Virus record (IMG/VR): IMGVR_UViG_3300049617_000097
Coordinates: 1-44,331 of that record
From: a virus
Reading direction: 5' to 3' (one strand)
Length of the DNA stretch: 44,331 bases
Shown: piece by piece, positions 1-44,331 of the stretch
How the letters are laid out: the number at the start of each line of letters is the position of its first letter
Numbering within the stretch: the stretch's first letter is position 1
The notes under the pieces: generated by a model
Databases searched by the model: none
What the model was told of the DNA's origin: nothing
The model's input: only the letters and a program-made list of their open reading frames with translations
Translations under genes and position numbers: made by a program

Positions 1-69
1 TCATCCTCTACTTTCTTTAACTTATTGACTAACATCGATGGAGTTGAAGTAAGCAAGATGAAGTCGTAG
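1..69 (+). CDS. C-terminal end of an upstream gene (partial)
   Basis: Only frame 1 is open from the window edge; the other two plus frames stop within 27 bases. It gives 22 residues ending in VEVSKMKS and a TAG stop at 67-69. In tailed phages the gene before the tape measure is often a tail assembly chaperone or tail tube gene, but too little is present to tell. The product is unknown. Confidence 0.45.
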   Translation, partial: SSSTFFNLLTNIDGVEVSKMKS

Positions 70-80
70 AATGCTGGAAG

Positions 81-100
81 CCGCAGGGCTTGCCCTGCGG
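81..100. repeat. Perfect GC-rich hairpin
   Basis: Two 9-base arms, CCGCAGGGC and GCCCTGCGG, are separated by TT. The hairpin lies 11 bases after the upstream stop codon and 9 bases before a TATAAT box. No T-tract follows, so it is not a classic intrinsic terminator; it could be an mRNA-stabilising or processing hairpin. The 12-mer GCAGGGCTTGCC inside it recurs at 44284-44295. Confidence 0.6.
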
Positions 101-115
101 TAGGTCACATATAAT
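90..115 (+). promoter_or_regulatory. Putative sigma70-like promoter before the tape-measure gene
   Basis: A perfect TATAAT hexamer lies at 110-115. The best -35 match, TTGCCC at 90-95, is only 14 bases away, shorter than the usual 16-18, and overlaps the hairpin. If used, transcription would start near 122, leaving a leader of about 77 bases before the tape-measure start. The -10 is convincing and the -35 is not, so this is tentative. Confidence 0.35.
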
Positions 116-209
116 GGCCGAAAAAGCTTGTTCTGATATAGACACTCCTAATCCAAACACAGGACAAGCTTTAATTTTGTCAAAAAAGGATGAATGTTAT
201 GCCGCTTGA
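114..209 (+). CDS. Possible 31-aa leader peptide overlapping the tape-measure start
   Basis: An ATG at 114 opens a 31-codon frame ending in TGA at 207-209, overlapping the tape-measure start at 199 by 11 bases. A weak AGG (102-104) lies 9 bases upstream of the ATG. No family is recognised. The ATG overlaps the TATAAT box at 110-115, so the ORF and that promoter cannot both work on one transcript; translation would need read-through from upstream. It may be a coupling peptide or chance. Confidence 0.25.
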   Translation: MAEKACSDIDTPNPNTGQALILSKKDECYAA

Positions 210-3200
210 TAATTTAGGTCGTGAAATCAAACCCATAACTTGGGAAGATTTTGATAAATTGATAAAAGATGCAGATGAAACAGGTGAAATGAAATTAAAG
301 CCTGGCGTCGAAGGTAAGTCAGAAGAACAAAAAGGTAGCGATAAAACCCAAGAACAAATCGAAGAAAACAGTGCCGAGCTTCTTAAGAAGTTCGATAAAG
401 TGCTTGAATTATTAAGCAGGCTGACTGGCAAAAACTTAAAAGACGAAGTAAAGCAAGCTGGCAATCATCTTAATCAAGCGGTAACTTTCATTGAACCCAA
501 AGGCAAACGTCAAGAATTCAAAAACAAATTTGATTCTATTGGAATCAGCAGAGCCATCGAAGATGGACTAAAGAATGTTACTGAGCAGCTACAATCAGCT
601 TTCCATGTTCGTGAACAAGTAATGCCGATACATATGCAAGCACAAACACCTTCAGTAAGGTTTGACAACAAGCTAGCCGAAATAATGTCTAATGGATTTG
701 CTTCGCTTCTCCAAAAACTAGATCAAGTTGGTACTGATGCAGTCTCAAACAGCCTTGCTCCTGATATGATCGAAAGTTCAAGGACCAGAGAAGAAAGTGA
801 AGAGGCAACTGACAATCTGAATCAGTATAAGCCAACTAATGGAATATTAGATTCACTGCCTACCCTAACTCAACCTTACAAGTTTGATTTCATTGGTCAA
901 GACTATGAATCCTTAGTGCCTGAGAAGAAGACAGTTCATAAGCAACTGCCATTGAATGTTACTAACGACAACGTAAATGCTGTTATGCCAGTAACATCTG
1001 GCATCCCAATCGAGGCGGCGATTAACACTATAACAAGCATGTTGAAATATAAACTAGCTGATGACATGCCAGGTTTATTACCAGTAACGGCTCGGCCTTA
1101 TGAATATCAAGCAATCAATGAATTACCCGACCCTAAACCCATTGTTCAGCCGTTAATGCTGATGGTCATGAACGATATCAGTGATATGCTGCCGACAACG
1201 CTTCAGGTTCCGGTTGAGCCAACATTTGATAACAAAGCAATGAAAGCTCTTGTTAGCAGCACGGCTTTTGAGATGCCAGAGCCTAGAGAGCAAGATCCTA
1301 TTTTCGTTCATTCACAAGAAAGAGAAGTGAAAGACAATCAACTAACAACAAGGCGTATTATAAACAGCAATACAGCTGCATTGCCTCCACCGGCTCGTGA
1401 AAAACAAGATAAAGTATTAGGTTTCCACAATGGCGGCATAGTTCCTGGCTATCCAACTCACAAAGACACTCAGCCAGCCACCTTGAATGTAGGTGATACA
1501 GTCATTTCAGAACCAAAGGTAATGGCTGCTGGTGGACCCTCACACGTTTATAGTAAGATCATGGGCACTCCCCCTAGGGCTTTAGAAAGCGATAGTGGCA
1601 AAGAAGTTGCTGCTGCTTTGACACCTAGAGAAGTTGTCATTCCTGAAAGAAAAGCCACTCCAATTCGCTCCGAATTATTGCAGTTCAATAGAACTGGTGA
1701 CTTCAGTTATTTTGATAACAATGTATCAACTCAAAGCCGTAGCTTAGGGAAAGCACAGCAAACGAAACGGCCTGCTTCTATACTGCCTCAAAGTCTTACT
1801 GTTGGTGGAATTGCTGGAGAATATCAAAAAGGTGGAATTGTTGAAAAGGCTGATAGCATTGCAGATGCCGCCCACGGCAGCATAGGACAAAAACGCAAGT
1901 GGGAAGGTGACTTGCCATATATTGTTCATCCAAGGGCTGTCAGAGATAAAGTAAAAGAAATGGCTGGAATGACAGAAACAGATGAATCCGCTGCTTTACT
2001 GCATGATGTCATTGAAGATGTCGCCATTCCAACAAAGTCAGTCAAGGAATACGAAGATAAAATCCAACAAGAGGTCGGCACAGAAGTTCTTAGCCTGGTA
2101 AGGGAACTCACTCAACCAAGCAGCGGTCCAGAATTCAAAGACAAAAGCAGAGATGAAAAGAATGCTGCTAACTGGAAACATATGGAGGGTATTTCTGACA
2201 GGGCCAAACGACTCAAGATGGTAGACCGATTTGATAATTTGAAAGGTTACAAGAATAATCCTCCTAAGTTTATGAAGAGGTACTTGCCAGAGTCCCGGAA
2301 GGTTCTTGAAATTTGCAGATCATCAGATGAGATTATGGCCAAGGAACTGGAAAATAGAATCATAGAAGCAGAAAATTATCTCAATCAGCAGGAAGTTTCA
2401 GCAGTTGACCTTCCAACAATGCCAGAAGTATCTGCAAAGCCTTCAGGTTATAAGAGAGGAGAAGTGCCGCCTCCTAAAGGCACCCAAGAAATACCAAAAG
2501 GTCACATTAGGGCATATCACTATACCAAAGGAAGTCCAGATGACGTTCTTCGGGATGGCATCAAAATATCTATGGCAAAAGGCCACACCTATGGCGAACC
2601 TGATTTGGTATGGGGATCAACACAGCCACCAGATCCACATCACAACATAGTTGAGTTCCATGTTCCAGCAAAAGACCCAAGCGGAATGGCAGAAAAACCA
2701 TATGGCGACTTAGACGAGTGGCAAAAGGGCAACCATCATATCGGTCTACATAGAGATGTAACGCCAGAAGAAATAATTGCTATTCACGAACATTGGCATG
2801 ATAGGTACAGATACATCCAAAAAAATCCAGACGTTAAGGAAGCTGTAATAGCTGGCGAACACGATAATTTAATTACTGATCCAGAATATGGACCAGCTAT
2901 TCTTAAGGTAAAAAGTGAAGCCGCACAGGCCAAAGTTTCTGTAGAACCTCTAAAAATTCCACAACTAGCTACAGGTGGAATAGTCAAAAAGAGTGCTGGC
3001 GGAACCCTTGTTAATGTTGGCGAGGGCAGATATGACGAAGCAATCATTCCTCTCAAAGGCACAAAACAAACAGCCGCACTAACGGAAGCTTTGAATGTTC
3101 CGACAACAGAAGTTTCTACAAAACTACCGATGCCTGCTGGTCTTGCAAAAGGCAAAACTCCTCAAGGTCTTACTGTCGGCGGGATCACTGGAGAGTATGA

Positions 3201-6200
3201 AGATGGTGGAATCGTAAAATCATCGATAATGAGTGCTGGTGGACCTTCTCATGTTTACAACCAAATGGGCTTTGCTCCTGCCACATTAGAAAGAACTATT
3301 GGTCAAGCTCCTGTTGCTCTGACACCTAGAGAAGTTGTCACTCCTGATGTTGCTGAGCCATTTGAGTTTAATGAAACCGACAATCGTGCAGATGACCTTG
3401 AGTTTGTGTTTGATGCTGAAAAAAGAGTCGCCCTACATCGTGGCTTAAAGCAACCATTCCAAAGATACACTCCAGAGATACAAGAACAGCACGAAAACAT
3501 CAAAGATAGTTACAGGGAATGGGTCGAAAGCGGCAAACTGCCAGAAGCATTCCCACAATACAAACAAATGATGTGGCTTAACAAGATAGGCAAGCCGCAG
3601 TATTTCACTCCTTACAAAGGAGACGCAGAGGAATATGCTGGGCCAGGCGGGGAAGTCGTCTCAATAGAAATCCCTGAAGACATGGCAATGGAAAGCATTC
3701 AATCTATTCTTCGTGATACATATGCATTTTCTGGACAAAACCTTCACGAAATTATTCAGGACTACGGCGTCAAAAAGACAAAAGCATCGACCGAACAAGT
3801 TCCACAGGGATACATGATGTTTGAAGGTGGTGCTGTCCCAAGCAAACCATTGCTTCCGATACCTGCTGGCCTCACAAGAGATGTGGTCCCGCCAACAATT
3901 ACACCGGCAGAAGTTTCTACGGCTTCAGAGCTTGGTCTTACTTCTCCAGACATCGGCGTCAATGTTCCTGACCTTGCCGCTCCTGAGCTTGGGACATTTG
4001 AGGCTCCGACCATCAAGATGCCCGAGATGCCAAAGGTTGATCTGTCGCCATCAACTGTAGCACCACCAGCAAAAAAAGGCCCTGGCATATTATCTGGTCT
4101 CGGTGTCTTAAAAGGCACGTACACAAAGACAAAAGAAAGAGTTGACAAAGCAACTGATGTTCCTGGCATCAAGCAAATCAAGGGTTTAAGTAAAGTAACA
4201 AGTGAATGGATTTACAAAAAACTTGAAGAAAGACATGGACCAGTTGCTGCGAAAGGCATTATTGCCGGTGGGGCCGGAACTGGATGGTTAATTACCTTCC
4301 TTTCTGGATTGCTAACTGGTTTCCCTTTAAGCATTCCTGGCCAGGGACTTGTGCCTGCAATTGTAGCAGCCGAAATTTACAGATTCCTAAATGGAAGTAA
4401 AAAGCCACCTCAAGGTCTTACTGTTGGTGGGATCGCTGGAGAGTATGAAGGTGGCAGCTTAGTAAAAGACAACAGGCTAAGATTCGAAGATGGCGGCGTA
4501 GTGCCTGGTGGCCCGCCTTACGAAGATAAGGTGAAAGCATCACTGCATAAAGGTGATGTAGTTGTCAATAGAGATTCAGTAATGTCTGCCGGTGGACCTT
4601 CTTACGTCCATAACCAGATAATGAACACTACCCCTAGGGTCTTAGAAAGTCAAAGTGGCCAGATAGATACTCTTCTGACGCCTGACGAGGTTGTCATTCC
4701 TGAAAAAACAGCCACACCAATTCTACCTGAGTTGTTGGACTTCAACAAAACAGGCAATTTTAGCTACTTCGACGGCTCCCCGAATACTGTTGTTCAACCA
4801 ACAGGATTTTCTCCAAAATTGCCAATGCCTACTGGCCTTGCCATTTCACCACCAACTTTGATGAAGACGGGTGGTGTAGCAAGCCAAGAAGCATCTGAGC
4901 AAAAAACAACCGTCCTTGGCGAACTTGGCGAACTTTTGAAGAAAGTATCTACAACGAAAAAGAGAGAACGTAATGCTGCTGGGAATACTAACCTGGCTCA
5001 TATCAGGGATCTTATTATGGCCGGGGCAACTCAAGAGGAGTTGAAGCAAGGAATGAAGACATTCACAAGAGGTGAATTGAAGGAAGACACAATAGCAACC
5101 TATATCAGCAAGGTGCGAAAACAAATTGCCGAAGAAAATACAGCGAAACAGGTTGCACCAATAGAAGTTCCAACTACACCGGCAGTCGAAGTTCCACAGT
5201 TTCAGATTGCATTGCCGATGGTTAGGCCTACTATACCAAGCACTAATAATGTTGCTGTTGAGCCGGAATTAAGTAGTGCAGCGGGTGAAATCAAGGAGAT
5301 GCTTAGTAAAGAAATGCCGATAACATTAAGCGAAATCGCTGATTTATTCGAGCCAATAATAAGAATGGCTGAAATGGCAACAAAACAAGAATCTATTAAT
5401 GTAAAAGATACTGAAGCCAGACTATGGTTATCAAACATATCGCATATTTTTAGCAAAGTCACAAGTCAACGTCAGCCAACACCAAAGGCGTCTGAACCTG
5501 AAGAATTCACAGAATGGAATCCGAATAAAATTGGTGGCTTTGACCCTAATTCCCTCAAAGATTGGGTTCATAAAGAGCCAAAATCTCCTGAAGAGTCAGT
5601 CAAACCTAATATTGAACATGACGAAAATGGACCACTCACATTAGGTAACGCCAAGACCCTATTTGAGCCAATAGTAAAAATGGCTAATGAAGCAACAACG
5701 CCAGGCTCGATTTACACAGAAGACATTCAAGTCAGAGAAGTGCTAGAAGAAATACTAGATGCTTTGAAAAAGACAAAGAATCCTTATGTGAAGAGAGCAA
5801 AAGAATTGTGGGAATCGGCTGGTAGACCTGATAAATGGTCATCCAGTGAGAGTGAGTTTACTGAACATGCAAAGCATGAAGCCCTTATGGTTCCTGCTGC
5901 TGAAAAACTAGCCGCTCAGTTGGCAACAAAGATCCCTGGAACTGCTGAATGGGAAGATGAAAAGAAGTCCCTCTTGCCAATAGCACACGCACAATTAGCT
6001 AAGGAGGCACAAAAAGCAAACAGGCCAGAACTTTCACCCGCTGCTATCAAAGCAAGGACTGTAGAGGATCAATTGCTATTTTATACGCACGGACCCGAAA
6101 GGTTGGCAAGCGGCAATAAAACTAAATATACAATGGAAGAGTTTTACAAAAATGATAGGGAAAGACTTAAGACTAATAGAGAAAAACTTAATGTCAAACA

Positions 6201-9200
6201 TGAAATGCAAGAACAGTGGGAAGAGCAGAAAAAAAACATTAAGGTTGATGAACCTAAAGATTTAGCTATTGCCGAGAAGCAAATAAGAAGAGAATTGGTA
6301 ACCAAGGAGGCAGAATCATTACAAGCAACGGCTGGCTACGGCAGAACAAAAGATTTTGAGAAAACAGCCAAGGAAAATCTTTTTGTCGATCCATTGAGAG
6401 ATGTTACGAGAAAACTTGAAGATATTATTGGCAAACCAGCCAAAACAGAAGCTATCGAGCCAACAACGGGCGATTTCTGCAATTGTCTTCATAAGGAAAT
6501 TGACAGATTGATTTTGGCCCTGAAAGGCATGTCAGGAGTGGCTGTTCCTACTGTTAAGAAGAAGTCAAAAGTTGCAAACGCTAAATCATCGGCAAATTTT
6601 GCAGCACCTCCACAAAACGTTACCGCTCCCGCTACTCCTGTTGAGGAACCAGGGATTATAGGTATCGAATCGCCAACAGATTTTGCAATACCTGAACAAA
6701 CTATTGCTACTTCTCTTGCTCCTCCGGTGGTCACGGATATTTCTCCAGTTCCACCAGTTCAAGGTATTCAGCCTACTGGATTTGGTGAACAAGTTATTTC
6801 TCCATATACTGTTCCGGTTCAAGGGACTCAACCTGTTCCGCCAGTTCAAGGTATTCAGTCCACTGGATTTGGTGAACAAGTTATTTCTCCATATACTGTT
6901 CCGGTTCAAGGGACTCAACCTGTTCCGCCAGTTCAAGGTATTCAGTCCACTGGATTTGTTGGGCAAATAGTTTCCCCTGCTCCTGGATCGATAGCTCCTG
7001 CTCAAAGCATTATTCAAGGGACTGCTCCTGCTGCTCCAATACAGCCAAGCATTGTAGAAGGTTTTCAAGGTGCCCCACCTATTCAGCCAAATGTTGTTCA
7101 AGATATTTCCTTTGCCTCTCCTGCCCAGCCAGGAATTCAAGGGACTCCTGTTGTTCCGCCTGCTCAGCCAGGAACTACAGGCTTTGAGTCGCCAACAAGT
7201 TTCATGGCACAATCACAAACTGCCGGGGGGCCTCCTGGTGCAGGGTTTGCAGATATTGGGACCGCTATTGGAAACAGTCCTGGAGAAGCGACTTCCAGTG
7301 CAGGTTTTTCCGGCGTTGGTGGCATAATCAGCAGTATTGGTGGATTTGCTGGCAGCACTGTTGGTGGCCTTGCTGATGTTGTTGTTCCTGGAGATGGCGA
7401 ACTAGCTGCCGGTGCTGCCGGTGCTACAGGTGCTACAGGTGCTACAGGTGCTACAGGTGCTACAGGTGCTACAGGTGGAGAAGAGTTCTGCAATTGCCTC
7501 AATACTGAAATTAGCAGACTTATCAAAGCTATTGAAAAATGCTTCCATGATATAATCAAACAACTTGCTGATGCTATCGCCATTGCTCTCGTCGTCGCTT
7601 TAACTGGTGGTATTGGTGGTGCTGCTGTTGGTGGAGAAGCCGCCGCTGGCGAAGCTGCTGGTGCAGGGGCCGGTAGTGCTATTCCTGGAGCAGCCGCAGA
7701 AAGTGAAGGTGGGTTTTTAAGTAAATTTGGATCATACCTTGGATCTCTGTTTTCACCTAGAGATAAAAAAGAGGATAAAGAAAACAAACACCCAGGCAGA
7801 AAAGAAGATCCATTTGACGCCCTAATTGACGCCCTAAAGCATTACTTTGACAGAAGAAATGTCATTAGAAGAATGGGTGAAATAATGACATCAGAAAACC
7901 AGGATTTGGTTGGAAACCTGCTCCATACTTTCAACATCGGAGACATGGCGGGAGGTTTCATAAAATTGGGAACAAAGTTAGTAAAAACTATATGGACAGT
8001 AATATCGAATCTGTTCGTAGATTCAGTTTCATTGCTGGGAAAGGCTCTTAAAGGATTATTTGGTTTGATTGGTCTTGGCTGGCTTATTTCTCCTATATTT
8101 GACTTCCTAACATCTATCTTTAGTGGAGTGGCAACCTTTCTCGGCAAAGTTGTTGGAGTTCTCGGAGAAGCCCTAGGTAGCATCGTTGGCGGTTTGTTAA
8201 ATATCCTTTCTAAGGCAATAGCCGATGAAGCAAAGTACTTCCAAGCTATAAGACAATCTTTATACCGAGTAGAAGGTATCAACAGAGGTCCGGCTGTCAA
8301 AGAAGACTTTGGTCCACCCGAAGAAGGCAAACAGATGCCCAGACGAAGTACAGCGTTCGATGCAAATTGGGCAAAGCAAGAAGAGGCAATTAAAAAGTAT
8401 CTAATAACTTTAGACGACATTAGAGAAACTGGCCAGTCTATGACTGTGTTGCAGCAAGGTCAACTTAGACTACAAGAACGTGGCATTAGAGCTTTAGGAG
8501 TTGAAAATCGTGTAAGAAACACTGGTCTGCATATTGCTAAGCAGTTAGGAATGCACGCTGAATCCACTCTCGATATGTTTGCCGATATGCATCAAGGTTT
8601 GCAAATGGGCGTATTAGACCTTCACCAAATGGGTCTTAATATGCGTTATGTTTCAGAACAAACTGGTCTCACCGGGGCTTCTCTTGCAGAAGTGGTAAAA
8701 CAGTCAAAACAGTACATGACCAATATGCGGAACGCAGGTACGATGACTACCGGAGCGGGTAGAAATACGATGCAGCTACTTGCCGAAGCAACCACAACTG
8801 GAACAACTGAAGGAATGGGTCATTTACTTCAACAACTATCACAAAGCGTTTTGACAGGAGAAGGTGGTCCATCCAGAAACTTAGCCTTTATGGCCACTGG
8901 AATGTCTGGAGCAAATAGCGGACAGTTAATGGAAGACCTGTTGGGTGGAACGATATTGCAAAGCAGAAGCAGCATGCAGGCTTTCGCCGATGGTCTCGAA
9001 AACACCATGATGTTGTTCACGAACAACAGAAGGCTTGATGAAATCAAAGACGCTAACGAAAGAGGCAGAATAAGTGCTATGATGAGGCAGTCTATAGGAG
9101 TTGGGCTGCAAGAGCTTGATTTGCTTGCTACTAACTTCCGTAGAGCAAGCCGTACTTTCGCACAGGTTTATCAGGATATCAAAGACAACAAAGACTTAAC

Positions 9201-12200
9201 AGAAGTCCAAAGAGATCAACAGTTGGATACTGCTGCCAGCAGAGAAATAATGGAGCAGTTAACAGAATTTGGCGGCATTCTCCGTAGAAACCAGGGAGCA
9301 AATGTGGGATCGCTGGTTCAGGCGTTCAATCAGTCTCGAAGTACAGAAGTGCAAACTAACATAGGTGCCATAAGCAATATCAACGCAGAAGGTAATGTCA
9401 GTGCGAATGTTGTAAGCATGTTAACATATGCTATGGAAAGAATCCAAAAACAACGAGCAGAGTTGAACATGAAGCCGTTACCGGCAGGCCAAGAACTTAC
9501 TCCTCAGAGACTTACTGATGCAATGTCAAGGGGCACTGCCGGTATGCAAGAATTATTGGCTCAAATAGCTGAACAAAATCAGCAAATAGCTGAAGAACGA
9601 AGAGGTCAAGCTGACCCTATTACCCGCATAGAAAAAATAATCAACGAAATAGTAGGCTATTTAAGACTAATTGCAAATGCTATTATTGTCGCATTTGGTC
9701 AAATTGCAAATGGAATGATAGATGGATTAAAAGGCCCAGTGGCAGATATCTTTAGTGGTCAGGGCGAAAAGATGACTAAAGGGTTCGGAGAACTAAGAGA
9801 CTACATCAGGAATTTCGATAACACAGCGAACACGATGTTGGGCAACATAAACGCAAACATGAAAGATGGATGGGAAAAAACAGTAAGTCAGATCACTGTT
9901 GTTGTAATTCAATACATAATGAAAATCGTAGAGGCTTTGATAGAGACCTATGAATGGTTTAAGACCACAGCAGTACCTTGGCTAATCCAGATGTGGGATA
10001 ACATCTTGGCATGGTGGAAAGATACAGCATGGCCTTGGCTAAAGGATGAATTATGGCCAGGGATTGTTGCAGCATATAAGACCGTAGAGGGAATTCTTAT
10101 AGATATTTACAAATGGTGGACAGACACTGCTTGGCCTTTCCTGAGAGATAATTGGCCAGCACTTCTAGCCATTTTAGGTCTTATTTTAATTGCTTGTTTA
10201 GCCAATTCCAATCCTCTACTGTTATTGGTCGCTGCTGTAGGTGGTATAGCTGCATGGTTAGCCAATAAATTTGGTCTTGACCCTGTTGGCGGTGCAGCAG
10301 GTGCAATGGGTGGTATGGCAATTGGTGCTGGAATAGGAGCATTTGAAGGCCCCCTCGGTGCTGTAATAGGCGGTGCAATAGGTGCCATAGCAGGCGGCAT
10401 AGTAGGTGCTATATGGGGAGAAATAAGAAAAGAAGAAGCAGCTAGAGAGGCAGAAGGAAAAGCCGCTGCCAAACAGCTTGAGGCACACCATGCACGGATG
10501 GATCAAATCGCCCAAGAAAGAATTAACTTCGAGAGAGAAATCAGCAGGCAGGCTGAGGCAAGACTGGCCAATGAAAGAAGAGTAACTGCTGAAATCGAAC
10601 AAAGAGAAAGAAATGCACTTGCACAGGCACAAAGATTACGAGAAACAACTGGTGTTGACGTGCATAATCCTAATGCAAACATAGCTGATATCAGGGCACA
10701 TGTTACTACAGAACAAATTACAGCCAGACAAAGATCTATGTTCCCGGCAGATACTCCACACACTAGACAAGCTTTAACGCCCATAATTCAAACACAAACC
10801 ATAGGGGCTCAAACAAGACTTACCGATGCTCAAAGAGAATTGGAACAGGCAGAACAGGCACTTGCAGCAAGCCAGCAAACCATACAAGGCAATGCTACTT
10901 CACAAGCAAATATTAATACTGAACTAAAAAGACTGGCTACTCAAAGAGAAAATACGAATGCTGAGATTGAAAGCCAGCAACAACTTATAAACACTCGGCA
11001 AAGATGGATGCAAACTGGAAGAAATGCAGACGGCAGCCAGGTCAGTACACGACAGAGAAGTACCTATGAGGCACAAATTGCAGGGGCTCAAGGTGAACAG
11101 GTCAGGTTGCGAAGAGTGTTAACACAACTTGCAGAAAGCATACAGGAGCAACAAAATAGAAGAACTGGCATAGCAGGCGGATCAAGAGATGCAACGGCAG
11201 CCAATGAGGCAGCATCTAGGAGAAGAGATGCGGCACAGGTGGGAGTGGCAACGGCTGCACACAATCTACAAGAAGTGCAAATGGCCGGTGCTGATATGTT
11301 GGCTCATCATATTGATCCAATACAACAAGGACGAGCTGATTTGCGAGAAGCTGTAAGGGATTTAGGAAGAGGCCGAGCAAGTGCAAATACATCACCAGAA
11401 CAAATGTTTAGACTTCAGGCTGGATTCGAAACCAGACTTGGAGAAGCACTTAGGGCAAGTGGAACTGATGAAAATATAACCAAACTTGCCGACATATACA
11501 AAGAAGAAATGATGAGGAATAGTCCAGCAAGTCTTATTAACACCAGAGAAGGTACGGCCAGCAGAAATATTATGAGCCAACAATTGACTATGGCGGAAAG
11601 ACAGGCTAGGTTACAAGAAGAACAAAATAGGTTAATGAGAGAATTTCATGATGCTCAACAGCGAAATGACGCTCGTCGTCAAGCAGAATTGCTTGCAGGA
11701 CTGGCTGAAAATTCTTTGATGCGACAAGAGGGAATGCAAAGATTACAAGCAACGGTTGCCGCTATGCGAAATGTTATTGGCCCAGAAGGTGTAAACCAGG
11801 GCTATTCGCAAACATTAATAACTGCACTGCAAAATGAAGGTGGAATAGAAGGTGTACGACGCAGAACAGGTGGCAGAACAGACCCGACCACTCCTGGTAT
11901 ATCGCAAGCTGAAGCTAATGCTATCAGGGCTCTTGAAGAGTTTCATCAAATACAAACACTGCGAACGAGGGCAGAGGCTCCACAACCAACTACTGGTGGT
12001 GAACAGGCCGTATTGCATTGGCAACAAGACACTGCAAGAGCAAGAGAAGGTTTAGCCTCAAGAAGACAACAGGCACAAGCAGAAGCGGCAGCTACAGCCA
12101 TATGGACCCATGTCAATCAAGCTGGAGGAACAGTACAACAACAAATGGATACGGCTGTAAGCTTATGGCGAGAAGTCATTCCACAGGAACAACTACTCCA

Positions 12201-15200
12201 GGCACCACCGGCCCAAACAGCTTTAGGAATCCAAAGCACTGGTAGGCGTCAATTATATATTCAAGGTCAAACTCAGCTACTGCAACAGCAGATGTTGGAT
12301 GCACAAGCAGGTCGTGGCGACTTTGGACGACGTACTGGTGAATCAGCCACCGCACATCTTCAACGACAACAACAACAATATGCCCTGTTCGCACAGCAAA
12401 TTGCCGCACTACAGAGTATAGGCACACAGGGTTTGTCTGAGGTGGCAGAAGCTGCCGAATGGATTGCCACAGCCGGACATCATGCAATGGGAGTGGCACC
12501 GGAAGATCAAGCACTAGCTCCTACCGTAATGCCTCAGTGGCTACAATTGTTAGTAAATAGAAGAAGTAATGCCCCGGTAGCCCCAGGAGCAACACCACTC
12601 ACCACTCAGGCACAGGCACAGTCTCTCTTGGCTGATCTTCTTAGAGAATTGAATGCCCGTGGAGATAATCTTCTTGGTACAGCCCGCACAGCGGCAACAG
12701 CAGCACCCGACAGCGATATTGGACTGTTACAGAGACAACTTAACGCCCGTCCACCAGGACCAAGCAATTCCCGACCAGTGAGTGATTGGCAAAATGATAC
12801 ACAAGCTATGCTCAATACAACGACAAGAAGGTTACAAATTGAATTTGCTACCCAATATCAAATTGTGGCAAGAAATGTAGACCCTACCAATCAGAAGGCT
12901 GTTGCTGCTCAGGAGGTTGCTGCTATGCGATTAGGAGAGATTAGCAACCAGTTGGCTTTATTACAAACATTATATCAAAGTGGCGTAAGTGGCAATAGGT
13001 TTACGACAGCAATTGGTGGTAATTTACAAAACATGATGAATGCTGCAAACGCTGCCACTATCGCTCTGCAAAATTATGAAGAAGCTTTAGATAAGGCCAG
13101 AGAGGCTGCTGGTAATTTGGCTACAAGTTCAGAGGAGTATCAAGATTTACTTGACCAATGGACGACTCATGGAGAAGGAGCAGGATTACTTGCTGAATTA
13201 AATGCTGCAAGAGCTAACCTTGATAGATTGTCCGGGCCTCTCACAACTAGCATTGCGGGGGTTCCAACGACTGGTGAAGGAGCCGTCAGAGATCCGAATA
13301 TCATCCTTCGTGAACTTCAAGAAACAATAAGAGGACTTCCTGGGGTTGAAAGAGAAATAGACACTCAGTTATTGGCACGATTCCCAACATCTGAAGAAAG
13401 ACAGCCAGTAATAGCAAGAGAAACAGTAGCTCTTACAGAAACAGTAAATAGAATGTTGGCAGGGCGTGGTGATCCAGGCACGCTCAATCCACAAACGCTA
13501 TTGCAAAATTTGTATCGATTGATTGTGCTGCAAAACATACAAGGAATACAAACTAGCCCAAGTGTATCCGCCGTAACAGCTATCGATAGCATAAATCGCA
13601 ATCCATCTGTTCAGAATATACAACAAAGTGTGACTCAATTTGAAACTGCAATGGGACAAATTGCAAGAGGCGTTGGCATGCACGGAGCAGTTGTCCCGGT
13701 AGGGCCAGTGCCCACAGATGGCACAGCAAGACGAACGGTAGCATTGCCAACATATGCTCCACTTCCAGTTCCTGCTCTTGGCCAAACGCTTTCACCTGCA
13801 ACCTTCCAGCAGCTTACTGCAAGATTGGAAGAAACAGCTAGAATTTCCCTTCAAGATCGTCTATATGATCGAAACAGACCTGGCCTGCCAAATAATTTCT
13901 GGAGAATGATAGATGCTAATAGTCAGTTAGATGCTGCTGGACAACCAACAGTAAGAAGGAATCTTTTTGAGACAGAAGAAAGACAAATATTAGAAAGATT
14001 ACAACATGCTATTGAACATGGCAACGATCAACAAATTACTCTACAATCGTCGCAATTAGCTGAATTGAGAGAAGGTAACAGAATTGCCCAACGAATGACG
14101 GAATCCCAAAATGCATTGCGAGCAGCATTCGCAGCAAGAGGTCGGCCAGAACTGGCCAACGTAGAAGCAACTGCTTGGAGAGACGCAAAAAGAAATTGGG
14201 ACGCAATGGTTGCTCCAGTGACAACAGGAAACTCATTAGGAACTGGACCGGCATTGCCAGGTACAAGAGGAGGTGTTGGAGGGGCATCACCAGGAGTGCA
14301 GAGTGCTGATTTACAAGCTCAAATGGCAATTAGTATGAACCGCCAGACGATAAGGCAACAGGATAGAACTCAATTGATGTCGTCGGCACAGGAGTATCTT
14401 TCTCGTTTAGGGCCAAATCAACAGGCTGATGTAAATGATCGTGGCATGAACGCTTATGCAGCCGTCGCTCGGTTCGGAACTCGTCGTGAAAGATTAGTTG
14501 AATACAACCGTATCATGCCGCAATTACAGACAGCACTCCAAAGTGCTTTAAGTTCTTATCGAACTACACCAACAGACAGCACATTCAGATCGTTCCAAGA
14601 AGCGGCACAAAGAGTAGCCCAAGCAGAAGAGGGATTGAATGAGCCGGTCAATGTGTTCAATGAAGCTGTAGATTTATTCCAGCAAGCCACAAATAAATTT
14701 GACGAGTCAATTAGAGCATTAGATCCTAATGAACAAGCCAGGTTGAGAGATCAAGCATTGCAAAGACTGAACCAAGCATTAAACACTCTGGCCAATGCAA
14801 ATGTAAACGTTCAAGAATACGGGAACGTAATGATGCAACAAATCAGATCGTTAGGAAGAACTAGCGATGGTAGAACAAGAACTCCTCAAGAAATCATTAC
14901 TGAGATTCAAGCAGTACCTGAAGTAGCACAAACTATACAACATCCAGAACGGTATGCAACTTTCAACGCAGATTATGCAAGAATCCATGATGAGGTAGTC
15001 AGAATATGGCAAGAGTTACAAACTCTTGATACCACTACTGAAGAGGGACAAGATCGTGAAATAGCAATTTTAGACCGCTTGCGAAGCGATGAAGTTAGAC
15101 GAATTGCTCCTTTTGAACAAAGATTATTGGAAGCAATGAGCGGCATAGAAGAATTAAATAGTGACTGGGAAGAGTATTTGACATTGACCGGAGGATATCA

Positions 15201-18200
15201 TAGTCAAGAAGATGATTTAACATACCGACGTATGTTAGAAGATCAATTCAATAACTTCAAAGGTTTGTTAGACCAACAAGCAATGTTCCAGTTAGCCGCT
15301 CGAAACGTTCGCCCAGGCCAGTTAGAGGCTGCTGTAGCAAACCCACAAGCTCTTAATGCAGCATCGGCACAAATAATGTCGCAGATTATTCAGTCGCTAA
15401 CACCAAGATTGAGTCAACAACAGTTTCAACAACATCCTGTTTATGGAGCATTGTTACAAACAGGACGTGGAGGTTATGTTGCCCCTGCTGAAAGAGAAGA
15501 TGATTGGGAAACCTGGGAGAGACAAGAATCTATCAGGAGAACTCGTACTCAATGGCGTGATACTCAAGTAACACAACGACAACGACAAATTGATCTAAAT
15601 CCTAACAACGCAGCGTTGGTAACACAGATGCAACAGGAAATAGCTGCTATTCAACGAATCCATCAAATGATCACAAGTGAAGATTACTTAGGTCAAGAAG
15701 ATGTTGCATATTTCCGTCGTCCAGCGTTAAACAGAATAGGAATGCCACAACCTCCAACTTTACATCCAGCAACTGGAACAACTCCAGCAATTCCTGCTCC
15801 TAGATTTAATGAAATTCCTGGCAATTTAAGCGGTTTTACTTCCAGCATCATGGATCAGTTTTTCCGTGGCACATCGAGCCCCTTCTACCAGCCAACCGCT
15901 GCGGATACACAAATGCCAGGAGTTCAAAGTGGTCTTGCCGCTTTGGCAGGCGTGGATTGGACGCCTAATGCCCAGCAAAGACTGCAAAGCAGACTTAACG
16001 CAGTCAATGGTGTGTTGCAGTCACTATGGACGAACCACAGTCGTATTTTGAATGCACATAACCAATCAATTGATGCTGGTGGGGTGGGTAATCAGGAAGA
16101 AGTCTTAGAGTCTCAGAGGCAGTTCCTTGCTGCCATGCGAATATTCGCAAGGCAAATTCCTGAGCTTGGCAACATGTTACTGGAATATCAATTACAAGCA
16201 GTTAGAATGCCTACACCAGACGAAATTGCCGCCCAACCTCAGCCTCAATTGCCAGCAAGTCCATCGGCTTTGAACTTCCACTTAGGCCGTATTGATCGAA
16301 GGGATACCAATTCAGAAGAATTCGAACAATCGTTGCAGCAACTATTTGTGCTTGCCAGACAACATCCGGCAGTGGTTACTGAATTCATAACTCCTTCCAT
16401 TAATATTGCAAGAAGTCAAGCAGCACTACCCGAGACATCAGAAGCAGACAGGATGCGTCTTACGTCACAAGCTGATGTTCTTCAGTGGTTGATAAACAGA
16501 GTGCAATTGGTTGGCCAACCGGCTCCTCCAATGCAAATTCCTAATTTTGCCAACACGCCTGTACATGCCATCCTGCAACCTGGACAAGTTGGTCTTCATC
16601 CTATCACTCCTGTTCCTGTTCCGGGGGTCCAAGGTAGCCCTGTTCAAGGTCTGGCTGGTAGTTGGAGACCGGCAACTGGTGGTCAACCAACGCCTAGCGA
16701 CAGTGGTCAGCCTGGCGGCACTGCACAACCAGTTCCTAGTGGTCAGCCTGGCGGCACTGTTCCTGCTCCTCGATTTGGTGGTATTGGCGACGACATTGTT
16801 CGACTCCTTGATGATCTTATTCAAGATGCTGTTCGTCTCGCTCAGCAGGGAGCCGCTGGACCTCCTGCTCCACAACCACAGCCTGTTGTGCCTCCTACTC
16901 CTAATGGCAATGGTGGTCCACCTGTGGTGCCTCCTGTTCCACAACCACAGCCTGCTCCTAGTGGCAGTGGTAGTGGCGGCGGCGGAAATGCTACACCACC
17001 TGCTCCTCCTGCTGTGCAGCCTAATATTCCTGCTCCTAATGGCGGCGGAAATGCTACACTGCCTGCTGCTCCTTCTGTTGGACGTGGTGGTTTTGGTGGT
17101 GGTTTTGGTGGCATGCCAAACATGTTTCCGCCCCAAACACAAGCTATGCCAGCACCAGTTGTTGAAGGATTACCGCAGCAACAAACAAGCATCTTTGATA
17201 GGTTGCCATTTGGTCAACAACTACGATCAAGATTGCGACAAGGATTTGGTGGTGGCGTTGGTGGTGGACAAGCCGGTAGCGGAATGGGTGGTGGCGTTGG
17301 TGGTGGACAGTCCGGTAGCGGAATGGGTGGTGGCGTTGGTGGTGGACAGTCCGGTAGCGGAATGGGTGGTGGCGTTGGTGGTGGACAGTCCGGTAGCGGA
17401 ATGCCTTCTCAAGGATTGCCAATACAAATAACCCCACCACCACCGATAACTCCAAATATTCCTCCTCCAACTTCAACAGGAAGTGGTGGAGGAATATTTG
17501 GTGGTCCAGCAGGACCGTTGCCAACAGGAGCTACAAGTTCGACTCCAACGGTTGGTGGTCCAGCAGTCCCAGCAGGTTCATTGCCAACAAGTGGAAGCAT
17601 AATTGGTCCAGCAGGTCCAGAGGGCACAGGAACAATTGTTACAGGTACGCCTGTAGCTCCACCTGGCCGACCTTCATCTGGCCAAGCTTGGCAACCAGGC
17701 AGCGGTATGGCACTGGATCTTAACAACCAATTATCACCAAACGACCCGTGGCGACAAACTGTTCAACATTTTATTACTCCAGATGGACGACAAAGAATAG
17801 CTGGTCGTGTGATGCAATTTACTGGTGCTGTAATGCAGGCAATTAACAACCGAATGCCAGTGCCGCAGTCGAATACGGGCGTTCTTCTTAATCAACAAGA
17901 ACAAGCAGTATTGCAGGCTCAAGGTGTCCCTAATTGGATTCAATACATAGCTGGGAGAAGAACCTTCAGAGTTGTTGATGTTCATCCTGGTGGTGATCTA
18001 ACCAAAACGGAACGAAGATTAAAAGATGTCACCCAAAATATTATGACTCAACAGGAGCAAGATGCTCCAGAAACCTCACCAGGAATAGGAGGAGGTTTTA
18101 TGGCACGATGGATAAGAGGCGACAGAACAATTCCTGATAGTCCACCATTTTTTGGACAGCCATTTGTAGGCCAGGCTGACAATGGTTACGCACAGGGAAA

Positions 18201-19743
18201 CTGGGGTTTTAGTGGACCTTACGCAACTCGTCAAGACAATTCTTACGTGCTTGGCGAAGCAGGAAAAGCAAAATTGCCTGACTTTTTCCAAGCAGCTTAT
18301 AACTTGGATCGTGTTCCAGGTGGGATGTCTGGATTGGACCCAGAAGATTATGGGAATTTCCTTTATGCACTTCAAACCAACTGGCATGGCATTAGAGATT
18401 ATTTTCCAAACGCACTTACAAATTCGAGCATGGACCCAAGTAGAGCAGGAGCGAGTGCCCAATCCGGTTGGACGCTACCTCCATATTACAGACGGCTAGA
18501 TGCTGGAGGTTATCTAACAAAACAAGAGCCAAATGGTCCATCATGGGGAAATCTCATAAGAGAAAAAATGAATCAATATAGAGGATTTCAACCGCAAGTG
18601 CAGGCACAAAGAAATGCTGCTATTAATAGGCTTAACAATAATAAGACAGGAGAAATAACCCAAGCCGAACGTGTGCAACTTCCACACGACATAAAACAGA
18701 TGCCAATGATACAGCAAGGAGATGTAGAAGCAGTGCAACAGAATCCTACGGCTCCGCTTCAGGTGCCGATACCAGAAGCACCGGCCCAGCCAATTATTTC
18801 GACCCCAGCAAATACTCCTTTCTTACTTCCTGTGCCGAACAATACGGGGAATTCTGCCAATCCTGCTTACCCCCCTGTTCAACAAATTCCTAATCAGGGG
18901 ATTGGAGGAAACTTCAATCCGCAGGGTCAAGCGGTTGGCACTCCAATGGTATCCCAAACTGGCATAGCTCTTATTCACCGAGGAGAAGCTATCGTGCCAG
19001 CACAATATGTAAGCAGACTTTCAGAAATGATGGGAGACTATCGTCACACAGGTCCGTTCCGTATGCCTGATTCTGGTCAAGGGTATATTCCAGACTTAAT
19101 AAGAACAATTCTTGAACTAAGAAATGCCATCAGGGAACTAAGCTATACGGCTGACAGACCATCATTTAACACTTCATGGCTTCGTGGAACTAATGCACAG
19201 GAAGAAGCAACAGAACCAACTACTGATTGGATATTGCCATACAACGGATTGGTCACAGTCGTTACTGGTGCTTGGCAATACATACAAGATGAGGCTTCAA
19301 GATACTTAAATGGCTTGATGGAAAACGAAGGCAACATCAATGTAGTACCTATAAGCAGCAGGAATGAACAGCCAATCCCTGAAGTTCGAGCAAAACTGCC
19401 AACAATGCAGGAGCTTGATGTTGAAGAGGCGATACGTCGTCATCGAGCAGAAACACAAGTCGAAGCTGGAGCAGAAGACGAATATAGTGAAGATATCGCT
19501 GATAATACCGAAGAAACAGCTAAAAATACCAGCAATATGGCCAAGGCTCTTGTGGCTGTGGCAAGTCTGTTAGAAGGTATTCGTGCCTTATTGGCTGGCG
19601 GCGGTAACATTAAGGGTAAAAAAATAAACGGTGTTGACATAGATAGACTTATCAGGGAGACAGATTTGGACATTGATAGTCTTCCTACTCAATACGACCA
19701 GACCTACAACCAATCTGCTGGTCAAGACATGACTGAAACATAA
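199..19743 (+). CDS. Giant tail tape-measure protein (6,514 aa) with embedded enzyme-like domains
   Basis: Probable tape measure: it sets tail length, fills the tail tube and is ejected with DNA. Evidence is its size, its place just before the baseplate genes, and tape-measure motifs: GGIVPG-type repeats in the first third, a helical core (about 8500-9200), membrane-like hydrophobic stretches (4250-4390, 7570-7640, 8029-8221, 10153-10420), a long Q/A-rich coiled coil (about 10420-16400), Pro/Gly linkers (16600-17700), and a GIALIHRGEAIVPA motif near 18960. The N-terminal third carries HD and ART-like domains (separate entries). An ATG at 190 is in frame, but AGGA at 187-190 suits the ATG at 199 (8-base spacing). 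At about 0.15 nm per helical residue the upper limit is near 1 micrometre. Role sure; domain functions inferred. Confidence 0.9.
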   Translation: MPLDNLGREIKPITWEDFDKLIKDADETGEMKLKPGVEGKSEEQKGSDKTQEQIEENSAELLKKFDKVLELLSRLTGKNLKDEVKQAGNHLNQAVTFIEPKGKRQEFKNKFDSIGISRAIEDGLKNVTEQLQSAFHVREQVMPIHMQAQTPSVRFDNKLAEIMSNGFASLLQKLDQVGTDAVSNSLAPDMIESSRTREESEEATDNLNQYKPTNGILDSLPTLTQPYKFDFIGQDYESLVPEKKTVHKQLPLNVTNDNVNAVMPVTSGIPIEAAINTITSMLKYKLADDMPGLLPVTARPYEYQAINELPDPKPIVQPLMLMVMNDISDMLPTTLQVPVEPTFDNKAMKALVSSTAFEMPEPREQDPIFVHSQEREVKDNQLTTRRIINSNTAALPPPAREKQDKVLGFHNGGIVPGYPTHKDTQPATLNVGDTVISEPKVMAAGGPSHVYSKIMGTPPRALESDSGKEVAAALTPREVVIPERKATPIRSELLQFNRTGDFSYFDNNVSTQSRSLGKAQQTKRPASILPQSLTVGGIAGEYQKGGIVEKADSIADAAHGSIGQKRKWEGDLPYIVHPRAVRDKVKEMAGMTETDESAALLHDVIEDVAIPTKSVKEYEDKIQQEVGTEVLSLVRELTQPSSGPEFKDKSRDEKNAANWKHMEGISDRAKRLKMVDRFDNLKGYKNNPPKFMKRYLPESRKVLEICRSSDEIMAKELENRIIEAENYLNQQEVSAVDLPTMPEVSAKPSGYKRGEVPPPKGTQEIPKGHIRAYHYTKGSPDDVLRDGIKISMAKGHTYGEPDLVWGSTQPPDPHHNIVEFHVPAKDPSGMAEKPYGDLDEWQKGNHHIGLHRDVTPEEIIAIHEHWHDRYRYIQKNPDVKEAVIAGEHDNLITDPEYGPAILKVKSEAAQAKVSVEPLKIPQLATGGIVKKSAGGTLVNVGEGRYDEAIIPLKGTKQTAALTEALNVPTTEVSTKLPMPAGLAKGKTPQGLTVGGITGEYEDGGIVKSSIMSAGGPSHVYNQMGFAPATLERTIGQAPVALTPREVVTPDVAEPFEFNETDNRADDLEFVFDAEKRVALHRGLKQPFQRYTPEIQEQHENIKDSYREWVESGKLPEAFPQYKQMMWLNKIGKPQYFTPYKGDAEEYAGPGGEVVSIEIPEDMAMESIQSILRDTYAFSGQNLHEIIQDYGVKKTKASTEQVPQGYMMFEGGAVPSKPLLPIPAGLTRDVVPPTITPAEVSTASELGLTSPDIGVNVPDLAAPELGTFEAPTIKMPEMPKVDLSPSTVAPPAKKGPGILSGLGVLKGTYTKTKERVDKATDVPGIKQIKGLSKVTSEWIYKKLEERHGPVAAKGIIAGGAGTGWLITFLSGLLTGFPLSIPGQGLVPAIVAAEIYRFLNGSKKPPQGLTVGGIAGEYEGGSLVKDNRLRFEDGGVVPGGPPYEDKVKASLHKGDVVVNRDSVMSAGGPSYVHNQIMNTTPRVLESQSGQIDTLLTPDEVVIPEKTATPILPELLDFNKTGNFSYFDGSPNTVVQPTGFSPKLPMPTGLAISPPTLMKTGGVASQEASEQKTTVLGELGELLKKVSTTKKRERNAAGNTNLAHIRDLIMAGATQEELKQGMKTFTRGELKEDTIATYISKVRKQIAEENTAKQVAPIEVPTTPAVEVPQFQIALPMVRPTIPSTNNVAVEPELSSAAGEIKEMLSKEMPITLSEIADLFEPIIRMAEMATKQESINVKDTEARLWLSNISHIFSKVTSQRQPTPKASEPEEFTEWNPNKIGGFDPNSLKDWVHKEPKSPEESVKPNIEHDENGPLTLGNAKTLFEPIVKMANEATTPGSIYTEDIQVREVLEEILDALKKTKNPYVKRAKELWESAGRPDKWSSSESEFTEHAKHEALMVPAAEKLAAQLATKIPGTAEWEDEKKSLLPIAHAQLAKEAQKANRPELSPAAIKARTVEDQLLFYTHGPERLASGNKTKYTMEEFYKNDRERLKTNREKLNVKHEMQEQWEEQKKNIKVDEPKDLAIAEKQIRRELVTKEAESLQATAGYGRTKDFEKTAKENLFVDPLRDVTRKLEDIIGKPAKTEAIEPTTGDFCNCLHKEIDRLILALKGMSGVAVPTVKKKSKVANAKSSANFAAPPQNVTAPATPVEEPGIIGIESPTDFAIPEQTIATSLAPPVVTDISPVPPVQGIQPTGFGEQVISPYTVPVQGTQPVPPVQGIQSTGFGEQVISPYTVPVQGTQPVPPVQGIQSTGFVGQIVSPAPGSIAPAQSIIQGTAPAAPIQPSIVEGFQGAPPIQPNVVQDISFASPAQPGIQGTPVVPPAQPGTTGFESPTSFMAQSQTAGGPPGAGFADIGTAIGNSPGEATSSAGFSGVGGIISSIGGFAGSTVGGLADVVVPGDGELAAGAAGATGATGATGATGATGATGGEEFCNCLNTEISRLIKAIEKCFHDIIKQLADAIAIALVVALTGGIGGAAVGGEAAAGEAAGAGAGSAIPGAAAESEGGFLSKFGSYLGSLFSPRDKKEDKENKHPGRKEDPFDALIDALKHYFDRRNVIRRMGEIMTSENQDLVGNLLHTFNIGDMAGGFIKLGTKLVKTIWTVISNLFVDSVSLLGKALKGLFGLIGLGWLISPIFDFLTSIFSGVATFLGKVVGVLGEALGSIVGGLLNILSKAIADEAKYFQAIRQSLYRVEGINRGPAVKEDFGPPEEGKQMPRRSTAFDANWAKQEEAIKKYLITLDDIRETGQSMTVLQQGQLRLQERGIRALGVENRVRNTGLHIAKQLGMHAESTLDMFADMHQGLQMGVLDLHQMGLNMRYVSEQTGLTGASLAEVVKQSKQYMTNMRNAGTMTTGAGRNTMQLLAEATTTGTTEGMGHLLQQLSQSVLTGEGGPSRNLAFMATGMSGANSGQLMEDLLGGTILQSRSSMQAFADGLENTMMLFTNNRRLDEIKDANERGRISAMMRQSIGVGLQELDLLATNFRRASRTFAQVYQDIKDNKDLTEVQRDQQLDTAASREIMEQLTEFGGILRRNQGANVGSLVQAFNQSRSTEVQTNIGAISNINAEGNVSANVVSMLTYAMERIQKQRAELNMKPLPAGQELTPQRLTDAMSRGTAGMQELLAQIAEQNQQIAEERRGQADPITRIEKIINEIVGYLRLIANAIIVAFGQIANGMIDGLKGPVADIFSGQGEKMTKGFGELRDYIRNFDNTANTMLGNINANMKDGWEKTVSQITVVVIQYIMKIVEALIETYEWFKTTAVPWLIQMWDNILAWWKDTAWPWLKDELWPGIVAAYKTVEGILIDIYKWWTDTAWPFLRDNWPALLAILGLILIACLANSNPLLLLVAAVGGIAAWLANKFGLDPVGGAAGAMGGMAIGAGIGAFEGPLGAVIGGAIGAIAGGIVGAIWGEIRKEEAAREAEGKAAAKQLEAHHARMDQIAQERINFEREISRQAEARLANERRVTAEIEQRERNALAQAQRLRETTGVDVHNPNANIADIRAHVTTEQITARQRSMFPADTPHTRQALTPIIQTQTIGAQTRLTDAQRELEQAEQALAASQQTIQGNATSQANINTELKRLATQRENTNAEIESQQQLINTRQRWMQTGRNADGSQVSTRQRSTYEAQIAGAQGEQVRLRRVLTQLAESIQEQQNRRTGIAGGSRDATAANEAASRRRDAAQVGVATAAHNLQEVQMAGADMLAHHIDPIQQGRADLREAVRDLGRGRASANTSPEQMFRLQAGFETRLGEALRASGTDENITKLADIYKEEMMRNSPASLINTREGTASRNIMSQQLTMAERQARLQEEQNRLMREFHDAQQRNDARRQAELLAGLAENSLMRQEGMQRLQATVAAMRNVIGPEGVNQGYSQTLITALQNEGGIEGVRRRTGGRTDPTTPGISQAEANAIRALEEFHQIQTLRTRAEAPQPTTGGEQAVLHWQQDTARAREGLASRRQQAQAEAAATAIWTHVNQAGGTVQQQMDTAVSLWREVIPQEQLLQAPPAQTALGIQSTGRRQLYIQGQTQLLQQQMLDAQAGRGDFGRRTGESATAHLQRQQQQYALFAQQIAALQSIGTQGLSEVAEAAEWIATAGHHAMGVAPEDQALAPTVMPQWLQLLVNRRSNAPVAPGATPLTTQAQAQSLLADLLRELNARGDNLLGTARTAATAAPDSDIGLLQRQLNARPPGPSNSRPVSDWQNDTQAMLNTTTRRLQIEFATQYQIVARNVDPTNQKAVAAQEVAAMRLGEISNQLALLQTLYQSGVSGNRFTTAIGGNLQNMMNAANAATIALQNYEEALDKAREAAGNLATSSEEYQDLLDQWTTHGEGAGLLAELNAARANLDRLSGPLTTSIAGVPTTGEGAVRDPNIILRELQETIRGLPGVEREIDTQLLARFPTSEERQPVIARETVALTETVNRMLAGRGDPGTLNPQTLLQNLYRLIVLQNIQGIQTSPSVSAVTAIDSINRNPSVQNIQQSVTQFETAMGQIARGVGMHGAVVPVGPVPTDGTARRTVALPTYAPLPVPALGQTLSPATFQQLTARLEETARISLQDRLYDRNRPGLPNNFWRMIDANSQLDAAGQPTVRRNLFETEERQILERLQHAIEHGNDQQITLQSSQLAELREGNRIAQRMTESQNALRAAFAARGRPELANVEATAWRDAKRNWDAMVAPVTTGNSLGTGPALPGTRGGVGGASPGVQSADLQAQMAISMNRQTIRQQDRTQLMSSAQEYLSRLGPNQQADVNDRGMNAYAAVARFGTRRERLVEYNRIMPQLQTALQSALSSYRTTPTDSTFRSFQEAAQRVAQAEEGLNEPVNVFNEAVDLFQQATNKFDESIRALDPNEQARLRDQALQRLNQALNTLANANVNVQEYGNVMMQQIRSLGRTSDGRTRTPQEIITEIQAVPEVAQTIQHPERYATFNADYARIHDEVVRIWQELQTLDTTTEEGQDREIAILDRLRSDEVRRIAPFEQRLLEAMSGIEELNSDWEEYLTLTGGYHSQEDDLTYRRMLEDQFNNFKGLLDQQAMFQLAARNVRPGQLEAAVANPQALNAASAQIMSQIIQSLTPRLSQQQFQQHPVYGALLQTGRGGYVAPAEREDDWETWERQESIRRTRTQWRDTQVTQRQRQIDLNPNNAALVTQMQQEIAAIQRIHQMITSEDYLGQEDVAYFRRPALNRIGMPQPPTLHPATGTTPAIPAPRFNEIPGNLSGFTSSIMDQFFRGTSSPFYQPTAADTQMPGVQSGLAALAGVDWTPNAQQRLQSRLNAVNGVLQSLWTNHSRILNAHNQSIDAGGVGNQEEVLESQRQFLAAMRIFARQIPELGNMLLEYQLQAVRMPTPDEIAAQPQPQLPASPSALNFHLGRIDRRDTNSEEFEQSLQQLFVLARQHPAVVTEFITPSINIARSQAALPETSEADRMRLTSQADVLQWLINRVQLVGQPAPPMQIPNFANTPVHAILQPGQVGLHPITPVPVPGVQGSPVQGLAGSWRPATGGQPTPSDSGQPGGTAQPVPSGQPGGTVPAPRFGGIGDDIVRLLDDLIQDAVRLAQQGAAGPPAPQPQPVVPPTPNGNGGPPVVPPVPQPQPAPSGSGSGGGGNATPPAPPAVQPNIPAPNGGGNATLPAAPSVGRGGFGGGFGGMPNMFPPQTQAMPAPVVEGLPQQQTSIFDRLPFGQQLRSRLRQGFGGGVGGGQAGSGMGGGVGGGQSGSGMGGGVGGGQSGSGMGGGVGGGQSGSGMPSQGLPIQITPPPPITPNIPPPTSTGSGGGIFGGPAGPLPTGATSSTPTVGGPAVPAGSLPTSGSIIGPAGPEGTGTIVTGTPVAPPGRPSSGQAWQPGSGMALDLNNQLSPNDPWRQTVQHFITPDGRQRIAGRVMQFTGAVMQAINNRMPVPQSNTGVLLNQQEQAVLQAQGVPNWIQYIAGRRTFRVVDVHPGGDLTKTERRLKDVTQNIMTQQEQDAPETSPGIGGGFMARWIRGDRTIPDSPPFFGQPFVGQADNGYAQGNWGFSGPYATRQDNSYVLGEAGKAKLPDFFQAAYNLDRVPGGMSGLDPEDYGNFLYALQTNWHGIRDYFPNALTNSSMDPSRAGASAQSGWTLPPYYRRLDAGGYLTKQEPNGPSWGNLIREKMNQYRGFQPQVQAQRNAAINRLNNNKTGEITQAERVQLPHDIKQMPMIQQGDVEAVQQNPTAPLQVPIPEAPAQPIISTPANTPFLLPVPNNTGNSANPAYPPVQQIPNQGIGGNFNPQGQAVGTPMVSQTGIALIHRGEAIVPAQYVSRLSEMMGDYRHTGPFRMPDSGQGYIPDLIRTILELRNAIRELSYTADRPSFNTSWLRGTNAQEEATEPTTDWILPYNGLVTVVTGAWQYIQDEASRYLNGLMENEGNINVVPISSRNEQPIPEVRAKLPTMQELDVEEAIRRHRAETQVEAGAEDEYSEDIADNTEETAKNTSNMAKALVAVASLLEGIRALLAGGGNIKGKKINGVDIDRLIRETDLDIDSLPTQYDQTYNQSAGQDMTET
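1420..1848 (+). repeat. Tape-measure linker cassette, copy 1
   Basis: First copy of a degenerate coding repeat. It runs through GGIVPGYP, AGGPSHVY (near 1525), a TPRALES-like segment, LTPREVVIPE (near 1618), a GDFSYFD segment and LTVGGIAGEY (near 1795). Related copies lie at 2965-3366 and 4405-4795. The HD domain follows it directly. Short GG-rich repeats of this style are usual in tape-measure proteins; this cassette is longer and ordered. Confidence 0.7.
1850..2330 (+). other. HD hydrolase domain of SpoT/MESH1 type inside the tape measure
   Basis: Residues about 555-714 (numbered from the ATG at 190) read as a RelA/SpoT-type HD domain, the fold that removes pyrophosphate from (p)ppGpp. In order: AHGSIGQKRKW, PYIVHP with H580 (codon 1927), AALLHDVIED with H605, D606, E609 and D610 (codons from 2002), and KMVDRFDNL with D679 (codon 2224). 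These match the metal ligands H53, H77, D78 and D144 and the catalytic E81-D82 pair of Rel from Streptococcus equisimilis. No synthetase domain follows, as in stand-alone MESH1-type hydrolases. The motif match is strong; the substrate is inferred, since other nucleotides are possible. Confidence 0.75.
2440..2915 (+). other. ADP-ribosyltransferase-like domain 1 inside the tape measure
   Basis: Residues about 751-909 form a compact segment beginning RAYHYTKGSPDDVLRDGI (H777, codon 2518), then GEPDLVWGSTQP and IVEFHVP. An H-Y/F-T motif followed by 'xxL/I..GI/L' is the usual opening of ART-fold domains such as DarT and the RNA 2'-phosphotransferase group. The distal catalytic glutamate cannot be assigned by eye. 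It follows the HD domain after a short linker and is followed by another GGIV linker. A fold-level suggestion only. Confidence 0.35.
2965..3366 (+). repeat. Tape-measure linker cassette, copy 2
   Basis: Second, partly rearranged copy of the cassette at 1420-1848: ATGGIVKKS, LTVGGITGEY (near 3172), SAGGPSHVYNQ (near 3235) and LTPREVV (near 3320). It separates ART-like domain 1 from ART-like domain 2. Confidence 0.65.
3370..3810 (+). other. ADP-ribosyltransferase-like domain 2 inside the tape measure
   Basis: Residues about 1061-1207 contain VALHRGLKQPF (H1083, R1084; codons 3436 and 3439), then YFTPYKGDAEEYAGPGG (from 3601) and VVSIEIPEDM. The order 'h-R-G ... Y-F-T-P ... A..YA ... G.VV.I.IP' resembles the opening, central strand and following helix of toxin-type ART domains, with FTP where many have STS. 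A catalytic E/QxE was not identified. It may be inactive, structural or a different fold. Confidence 0.35.
4405..4795 (+). repeat. Tape-measure linker cassette, copy 3
   Basis: Third copy of the cassette, with LTVGGIAGEY (near 4417), GGVVPGGP, SAGGPSYVHNQ (near 4585), LTPDEVVIPE (near 4675) and NFSYFDGS. It preserves almost the full order of copy 1. A hydrophobic segment (4250-4390) lies just before it. Confidence 0.7.
6754..6957 (+). repeat. 87-bp in-frame tandem repeat (Pro/Gln-rich)
   Basis: Units begin at 6754, 6841 and 6928, giving an exact 87-base (29-residue) period and about 2.3 copies of a VQGIQ-x-TGFGEQ... motif. The near-identical DNA suggests recent duplication. It lies in a Pro/Gln-rich linker of the tape measure. 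Confidence 0.85.
7405..7476 (+). repeat. 9-bp microsatellite encoding Gly-Ala-Thr repeats
   Basis: Two GCTGCCGGT units are followed by six identical GCTACAGGT units, encoding a collagen-like Gly-x-y run. Because it is in frame and perfect, copy number could change by slippage without breaking the tape measure. It precedes the second of two FCNCL motifs (near 6475 and 7486). Confidence 0.9.
17248..17403 (+). repeat. Four 39-bp tandem repeats (Gly-rich)
   Basis: Four back-to-back 39-base units (17248, 17287, 17326, 17365) each encode GGGVGGGQ(A/S)GSGM. Copies 2-4 look identical at the DNA level. They form a flexible glycine linker in the C-terminal part of the tape measure. Confidence 0.9.
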
Positions 19744-19756
19744 CATAAGGAATAAT

Positions 19757-20350
19757 ATGGCCCAAGCCACCAACGCAATCGGTGCCCTTCAGGAATTGAA
19801 AAAGTGTTACATTTTAACCCCGTGGGGCAAAATTGTTCTTAAAATACTGCCAGAAATAACTGACAGTAAAGGAGCAAGCTACAGTCCTGAAAACATACAA
19901 GGCAGAGCAAGTCCTATAATAAACTACAGCCATTCGGAGGCGAATACTATCAGTACCGAATTGACTTTCATAATAACTACCTGCCAGGATATTCAGGACA
20001 ATCTTACTTACTTAAATATGATTAGATCTCTTGTGTATCCTGGCCCAGCAGCGAGCGGGGCACCTTATTCGCCACCACCAATATCTAAATTTGTTTGTGG
20101 TAGTATGTTTGGTAAAGGTCAAGGATTATGTGTTATTCTGAAGAGCTATTCGTATAGGGCTGCTGCTGATGTGCCTTGGGATATGGACACTTATTTGCCG
20201 TACAAGTTTACCGTTAGTTGCCAGTGGGAAGTTGTTTACCCTTGCAGATCTTTGCCGACCTCGCAAAGCATTAGGCTTGTTGGAAAACAATGGCCAATAA
20301 CATGCCCAAGCAGTAACAGAGTGGATGGATTGCCGATAGTGATTCAATAA
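19757..20350 (+). CDS. Baseplate hub/tube-initiator-like protein (197 aa)
   Basis: Probable tail tube terminator or baseplate-hub adaptor joining tube to hub. The segment YSHSEANTISTELTFI, then a Tyr-Pro before a proline-rich loop and a Phe-Val-Cys-Gly strand, resembles the Afp7/CIS tube-type and LysM-associated adaptor proteins that follow tape measures in contractile tails. AAGGA (19747-19751) sits 5 bases before the ATG, and the gene begins 13 bases after the tape-measure stop. A perfect family match cannot be claimed from the sequence alone; position is the best support. Confidence 0.5.
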   Translation: MAQATNAIGALQELKKCYILTPWGKIVLKILPEITDSKGASYSPENIQGRASPIINYSHSEANTISTELTFIITTCQDIQDNLTYLNMIRSLVYPGPAASGAPYSPPPISKFVCGSMFGKGQGLCVILKSYSYRAAADVPWDMDTYLPYKFTVSCQWEVVYPCRSLPTSQSIRLVGKQWPITCPSSNRVDGLPIVIQ

Positions 20351-20361
20351 TTAGGAGCAAA

Positions 20362-20691
20362 ATGGCTGTAAAAATCGAATACGTATACAAACATGCGACT
20401 GCATATGTTCATCCAACAAGCCGTTATGCTGCGTCCCAGGTGATCTTGCTTGGAGAAAAAAAAGTCCCTGCCTTTGCCTTATACAAAGGCAGGAATAAGG
20501 ACATGGCGATACAGAACATGCAATGGACTGAAATCGCACCCAATGTTGAATATAGACCAGACTTGGTTTCCTATGAATTGTTTGGAACACCTGATTTTTG
20601 GTGGAGATTGCTTGAAATAAACGGCATGAGTGACATTATGGAATTCAAAGCTGGTAGAACAATTTTAGTTCCTAATTCATTATTACCTTAA
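20362..20691 (+). CDS. Baseplate wedge protein, gp53-like (109 aa)
   Basis: The C-terminal half reads PDLVSYELFGTPDFWWRLLE followed by a helix and a short GRTILVPN strand. This matches the T4 gp53-like family, in which 'D.ISY..FG....WW.I...N.I.DP......G..L.IP' is typical; the family resembles LysM-like tail proteins. It lies between two baseplate genes and has an AGGAG site just upstream of the ATG. Length is shorter than T4 gp53 but usual for compact relatives. A perfect 10-bp inverted repeat lies inside the gene (20467-20493). Confidence 0.7.
   Translation: MAVKIEYVYKHATAYVHPTSRYAASQVILLGEKKVPAFALYKGRNKDMAIQNMQWTEIAPNVEYRPDLVSYELFGTPDFWWRLLEINGMSDIMEFKAGRTILVPNSLLP
20467..20493. repeat. 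Perfect 10-bp inverted repeat inside the gp53-like gene
   Basis: Arms CCTGCCTTTG and CAAAGGCAGG flank a 7-base loop. It would form a stable mRNA hairpin about 105 bases into the gene. No T-tract follows. Its role is unknown. Confidence 0.7.
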
Positions 20692-20699
20692 AGGAGTTT

Positions 20700-23312
20700 A
20701 TGGCTATTTACGAGCCTGGCAGATGTAATACTGGTTATTGTTATCCTGATTATATCAAAAACGACATTAAAAAATACACTTTTGGCAACTGCACAAAAGA
20801 TGGCTATGCGGGCGGTCAACCTTTTGCTGTACCCAATGGCACAATCATAAAGACAGCACTGAATGGGGCAGTCGTTAGTCCTTGGGTCAGGCTACGTTTT
20901 GAGGGTGAATATGTACCGTGGTCTAATACGCTAAAAGCTCCTCCAGGCTTCTGGGACTACACAGAAATTACTACGGGTAACATTTCACAGCCAGGCTGTG
21001 CAGGGCCAAATAACTACAGGCCCAAGGCGGGCGTGTCAACCACTACTATTATTAGTTCAGTCCCTCCTTGCCTTGGTCCAGTTTTCGACCCTGCCTGCAA
21101 CACACTGAATACACCGAACCCTGTAATTTACGAACAATGCATGGAAAAATGTCGAGCAGCCATCAAATTATTCCAATATAGCTGGGGAACTATTGATTCA
21201 GGCAACAAATGCAAAGTGACCATAGTAGATGAACTCGGCAGTTCATTGAGTCAATGGATAGGTCGTCTATTTAGAAATCCTACAAATACTCCAATCCAGG
21301 TAATAAATCAACCACAAGGGGCACCATCTCGTTTTACCAATACCCTTCCTCAAGGTTCTTTCTACAAAATGAAAGTAACTTTTGGATGGTTGATAGTTGG
21401 CGGGGATGATGATAATTGTCCGGTTGATGCAGCGACTATGTATAACAATTTAGTAACTTGCAGTCCAAGTTCGACAACAGTAGATGGCTGGACAACATTT
21501 ACTTCACCTGCAACCGCAGCCGCAACCAGTAAGCTAATTTGCAGTCCACCGCTTTATTTCATTCCTGACCAATTAAATGTCCTGGTAACTAATGGCAGAT
21601 ATGTTTATGAAATTGAAGGTATTGATGCTTTGAACCGTGCCCAGGATCATACTTCGCAAAGAACTTATGGCAACCAAAGAAATCCAATGCATTTTGCTCT
21701 TGCTGTAAAAAAAATGGCAGCAGAGTCATTCCCACCATTTCAGGTAGACTTTCTTCAAAGAAATCCAAATCCAAGTTCGCCGACTACGATTGATTATCAA
21801 CCTATGCTGTTTACGGTGGTTCCAGGAACTACCATTTTTACAAGGGGTGGAGGACAATTTCCATTCGGAGGAGCAACGCCGCTGCCACCAAACCCAATTG
21901 ATGGTGGAGGAACACCTTTAGTGCAAGGCGGTACAGCCGCAACCGATACAATATGCCTGCCTGGTAGTATTAGTGTACGTGATATTTCGACAGTGCCGCC
22001 AACGCCACCACCGTGTCCACCGCCACCGCCATGTCAAACACCTCCGTGCCCTGTACCTCCGTGTCCTATAGTTCCAGGCCCTCCAATTGGCAATTGTTTC
22101 TTAGGTGGTTTGCGTGCCCATGAAAGATTAGGAATGCTTGGTGTATGGCCATGCAATGGACGGAATCCTTTGCAAACTATTCATAATTGGTTAGCTAACG
22201 TTTCCTGTCAGGGATTACCAACTAATGGTACAACTCCTCCTGCAAGGCGTGGCATAATAGCCAATTTCGATCCAACTTTTGTTGGGTATGATACCATCAC
22301 TGGTTCAAATGGTAGACCAACCCCGATTCGTCTTACGGGCAGACTCATATTATGGGCTGATCCGCACCCTAATTGTGCTAATATGAGTAACAACAACACA
22401 AACGTCAAAGCTGCCTATCTCGTTAATGGAGGCAGTTGTAGTCCTGTTCTAAGTTTTAATCCGACTATGAGATGGAACTTCCAGGCATTGGCTACCTCTG
22501 GCGGTAACTTAACTACAGAAACAGGGCGAGCCGGACCAACTACTGATGCCAGACAGCTTTTAGATTGCAATTTGCCAGGGCAAGGATTGTCGCAACAAAC
22601 AGTAGTGAGCGGCAATTTTGGCAATCAAATCCCCAGACTGGCTCAACCTCAAATGACTGCAAATATGGCTGCACATAGGCGGGCCAATATACTAACATAT
22701 GCAGTAGAAGCGGAATTGAAAGTACAAGGAGACCCAAGCAATTTCGCTTGCAGTCCACTTTTTGGCACCGGCCAACACTTAGCTTTGATCGTAACAAACC
22801 CATTCTATATATCAAACCCATTGAATAGTGATGGAAGCGAAGATACTACCGACACCAGCAGCGGTGGCTGTAATGCTGTTTGGACCACTTTGACAGCAAG
22901 CAGTTGCAACACCATACTCACAAGTGATAGATGGTTCATCAAAGGAGTCGATCATCAGATCAAAGAAGGTTCATACGTTACTACTTACAAATTATTCTTA
23001 CCAGCACCTGGCAACGAAGTAAATCCTACTAAGTTAGTTCCGCAACCAATAAGACCGAGATCAACGGCAATGACTTCAATTCCAAACATTGAGGCCCCTG
23101 TATCATTAGGAGGGTATTATGATCCTTTGATTGTAAATCCAGCACAAGGCGTAACTCAATGTGCCCAGGGGACCAGTGCGTGTATGATTGACAGCACTTC
23201 ACCTTATGAACCAACTGGCGAAGTGGATTATGCCGTTGGAACGGTAGGAACAAGAAAAGGAACTGGAACATTTTGTGAAAGTTTCTGCGACTATGTTATG
23301 GGACCAATATAA
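20700..23312 (+). CDS. Large Cys/Pro-rich baseplate hub-like protein (870 aa)
   Basis: Probably the baseplate hub under the spike, related to P2 gpD/T4 gp27. Supporting features are RYVYEIEGIDALNRAQD near the middle and a late DRWFIKGVDHQIKEGSYVTT strand followed by a LFLPAP segment; 'V..V.H.I..G.Y.TT..L' is typical of hub proteins. It is about twice the usual hub length and unusually rich in cysteine. A polyproline stretch with regularly spaced Cys (about 21990-22085) looks like a hinge or a disulphide-bonded stalk between two halves. A GGAG site lies just before the ATG, 8 bases after the gp53-like gene. The hub call is moderate; the N-terminal half is unassigned. Confidence 0.5.
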   Translation: MAIYEPGRCNTGYCYPDYIKNDIKKYTFGNCTKDGYAGGQPFAVPNGTIIKTALNGAVVSPWVRLRFEGEYVPWSNTLKAPPGFWDYTEITTGNISQPGCAGPNNYRPKAGVSTTTIISSVPPCLGPVFDPACNTLNTPNPVIYEQCMEKCRAAIKLFQYSWGTIDSGNKCKVTIVDELGSSLSQWIGRLFRNPTNTPIQVINQPQGAPSRFTNTLPQGSFYKMKVTFGWLIVGGDDDNCPVDAATMYNNLVTCSPSSTTVDGWTTFTSPATAAATSKLICSPPLYFIPDQLNVLVTNGRYVYEIEGIDALNRAQDHTSQRTYGNQRNPMHFALAVKKMAAESFPPFQVDFLQRNPNPSSPTTIDYQPMLFTVVPGTTIFTRGGGQFPFGGATPLPPNPIDGGGTPLVQGGTAATDTICLPGSISVRDISTVPPTPPPCPPPPPCQTPPCPVPPCPIVPGPPIGNCFLGGLRAHERLGMLGVWPCNGRNPLQTIHNWLANVSCQGLPTNGTTPPARRGIIANFDPTFVGYDTITGSNGRPTPIRLTGRLILWADPHPNCANMSNNNTNVKAAYLVNGGSCSPVLSFNPTMRWNFQALATSGGNLTTETGRAGPTTDARQLLDCNLPGQGLSQQTVVSGNFGNQIPRLAQPQMTANMAAHRRANILTYAVEAELKVQGDPSNFACSPLFGTGQHLALIVTNPFYISNPLNSDGSEDTTDTSSGGCNAVWTTLTASSCNTILTSDRWFIKGVDHQIKEGSYVTTYKLFLPAPGNEVNPTKLVPQPIRPRSTAMTSIPNIEAPVSLGGYYDPLIVNPAQGVTQCAQGTSACMIDSTSPYEPTGEVDYAVGTVGTRKGTGTFCESFCDYVMGPI

Positions 23313-23320
23313 AGGAGAAC

Positions 23321-25495
23321 ATGTTAGGATTAAGAGATGAGCTTACAACTGTATGGAAAGTAATCGAACGCCTTCAAGAAAGTATGAAAAAACTTTCAGC
23401 GAAGAACGGCGAACTGAGAAACTTTATTAGCAAAAGACTTAAGAGGCTAAGGCAAAGCGACAAAACTCTTGGAGTTCATTTGGCACTTGTCGTAGACACA
23501 AACGATCCTTGGAAACAAAACAGAGTACGTTATTTTAGTCCTGTATTTAACATTACCAAGGATCAAGGGTTGAGTAGTTCTTACTATGGTAATCTTACCA
23601 CTACAGTAGACCAAACAGAATGGGCATGGCCTATTTCTTCTTTGGGTGGCTTTGATGATAGCGGCTGCACATGGATTCCTCCTGCCGGATCAACTGTTTG
23701 TATCTTGTTTCAAAACGGCAATCCAAACAAAGCATTCTATATTGGCACGACCTGGCAAAGATGGAGAGGTCCAGAAAACCAAACAGTATGGAACTATGAC
23801 ATACCGGAATACAACAAGCTATGGAAGGGACATCGCAAAGGATACATGGTTGGAGCCAATGATGAATCACAAGCACTCCCTCCTGACAACACAGACAATT
23901 ATCAAGGCTATGATTTTGATTCAGACTTTGACATAGATTTTCAAGAAGATGCTTCTGAAAGAACTACATGGCCCCACATGCATGTTATCAAAACCGAAGA
24001 AAAGCATTCCATTATAATGGACGATGGTGATCCAAAGTGCAATCGTCGCTGGAAAAGATTTCAACTCATGTCCAGTTTAGGACATCTGTTTCTGATGAAA
24101 GATGATCCTTATCACCATTGTGGCGACTGGGTTAATCCAAAATGCAAAGAAAGATTCTATGAAATACCCGAGACGGTTTGTCTTGCCAATTTGGTAAACA
24201 AACTTCCTGTAATGTCTCAAATTGAAATTCCATTTCCTTCATCAACTTCTTTCAATACAGAAGAAGTGCTTTACACTTGTCCGCAAGGCCCAGACTATTG
24301 TCCTACCCTGCCAGTACAGCCTAATAGACCTGTAGAAGCTGAATATTTGGGAGATGAACACCTATGTCCTGGCTTTCAGCCACCGACTAATTCTACAACC
24401 ATACCAGCAGATTGTCTAAACATGATGGGGGGTGCTGAAAAACTTTGTTTTAGTTTCAATAATGAAGGCCGCAACAAATATCACAAACAAAAACAGGAAT
24501 GTTTTCCATTTCTGGCAGGCAGATGTGCCTTGGTTCAATCAGGCATGCAGTTATTATCTCGCTCCCAGGCGACATTGGTATTTGATGATTCCGTTGAAGA
24601 ACCAAGAGAAAGACCGGAATGGGAGAGGGCTTTGCAGCCATTTGATATGGACGGTTGCACGGGTTGTTTCAAAGGCCGCACCTTTCTTCGGTCTGCTACT
24701 GGTCATTATCTTTTGATGGACGACTCAGAAGATCAACCGAAAATTAGAGGCCGGAACAATGGTGTAACTCTTGGAACGGCTTGCGGCAATGTATTTAGGA
24801 TGTCCGATTGGACCTTAGCTAATGGGATTGCCGGTCCTGGGAGAGGTGTTCATATTGGCAGTACTGCCAATATGACGATTGATTTGTGTGACGATGGCAA
24901 CATTCAATCGAGTGTTGAACGGGATGGATGTGCTAAAACTGTGGCTTGGTCAAAACAAGCTTTCATTAGACTTCGCACTGGGTATGGAATTCAGGTATTA
25001 ATGAGCGATTCTAACGATCAAACCCAGACTGATCAGCAATACTTCCAGATTTTATGCCCGCAGACAAGCAACTTACAACGTGGTTCGCATATCTTTCATA
25101 TGCAGGAGCGTGCTACTGGGCCGGGACAAATCTTTGTCAAGGCTGGGGGTGACTATATCGTTCAAACCTATGATGATATGATTGAAGTAGTGGGAGATGA
25201 AAAGGATAATCCTTCGAACAAACTAGAGTTTGTATCTAATCAGAAAATAGTAAGTGTACAAAACGTTTACTATAATAAAGCTAAAACTCATGTGTTTTGG
25301 GCGAATGATTTTATCTTTCTCACAGCGGGCCAGGATTGCGGCAGCGGCAGCCCATGCGTTTATCCAGTTGTTGTGGCAACAACTGGTATTCCTGAATATA
25401 TAACGGCAATGACTGGTCTTAAAGCCAGCGAACATGTGTTCGCCTCGGCCATAAAGCAACCATGTGATCCATGTGACGTATTGGCAAGTGATTAA
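23321..25495 (+). CDS. Baseplate spike, gp5/VgrG-like OB-fold protein (724 aa)
   Basis: Probable puncturing spike. After a coiled N-terminal helix (residues 1-48), residues about 50-145 form an OB-fold: VRYFSPVFN, WPISSLGGFDDSG, GSTVCILF and AFYIGT, as in gp5, gpV and VgrG proteins. Later repeated strands of the type 'GHxxxMDD' (near 24001, 24084, 24700 and 24997) match the beta-rich stalk of these spikes. No lysozyme domain is visible. AAGGAG precedes the ATG. It lies between the hub and gp25-like genes, as expected. Confidence 0.7.
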   Translation: MLGLRDELTTVWKVIERLQESMKKLSAKNGELRNFISKRLKRLRQSDKTLGVHLALVVDTNDPWKQNRVRYFSPVFNITKDQGLSSSYYGNLTTTVDQTEWAWPISSLGGFDDSGCTWIPPAGSTVCILFQNGNPNKAFYIGTTWQRWRGPENQTVWNYDIPEYNKLWKGHRKGYMVGANDESQALPPDNTDNYQGYDFDSDFDIDFQEDASERTTWPHMHVIKTEEKHSIIMDDGDPKCNRRWKRFQLMSSLGHLFLMKDDPYHHCGDWVNPKCKERFYEIPETVCLANLVNKLPVMSQIEIPFPSSTSFNTEEVLYTCPQGPDYCPTLPVQPNRPVEAEYLGDEHLCPGFQPPTNSTTIPADCLNMMGGAEKLCFSFNNEGRNKYHKQKQECFPFLAGRCALVQSGMQLLSRSQATLVFDDSVEEPRERPEWERALQPFDMDGCTGCFKGRTFLRSATGHYLLMDDSEDQPKIRGRNNGVTLGTACGNVFRMSDWTLANGIAGPGRGVHIGSTANMTIDLCDDGNIQSSVERDGCAKTVAWSKQAFIRLRTGYGIQVLMSDSNDQTQTDQQYFQILCPQTSNLQRGSHIFHMQERATGPGQIFVKAGGDYIVQTYDDMIEVVGDEKDNPSNKLEFVSNQKIVSVQNVYYNKAKTHVFWANDFIFLTAGQDCGSGSPCVYPVVVATTGIPEYITAMTGLKASEHVFASAIKQPCDPCDVLASD

Positions 25496-25497
25496 TT

Positions 25498-25881
25498 ATG
25501 GAAAGATACAAAGGAATCGCTTATCCTCTGAGGAAGAATCCATTAGGACTGTTTCATAACACAAATGACGTTGAACAGATCAAGGCAAGTTTGTTGACAA
25601 TTATCTTGACTTTACCTGGCGAACGTGTATTTGAGCCAGAGTTTGGTACGCCGTTTCACAATCTGAATTTCAATCAACCAATAGAGCTAATTGAAGAGCA
25701 GGCCAGACAAATGATTGCGGCAAGCGTTAAGAAGTGGGAGAAAAGAGTGCAGGTTTCTGAAATAACTACATCGTTACAAGAAAGAGATCTATTTATCGAG
25801 GTTTTGTTTATAGATCCTACGGACCTTAAGTCTATGCATCAATTGACTGTTGAAATACCAGTTGGAGGAAACAATGGCTAA
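25498..25881 (+). CDS. Baseplate wedge protein, gp25/GpW-like (127 aa)
   Basis: Contains LPGERVFEPEFGT at residues about 40-52, the signature of the gp25/GpW family (the conserved ERVFEPEFG-type loop), and the family's usual length. gp25-like proteins form the baseplate wedge core and help start sheath assembly. It begins 2 bases after the spike stop and overlaps the next gene by 8 bases, so translation is probably coupled. Confidence 0.85.
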   Translation: MERYKGIAYPLRKNPLGLFHNTNDVEQIKASLLTIILTLPGERVFEPEFGTPFHNLNFNQPIELIEEQARQMIAASVKKWEKRVQVSEITTSLQERDLFIEVLFIDPTDLKSMHQLTVEIPVGGNNG

Positions 25882-27454
25882 TAACTGTCCGTTCGAGGTT
25901 GCCCCATTGGCAACATCTGATCCTTTGAGGAACATATCATACGCTGGGCTAAGCTATACAAATCAAGACTATTGGTCTTTCAAAAACAGACTTATGGAAC
26001 TGATTAACATTAAGTTTGATAACAACTTTAATGACTTCAATGAATCTTCTTTGGGTGTAATGTTGGTTGAATTGTGGTCTTTCTTGGCTGATACATTATC
26101 GTTTAAGATTGATCAGTTGGCCAATGAGATGTTCATTGATACGGTTTCCGAAACAGATAATGCATTTCGCCTAGCCAAACTCGTTGGCTTTAAGCCTACA
26201 CCCCCAGTACCAGCTAGAGCTATGTTCTCTGGATCGCTTGCGTTTCCATTAAGCACCGATCTTACTTTGGAGACGCCGATACCTATTCATTACGAAATTC
26301 CTGGCATGGGCAATCAAATGATGGAGTTGTTTGCTGCTGATTCTAATGGAAGTCCCATTTTAACTGAACCTATTACGTTTCCTGCCGGGTCATTAACCAT
26401 TAATAATGTCGTAGGATTACAAGGAATAACGCTAACAAGAAATTTTCATGGCACAGGGGCACCTAATCAAATTTTAGCAATTGACGACGGCTACATATTC
26501 GCAAAATCTATTCGTGTCATAATTAACGGTCAAATCTGGGAAGAAGTAGATTCTTTCACAAAGAACAGTCCGTTGCCTCAATATCGGATTGTGTACGGTC
26601 CTAATTACACATGCAACATCATTTTTGGCAATAACAAAGCTGGCCTGGTCCCTAGTATAAACTCAGACATTATGGTTGTGCTTAGGCGAGGAGATGGTGG
26701 TGTTAGCAATATTGTCACAGGACTAATTGACACTCCAGTAACCGTGCATGTGCCTGGTTATAACCAATCAATAGTCGTTAAATACAAAAACTACACCAAA
26801 GGAGAATTTGGCTATCCAGGCGATGGCATTGAAGACATTAGATACAAGTTACCAATTTATTTGAATACACAAAATCGTGCCGTGGCTGGAGGGGATTATC
26901 AGTTTTTGGCAGAAACTTTTGCAACTGAACATCATGGGGTCGTCGGTAAGGCTCTTGCAAGCCTAAGAAACAGTGGTTGCAGTGGCAACATCGTAGATAT
27001 TCACATTCTAGCCAACGATGGTGATAAGTTGGCAAAAGCTAATCAAACTTTGAAAAACCAACTCTATGAAATGTTCGATAGTAAAAAAATGTTCACAGAT
27101 TACATATGCATCAAAGACGGTGAAATACTATGGACTGACATATTGATTGATGTGGTCTTGGATGTCTCTCAAAAACGTAGTGAAGAATCAGTTCGTGAAA
27201 GAATAGCTCACAGACTTGGGAATTTTTTCCATATGCATAACTGGAGGTTTGGACAAACATTAAGAGAAAGTCAAGTTGTTAAGGTTCTAGCAGACATCAA
27301 AGAAATATACCATATGGATGTATCTTTCATGACGGCTAAAGAAGTAGAAGCGGGACACGGGACAACATCGATTGTCGTGCCTAAGTTTAATGAGATTATT
27401 TGTCCCGACAATTTGAACATTAGCATAAACTATAAGCCAGTAGGTGAATGGTAA
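25874..27454 (+). CDS. Baseplate wedge protein, gp6/J-like (526 aa)
   Basis: Residues about 55-95 (SSLGVMLVELWSFLADTLSF, then QLANEMFIDT) match the start of baseplate J/gp6-like proteins, which link wedges into the inner baseplate ring. A Gly-rich strand region and a C-terminal helical domain ending before the stop also fit. An in-frame ATG at 25850 exists, but GGAGG at 25864-25868 lies 5 bases before the ATG at 25874, which is the better start. It overlaps gp25 by 8 bases and the next gene by 1 base. Confidence 0.8.
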   Translation: MANNCPFEVAPLATSDPLRNISYAGLSYTNQDYWSFKNRLMELINIKFDNNFNDFNESSLGVMLVELWSFLADTLSFKIDQLANEMFIDTVSETDNAFRLAKLVGFKPTPPVPARAMFSGSLAFPLSTDLTLETPIPIHYEIPGMGNQMMELFAADSNGSPILTEPITFPAGSLTINNVVGLQGITLTRNFHGTGAPNQILAIDDGYIFAKSIRVIINGQIWEEVDSFTKNSPLPQYRIVYGPNYTCNIIFGNNKAGLVPSINSDIMVVLRRGDGGVSNIVTGLIDTPVTVHVPGYNQSIVVKYKNYTKGEFGYPGDGIEDIRYKLPIYLNTQNRAVAGGDYQFLAETFATEHHGVVGKALASLRNSGCSGNIVDIHILANDGDKLAKANQTLKNQLYEMFDSKKMFTDYICIKDGEILWTDILIDVVLDVSQKRSEESVRERIAHRLGNFFHMHNWRFGQTLRESQVVKVLADIKEIYHMDVSFMTAKEVEAGHGTTSIVVPKFNEIICPDNLNISINYKPVGEW

Positions 27455-29265
27455 TGAATAAAAAAATAGAAGATCTGCCGGTTGTGGGAGATACAATTAC
27501 TTTCCAATTGGAAACTTTTGATCAGCATCACAAGTTGACAGGAGATCCTTTTAGTTTCAATAGTATTACAGTCTATTCCATAGAACGTGAACTGGCCGAT
27601 AATTCTCAACTTTACCTCAGAAAAAGCTACAACAAAGAAATTGAAGCCGAAATTAGCAATCTTCAGAAGATATGTGCGAAAGATCCGTCCCATAGCAACA
27701 TTTGTGAACTGAACAATGCCAGAGTAAGATTAGAGGCAACGTCGGTTAAACACCCTTATACATTCAAAGATGGTAAGATTGTTTTTTCTTCTGGAACAGT
27801 GGGTCAGCCATTATGGGCCTCTCAAGATAATGTTCATATAAAAAAGATCGGGCAAGGAATTTTTGAATTTGAGTGGGACACCTCGGCCTGCAAAGAAGGC
27901 AACTATTATGTTGTTTGGTCTTGGACTCCAGAAAAAGGCGGCAAGGAACTCAAATCAAACAAGATGTTTTTGTTGTATGCTGATCAAACACCCATCAGAT
28001 CATTAGCCTTGGCAAATCGTTCCATTCCTAAAGACAAGTATGACTTCTTGATAAGAAAGTATTTGCCGTCGATGTACAAGACAAAAGTGGCTAATGATGA
28101 CATAACTTATCAGGTACTTGGCGAGGGGCTAAATTGGTGCATAGCGAGAGAGCTAACAGGTATCGAAAACGCTCTTCTTATGCTTACAGATTCTTATGAT
28201 GCCAATATCTGCCCTCCGTTCATGCTTCAGTTGTTGGGCAACTTCTACAATCTGAAATTAAGGACTGAAGATATTATTCTTCAAAGAAGACAGGTGCAAA
28301 ATGCAATCCCTCTTTTCAAGATGAAAGGCACCAAAAAAGGTTTAGAAACTGCTTTAGATCAATCTGGCATTAAACTCAAAAAAATAACTTTACTCTGGGA
28401 GGTAAAATCCCCTTATACATGGACCGAATCTTTCACTGTCGGTCATGATGGACAGGATGTATTTGAATTGGGTAAAATGCCAATTGATGACAAGCTTGAT
28501 TTCTTCTTACGTTCACAAAACAATGAATACATTCTGCTGCCCCCTGGTTATTTTTTAGCTCTTGATTCCCTCGACGGCAGTAAAAAAATGATAACTTATC
28601 AAGAGCAACCTGATAATATCAAATTACTACAAGGAGATATCCTAAAGGTTTCATATCAGGTCGAGGAAATGCCTAAAGATTACAAGCAGATTCAGGACTA
28701 CATAGATTCGTTACCATTGGCCGATAATAGAGATGAAACAAAGCAGGTGTATCCTTTGAAGAACTGGAATGTTCATCTTATTGAAGAGGACGATCCTTTG
28801 TTTGACGTGATAGTTAAGGAGAGGCATCCTTTTTTTGACCCAATCACTTACGGCAAGATAAGAACGACATTTTTGTTCTCTGAGAATGTGTACAACATGG
28901 ATACATTCAATGGTAGCCTTCGAGAGTCAAAGTCTCCTTGCGACATTGATAGAAACTTCTTGAATGATTGCACGGCATGCCAAAGCAGCAAGTTTAATGT
29001 AGATGTTGAAATAGAGGATCTGTCTGAACTAAGAATGAATGAAATGATGAGCATAATCAAGGAATACTCGCCATTTCACGCTCAATTAAATGTAGCAAAT
29101 GTTTGTGGCGTGGTGAATGAATTCATCATAATGCCACAGGAAGAAATAGAAATGTTCATGGATTATTCGGAAGATCAGATGACTGAGACTATGGATCACC
29201 AAGAAGAGATCACCTGTTTGATTGAGTACACCGATGGTCGTCCTGCCGGAAAATTGATACTATAA
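27454..29265 (+). CDS. Baseplate protein, gpI-like with an N-terminal beta domain (603 aa)
   Basis: After a beta-rich domain of about 190 residues, the middle reads YLPSMYKT, CPPFMLQLLG, RRQVQNAIPLFKMKGTKKGL: the order seen in P2 gpI-like (tail protein I) baseplate proteins. The C-terminal EYSPFHAQLN also fits. gpI proteins attach fibres to the wedge; the extra N-terminal Ig-like domain is unusual. The stop of the previous gene and this ATG share a base (TAATG at 27452-27456), with AGGTGA 6 bases before it. An ATG at 27448 is possible but has poorer spacing. Confidence 0.7.
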   Translation: MNKKIEDLPVVGDTITFQLETFDQHHKLTGDPFSFNSITVYSIERELADNSQLYLRKSYNKEIEAEISNLQKICAKDPSHSNICELNNARVRLEATSVKHPYTFKDGKIVFSSGTVGQPLWASQDNVHIKKIGQGIFEFEWDTSACKEGNYYVVWSWTPEKGGKELKSNKMFLLYADQTPIRSLALANRSIPKDKYDFLIRKYLPSMYKTKVANDDITYQVLGEGLNWCIARELTGIENALLMLTDSYDANICPPFMLQLLGNFYNLKLRTEDIILQRRQVQNAIPLFKMKGTKKGLETALDQSGIKLKKITLLWEVKSPYTWTESFTVGHDGQDVFELGKMPIDDKLDFFLRSQNNEYILLPPGYFLALDSLDGSKKMITYQEQPDNIKLLQGDILKVSYQVEEMPKDYKQIQDYIDSLPLADNRDETKQVYPLKNWNVHLIEEDDPLFDVIVKERHPFFDPITYGKIRTTFLFSENVYNMDTFNGSLRESKSPCDIDRNFLNDCTACQSSKFNVDVEIEDLSELRMNEMMSIIKEYSPFHAQLNVANVCGVVNEFIIMPQEEIEMFMDYSEDQMTETMDHQEEITCLIEYTDGRPAGKLIL

Positions 29266-29273
29266 GGAGCAAT

Positions 29274-29747
29274 ATGCAAGTAACAGAAAAACATGAAATG
29301 CGAGGAGAGATATCTGTCAAGATAGATTATTTCGACGGACGACCTTCTGAATACAGAACATTCAAAAACACCATCTTGGACTCAGCCAGAAAACTCTGGG
29401 CTAACTTTCTTGCAAAGCATGAAAGTGATACTTTTATCAGTACTATGGTTTTCGGAGATGGCGGCACGCACCAAAGCGTTAAAAAACAAGTCAAGCCAGA
29501 GATGACGGGACTGTTTGGAGTAACCAGGGTTTCAAAGCCTGTTATTGCCCAGATAGATCCAGAAAATCCCAAGCATGTAATTTTTACCGCTGTCGTAGGA
29601 AAAGAAGACGGCAATGGTCATGCCTTGAACGAAATGGGATTGAAATTGAATACAGGGGAGCTGTACAGTCTAGTCACGTTTATGGACCTCAACAAAACTG
29701 ATCAATTTCAACTAACGTATCACTGGCGGCTAATCATAGTCGGTTAA
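29274..29747 (+). CDS. Tail-fibre-collar-like protein (157 aa)
   Basis: The region FGDGGTHQS, a strand-rich middle, and NEMGLKLNTGELYSLVTF followed by KTDQFQLTYHWRLII resembles the N-terminal attachment domain of phage tail-collar fibres, where 'NE.GL....G.L......K......W.I' is conserved. Here the domain stands alone; it may be a small adaptor between gpI and the fibres coded downstream. AGGAGC precedes the ATG. Moderate confidence on family, lower on role. Confidence 0.5.
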   Translation: MQVTEKHEMRGEISVKIDYFDGRPSEYRTFKNTILDSARKLWANFLAKHESDTFISTMVFGDGGTHQSVKKQVKPEMTGLFGVTRVSKPVIAQIDPENPKHVIFTAVVGKEDGNGHALNEMGLKLNTGELYSLVTFMDLNKTDQFQLTYHWRLIIVG

Positions 29748-29750
29748 TTT

Positions 29751-30293
29751 ATGGTTTTATACAAGAAAAAGATTATCCCCTATGGGTTTATTGTCATTTG
29801 TCCTACACCAAATATAGGACAGATTAAGATGACGTTGAACTCACTAAATGGCAATTACGCACATCGTCCCGTTGTCACTGTTGTCCCAAAAGACGTGATT
29901 GAGACCGATCTTGGCGATTTAGCCAAGATCGGTCTCGTTGTAAAAGGAGAAGACTCGCTGACATCCCAGATCAACATTGGCATGGCCAAGACTAAATGCA
30001 AGGAGTGGAATTTCATAATACAAGCCGGAACATGGGTTCAGGGCTTGCTAGACATGAAATTCTCTCAATTCATCGAGTCGGAAAAGGACATCTTGTTTCC
30101 TATTTTGAACAAAAAAATCACATTCACAGAAGCTAGTTGGAACGGGACTCTTATCCACAAAGAAACAATAAAGAAACTTGGACCTTTCCCGGATAACAAT
30201 CCAGAAGACGTTTGCAAATTACTTTGGACAATAGAAGCTATTGAACTAGGCTACAAGTTCAAGGCGATAGTAGGTTCATGTCACTTAAATTAA
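29751..30293 (+). CDS. GT2-like glycosyltransferase-like protein (180 aa)
   Basis: Residues FIVICPTPNIGQIKMTLNSL and INIGMAKTKCKEWNFIIQAG, then NGTLIHKETIKKLGPF and ED..LLW..EAIELGYKF, follow the order of a short GT-A (family 2) glycosyltransferase. The usual metal-binding DxD is replaced by QAGTW, so it may be inactive or use another mechanism. It starts 3 bases after the previous stop and ends where the minus-strand endonuclease stops (TAA|TTA, abutting). An exact 15-bp inverted repeat lies inside it (29901-29936). Confidence 0.4.
   Translation: MVLYKKKIIPYGFIVICPTPNIGQIKMTLNSLNGNYAHRPVVTVVPKDVIETDLGDLAKIGLVVKGEDSLTSQINIGMAKTKCKEWNFIIQAGTWVQGLLDMKFSQFIESEKDILFPILNKKITFTEASWNGTLIHKETIKKLGPFPDNNPEDVCKLLWTIEAIELGYKFKAIVGSCHLN
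29901..29936. repeat. Perfect 15-bp inverted repeat with 6-base loop inside a coding region
   Basis: GAGACCGATCTTGGC and GCCAAGATCGGTCTC flank GATTTA. The whole element is in frame in the glycosyltransferase-like gene. No T-tract follows, so it is not a simple terminator. It could be an mRNA hairpin, a protein-binding palindrome or the scar of an inverted duplication. Confidence 0.85.
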
Positions 30294-31532
30294 TTACCTC
30301 TTGCTTTTATGATAGTGTTGATAAGCAGGCCGATGAGTTATATCTGGTAATGTTTCCAATAATTCCTCCAAAGAGCCAACAATTTTCGTGCAACATCCTA
30401 ATGCCCACCAGCTTAATTTATTCAATGGCTTGTTATTGATGTTTATAAGGTATAGCTTTTTCCCAAGCAAATAAGATTGACCAATTTCGTGGAATGTGCC
30501 TCCCCCGAGGAAATCATCATAGTAACACACTACAATGCCAGCCATCTTTACAAAATAAAGATCATTATCTATGATTTTCCTAAAGTTTACTTGAAATTTT
30601 GGAAAGTCAGAATCTATGGTTTCTCGCCAGCCATCATCTAAAAGCAATGTGTTTTCTTCCTTTGTTGGATCAATACAATAATACCCCTTTTCATTCAAGA
30701 GTTGTTTTAAGTTCCTTCGCCATTTTATGCCGCCGCTTGGATGATACTGCATGGCACCGGCAAGATAAATTACATTATCTCTTTCGGAATTAAGTATTTT
30801 GTAAAGCATAGATGGTAACATATGGAATTTGATCAAATCAGTAAGTTTGACAGCATTTTCTTTGTCAAAGCCAAGTTCATAGTAGGTTTTGGCATAGCGT
30901 TTACTGTATGCCTTTTTAACAGTTGTTTCAATATTCCATTTTTGTTTGAAATATAACGATAATTCATTATTTTCGTGTTCGGCAAATCCCCTAGTATGTA
31001 AATGATAATTATATCCATTATCAAGCGATCCATCGTCGCAAAACCAGATTGCCAAACTTAAAGGTGTAAGTTTCTCCAAAAAACTAGCCACAGGTTTTTT
31101 AATTCCATCTGGATATAATTCATTTCTAACTTCTTTAATTGTGTCTAGTGCTAGAGTTCTAATGCGGCACTTGCTCTGAGCTATGCTGATTCCAGCACCT
31201 GAAATAATTGACTTTAGCTTATAATTTAGCCAAAATAAATAAGGATATTGCTTTGACGAATGTACAATTTCAACCTGTCCAGCCGTGCTTGCATGACCAT
31301 CGCCCATTAGTGTACCATAAATAATTTCTTTTTGTTCTTCTGTGAACAATTTTTCATTAATTGAAGATTTGCGTACAAAAGAAATACCGTAAAGTCCACG
31401 TAATCTCCTAATGGTTTCTTCGTGAAATCCATATTTAGATGCAATTTCTTTGTCTGTTTTTCTTTTTTCAACATATTCAAACTCAAGCAATTGTTTACTT
31501 ATCACGTCAGAAACTTTGTTCATATTTCTCAT
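30294..31532 (-). CDS. LAGLIDADG homing endonuclease fused to a nucleoside 2-deoxyribosyltransferase-like domain (412 aa)
   Basis: Residues about 10-52 form a helix-turn-helix. Residues 70-79 (IIYGTLMGDG) and 158-168 (ending WFCDDG) are the two LAGLIDADG motifs with their catalytic acids. After the endonuclease-type end near 245, residues 253-398 read NVIYLAGAM, DNDLYFVKMAGIVVCYYDD and GGGTFHEIG, the layout of nucleoside 2-deoxyribosyltransferases, in which GT..E carries the nucleophile (E349). An ATG at 31586 is in frame, but AGGAG lies 7 bases before the ATG at 31532. The stop abuts the stop of the plus-strand gene. The fusion is seen in one frame; activity is inferred. Confidence 0.75.
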   Translation of the reverse strand: MRNMNKVSDVISKQLLEFEYVEKRKTDKEIASKYGFHEETIRRLRGLYGISFVRKSSINEKLFTEEQKEIIYGTLMGDGHASTAGQVEIVHSSKQYPYLFWLNYKLKSIISGAGISIAQSKCRIRTLALDTIKEVRNELYPDGIKKPVASFLEKLTPLSLAIWFCDDGSLDNGYNYHLHTRGFAEHENNELSLYFKQKWNIETTVKKAYSKRYAKTYYELGFDKENAVKLTDLIKFHMLPSMLYKILNSERDNVIYLAGAMQYHPSGGIKWRRNLKQLLNEKGYYCIDPTKEENTLLLDDGWRETIDSDFPKFQVNFRKIIDNDLYFVKMAGIVVCYYDDFLGGGTFHEIGQSYLLGKKLYLININNKPLNKLSWWALGCCTKIVGSLEELLETLPDITHRPAYQHYHKSKR

Positions 31533-31641
31533 TTGTCTGCTCCTGCCGCAAAATATTAAAACCTCGACAAAAATACAACTTAACAACTGAAACTTCTTTG
31601 AGCAAGTCCAATAGTCAATAGAATCTTACTAGTTTAAGAAC

Positions 31642-32400
31642 ATGGAAAATACGATAGAAAAAAGCCTGTTAAGCCAGGTAAATTTTGCTCTCAAGCTTGC
31701 CCCAGAGCAACGCCACAGTTACTTTCAGATGAAACACTTCATCGTCAATAAAGAGCCTACACACCAAGCCAAATTATGGCAATGCCTACGTGAACTGCAA
31801 AGCCGCAAAGACTCCATCGAGTCCATTATTTTTGAGATTGAGGAGGCAAATGATAATATTGCCTTGATAGATATTGAAAAGGAAAAAGGAACTGCATCCT
31901 TGAATAAAATTGTAAATTCTTACGACAGTTATGGTCAAGACATGCATACGGCAGATGTTCTAAGCAGACTTAAGGATAAAGAGCTTTATGTCAAGGAATG
32001 GGAAATAAAGGACCGGCAAATCGTCAGGAAGAAGAAAATTGCCGAAGTAAATCTGCAAAAACTCAAGGAGAAGCAAGCTTATCTGGAACAAGAAACAAGG
32101 TTCTTTTTGGATTGTTACAAAGAACTTAACAAGATTGAGCCGGTTAAGGATTTTGATGATTTAGAGGCACAAACGCAGTATTGGAATGAACGCCTAGGGC
32201 AGGAAGTTACATTGAGAACACTTTTGCAACTCCCGCTTGACGCTGAATTGGCAAAAACCATTTTGTCCCTTGCGGATGAGGTGCCTATCAAGACCAAGTT
32301 GGTTAATTCTCTGAAGCATGTCAGCCAACGCTTGGCTGAGACACAGAGTAAATACTTAGAGTCCCAAAAGGAGAAGAATGTTCAAAAAGAGACTGAGTAG
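31642..32400 (+). CDS. Coiled-coil protein of unknown function (252 aa)
   Basis: A strongly helical, charged protein; residues about 48-160 are a long coiled coil with many Lys and Glu. No catalytic motif, signal peptide or membrane segment is seen. No strong ribosome-binding site lies before the ATG (only AAGAAC). It overlaps the PKD gene after it by 23 bases, so translation of that gene is probably coupled. It could be a structural or assembly protein of the fibre module. The endonuclease gene upstream on the other strand may have separated it from its former neighbours. Confidence 0.6.
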   Translation: MENTIEKSLLSQVNFALKLAPEQRHSYFQMKHFIVNKEPTHQAKLWQCLRELQSRKDSIESIIFEIEEANDNIALIDIEKEKGTASLNKIVNSYDSYGQDMHTADVLSRLKDKELYVKEWEIKDRQIVRKKKIAEVNLQKLKEKQAYLEQETRFFLDCYKELNKIEPVKDFDDLEAQTQYWNERLGQEVTLRTLLQLPLDAELAKTILSLADEVPIKTKLVNSLKHVSQRLAETQSKYLESQKEKNVQKETE

Positions 32401-33397
32401 TGCAGACAAGGAGTATCGCTCGGGAGCCTTATCGGTCTTTCCGCAAGGCAAGGATACGCCTCTTTCGCTTTACATAGCTCACAACAATGCAGAAACAGAA
32501 CTGGTTCACAGTTGTACCTCGTCTTCAAAATACATTGTCGTCAGAGATACGAGCAAGTTCCCTGATATGGGGATCATTAAGCTTAGTCTGTCGGATGGCA
32601 CGGGTGATCCAGAATTGATTCATTACTTCAAGAAGATTGGAAACCAATTTCACTTTCTTCAGCGTGGTTTTGCTGGATTTCGTAAATCAAATTGGCCATC
32701 TGGCAGTAAAGTAACAGGCCCTGTATGTTCAGAACAGCACAACGCCTTAAAAGATGCCGTTATTAACATACAGCGAAAAATAGGCTTATTGACGAGCCCC
32801 GCCACTGATAGCTTACATAGCACTTTGAACAGTTTGGAGAATAAATGGCTTGCTCCAAAGGCAAGCTTCCGTGTTTGGCCCAAAAGTGGACACACTCCCT
32901 TAAACGTTAGATTTCAAAACGTTTCAGGAGGATTCGGAGTCAAATACTTTTGGGACTTTGGTGATGGTTCAACTTCTACTGAAGAAAATCCATCACATAT
33001 ATACAACAAAGAAGGGCGTTACACGATAAAGCTCAATGTGATTTCTGCAAGTGGCTCACAGGGAGTGGCAGAAAAATCCAATTACATAGAAGTAGATAAC
33101 TCTAAACACAAGCCATTTTTTTACGTAGATGCTACATCCGGTGATTCCATTGAAAGGGGCAAAATTAAGAATACGAGCCCTACAGTATTCACTTTTGTGG
33201 ATCAAACAGATGGTGACATTGTAGAAAGAGATTGGTTTTTTGGGGATGGAACAAGTTTGAATGAAAAAAACCCAAACGTCCACACGACACAGTATACCTT
33301 TCCCAAACCAGGTAATTATTCTCCAAAACTCATGATACGGCTCAATAACAACGTAATTCTTAATGCCACAATTTCAGAAAGCTTGGCGGTGATGTAA
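32378..33397 (+). CDS. PKD-domain virion protein A (339 aa)
   Basis: First of three related proteins. Residues about 35-120 form a strand-rich domain ending in a H-N-A-L-K-D-A helix (residues about 121-136). A PKD (Ig-like) domain follows at about 157-237 with FWDFGDGSTS, then a second, more divergent one at about 243-327 with WFFGDGTS. PKD domains in phage virion proteins usually bind surfaces or extend fibres. AAGGAG (32368-32373) precedes the ATG. It overlaps the next gene by one base (TAATG). Function as fibre or decoration is inferred. Confidence 0.6.
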   Translation: MFKKRLSSADKEYRSGALSVFPQGKDTPLSLYIAHNNAETELVHSCTSSSKYIVVRDTSKFPDMGIIKLSLSDGTGDPELIHYFKKIGNQFHFLQRGFAGFRKSNWPSGSKVTGPVCSEQHNALKDAVINIQRKIGLLTSPATDSLHSTLNSLENKWLAPKASFRVWPKSGHTPLNVRFQNVSGGFGVKYFWDFGDGSTSTEENPSHIYNKEGRYTIKLNVISASGSQGVAEKSNYIEVDNSKHKPFFYVDATSGDSIERGKIKNTSPTVFTFVDQTDGDIVERDWFFGDGTSLNEKNPNVHTTQYTFPKPGNYSPKLMIRLNNNVILNATISESLAVM

Positions 33398-35490
33398 TGC
33401 TTGAAAGTCAATTCCCTGCAAAATATGATGATGATAGCAATTTGCTTTTAGCTAAAGACTACCTAAAGGTTAAATTAGCACAGGATTACAATCCCGGAGA
33501 TTCTGTAGTTACAGCAGAATCGTCGGTCGGAAATTTCCCTCCTCAAGGCATCATTACCATCATAGATAATTGTGCCCCTGAGCAAGTGACCTCCCTGTAT
33601 TACGAGGAACGTGCTGACAATCAATTTACGAAATTGACGCCTACCGAAGGAACAAAAATAACATTCAAGTCCAAGCTATCAAGCATAATCACACAGCAAT
33701 TAGATGCCATGCATCATAACAACATCAAAGATGCCATCATTGCTATACAGAAATTTTTAGGAACCATCAAGGATGAATCTAAGGATACGTTATTTGGAAG
33801 ATTGAATTGGTTAAAAAAAATAGTCTTTGCCCCAAGAGCGTGGTTTGAAGTCGATCTCGATTCAGGACTAGCTCCTTTTACTGTGCAATTCACAAACAAA
33901 AGCATTGGCACTACTGGCCCAGTAGGGGAAGTTATTTATACGTGGGATTTTGGAGATGGCACAAAGCTAACCGAACCCAGTGGCAATGTTGCCAAGACAT
34001 ACACAAGCCCAGGTCTGTATACTGTAGCCTTGGAAATTGAAAGCTTCTATGGAAAAGACAAAATTGAATTACAAGATTTTATCAAGGTAAAACCACCTGC
34101 ACCTAATGAAGCGACAGTTAAAATCCTTGCACAACCTGGCCAGCACTTAATTGGAAGCGGCGTCAGAACAACCACTAATCAACTTGTATTATTTGAGATA
34201 CCAGAAGGAAAGAATCCAGACAATCCCAAATTTTCTCTTAGTGGCGAGATCCTAGATGAAGATGGCAAACCTATCGATCCAATTGTTGCATATACATGGC
34301 AAACAGCACATGGCATTATTGACCGTAGTGCTAATCAGGCCAAAGCCAGTTATGATGCAGGAGGACTCTTCGATGTTGTTTTACGTGTAGATACTGATCT
34401 AGGAGCATACAGGATTACTAATTTCCCAAAGATGGTAGATGTAATCGAGCCAGTCAATTTATGGCTCTGGACACTTCAATCTCCAGGTATTGTTTCTACT
34501 TACGAATATGGCTTAATCTCCGAAACATTCAAAATGAAGCAATACAATCAATTAACATTGAAGACCAACGATTCATTCCTAGATGGTGTGCCCAGTGAAA
34601 AGACACAAAAAGAAGAGTTCTTTAGAAACAATTTGTTCATTCCAAAGAATGAAACGCCATCTGGGTTTCAAGGAGACGGACTCCTGCTTTGGGCAAGCGG
34701 TCGCAGCAAAGAAGAGTCATCGGCATTAGAAGAAGTTGTTTGTAGTACATTTAGTCCATTTCTTGATTTGTATTCTCTTCCGTATACAGTAACAAATCGT
34801 CCTTGGAACTGGGCTGGCTTTGCTGCTCCTATGGCAAAAGCTTATTTGATTGGAGGATGTGTTGACAATCAAAGTCCTAATGTGTCCTTTGCTAATGACA
34901 TCAAGTCAGTCATAGACTTTAACTCTATGGAGGCGAGCGATGTTAAAATGCACAACCACAATTACATCAATGGTGCCAATGATTTGAAATTACATGCTAC
35001 TGACTTTGACAAAGATGGAGAGCCAATCTTTGGCCATTTTAGCAGGCATAGAACAACCTGGCGGGGCGACATAGGGTATTTATTAAGGAGTGGTGGCCAA
35101 GAAGTAAATTATAACCTATCATCCTTCTACAAAACAGACGGCACAATGGGTGAGCATTTCATAAATATAACCAAGCTTCTTGATCTGCCCGAGCCTAAAC
35201 AAGAAGGTCAGTTGCTTACACTCAACGATACCGTCTTTTTTTTGAGCGGCAACGGTGATGTTTTCGGCTACAATGATGCTGCAAATATTTGGGAGGTTGG
35301 CGATGCCCATGCCGCCCTTTTCCACGATGCACGAAGCTATGGTAAATTTTTAGCGGCATCTGACAAGGACCGGCGTGCATATATAAGCTTTGACAGTGGC
35401 GTTTTTGTTAAATATAACGCCATAGATTCAACGTTTACGACATTGGGCACTAGGCCACAGGGAGAGCAATGGTTGATAAGCATTTTTTAG
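33397..35490 (+). CDS. PKD-domain virion protein B with beta-propeller-like C terminus (697 aa)
   Basis: Second of the paralogous set. Residues about 20-130 carry the shared strand domain and HHNNIKDAIIAI helix. A PKD domain follows at about 146-228 with YTWDFGDGTKL, then another Ig-like domain (about 233-350). The C-terminal 340 residues have repeated short strands (for example LLTLNDTVFFLSG and FGYNDAANIWEV) and look like a propeller or receptor-binding domain. It starts at a TAATG overlap with A and overlaps C by 22 bases. Probable tail-fibre or surface-binding protein. Confidence 0.6.
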   Translation: MLESQFPAKYDDDSNLLLAKDYLKVKLAQDYNPGDSVVTAESSVGNFPPQGIITIIDNCAPEQVTSLYYEERADNQFTKLTPTEGTKITFKSKLSSIITQQLDAMHHNNIKDAIIAIQKFLGTIKDESKDTLFGRLNWLKKIVFAPRAWFEVDLDSGLAPFTVQFTNKSIGTTGPVGEVIYTWDFGDGTKLTEPSGNVAKTYTSPGLYTVALEIESFYGKDKIELQDFIKVKPPAPNEATVKILAQPGQHLIGSGVRTTTNQLVLFEIPEGKNPDNPKFSLSGEILDEDGKPIDPIVAYTWQTAHGIIDRSANQAKASYDAGGLFDVVLRVDTDLGAYRITNFPKMVDVIEPVNLWLWTLQSPGIVSTYEYGLISETFKMKQYNQLTLKTNDSFLDGVPSEKTQKEEFFRNNLFIPKNETPSGFQGDGLLLWASGRSKEESSALEEVVCSTFSPFLDLYSLPYTVTNRPWNWAGFAAPMAKAYLIGGCVDNQSPNVSFANDIKSVIDFNSMEASDVKMHNHNYINGANDLKLHATDFDKDGEPIFGHFSRHRTTWRGDIGYLLRSGGQEVNYNLSSFYKTDGTMGEHFINITKLLDLPEPKQEGQLLTLNDTVFFLSGNGDVFGYNDAANIWEVGDAHAALFHDARSYGKFLAASDKDRRAYISFDSGVFVKYNAIDSTFTTLGTRPQGEQWLISIF

Positions 35491-36920
35491 TTCCGACGCC
35501 TACATTTCCGATAAACTTAGACTCAAATTACACGCTCTTCAAGGTGTACAACAGCAGTCAAAGCGTACTGGCTAAGGCTTTAACTGCCGATGCAACGGAA
35601 ATAGAAATACGACCTGTTGCTCCTAACGATCCAGACATCTGGGCAGAGAATGGTTTTGTTTCTTTATCCGACGAAATTGTCTATTATGACGCTGTGGAAA
35701 AAAATCAGACAGGGAAAGTCATGAAATTTCTACGATGTTTGCGTGGATATGAAGGCACGCCTAGTAGTAACCCAAAAGGAACTCCTGTTTACGGGAATGT
35801 TATTGCTGAGCATCACAATCAACTCGCAGCGGCAATTGTTAGTATTGAAAACACCATTGGTGATTTAGTAGATGCCATGACATTAAGCGAGCCTGCCAAA
35901 AAGAGCATGGCACATCTTACCAGTAATTTATCTATGGCAACAACCTTGACCAATATCGTTAATTGTGCTGCTCCTGCCGACGATTGCTGCCCTGAAGTGC
36001 AATTCATATTGAATGTAATATCCACCGGGTCGGGCAGTACAACGGTAGAATACTGTGTGCTTATTTATGGATATTACACTTCCTATAGACTTGATTTTGG
36101 AGATGGACAATATACTACAACGCAATTTACTGGCACGCACACTTATGCAAGCAGTAGCAATATCAATCCTTATGTAACCGTCACTGGAAATACGTGTACT
36201 ATTACTCAACAGCCAATAAGTTATGCCAACGGCATGCCGTTTCCAACAGTGCCATCAGTTAATCCTTTGGTGGTTACTATCCCAGAGGTTCCTGATTTTC
36301 CAACCTTTGTTGCCCCGGTAACTGCATGTCCTGGCAATCTGTTCAATTTACCTCCTTTGATAATTCCTACTGTAGATTGCAGTGGAGGAGGAAGTCCTTC
36401 CTCAATCAGCATAGATTGGGGCATAGCTCCAGTTATATCTTGCATAGTCACTGTTGGCTGTCCAAGTACTACAGACATGAGCATGACTATGGCTATGGCT
36501 AATCCAATGGCAGAAAGAGTTGGAGCTTACGATGTTCCATTAGATGCTGACGATTTAGGAATTCCTTCTGAAATCAATCTGATACACAATCTGCCGTCGC
36601 AAATCCAGTTAATTGCTGAATCGGTACCGACAAGCATAAAACTTGATGCTGTCGAGGTGCCCAGATCGATTATGTTGGTTCCTTCTCCTGATTTTCCACG
36701 CACCATTCAGCTAGACGCCAACATTCAGGTTACAGGCATACCTAAATCAATTGAAATAGTTCACGACATACCCAATACAATCAAGCTAGAAATGCCAGAT
36801 GATCCTTACATCCCAATGCGTTGGGACGGCAAGCCGGTTGATGTAAACATACATATTGACATTGCCAAGGATATTGCCAAGGCACTAAGTGAAATCATCA
36901 TTGCTCAACCAGGGAAATGA
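35469..36920 (+). CDS. PKD-related virion protein C with repeated strand motif (483 aa)
   Basis: Third of the set. It shares the N-terminal strand domain (LSDEIVYYD, then LRCLRGYEGTP) and the EHHNQLAAAIVSIE helix with A and B, and a degenerate PKD strand (RLDFGDGQYTT). The last 100 residues repeat 'P.SI.L....VP..I.L', about 12 residues per turn, suggesting a stacked beta structure. A GGAGAG site lies before the ATG, inside the end of gene B. It is rich in Pro and has a Cys pair (DDCCPE). Probable structural protein. Confidence 0.6.
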   Translation: MVDKHFLVPTPTFPINLDSNYTLFKVYNSSQSVLAKALTADATEIEIRPVAPNDPDIWAENGFVSLSDEIVYYDAVEKNQTGKVMKFLRCLRGYEGTPSSNPKGTPVYGNVIAEHHNQLAAAIVSIENTIGDLVDAMTLSEPAKKSMAHLTSNLSMATTLTNIVNCAAPADDCCPEVQFILNVISTGSGSTTVEYCVLIYGYYTSYRLDFGDGQYTTTQFTGTHTYASSSNINPYVTVTGNTCTITQQPISYANGMPFPTVPSVNPLVVTIPEVPDFPTFVAPVTACPGNLFNLPPLIIPTVDCSGGGSPSSISIDWGIAPVISCIVTVGCPSTTDMSMTMAMANPMAERVGAYDVPLDADDLGIPSEINLIHNLPSQIQLIAESVPTSIKLDAVEVPRSIMLVPSPDFPRTIQLDANIQVTGIPKSIEIVHDIPNTIKLEMPDDPYIPMRWDGKPVDVNIHIDIAKDIAKALSEIIIAQPGK

Positions 36921-36940
36921 TAATCATACTAGGAATAAAA

Positions 36941-37792
36941 ATGAACGCAATAGAAAACGATACGAAAATTTTTGTGAAGCACCACCGCAATCGGAACGAC
37001 TATTATTACGCCGGTGAAAACATATGGATCAGAGACTTCACCAAAAATCATGTCATTCCTGTGGATGTCAACAACTTAATTACACCAAATGATACACAAT
37101 TGATGCTAGCCAATGAAACTGAGAACAGTAAAAAAACACTTCAACGTATAGATACTGAAAGTTTCACCCATCATAGCATGATCATTGTGAACACAGGATA
37201 TTTGTTCAAGGAAAAACATGCTTTGTTGGATGAAATTAAAGACAATGTAGCTATTATGGGCGTTAACGATGCCCTTAATATGTGGATGATAAAAAGGAGA
37301 ATAAACTACTACATTGTGAACAACCCATTTTCAAACTGTGTTAATTATTTACCACAGCGACAAAACTGGGTTCGCTGTATAGCATCGAAAAGAACCAATT
37401 ATGAATTCATCAACAGATACAAAGGATTAGTGTATCAATACAGTCCAGTAAACAATCAATATTATTCTGGACTTCATGAACCTCATGACTACGAAATCGA
37501 TGACTACAGAAATCCGATATGTGGTGCTTTAGGTTTGGCTTTTAGATTTAAGGTGCAAAAGGTGCTGTTATTTTGTTGCGACGAAGGCTCTGTGACGGAA
37601 CGGCCAGGTATGGTTTCTGGAGACAAGGGCCTCTGGGCCTATCCACAACAGGTTTTGGCTCACAAGCTAATTGATGGCAACCTTCACTGGCTTGCAAAAG
37701 CTGGAGTTAAGATAGGGCACTATCCAGACGTGCTGACATATGCTAATTCCAAGCAAGTCTCAGAGGATGAGATTGCCACCTTTTTTAACTAA
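36941..37792 (+). CDS. Rossmann-like protein, perhaps DUF115/glycan-related (283 aa)
   Basis: The order MIIVNTGYLFKEKHALL, DNVAIMGVNDAL, YYIVNNPFSNC and GALGLAFRFKVQKVLLFCCD suggests a Rossmann fold of the DUF115/motility-associated glycosyltransferase type, in which a nucleotide-sugar pocket is built from such strands. This is a loose match. An ATG at 36917 overlaps the previous stop but has poor spacing; AGGA at 36931-36934 supports the ATG at 36941. It lies directly after the fibre genes, which fits modification of virion proteins. Confidence 0.35.
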   Translation: MNAIENDTKIFVKHHRNRNDYYYAGENIWIRDFTKNHVIPVDVNNLITPNDTQLMLANETENSKKTLQRIDTESFTHHSMIIVNTGYLFKEKHALLDEIKDNVAIMGVNDALNMWMIKRRINYYIVNNPFSNCVNYLPQRQNWVRCIASKRTNYEFINRYKGLVYQYSPVNNQYYSGLHEPHDYEIDDYRNPICGALGLAFRFKVQKVLLFCCDEGSVTERPGMVSGDKGLWAYPQQVLAHKLIDGNLHWLAKAGVKIGHYPDVLTYANSKQVSEDEIATFFN

Positions 37793-37800
37793 GGATTGTT

Positions 37801-37998
37801 ATGGTGCTTGCCTCGTCAAAAGAAAGGCTTCACGCTTCACGGCCAAGTTTGCTAAATTACTTTGGTAAAGTAGTTTCCGCTTACAACGGCTCTCGAAATT
37901 TATTTCGTGCCTCCATAGATAAGCAGCGTGCTTTGTTTATTGTCGAACACAAAGCCCTGCGTTCGACTTGTGTTATTATAGTATATCAAGATTTTTAA
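37801..37998 (+). CDS. Possible 65-aa protein in a structured region
   Basis: An ATG at 37801 with AAGGA 5 bases upstream opens 65 codons to a TAA at 37996-37998. The product is Ser/Arg-rich, unlike its neighbours, with no recognised family. The same DNA folds into several perfect hairpins and a possible pseudoknot, which argues for RNA rather than protein. The ribosome-binding site is good, so translation cannot be excluded. Confidence 0.3.
   Translation: MVLASSKERLHASRPSLLNYFGKVVSAYNGSRNLFRASIDKQRALFIVEHKALRSTCVIIVYQDF
37858..37967 (+). other. Structured RNA candidate with an H-type pseudoknot fold
   Basis: Four nested or serial pairings are visible in 110 bases. TACTTT/AAAGTA (37858-37872) has a 3-base loop and CGAAAT/ATTTCG (37894-37907) a 2-base loop. 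GCAG+CTTTGT (37923-37936) pairs with ACAAAG+CTGC (37949-37960). Finally GTCGAAC in its loop (37942-37948) pairs with GTTCGAC (37961-37967), directly after that stem. The last two pairings form an H-type pseudoknot with coaxial stacking. A TGTTATTAT extended -10-like sequence starts at 37971. Whether it is transcribed is unknown. Confidence 0.45.
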
Positions 37999-38013
37999 GG
38001 CAAGGTCATTGTT

Positions 38014-38337
38014 ATGGAAGAGTTTGAAATACAAAAAAATGAACCATCTTTTTCGCTAAATGACTTCAAAAAGTGGATGACATCACAGAAGCAAGTAACT
38101 CCAGAAGAACGAAGAAAATATGAACTGGCTGGTGTACGGGTAGAATCTAAGCTTGGTCTAAAAAGACTACCCTCAAAAATGTCCACTGAAGATGGAGATC
38201 TTCTTGAATTGGCCCGTGAGTTTCGTCGGTTCGGCGGTACTATTTTAGAATCAGACGAAGACAACAATGTTCTAGTCGAGGTGGATAGCGGGTCTTTCTT
38301 GATTCCAAGAATTTTTGTGAGAAAAATCAAGGACTAG
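38014..38337 (+). CDS. Small protein of unknown function (107 aa)
   Basis: A charged, helical N-terminal half (residues 1-75) is followed by a short strand-rich end (VLVEVDSGSFLIPRIFV). No family is recognised. AAGG sits 7 bases before the ATG. It follows the structured region and its tail overlaps the minus-strand gene 38327-38674 by 11 bases. The opposite strand also has a long open frame there, but that product is Ser-rich and looks like a shadow. Possibly an assembly or regulatory protein. Confidence 0.55.
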   Translation: MEEFEIQKNEPSFSLNDFKKWMTSQKQVTPEERRKYELAGVRVESKLGLKRLPSKMSTEDGDLLELAREFRRFGGTILESDEDNNVLVEVDSGSFLIPRIFVRKIKD

Positions 38338-38674
38338 CACGCCGCAACATCGAGGGTCGCACTGGGAATTTACTCTCGATCAAGTGTCGATTGATTGGAT
38401 GCAGTGGCTTGCAGGAAGATGAAATGTTCTTGTAACCTCTTTTTTCCAATCTATTTTTCAAGTCTTTGTAGTCACTGGCTGTTTCAATCCAGGGCTCCCA
38501 ATCCATCTTGTGTTCACAGAAGAATTGCTGAAGGATATCTACTTTGTCTTTTGGGAGATTAAGATAGGATGCATTCTCCAACCTTGTGGCATCTATCTTG
38601 TTTATCGAATTAATGACGCTTACAACCTGAATATTTGTTCGATCTCTTTTGGCTAAATATAGATATAATCTCAT
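38327..38674 (-). CDS. Minus-strand basic protein of unknown function (115 aa)
   Basis: Basic protein, opening MRLYLYLAKRDRTNIQ. No family is recognised. Its start overlaps the stop of the upstream minus-strand gene as ATGA, with GAGGAAG just before the ATG, a normal coupled pair. It runs toward the plus-strand gene 38014-38337 and overlaps it by 11 bases. An acidic small first gene and a basic second gene is the layout of many toxin-antitoxin pairs, but no toxin family was recognised. Confidence 0.45.
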   Translation of the reverse strand: MRLYLYLAKRDRTNIQVVSVINSINKIDATRLENASYLNLPKDKVDILQQFFCEHKMDWEPWIETASDYKDLKNRLEKRGYKNISSSCKPLHPINRHLIESKFPVRPSMLRRASP

Positions 38675-38814
38675 TCTTCCTCATCTTTCTCTAGTAATAT
38701 TTGAAGGAATACTAAGACGAATTTTTTGCTCGCTTCCCCTTCATCAAAGTTACGAACAAAAGAATCCATAGCCTGCTTACTCAATTTAACTTTGTCTTCA
38801 GTTGTGAGGTCCAT
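38671..38814 (-). CDS. Minus-strand small acidic protein (47 aa)
   Basis: A 47-residue helical, acidic protein starting MDLTTEDKVKLSKQ and ending LLEKDEEE. It overlaps the next minus-strand gene by 4 bases (ATGA). A longer frame from 38901 is possible but would overlap the plus-strand gene heavily. The ATG abuts the start codon of the plus-strand gene (CATATG at 38812-38817), so no promoter or leader lies between them. No family is recognised. Confidence 0.4.
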   Translation of the reverse strand: MDLTTEDKVKLSKQAMDSFVRNFDEGEASKKFVLVFLQILLEKDEEE

Positions 38815-39150
38815 ATGGCTATCCCGCTTACTAAATATGCAAAAATCAAAAATAATTATTGTGTCGGCTATCTTGGCGACAATCCCGAATTGTTGCTGCA
38901 ACTTAAAGTAGTTAGACCTTTCATTGAAAAAGAGCTACCTGGCATCAAAATATTTGTAGCTTGCCAGGATAGACTTGTTCACGTCCTTGAAGGAGAGGAA
39001 CGAATTATCCTGGAAAGCGAACTCTCAGACAAAATATCCGAATGTGCCTTTGCTTATTACCGTGAACTAGATCGTAACGATCCACATTCGGTAAAAATTT
39101 TCCTTAATGAATCAAATATTCCCTATTCATCAGAGGTCTTCAATTTGTAA
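38815..39150 (+). CDS. Glycosyltransferase-like fragment next to an endonuclease insertion (111 aa)
   Basis: Residues about 14-70 (NYCVGYLGDNPELLLQL, then PGIKIFVACQD) resemble the N-terminal half of GT-B type glycosyltransferases and loosely parallel the GT9-like gene at 40961. No C-terminal domain follows: the frame ends 28 bases into the minus-strand endonuclease gene, so it may have been cut short by that insertion. GAGGT lies 6 bases before the ATG, inside the start of the divergent gene. Family call is weak. Confidence 0.35.
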   Translation: MAIPLTKYAKIKNNYCVGYLGDNPELLLQLKVVRPFIEKELPGIKIFVACQDRLVHVLEGEERIILESELSDKISECAFAYYRELDRNDPHSVKIFLNESNIPYSSEVFNL

Positions 39151-40085
39151 AGCATGCATTTTGGCATTTGTTGTTCTAACGCTAATTGTTTCATGATTTT
39201 AAATATTGAACGTGGAAGAACAACTTTATGATCTCTATCATTTAAAACTCTTATATCAGAACTGAACTTCTTATTAAGTATGTTTGCAAATTTTAATAGC
39301 TCTTGATAATCCCAACCTTTGGCGGTAATATATGGATAAGGAGTTCGTCTATCTGAATTTCCTAGAGTTCCATCATCAAGATACCAAATCAACAATCCCA
39401 ACAAATTCAAGTTTTCCATCAAATCTAATGGTATTTTATTTTTAAGACAGTTTTTCCCAGGAGGATAAAATTTATTACGCAAACTGGTAAAAATAGGATG
39501 AGTTTTAGTGGTACATTCTGCTCCATAACCAAGCTTGCAGAAACGTGGAGCAAACACATTTAACTTTTCAATTTTCCATTTTACATAATCTGCTTGTGCA
39601 TCACAATGAACTTCTGAAAAAAAATAAGTTACTCCTTTTTCTTTTTTCATTACACACCCGTCGCCAAGGAGACTTCCAATTAATACTTGAAAAGTAACAT
39701 CATCTAAATCGTTCAAACAAAAAGAATAATCTAGTTGTGCTGAACAATTACTTCTTATTCTTGTTAAAGTTTTCTTTTCTAAATACAGTCCCATTCTTTG
39801 CCGTTGTCCTGCAACGGATGCTTGGCTACGAGTTGGAAATAGTTTTGCTAATTCTTCAATTGGTAATTTACAAGCATGTTGCTTCATAAGTTCAATTTCA
39901 CTTATAAGCCAAGGCACTTGAGTTCTGGTAAATGGTCCATTTATTTTCAGCCTATGTCGTTTAGTTGCGATAGCTTTCGAACTGTGACGAGGCAACAATT
40001 CGACAAGATGTTTTGATGTCTTGTTTGACCCATGTTCTTTTAGAATGGCTATTTCTTTTTGTGTCCATGCTGTTGGCATTGGCAT
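39123..40085 (-). CDS. LAGLIDADG homing endonuclease (320 aa)
   Basis: Two Myb/SANT-like DNA-binding repeats (residues about 5-47 and 58-100) precede two LAGLIDADG motifs at 134-143 (VLIGSLLGDG) and 229-239 (ending WYLDDG), with catalytic Asp residues. GGAG sits 8 bases before the ATG. It is free-standing and minus-strand, between a truncated-looking gene and the ATT-start gene, and its last 28 bases overlap the former. By eye it is AT-richer than the tail genes. A homing role is inferred from the family. Confidence 0.85.
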   Translation of the reverse strand: MPMPTAWTQKEIAILKEHGSNKTSKHLVELLPRHSSKAIATKRHRLKINGPFTRTQVPWLISEIELMKQHACKLPIEELAKLFPTRSQASVAGQRQRMGLYLEKKTLTRIRSNCSAQLDYSFCLNDLDDVTFQVLIGSLLGDGCVMKKEKGVTYFFSEVHCDAQADYVKWKIEKLNVFAPRFCKLGYGAECTTKTHPIFTSLRNKFYPPGKNCLKNKIPLDLMENLNLLGLLIWYLDDGTLGNSDRRTPYPYITAKGWDYQELLKFANILNKKFSSDIRVLNDRDHKVVLPRSIFKIMKQLALEQQMPKCMLYKLKTSDE

Positions 40086-40202
40086 AGTTTGTTCTCCAAA
40101 GTAAAACTAATATATATGTAACATTATTTTGCATATTAATCAAGATAAATTATCACCTCAGAAATATATATACTCAGACAGGGATGACAAGATAGATAAT
40201 TT
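40086..40202. promoter_or_regulatory. AT-rich region between the endonuclease and the ATT-start gene
   Basis: A strongly AT-rich stretch with TA-repeats (near 40111 and 40165). It must hold the divergent start signals for the minus-strand endonuclease and the downstream virion-protein gene. TTGCAT (40129-40134) and several -10-like boxes are present but none at correct spacing, so no promoter is assigned. Confidence 0.3.
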
Positions 40203-40217
40203 AAGGAGGCTACCATT
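40203..40217 (+). promoter_or_regulatory. Perfect ribosome-binding site before an ATT start
   Basis: AAGGAGG at 40203-40209 is followed after 5 bases by ATT at 40215-40217, in frame with the gene. The in-frame codon before it (40197-40199) is TAA, and no ATG, GTG or TTG occurs in frame until 40323, 38 codons past the site. Confidence 0.75.
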
Positions 40218-40859
40218 TCAGTCTTTCAAGTTCAACTAAACAATACGCAGCAGGGTCTTCTGGACTTAAACCCAACTACGGCATCTCCAACAGCTAATAC
40301 AACTGCTGGGATTGGCACACAAATGCTGCCATCTATTCAGAGAACTATTAGTGTATGTGGTCCACGTCTTATCAGACGAGATCTTGAAGATGGCCAGACT
40401 TTTACCGATTGCAACTATTGGAAGAGATTTGCATATCCTCAATTGCCATTAGACCAGGCATTCATCACAGTTATAAGTGATGATGGTTCGGTATATAGTG
40501 ATGACATTCAAGAGAACACCTTTGGTGTGGTTTTGAATGACAACACATCAGGCAGCACCTTCCATAGCCCAGTTCTTTCAAGTGATACATTTTCTACCAA
40601 CTACTTTGACATTGCTGGAACTTACAGTGGCTTCGCCAAGTTTGTCCAGATGCAGAACTTTGCTCCGTCAACTTCTACGAACTATGACATCAAGGTTCAG
40701 CTTAGTGGTTCAACCAATGCAGTCATGATACTCAAGGCTACGGATACTCAAATATTCAATGCTAACGACCTTGCTGTCACCAAGCTGGCCTTCCAGGGTG
40801 GTGTTTCAAACGTAAGTGTTCAAATAATCATGTCCGTCATGATCACTCCTACTAGCTGA
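40215..40859 (+). CDS. Probable virion structural protein with a non-standard ATT start (214 aa)
   Basis: Opening (Met)SVFQVQLNNT, it has a conserved-looking block DGQTFTDCNYWKRFAYPQLP and several Ser/Thr-rich beta segments without a signal peptide or catalytic motif. The frame from 40215 to 40859 is uninterrupted, and the perfect AAGGAGG site fixes the start at ATT; starting at 40323 would drop 36 residues that read like real protein. The gene has its own intrinsic terminator, suggesting strong, separate expression as for an abundant virion or decoration protein. An ATT codon here could also be a sequencing error for ATG. Confidence 0.65.
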   Translation: MSVFQVQLNNTQQGLLDLNPTTASPTANTTAGIGTQMLPSIQRTISVCGPRLIRRDLEDGQTFTDCNYWKRFAYPQLPLDQAFITVISDDGSVYSDDIQENTFGVVLNDNTSGSTFHSPVLSSDTFSTNYFDIAGTYSGFAKFVQMQNFAPSTSTNYDIKVQLSGSTNAVMILKATDTQIFNANDLAVTKLAFQGGVSNVSVQIIMSVMITPTS

Positions 40860-40877
40860 TATTCAGCTTGCAAATTG

Positions 40878-40908
40878 AGCCCAGTCTTGACTGGGCTTTT
40901 TTGTTTTT
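40878..40908 (+). terminator. Intrinsic terminator
   Basis: Arms AGCCCAGTC and GACTGGGCT form a 9-bp stem (loop TT) ending at 40897, followed by T-rich sequence (TTTTTGTTTTT). A smaller hairpin AGCTGA/TCAGCT (40854-40868) overlaps the stop codon just before. It closes the gene at 40215-40859 and lies before any plausible start of the next gene. Confidence 0.9.
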
Positions 40909-40960
40909 ATTACTCATTTATGTCATGTTGCTCAAAAGGCATATCAAGAAGCTGCACAAA

Positions 40961-41914
40961 ATGTCGCTGCGTGAATTTTATGACAAAAGGAACAAGGTTC
41001 TTGTCATAAGAGACGCTAGGGGCATTGGAGATATTCTCATGCATCGCATGATGTTTGAAGATTTTCATCGTGTGATGCCAGACATACATCTTGTTTTTGC
41101 CTGTCCTGCTTCCTATCACAGTATTATGGCCAACCATCCTCATGTAAATGAGTTGCGTGATTCCTCAAATATTGATCGCAATGAGTTCTTAGTTTCTTAC
41201 AATACATCAAATTGTTGCATCAAATACGAATGTAAATCACCTGTAGCTGATAAGCACCGAGCCGATATTTGGGCGGAACACTGTGGGGTTATCTTGACCA
41301 GGCACAACATGCACATGCCTATAATATCTCCACATCAAATACAAAATGGACACTTGCAAGTCAGGCAAATAAAGGCAAGATGCGGTCAGTCAAAAAGTCC
41401 TAGCGTTTTGTTTACTCCAATTGCTGCCGAGGCACTTCGTACATTGACAAACAAGCAGATCGCTGCAACTGTTGCATACCTTCGAAAAAAAGGTTGCTTT
41501 GTCTACAGTACTCATATGTTTGATGCTAATATCCTAGATGAACTCGATGTTCCTGTCCTTTGCGGCTACAATACTCATGAATTCTTCAGTTTTGTTTGTG
41601 CCGCTGACTATGTTGTTACCGTGGATACATCTGTGTTTCATTATGCTGGTGGTCTAAAAAAACCTATGACCGGCATATTCACTCATGTGGATGGAAAATT
41701 CAGAGGCAAGTATTTTGATTTTGTCTTAGTGCAAAAACATCGGGATAACGGTAACTGGTCTTGTGGACCTTGTTACAATTATTCGCTATGCACGCACCCT
41801 AAATATAAGCCAGGAGATACATTAAGGCCATGCTTGACTGAGATCACAAATGACGAAATATTTCAAGGTATTGATAAAATGTTTTCGAAATGGCCCATGA
41901 AAGTTAATATATAG
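40961..41914 (+). CDS. Family-9-like (heptosyltransferase-type) glycosyltransferase (317 aa)
   Basis: Opening KVLVIRDARGIGDILM matches the nucleotide-sugar loop of GT9 (ADP-heptose transferase) proteins; later FVCAADYVVTVDTSVFHYAG and GIFTHV match the C-terminal donor site. A Cys cluster CGPCYNYSLC lies near the end. The frame is open back to an ATG at 40868, but that ATG and its next 13 codons lie in the terminator, so an ATG at 40961 (or 40925) is more likely. No strong ribosome-binding site is seen. It may glycosylate virion proteins or host surface sugars. Confidence 0.6.
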   Translation: MSLREFYDKRNKVLVIRDARGIGDILMHRMMFEDFHRVMPDIHLVFACPASYHSIMANHPHVNELRDSSNIDRNEFLVSYNTSNCCIKYECKSPVADKHRADIWAEHCGVILTRHNMHMPIISPHQIQNGHLQVRQIKARCGQSKSPSVLFTPIAAEALRTLTNKQIAATVAYLRKKGCFVYSTHMFDANILDELDVPVLCGYNTHEFFSFVCAADYVVTVDTSVFHYAGGLKKPMTGIFTHVDGKFRGKYFDFVLVQKHRDNGNWSCGPCYNYSLCTHPKYKPGDTLRPCLTEITNDEIFQGIDKMFSKWPMKVNI

Positions 41915-41916
41915 GC

Positions 41917-42120
41917 ATGGTTCAGCTAAAAGGTAAAAATGTTGAAGTTGTCACAAAAGAAGGAGAACTAACGATACATATCAAGTTGGATATCAACTTG
42001 AACGGTGTTGCTCTAAGTGAACAGCAAGAGAAAAAGAAGAAAGAAGAAGACAAGCCTGACTGGGTTATTCCTGAATTTTCATCAACCAAAGTCAAGTTTG
42101 GAAAAGAAGAGAAAGCTTAA
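41917..42120 (+). CDS. Small Lys/Glu-rich protein (67 aa)
   Basis: Follows the glycosyltransferase by 2 bases. Residues 1-33 look like short strands (VQLKGKNVEVV and LTIHIKLDINLN), then a very charged stretch (EKKKKEEDK) and a short end. No family is recognised. It precedes the actin-like gene by 9 bases, which has a strong ribosome-binding site (AAGGAGA) in the gap, so they are probably co-expressed. Confidence 0.5.
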   Translation: MVQLKGKNVEVVTKEGELTIHIKLDINLNGVALSEQQEKKKKEEDKPDWVIPEFSSTKVKFGKEEKA

Positions 42121-42129
42121 GGAGACATT

Positions 42130-43137
42130 ATGGCAATAGGTTTTGATGCTGGCACGTATAACATGGTTGCATGCACTAGAGACGAGAAAAACAACTTCTC
42201 TTATCGTAGAGAAGTCAATGCTTTCTTGGCAATTCCTCTTGAAGACAGGTTCGTCTTTAACATGATGAAAACCAGTGAAGTGCCTTTGGTAGAAAGAGAC
42301 AAGGTTGCTTATGCTCTTGGCGAAAAGGCGGTTCGCATGGCATACAGCATGTCGGACTTTGAACTACGCAGACCAATGAAAGATGGCTGTGTAAATCCAA
42401 AAGAACGAGATGCTTTCGAGATCATGAACATCATGATCCACAGTTTGCTAGAGCCAATCAGGCACGAAAAAGAGCCACTTTATTATTCAGTGCCTGCAAA
42501 TGCTCTTAATGAAGAAACAGATGCTGATTATCATGGAAAGATTCTTCAGGCTATTTTCCGTGCTTATGAATCAGAAAAAGGTTTCAAAGTCCAGGCTTTT
42601 CCAATCAATGAAGGTCTGGCGTTAGTTTATGCTGAACTAGCTTCTAAACAATATACCGGGATCGGCATTAGCTTCGGGGCTGGCATGGTCAATCTATGCT
42701 ACGCCATATTCGGGGCACCCGTGTTTCAATTCTCCATTGTTAACAGTGGTGACTGGATTGATAAAATGGCCGCAAAGGCCACAGGTGAAAACACAACTTT
42801 TATCAACCAAGAAAAGACTAAAATCAATCTTTCTGAGTCACCAAAGACTTTGGTCGAGCGTGCTATTCAAACCCAGTATCGTATTATGTTAGAAAAAACG
42901 GTACAGACAATTAAGAAAGGTATCACCGAATCCGGCAAAAAATCCAGAAGTGATCAGCCTCTGGATATCGTAATTGCTGGAGGTACGTCAATACCTTCGG
43001 GTTTCGATTTAATGTTTAGGGAAGTGGTTACACAAGCGAGCTTGCCAATTCCGATTGGCTCAATTGTGAGACCTACAGACCCACTTTACTCCGTGAGCAG
43101 GGGGGCACTCATTGCCGCTGAGAATTCTCAACAATAA
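42130..43137 (+). CDS. Actin-like ATPase of ParM/Alp type (335 aa)
   Basis: Contains the actin/Hsp70-type nucleotide motifs in order: phosphate-1 GFDAGTYNMV (residues 4-13), phosphate-2 GIGISFGAGMV (177-187) and adenosine motif IVIAGGTS (280-287). Length and layout fit bacterial actin-like proteins such as ParM and phage Alp, which form filaments for DNA segregation or phage positioning. It lies at the end of the structural operon with an AAGGAGA site 5 bases before the ATG. Family call is good; filament role is inferred, since related proteins may act as chaperones. Confidence 0.65.
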   Translation: MAIGFDAGTYNMVACTRDEKNNFSYRREVNAFLAIPLEDRFVFNMMKTSEVPLVERDKVAYALGEKAVRMAYSMSDFELRRPMKDGCVNPKERDAFEIMNIMIHSLLEPIRHEKEPLYYSVPANALNEETDADYHGKILQAIFRAYESEKGFKVQAFPINEGLALVYAELASKQYTGIGISFGAGMVNLCYAIFGAPVFQFSIVNSGDWIDKMAAKATGENTTFINQEKTKINLSESPKTLVERAIQTQYRIMLEKTVQTIKKGITESGKKSRSDQPLDIVIAGGTSIPSGFDLMFREVVTQASLPIPIGSIVRPTDPLYSVSRGALIAAENSQQ

Positions 43138-43142
43138 TTTAG

Positions 43143-43169
43143 TTTGCAGTGGATTATTCCACGGCAAAC
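43143..43169. repeat. Imperfect hairpin after the actin-like gene
   Basis: TTTGC-A-GTGG and CCAC-G-GCAAA flank a 6-base loop, with one mismatch per arm. It begins 6 bases after the stop and ends 4 bases before a TATAAT box. No T-tract follows, so it is not a normal terminator. Confidence 0.55.
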
Positions 43170-43173
43170 ACTA

Positions 43174-43179
43174 TATAAT
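43174..43179 (+). promoter_or_regulatory. TATAAT box just before the third endonuclease gene
   Basis: A perfect TATAAT lies 6 bases before the ATG at 43186. A start site 6-8 bases downstream would fall on or next to that ATG, giving a nearly leaderless mRNA. No good -35 is seen at 16-18 bases. Confidence 0.4.
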
Positions 43180-43185
43180 TAAGGC

Positions 43186-44127
43186 ATGAATACAACGCCG
43201 CCAAAAAATGAGTTACTTGATGTGATAAACACAAAAGCAAACATTCGTGAAGTTGCTAGTCACTATAATGTTGGATGGTCTACCATTAGATGTTGGTTAA
43301 GATGGACAGGAATTAATCTAAAACCACCAATGAAAAGCCTCTTAGCCGATTGCGGGCGATGGACAGATAAAGAAATAGCGGCTAAATATAAGGTGAGTGA
43401 CAGGACCATAGTTAAGTGGAAAAATGAATATGGGATATCAAAGAAAAATATACGCAACGATAGTTTGCCAAAGTCACTAACCGATGAACAAAAGAATATA
43501 GTCGTCGGTAAACTGCTAGGCGATGGTCATGTTCAAAAAATTAGGCGTAAGAATACATGCCTTTCTGTCGAACACTCTTTAGCTCAAGAGGAATATGTTT
43601 ATGGAGTTCATAATATTCTTCAACCGTTAGGCTTAAGTATACGGTATAGATCAAGAAAAAATCCTTTTAAGACAATGAGTCATCATGCTGATATGTTGCA
43701 TAGTTGTTTGTTCAACACAGTTTCATGCCCAATTTTCACAGATTTAAGGCATCAATGGTACAAAGATGGCATAAAAACAGTGCCGGAAAACATAGATCTT
43801 ACATGGCAAACCATAGCTATATGGTATTGCGATGATGGATCTAATTTACTTGGAGAAAGATGTATACGAAGACATGGAGCATTATGTACTAATTCTTTTT
43901 CTCCTACTAGCGTTGAGTTTCTAATAGAAAAATTAAGAGAGAAGTCTGTTACGTCTCATCTTTATTTTGATAATGGGCTACCAATGATTCACATTAATAA
44001 AGAATCATTTATGTATTTTTTAGATTGTGTCAAACAATACATTCCTTGGAAATGCTTTGATTATAAGCTAATGCGAAACAAAACGCAATCTAAAGGAGAA
44101 TATGATGAGTGCAAAGAAAGTTGCTAA
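43186..44127 (+). CDS. LAGLIDADG homing endonuclease (313 aa)
   Basis: Two helix-turn-helix segments (residues about 16-45 and 58-85) precede two LAGLIDADG motifs at 105-114 (IVVGKLLGDG) and 209-218 (TIAIWYCDDG). It is the only one of the three endonuclease genes here on the plus strand. AAGG lies only one base before the ATG, too close for a normal site, and a TATAAT box is 6 bases upstream, so it may be translated from a leaderless message. Its end overlaps the next gene by 26 bases. Homing is inferred from the family. Confidence 0.85.
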   Translation: MNTTPPKNELLDVINTKANIREVASHYNVGWSTIRCWLRWTGINLKPPMKSLLADCGRWTDKEIAAKYKVSDRTIVKWKNEYGISKKNIRNDSLPKSLTDEQKNIVVGKLLGDGHVQKIRRKNTCLSVEHSLAQEEYVYGVHNILQPLGLSIRYRSRKNPFKTMSHHADMLHSCLFNTVSCPIFTDLRHQWYKDGIKTVPENIDLTWQTIAIWYCDDGSNLLGERCIRRHGALCTNSFSPTSVEFLIEKLREKSVTSHLYFDNGLPMIHINKESFMYFLDCVKQYIPWKCFDYKLMRNKTQSKGEYDECKESC

Positions 44128-44320
44128 GAAAGTGACCAAAGTTCAGAAGAAAACCAGCAGACAAAAACCAGAAGTTCTGGCAGAAGAGCCAGTTGTGCAT
44201 CCGAATATACATCCCCATAACCTTCGTTATAACGGCGGCGTAAAACCACAACCCGAAGGTGCTGCCTGTCGGTACTCCGACAGGCAGGGCTTGCCTTGTG
44301 GATGTAAGCCGCCAAATTGA
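44102..44320 (+). CDS. Small basic protein (72 aa)
   Basis: The N-terminal 25 residues are Lys-rich (KKVAKKVTKVQKKTSRQK) and would bind nucleic acid or acidic proteins; the rest is unrecognised, with three Cys near the end (CRYSD, CGCK). AGGAG sits before the ATG at 44102; an ATG one codon later is equally possible. It overlaps the end of the endonuclease gene by 26 bases. A perfect 11-bp hairpin (44262-44287) lies inside it. The frame ends inside the window at TGA, just before the edge. Confidence 0.5.
   Translation: MMSAKKVAKKVTKVQKKTSRQKPEVLAEEPVVHPNIHPHNLRYNGGVKPQPEGAACRYSDRQGLPCGCKPPN
44262..44287. repeat. Perfect 11-bp hairpin inside the last gene
   Basis: CTGCCTGTCGG and CCGACAGGCAG flank the loop TACT. 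It is followed directly by GCAGGGCTTGCC, a 12-mer also found in the hairpin at 81-100. No T-tract follows. Confidence 0.75.
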
Positions 44321-44331
44321 AAAATATATTT

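What the first reader, a model, noticed from the sequence alone, without database searches (positions are those of the whole stretch)
1850..2330. SpoT/MESH1-type HD hydrolase domain inside a tape-measure protein
Seen: PYIVHP, LHDVIED and KMVDRFDNL give all four expected metal ligands (H580, H605, D606, D679) and the catalytic E609-D610 pair in correct order inside the tape measure. Known: tape measures are ejected into the host, and this HD group degrades (p)ppGpp or related nucleotides. Inference: the phage may deliver a preformed alarmone hydrolase with its DNA, blunting the stringent response or a nucleotide-signal defence before any phage gene is expressed. I know of no described tape measure with this domain.
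Basis: partly seen in the sequence, partly recalled or inferred. Interest (0 to 1): 0.88.

Follow-up and report, generated by a model that had tools for sequence, protein, structure and literature searches.

The report
Alarmone-hydrolase domain inside phage tape measure
A relative of known huge phages has an intact-looking copy of a "starvation-signal eraser" enzyme built into the giant protein that probably runs down its tail, so the enzyme may enter the bacterium together with the viral DNA; whether it works or is delivered is untested.

Summary
Window 1831-2388 (residues 548-733 of one 6517-aa ORF, 190-19743) encodes a complete small-alarmone-hydrolase (SAH/MESH1-type) HD domain. Pfam HD_4 matches above its cut-off, the AlphaFold model superposes on solved SAHs (Z about 21), and every catalytic residue checked is present. 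The ORF is very probably the tape measure: it sits directly upstream of baseplate genes, in the same place as 1060-1989-aa proteins of five related phages. None of those five carries the domain there. Two of them (595-kb and 390-kb records) carry it as a separate gene, 41-50% identical, and the three form one supported clade. The simplest reading is that the tape measure captured a whole hydrolase gene of its own phage lineage. A studied phage relative, PaSpo of SSU5, undoes tRNA modification by a toxSAS toxin. Most likely the domain is an active alarmone (or pyrophosphorylated-tRNA) hydrolase carried in the virion. Delivery and activity are inferred. With an assumed three to six copies, erasing a full stringent response is doubtful in a large cell and feasible in a very small one. 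New variant of a known kind (injected multidomain phage proteins).

The parts
190..19743 (+). Giant ORF, 6517 aa, very probable tape measure protein of a contractile-tailed phage
   Evidence: Single open frame; directly upstream of a tail/baseplate gene run shared with five phages; hydrophobic segments; weak PHROG tape-measure matches at residues 916-956 and 1433-1474
1831..2388 (+). SAH/MESH1-type HD hydrolase domain, residues 548-733
   Evidence: Pfam HD_4, PHROG 990, fold match, end-to-end alignment with the free-standing gene of a related phage
1894..1929 (+). R569-K570, Y577 and metal ligand H580
2002..2019 (+). Metal ligands H605-D606 and catalytic E609-D610
2215..2238 (+). K676, metal ligand D679, N683
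1405..1830 (+). First linker region (GGIVPG..., AGGPSHVY, LTPREVVIPE, LTVGGIAGEY motifs) just before the HD domain
   Evidence: motif scan; coordinates
3169..3354 (+). Second copy of the linker motifs, after the HD module
4417..4719 (+). Third copy of the linker motifs
2389..3168 (+). Unassigned module after the HD domain (looks ART-like around residues 775-880 to my eye only)
   Evidence: no significant family, PDB, phage or plasmid match; poorly resolved in AlphaFold
3355..4416 (+). Second unassigned module (looks ART-like around residues 1081-1170 to my eye only)
   Evidence: no significant match; AlphaFold unresolved
8128..9267 (+). Tape-measure core shared with related phages, residues 2647-3026
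20362..29265 (+). Baseplate genes: wedge-like (20362-20691; 25498-25881; 25850-27454), Phage_base_V hub-like (23321-25495), plus two conserved proteins without a PHROG match (20700-23312; 27448-29265)
   Evidence: PHROGs; Pfam Phage_base_V; conserved gene order

Best explanation
A free-standing small alarmone hydrolase gene of this phage lineage was fused, whole, into the N-terminal part of its tape measure, between tape-measure-type linkers. Shown: the domain is complete, keeps the catalytic set, and belongs to one clade with genes that two related phages keep separate. Inferred: it is an active Mn-dependent hydrolase that removes the 3'-pyrophosphate of alarmones ((p)ppGpp or (p)ppApp) or of tRNA ends modified by toxSAS toxins; it rides in the virion as part of the tape measure and enters the host with or just ahead of the DNA, where it refolds and helps infection of starved or toxSAS-defended cells from the first minutes.
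For: Family and fold matches. Residues whose equivalents are needed for hydrolysis or Mn binding in SpoT (Y51, E82, D83, N147; H54/H78; passages of PMC9974481) are present as Y577, E609, D610, N683, H580, H605 (equivalence by motif spacing is mine). Of 19 well-filled alignment columns invariant among the other viral rows (56) the window keeps 19, against agreement with the consensus in 66 of 169 well-filled columns; leaving out 6 columns touched by the retrieval pattern, 13 of 13. The same gene is free-standing in two related phages: 50% identity in the 390-kb record, 40.6% in LR756511.1; clade support 100/97. The fusion aligns from the first to nearly the last residue of the free-standing protein. 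PaSpo of SSU5, 35% identical over 85% of the query, is stated to remove the tRNA modification made by FaRel2 (passages of PMC11559606). Tape measures are probably ejected with DNA (passages of PMC11661146), and a TM4 tape-measure enzyme motif aids infection of stationary cells (abstract of PMC1796659).
Against: No virion, activity or host data. Only one tape measure with the domain was found: the other five related tape measures lack it. In 80-alpha three tape measures lie with N-termini near the head, and its tape measure is often seen fragmented; several folded domains of about 20 kDa side by side would not fit a 4-nm tube (diameter; the fit is my estimate), so the domain must be unfolded, staggered or cleaved off. 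Three to six copies are a weak dose against millimolar ppGpp in a large cell. The window differs from 12 of 41 columns conserved at 90% or more. The tape-measure identity rests on gene order and size; PHROG support is weak and absent for the two relatives tested. Family substrate range is wide, so the substrate cannot be read from sequence.
Confidence: 0.5

Rival explanations
1. The enzyme acts late, not at entry: newly made tape measure (or a cleaved N-terminal piece) is soluble in the infected cell and removes alarmones or repairs tRNA during virion production; what ends in the particle is a by-product.
For: An assumed pool of 300-600 copies in a producing cell would clear 1 mM ppGpp from 1 fL in 1-5 min, against hours for three to six delivered copies. 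The 80-alpha tape measure is often seen fragmented.
Against: A separate gene, as two related phages have, would do this without enlarging a virion protein; fusion to the tape measure is then unexplained.
Confidence: 0.22
2. The domain is an enzyme, but its main substrate is not (p)ppGpp: for example (p)ppApp, pyrophosphorylated tRNA 3' ends, or NADPH.
For: SAHs differ sharply: XccSAH is most efficient on pppApp and also takes NADPH; SAHMex has negligible (p)ppGpp activity; PaSpo of SSU5 acts on toxSAS-modified tRNA. Two related phages carry a tRNA nucleotidyltransferase gene near the tail genes, which would suit tRNA 3'-end repair.
Against: Mesh1 takes both G and A alarmones, and one study saw no NADPH hydrolysis by Mesh1 or MESH1; several substrates at once are possible, so this does not exclude alarmone hydrolysis.
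Confidence: 0.35
3. A captured domain kept only as a spacer or folded block, without enzymatic role.
For: The tape measure is greatly expanded: 6517 aa against 1060-1989 in relatives, so inserts seem tolerated.
Against: All columns invariant in the other rows are kept at 39% overall agreement with the consensus, and its branch in the tree (0.6) lies between those of the two free-standing genes (0.49 and 1.3).
Confidence: 0.07
4. Assembly or frame artefact: a hydrolase gene wrongly joined to a tail gene.
For: One metagenomic fragment; no second copy of this fusion was found.
Against: One uninterrupted 19.5-kb frame across both domain borders, even base composition there and tape-measure-type linker motifs on both sides.
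Confidence: 0.03

Closest known systems
Small alarmone hydrolases (MESH1, RelH of C. glutamicum, P. aeruginosa SAH; phage PaSpo of SSU5)
   Same: Fold, HD_4 profile, metal ligands, E-D pair and further active-site residues
   Different: Solved ones are 172-193-residue chains and 78 of 80 viral relatives lie in frames of 167-216 aa; here the domain is part of a 6517-aa ORF
HD-alarmone phosphodiesterases of jumbo phages (Iyer 2021, PMC7824862; section 3.4.8 read, passages)
   Same: Same enzyme class in large phages, proposed there to target the alarmone of the stringent response and related immune systems
   Different: Listed there as one of at least six phosphodiesterase families; the paper names the tape measure once, as DNA conduit, not as carrier of this enzyme
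Polyvalent proteins (Iyer 2017, PMC5512222; abstract, outline, two sections and a word search seen)
   Same: Large multidomain proteins predicted to be injected with phage DNA, including nucleotide-signal enzymes
   Different: Reports RelA/SpoT synthetase domains, the opposite reaction; 'tape measure' and 'HD domain' do not occur in its main text; only one enzymatic domain could be recognised here
Tape measures with enzyme motifs, such as TM4 motif 3 (PMC1796659, abstract)
   Same: Enzyme motif carried inside a tape measure, helping infection of non-growing cells
   Different: TM4's motif cuts peptidoglycan; this domain would act on nucleotides or tRNA in the cytoplasm
Tape-measure-related effectors of contractile injection systems, Sle1/Tme (PMC13277306, passages)
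   Same: Tape-measure-like proteins delivering effector domains; refolding after leaving the tube is proposed
   Different: Not a phage; effector part is C-terminal; the words alarmone, ppGpp and HD domain do not occur in the paper

Membership tests
Small alarmone hydrolase (domain level) | HD_4 profile match above curated cut-off | tested here: met
   40.7 bits against 27.2; 42 bits
Small alarmone hydrolase (domain level) | Metal ligands H, H-D, D and the E-D pair in order | tested here: met
   H580, H605-D606, E609-D610, D679
Small alarmone hydrolase (domain level) | Fold of solved SAHs, clearly above other HD hydrolases | tested here: met
   SAHs/MESH1 Z 20.0-21.6 (11 best rows); SpoT 18.4; (p)ppApp hydrolase 15.7; lmo0812 14.1; other HD hydrolases 13.3 or less
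Small alarmone hydrolase (domain level) | No synthetase (RelA_SpoT) domain attached | tested here: met
   None among Pfam matches with E up to 1 for residues 1-2000, or up to 0.1 for residues 2001-6517
Small alarmone hydrolase (as a protein) | Free-standing single-domain protein | tested here: not met
   Embedded in a 6517-aa ORF; hence called a SAH-type domain, not a SAH
Small alarmone hydrolase (domain level) | Mn-dependent hydrolysis of (p)ppGpp or (p)ppApp | not testable with these tools
   Needs the purified domain
Tape measure protein | Gene directly upstream of baseplate genes, in the same place in related phages | tested here: met
   Conserved gene order in five phages; Phage_base_V and wedge matches
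Tape measure protein | Sequence match to described tape-measure families | tested here: inconclusive
   Weak PHROG matches phrog_934 E=9.9e-5 and phrog_12798 E=5.2e-4 at linker motifs; PHROGs of unknown function and a tail-associated-lysin family (E=1.9e-7 to 1.4e-4) at residues 3362-3692; no tape-measure family for the two relatives tested
Tape measure protein | Length sets tail length; protein lies in the tube and is ejected | not testable with these tools
   No virion data
Polyvalent protein | Several domains of unrelated biochemical activity in one injected protein | tested here: inconclusive
   One enzyme domain shown; two further modules have no significant match and no confident model

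The most novel reading that the evidence does not exclude
The N-terminal 2600 residues of this tape measure are a payload region, with repeated linkers separating captured enzymes, and a preformed alarmone/tRNA hydrolase is injected with the genome to wake starved hosts or to disarm toxSAS defences before any phage gene is read.
Probability: 0.3. Interest if true: 0.88.

Novelty: new variant of a known kind. Interest (0 to 1): 0.68.

Why it matters
Phages encode alarmone hydrolases, and tape measures can carry cell-wall enzymes; joining the two would make the tail a delivery device for an anti-signalling enzyme. It gives a direct test of whether tape measures deliver working cytoplasmic enzymes, how a folded domain passes a 4-nm tube, and whether large phages prepare starved or defended hosts before gene expression. 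The related phages with the same enzyme as a separate gene are natural controls.

Tried and rejected
Artefact or chance: rejected.

A second instance of the fusion: not found. No record listed among the phage matches (40 rows, 60 rows, overlapping; 185 records matched in all) bears a tail or tape-measure name under the match; many records have no annotation or 'hypothetical protein'.

The two modules after the HD domain look to me like ADP-ribosyltransferases. NCBIfam, PADLOC, PDB and plasmid searches gave nothing; Pfam only rows far below cut-off (among them LPD39, a large-polyvalent-protein domain, E=0.11, 12.6 bits against 27, for the second module; none when its borders were cut closer); phage searches only chance-level rows (E=0.8); related phages only weak rows (E=0.07 and 0.03); viral-contig scans nothing; and the AlphaFold model has pLDDT 33. 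I do not claim it.

Other captured genes: of residues 1-2000 only the HD domain has a match in the seven other records searched.

Full report
What is there. The window is a 44,331-base virus record, perhaps a fragment. Its first 19.5 kb are one open frame, 190-19743, 6517 aa. Residues 548-733 (window 1831-2388) are a complete HD hydrolase domain of the SpoT/MESH1 group: Pfam HD_4 E=2.6e-10, 40.7 bits, cut-off 27.2; PHROG 990 E=9.7e-24; NCBIfam spoT_relA E=6.4e-13 as a local match below the full-length cut-off; Drosophila Mesh1 and human MESH1 by phmmer.

Structure. With 56 other viral sequences as alignment, AlphaFold gives the HD part mostly above pLDDT 90, while residues after about 750 are poorly resolved. 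Foldseek's 26 PDB matches with E up to 0.001 are all small alarmone hydrolases, MESH1, Rel or SpoT. By VIA-align the 11 best rows are SAHs or MESH1, Z 20.0-21.6 (C. glutamicum RelH 21.6, rmsd 2.5 over 176 residues; human MESH1 21.1-21.4, 2.4-2.5 over 170), then SpoT 18.4; a (p)ppApp hydrolase has 15.7, lmo0812 14.1, other HD hydrolases 13.3 or less, and Rel/RelA chains range from 17.4 to 9.8. Metal-site distances were not measured.

Catalytic set. In A. baumannii SpoT, changes of Y51, E82, D83 or N147 abolish hydrolysis and the H54/H78 double mutant cannot bind Mn (passages of PMC9974481). The equivalents here are Y577, E609, D610, N683, H580 and H605, and R569, K570, K676 and D679 are present too (the equivalences are mine, by motif spacing). 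Among columns filled in at least 80% of rows, nineteen are invariant in the other 56 rows and the window keeps all 19; overall it agrees with the consensus in 66 of 169, and in 29 of 41 conserved at 90% or more. Six of the 19 are touched by the search pattern that fetched the rows; without them it is 13 of 13. The 56 rows are the 80 loci after removal of near-copies; those 80 were the ones most similar to the window, which favours agreement.

The carrier is very probably the tape measure. Downstream lie wedge-like genes (PHROGs) and a 724-aa protein with Phage_base_V. The gene order is shared with LR756511.1 (595 kb), IMGVR_UViG_3300036766_002289 (390 kb) and three shorter contigs; a further short contig (L117) has downstream genes but no tape-measure core. 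In the five, the protein at this place is 1641, 1060, 1419, 1989 and 1408 aa (open-frame lengths) and matches the window's protein within residues 2617-3200 (their numbers count from 5 residues before the ATG and are corrected here). PHROG tape-measure matches are weak and fall on linker motifs, and the two relatives tested have none, so the name rests on position and size, helped by hydrophobic segments.

Origin of the domain. None of the five related tape measures has it. Two of these phages carry the closest relatives found as separate genes away from the tail genes: at 245 kb of the 390-kb record, tape measure at 330 kb (50% identity), and at 103-104 kb of LR756511.1, tape measure near 572 kb (40.6%; with one in-frame TAA, so perhaps broken). 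In a tree of 68 viral hydrolases the three form one clade, support 100/97 (drawn with a midpoint root, and the tool notes that the bootstrap had not fully settled). The free-standing protein aligns with the fused one from its start to its end. The simplest reading is capture of the lineage's own hydrolase gene by its tape measure. Whether this phage still has a separate copy is unknown, because the window may be a fragment.

Architecture. Three copies of a linker set (LTVGGIAGEY..GGIV, AGGPSHVY, LTP[RD]EVV) lie near residues 415-555, 994-1050 and 1410-1500, with the HD domain directly after the first. Two modules between linkers are unassigned; I suspect ADP-ribosyltransferase folds by eye only.

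How it most likely works. PaSpo of Salmonella phage SSU5, 35% identical over 85% of the query, is a small alarmone hydrolase said to counteract the toxSAS FaRel2 by removing its tRNA modification (passages of PMC11559606), and it is co-expressed when CapRel is purified because it neutralises other toxSAS toxins (passages of PMC9712102). Jumbo-phage HD-alarmone enzymes have been proposed to counter alarmone signalling (PMC7824862 section 3.4.8). Tape measures are probably ejected with DNA; in 80-alpha three copies lie with N-termini near the head and C-termini at the baseplate (passages of PMC11661146). An N-terminal domain would thus leave the tail late, just ahead of the DNA (inference). The tube is about 4 nm wide (passages of PMC9022992); refolding after ejection has been proposed for a tape-measure-related effector (passages of PMC13277306).

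Dose. With kcat 7 s-1 (XccSAH on ppGpp, passages of PMC9765508) to 17 s-1 (Mesh1 on ppGpp, passages of PMC7644958) and an assumed three to six copies, 10 uM ppGpp in a 1-fL cell is cleared in 1-5 min, 1 mM in 96-478 min; in a 0.1-fL cell 1 mM takes 10-48 min (no resynthesis, full rate). A slower enzyme, such as the RelSeq fragment (0.16 s-1), could not do it. So delivery could matter in small or mildly stressed cells, or for tRNA repair, while erasing a full stringent response in a large cell is doubtful. Late action of the newly made pool is the main rival.

Novelty. Searches of an open-access library for tape measure with HD domain and ppGpp (1 paper), polyvalent proteins with tape measure and ADP-ribosyltransferase (1 paper), tape measure with ADP-ribosyltransferase (9 papers) and wider terms (86 papers, 15 listed) showed no tape measure with an alarmone hydrolase in their listings or in the passages I read. 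The parts are known; the combination appears new.

Noticed in passing
L002:19989-20528 (LR756511.1): The free-standing hydrolase gene of the 595-kb phage has an in-frame TAA in mid-domain; broken, recoded or a sequence error.
   Followed up: partly
L006:24657-26204 and L109:11652-13178: Two related phages carry a tRNA nucleotidyltransferase gene near the tail genes; together with an alarmone/tRNA hydrolase this would suit repair of tRNA 3' ends.
   Followed up: no
L045:9551-11851: A 766-aa viral ORF joins an HD_4 domain (60.1 bits) to other parts; by eye an ART-like stretch and a zinc-ribbon-like part. The only other large-frame case among 80 viral loci.
   Followed up: partly
L114:6767-9964: The counterpart of window ORF 20700-23312 is 1066 aa and has a stretch similar to window ORFs 30294-31586 (-), 39123-40085 (-) and 43186-44127, the last of which matches a LAGLIDADG homing endonuclease family: possible intein or homing-gene traffic.
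   Followed up: no
window 17260-17400: Glycine-rich tandem repeat in the protein (GGGQ[AS]GSGM, period 13 residues, four copies) in the C-terminal third of the tape measure, and a Gly-Ala-Thr repeat (six units) at residue 2411.
   Followed up: no
window 190-19743: The tape measure is three to six times longer than its relatives' (6517 against 1060-1989 aa). If tail length followed at 0.15 nm per residue (recalled rule) it would be about 980 nm, but much of the extra length may be payload.
   Followed up: partly
G001:C1:228677-229063 and LR756511.1:245590-245973: Each of these two phages has a second, more distant HD_4-type gene; the one in G001 is below the Pfam cut-off.
   Followed up: no

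Follow-up and report, generated by a model that had tools for sequence, protein, structure and literature searches.

In fungal mitochondria, fusions of LAGLIDADG endonucleases with rps3 are known (PMC10448965). In relatives of phage T4, endonucleases are found beside or inside nucleotide-metabolism genes and are associated with the conversion of flanking markers; one example is the insertion of mobE in the nrdA gene of Aeh1 (PMC2988022). Nuclease genes also sit at the boundaries of DNA exchange between phages (PMC10448857). Finally, in the ShiLan element an endonuclease is hidden in a phage methylase gene in the absence of an intron or intein (PMC11855218).

The window analysed here, that is, the whole stretch of 44,331 nucleotides, encodes a LAGLIDADG endonuclease and a second domain, predicted to have the fold of an NDT, in one open reading frame. 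NDTs are nucleoside 2-deoxyribosyltransferases. As judged from the sequences, this is probably an NDT-like gene to whose 5′ end a homing endonuclease gene has been joined in frame, and it occupies a conserved slot in the tail module of huge phages; we hold this reading with somewhat better than even confidence.

Each of the described systems shares part of this arrangement. As in the LAGLIDADG-rps3 fusions, a double-motif LAGLIDADG endonuclease is in frame with a useful host gene, and relatives have separate-gene versions (PMC10448965). However, the rps3 fusions lie inside a group I intron, whereas the window belongs to a phage, the partner has the NDT fold and no intron was found between 29500 and 32000. 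The T4-like systems also show an endonuclease beside or inside a nucleotide-metabolism gene, overlapping frames and flanking-marker conversion (PMC2988022), but their endonucleases are of the HNH or GIY-YIG type and mobE split its gene in two; in the window a LAGLIDADG endonuclease is attached to an otherwise whole domain. At the phage exchange boundaries, as in the slot of the window, endonuclease genes occur where phage DNA was swapped. Those islands exceed 10 kb (PMC10448857), in contrast to a swap of one gene, about 0.5 kb, in the slot. In ShiLan, too, an endonuclease is joined to a host gene without a known intron or intein (PMC11855218), but there an HNH gene lies inside the host gene in another reading frame, while the fusion in the window is terminal and in frame.

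Endonucleases fused to, or neighbouring, useful genes are already known, but an NDT as the fusion partner seems to be undescribed in the literature searched. No paper was found there that combines a homing endonuclease, a nucleoside deoxyribosyltransferase and a fusion, and no link between homing endonucleases and deoxyribosyltransferases is visible in the titles and abstracts of the papers that mention both.

One frame for an endonuclease and an NDT-like domain

The fusion ORF (30294..31532, minus strand) encodes 412 aa plus a stop, in an open frame from the ATG at 31532; an AGGAG at 31540-31544 is located 7 nt upstream of this ATG. The ORF consists of an N-terminal HTH and a two-motif LAGLIDADG_2 endonuclease (residues 1-250), followed by the NDT-fold domain (about residues 254-412). 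The initial annotation had placed a complete two-motif LAGLIDADG part and an NDT-like domain in one frame without a stop. This is borne out by the translation, in which no internal stop occurs across 412 codons, and the motifs it named are located at residues 255-261 (IYLAGAM), 322-325 (DNDL) and 343-349 (GGGTFHE). It had also proposed a search for the same fusion elsewhere: scans of viral and bacterial contigs revealed no second copy, a degenerate-DNA scan for GGGTFHEIG gave no match, and the fused gene is known from this one contig, a 44-kb IMG/VR metagenomic record.

The endonuclease part, including an HTH-like segment at its N-terminus, occupies 30783..31532 (minus strand). The LAGLIDADG_2 profile (PF03161) matches residues 68-229 (30846..31331, minus strand; E 7.9e-26; 91.4 bits against a curated cut-off of 25) and is covered from position 1 to 167 of its 168 positions. 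Both motifs, GTLMGDGHA and WFCDDGS, lie within this match, and each keeps its acidic residue (GTLMGDG, WFCDDG); D78, D166 and D167 are invariant in our endonuclease alignment (A13). In a search of the PDB with the full-length model, the endonuclease half matched I-WcaI (E 1.4e-9) and I-SceI (E 2.8e-9). As modelled, this part has the fold of the two-motif LAGLIDADG monomers. The window contains two more LAGLIDADG_2 genes, both unfused, at 39123..40085 (minus strand; E 4.3e-20) and at 43186..44127 (plus strand; with an HTH; E 1.5e-31). In LR745208.1, at about 394-396 kb (L099), a single frame exceeding 1000 aa contains two or more LAGLIDADG_2 matches in tandem.

Two other settings of homing endonucleases were considered and rejected. 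An intron-encoded endonuclease was rejected because no group I intron was matched by Rfam up to E 1 in 29500-32000. An intein was rejected because the fusion ORF has no Hint/intein match in Pfam and because the endonuclease, which has a ribosome-binding site of its own, forms the very start of the protein, with no N-extein before it.

The NDT-fold domain (residues 254-412; 30297..30773, minus strand) aligns with PF05014 (Nuc_deoxyrib_tr) over residues 255-379. Taken alone, the domain has an E of 1.6e-6 and scores 28.7 bits, 0.1 bit under the curated cut-off of 28.8; 24 of the 25 aligned members of the NDT set match this profile at E 0.01. A profile built from the slot NDTs recognizes the domain over nearly its whole length (39.2 bits, i-E 1.6e-10). 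Across the 24 aligned sequences, nine columns show no variation, among them those of Y256, D324 and E349. The D and E of the PF05014 profile align with D62 and E88 of the Chroococcidiopsis NDT, the numbering and catalytic role of which we take from the titles of PDB mutant entries.

A joint alignment of endonucleases and NDTs was discarded, in which the N-terminal half of the NDTs was misaligned onto the endonuclease. Because of this misalignment the full-length model was poor over the NDT half, and the NDT domain was therefore modelled separately by AlphaFold from the 24-sequence alignment (pLDDT 78). The model retrieves solved NDTs from the PDB (best E 5.6e-6), and nearly all of the 32 chains at E 0.001 or better are NDTs or N-glycosidases of the NDT fold. 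The matches also include the CMP N-glycosidases MilB and BcmB, human DNPH1 and, lower down, a Bacillus TIR protein, which supports the earlier suggestion that the C-terminal domain is NDT-like and shares a fold with TIR enzymes; another fold, which would have spoken against it, was not predicted. Antibody heavy-chain matches in a PDB search with the lone domain were dismissed as chance. Fold and conserved Y, D and E positions are shared with the NDTs of PF05014 and with MilB/BcmB, but these are not fused to an endonuclease. The fold neighbours in the PDB comprise both transferases and hydrolases. Judging from the retained active-site residues, the NDT part probably still processes nucleosides or nucleotides within the two-domain protein.

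A different fusion, not counted as a second copy of ours, is present in LR745208.1 (L090, 691-1932, minus strand): here a frame of 414 aa combines an NDT-like domain with a second half that, by eye, resembles NUDIX. In LR756511.1 there is a second NDT (257622-258014) of the same type as this one.

The NDT slot and a proposed exchange of its alleles

The source of the window is a relative of the uncultured 595-kb phage LR756511.1, and the stretch belongs to the tail and baseplate module. About 44 relatives were identified by a baseplate protein (41-54% identity). Two conserved tail-module genes flank the fusion: orf180 (29751..30293, plus strand), convergent with it and 42% identical to its LR756511.1 counterpart, and orf252 (31642..32400, plus strand), divergent from it and 34-43% identical in relatives. 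The same slot, flanked by the homologues of orf180 and orf252, contains a free-standing NDT-like gene on the minus strand in LR756511.1 and in relatives from IMG/VR; in other relatives the slot is empty, with orf180 directly beside orf252. Scanning with the slot NDTs yielded 49 loci, among which some contigs occur more than once; they reduce to 35 distinct gene triplets. Forty-four of the loci adjoin orf252, all but one (43) with the NDT opposite in direction to the structural genes. A genome search with PF05014 missed the domain of the window at a loose first look, and its counts are thus lower bounds. Of 33 distinct alleles, 20 have NDT and orf180 frames whose ends share a few bases; in the window the stop codons of the fusion and of orf180 abut exactly.

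Insertions of 0.2-2.3 kb containing ORFs lie between the NDT and orf180 at ten loci (L117, L118, L121, L124, L126, L134, L141, L142, L150 and L151), the one in L126 holding an ORF that by eye resembles a methyltransferase. The side of the NDT that faces orf180 seems to be an insertion hot spot. In one phage with an empty slot (L148, IMGVR_UViG_3300023184_000046), the same NDT type is found elsewhere, among genes that look like sulfotransferases and methyltransferases.

At a few loci the slot NDT is accompanied by an endonuclease gene. In L112 (IMGVR_UViG_3300037264_003213), the NDT is directly preceded by an unfused LAGLIDADG gene, the end of which overlaps the NDT start codon. In L130 the stop codon of the NDT is immediately followed by an intact HNH_3 gene, and in L127 such a gene lies a short way behind the NDT. 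Behind the NDT of L009 (L129; NDT at 17109-17663) there is an internally deleted HNH remnant of about 90 bp, of which only the beginning and the end are left. Different stages are represented among the loci: the NDT alone, the NDT overlapped by a LAGLIDADG gene, the NDT followed by an HNH gene or by the remnant of one, and the full fusion.

Comparison of closely related loci provides some clues regarding the role of these endonucleases. In the pair L120 and L130, the 4967 bp leading up to the NDT start show 90.8% DNA identity, and from orf180 onwards identity returns, at 80.5%; the flanking proteins agree at 97 and 93%, but the NDTs at only 57%. Between L008 (NDT at 9663-10217) and L009 the flanks are 90 and 85% and the NDTs 52% identical, and between L112 and L120 the values are 72% and 59%. 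In each of the three endonuclease-linked alleles that could be tested, the NDT has been replaced. In the listed pairs that have similar flanks but lack an endonuclease, NDT identity does not fall behind that of the flanks, as in L113 and L120 (flanks 70/66%, NDT 85%). The HNH-linked or remnant-linked NDTs (L130, L127 and L009) are 65-73% identical to one another and are therefore not fully independent cases. Third-position GC is 0.09-0.16 lower in endonuclease-linked NDTs than in their flanks (Mann-Whitney p 0.002) and 0.10 lower in the window; by this measure the linked NDTs are compositionally foreign, although the cases compared are few and partly related and the swaps were already known when the comparison was made.

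These data suggest that endonucleases help to swap versions of the slot NDT gene between viruses; plain recombination in the flanks could be an alternative route. The endonuclease would cut endonuclease-free slot alleles in co-infecting phages, and repair from the armed genome would copy endonuclease and NDT together. The spread of such an armed cassette would convert the resident allele, and in the window the cassette may have collapsed into one protein. As a broader and tentative proposal, possible rather than probable, the slot may be an endonuclease-driven allele-exchange site, at which nucleases of at least two families, LAGLIDADG on the 5′ side and HNH on the 3′ side, have time and again moved different alleles of the NDT from one huge phage to another; here, nuclease and cargo would be one protein, neither easily inherited without the other. 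If the link between endonucleases and NDT replacement holds in more phages, the slot would offer a clean natural test of homing endonucleases spreading useful cargo. It would also draw attention to an NDT-like gene that huge phages exchange, with nucleotide salvage and degradation of host or defence nucleotides as candidate roles.

Possible routes to the fused gene

The L112 locus suggests how the fusion may have arisen. Its endonuclease ends in DNVYS-stop, and the ATG of its NDT lies inside GATAATGTC, with an AGGAG as the Shine-Dalgarno sequence. The endonuclease of the window is 32% identical to it (E 3e-32) and aligns to the same DNV. At this point, in the junction SERDNV/IYL (30765..30785, minus strand; GATAATGT), the window reads GATAATGTA and continues as IYLAGAM. 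An out-of-frame ATG (30773-30775), immediately followed by TAA, is still present where L112 has the true start codon of the free NDT, and may be a relic of an NDT start codon. The distance from the ATG to the first strand is 21 bases in L112 and two in the window, a net difference of 19, which alters the reading frame. A net loss of about 19 nt between NDT start and first strand would put both parts of an L112-like overlap in one frame; in other words, a small indel would give the arrangement of the window. The L112 endonuclease is the nearest to that of the window, yet the two are not supported sisters; for this reason we go no further than to infer that the ancestor of the window passed through such an overlap.

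The proposed course is that an endonuclease gene settled in front of the slot NDT and then fused to it. The initial annotation had suggested that the endonuclease captured a nucleotide-metabolism gene. This came close, but its direction and setting need correction because relatives keep an NDT-like gene at the same slot and on the same strand: most likely, the endonuclease gene became placed in front of an NDT of the slot and fused to it, and did not bring a foreign gene from elsewhere.

The NDT domain of the window itself is about 20% identical to the slot NDTs, against 34-47% for the neighbouring proteins. In the tree it falls outside the slot NDTs, on a very long branch with the sole outgroup, and such long branches limit this test of its descent from them. 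Because of this position the domain may represent another type of NDT that arrived together with the endonuclease, and not the resident type; this would fit the exchange model but not descent from the resident gene. A rather unlikely variant is that an endonuclease captured an unrelated NDT elsewhere and that the ready-made fusion homed into the slot, displacing the resident NDT. The position in the tree, a GGGTxxEIGxxYLLGK pattern in place of the slot pattern and the difference in composition from the flanks are all consistent with it. However, at its 3′ end the fusion meets the orf180 stop in much the same way as the resident NDTs, the slot profile outscores the Pfam profile on this domain (39 versus 29 bits), and the contig scans revealed no such fusion elsewhere.

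Alternatively, the window may carry two overlapping genes as in L112, the seeming fusion being due to a one-base assembly error or to frameshifting read-through. We consider this unlikely. The locus is represented by a single metagenomic contig, L112 shows exactly this arrangement, and the ATG, with TAA behind it, is found where an NDT start would be expected, though shifted by one frame; one base added nearby would give the NDT its own start and end the endonuclease soon after. On the other hand, a start there would place just one residue ahead of IYLAG, whereas the aligned slot NDTs have longer N-termini, and the AGGAG of L112 has no good counterpart upstream of this ATG.

A decaying endonuclease, fused by chance into a non-functional product, is very unlikely: the HNH remnant of L009 indicates that endonuclease genes decay at the slot, and the NDT branch of the window is very long, but the frame is open over all 412 codons and the acidic residues of LAGLIDADG and the Y, D and E of the NDT are kept. 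Least likely of all, and unsupported by the comparisons, is a new bifunctional enzyme whose NDT fold would use nucleotides at the homing site once this is cut, as the initial annotation had put forward, or would regulate the nuclease, since, for all the conserved residues kept in both parts, neither gene order nor the relatives, in which the NDT stands alone almost everywhere, call for it, and gene order and co-inheritance explain the pairing.

Two other genes were seen in the window. A giant ORF of 6517 aa (190-19743, plus strand) at the start of the tail module contains an HD_4 domain in its first half (E 4.2e-9). The gene at 42130-43137 (plus strand) shows a full-length match to the actin-like family Volactin (PF25216, E 8.6e-68), here in a tailed-phage fragment.

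Follow-up and report, generated by a model that had tools for sequence, protein, structure and literature searches.

Very few genes begin with AUU, a codon that gene callers do not consider as a start. In phage T4, gene 26 has an internal AUU start. In Staphylococcus aureus, cvfC1 begins at AUU and ccpN/citZ at AUA; extended Shine-Dalgarno (SD) sequences accompany infC, cvfC1 and ccpN, and the output of AUU/AUA starts with such extended SDs is about 10% of that of AUG (PMC13009471). In Streptomyces, sigR begins at GTC and is repressed by IF3, and an AUU start is IF3-sensitive in any host (PMC5472188). Across prokaryotes, weakened start codons tend to be coupled to SD changes or stronger SDs (PMC5622118), and there are reports of huge and jumbo phages with an IF3 of their own (PMC7162821, PMC7824862). 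Here we describe a gene of an uncultured giant phage that carries ATT where all the relatives found carry ATG.

Start site and homologues

The window, by which we mean the whole 44,331-nt stretch analysed (IMG/VR virus record IMGVR_UViG_3300049617_000097, only part of a genome), carries a 214-aa gene at 40215–40859 (+, stop included), which homologues, alignment, a structural model and fold matches mark as coding for a probable virion beta-sandwich protein. Its frame opens with ATT (40215–40217, +) and runs uninterrupted for 214 codons to TGA at 40857–40859. Direct reading confirmed what had drawn attention to the site, namely a perfect SD, AAGGAGG (40203–40209), followed by five bases, CTACC, and the ATT; the complete anti-SD match, TAAGGAGG (40202–40209, +), spans 8 nt and lies 5 nt before the ATT. 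It also bore out the claim that an in-frame TAA (40197–40199, +), which rules out any upstream start, leaves no other standard start: ATG, GTG and TTG are absent from the frame until the ATG at 40323–40325 (+), codon 37. The gene is thus without a canonical start, and a gene caller, ignoring AUU, would either overlook it or annotate a product that lacks the first 36 residues. The open frame ahead of that ATG, given as 36 more codons in the sequence-only reading, stands with a corrected count of ATT plus 35 further codons, the earlier figure having included the ATT itself.

Eighty IMG/VR loci encode a homologue (41–54% identity), and in every one the codon aligned with the ATT is ATG, followed by Ser-x-Phe (MSxF). 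After neighbours were added to these loci and redundancy was removed, the equivalent codon was ATG in 75/75 relatives, all on huge-phage contigs, and ATT, ATA or ATC in none; a search of genome contigs found no relatives. This homology strongly supports the codon at 40215 as the true start position, as had been proposed. Translation from the ATG at 40323, the first canonical in-frame start and the gene callers' choice, would leave the ATT unused and give a 178-aa protein, and we regard it as extremely improbable. Such a start would lose S2, F4 and G14, which are invariant across the family alignment and all lie before it, as well as residues 2–6, which the AlphaFold2 model predicts as a beta strand with a pLDDT of about 91; no SD was seen before this ATG on reading the sequence, and the relatives start elsewhere. 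With conserved residues and a confidently modelled strand upstream of it, the later ATG was rejected as the ancestral start.

Rarity of the ATT start and Shine-Dalgarno strength

As a control, 647 conserved, well-supported start sites were mapped in related loci and the window, and any ATG, GTG or TTG at the site, in the upstream open frame or at most 10 codons downstream was counted as usable. ATT 40215 was the sole site without one; the other 646, nearly all from similar metagenome contigs, all have one. Degenerate scans of viral contigs for ATT, ATA or ATC start patterns gave eight matches, none of them homologous; with ATG in 75/75 relatives, the unusual start is not conserved among orthologues. 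Taken together, control and scans indicate that real ATT starts and start-destroying errors are both uncommon in such material, but the control cannot tell the two apart for this ATT. When the exact site was searched as a pattern, allowing either ATG or ATT, no sister contig was found, and there was no near-identical contig.

The SD is of the strong, extended kind expected of AUU-start genes. Its 8-nt anti-SD match is the longest among the window's genes and compares with a maximum of 7 nt in 97 distinct relatives. Paired computationally with the E. coli 16S tail (the host's true anti-SD may differ), it gives a duplex energy of −12.1 kcal/mol; the best relative reaches −10.6 and the median relative −7.7. 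Within the window, gene 33397 has an equally strong computed duplex (−12.2 kcal/mol) with a GGTGAT core. Because the feature was chosen partly for its SD, the SD strength is in part an ascertainment effect.

Predicted protein

Searches of the window protein against Pfam, PHROG and PDB sequences gave no significant match, and the Pfam Enas domain is matched in one of the 75 family members. The AlphaFold2 model (pLDDT 89.5) is beta-rich, with a C-terminal jelly-roll-like domain. Structure matches cover well only residues 96–214; the best of them, which are weak, are Bacillus Ena appendage subunits (Ena3A: Z 8.7, 100 residues aligned, rmsd 3.0), and phage capsid and cement proteins rank lower. 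The product of this core, mostly single-copy gene is probably a virion beta-sandwich protein and may be a surface or fibre-like component. The gene is present in nearly all related loci and single-copy in 12 of the 14 relatives searched, with a second copy in two. In one relative, L148, the virion-type gene is duplicated in tandem (1012–1653 and 1759–2397). The conserved virion-type fold, the terminator and the strong SD make an abundant protein plausible.

Leader and gene neighbourhood

Upstream of the gene, a conserved leader element with a putative promoter role, ATATATATACTCAGACAG (40164–40181, +), aligns with the leaders of near relatives, and a TATATA-like motif precedes the gene in 50 of the 75 homologues. 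A tiny ORF (ATG ACA AGA TAG, 40184–40195, +) lies directly before the SD; it is unseen in the aligned leaders of relatives and is probably due to chance. Judged by the relatives' gene order, a homing endonuclease gene (39123–40085) was inserted between the preceding gene and this leader. Creation of the leader by that insertion was rejected, since the DNA from the conserved element through the SD can be aligned with near relatives' leaders. A start-hiding hairpin was likewise unsupported, the predicted fold being weaker than those of shuffled sequences (z +2.2). On the 3' side, the gene is followed by an intrinsic-terminator-like hairpin and T run (40877–40908, +).

The surrounding gene order is conserved across relatives, including, downstream of the ATT gene in related huge phages, a gene (42130–43137, +) that matches the actin-like Pfam family Volactin (E 9e-68). 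The 44 kb hold three freestanding LAGLIDADG_2 homing endonuclease genes, at 39123–40085 (−), 43186–44127 (+) and 30294–31586 (−). The last of these extends into a domain that weakly resembles a nucleoside deoxyribosyltransferase and scores below the Pfam cut-off. A giant open frame of 6517 aa (190–19743, +) probably encodes the tape measure protein, from its position and size only, and by eye other genes in the window look like tail, baseplate and further phage genes.

IF3 in related phages

IF3 genes were found in four of 11 large relatives (L169, L170, L171 and L172) and not in G001, G002, G003 and G005, contigs that include near relatives of the window and may be incomplete. By eye, L169 and L172 also carry a thiamine-pyrophosphate-enzyme-like gene near the IF3 gene. 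The sequence-only reading had suggested IF3-linked control as in infC. What remains of this suggestion is that some relatives encode IF3; the ATT gene is not infC, nor does its product appear to be an IF3-linked factor, with no Pfam or PHROG match and a predicted beta-rich fold, and no special IF3 link is needed, since AUU starts are IF3-sensitive in any host. IF3-linked control of the ATT gene is thus possible but weakly indicated. A fuller version, in which a core virion gene would have traded its ATG for ATT plus an extended SD, its output being set by IF3-sensitive initiation, perhaps through phage-encoded IF3, and the local change perhaps being driven by the neighbouring homing endonuclease, is very unlikely.

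Origin of the ATT codon

The evidence tips slightly towards an ATT that is genuine and initiates translation, though less efficiently: a weak AUU start, compensated in part by an SD stronger than any other in the family and giving full-length protein at reduced yield. Between the two alternatives left by the sequence-only reading, we modestly prefer such a real non-standard start over a single-base error or mutation. One base change in the lineage of the window phage would have converted the ancestral ATG to ATT. The 8-nt SD, at near-optimal spacing, would hold the 30S subunit over the AUU, so that fMet-tRNA could still initiate there, inefficiently, and the outcome would be the full 214-aa protein at lower yield, as IF3-sensitive as any AUU start. 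In favour of this reading are the exact homology with the relatives' ATG, the intact frame with ordinary protein divergence, the native leader and the terminator, the strong SD, and the published examples of AUU/AUA starts with extended SDs and of weak starts coupled to SD changes. The start position, homology, SD strength and intact frame are shown; we infer that the base is real, that translation begins at the AUU in vivo, that the strong SD makes up for the weak codon and that less protein results.

The chief rival is sequence error, under which the phage would really have ATG at 40215, the T at 40217 being a fault of consensus or assembly, and the gene would be an ordinary member of its family; we hold this to be possible, though not probable. 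A low-coverage metagenome consensus may contain errors, a single base separates the codon from the ATG of all 75 non-redundant relatives, and an ATG here would give ATG TCA GTC TTT, an entirely ordinary opening that is found in relative L133. That no other family member has ATT, one base away from ATG, argues against a real ATT start, and a large drop in expression should be poorly tolerated because the gene is usually single-copy and probably structural. Set against an error, the 646 other conserved start sites show no start-destroying change, the window's long frames are intact and it contains no N, and the window protein alone departs from two other family-invariant residues (N164S and G184N), whereas other members show at most one such departure each. 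The N184 codon, AAC, cannot be reached from any Gly codon by one base change; since at least two are required, the lineage has genuinely drifted at residue 184.

The two substitutions favour a real lineage change but could also mean relaxed constraint on a gene that is being silenced. The ATT would then be a recent inactivating mutation, with little or no protein made from a gene that is dispensable or replaced by a copy elsewhere in the unsampled genome. This is unlikely, even though the three departures from family-invariant residues exceed those of any other member, two relatives have a second copy and the window covers only part of the genome. The 214-codon frame is intact and the protein's divergence is normal for the lineage; the prevalence of the gene and its usual single copy, an SD that is stronger rather than decayed, and a terminator after the gene all argue against silencing.

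If the base is real, the locus offers a clean natural case: it differs from all its relatives by one base, and its SD is strong enough for testing whether SD strength can rescue a near-cognate start. Some phages of this group, moreover, encode an IF3.

Comparison with known systems

The T4 gene 26 start resembles that of the window gene in being an AUU in a structural gene of a tailed phage; it differs in being an internal second start, whereas the window ATT is the only one. Like E. coli infC, the AUU start of which serves IF3 autocontrol, the window gene has AUU at its true start and would face IF3 discrimination, but it encodes another protein, is not autoregulatory, and its ATT is not conserved in its family. 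The non-canonical AUU/AUA starts of S. aureus cvfC1 and ccpN/citZ (PMC13009471) are also comparable; those of cvfC1 and ccpN are conserved and ribosome-profiled, whereas the window ATT is a singleton known from sequence alone. With Streptomyces sigR, the proposal for the window gene shares a non-canonical start that lowers yield; sigR differs in its GTC codon and in having a conserved regulatory role that has been demonstrated.
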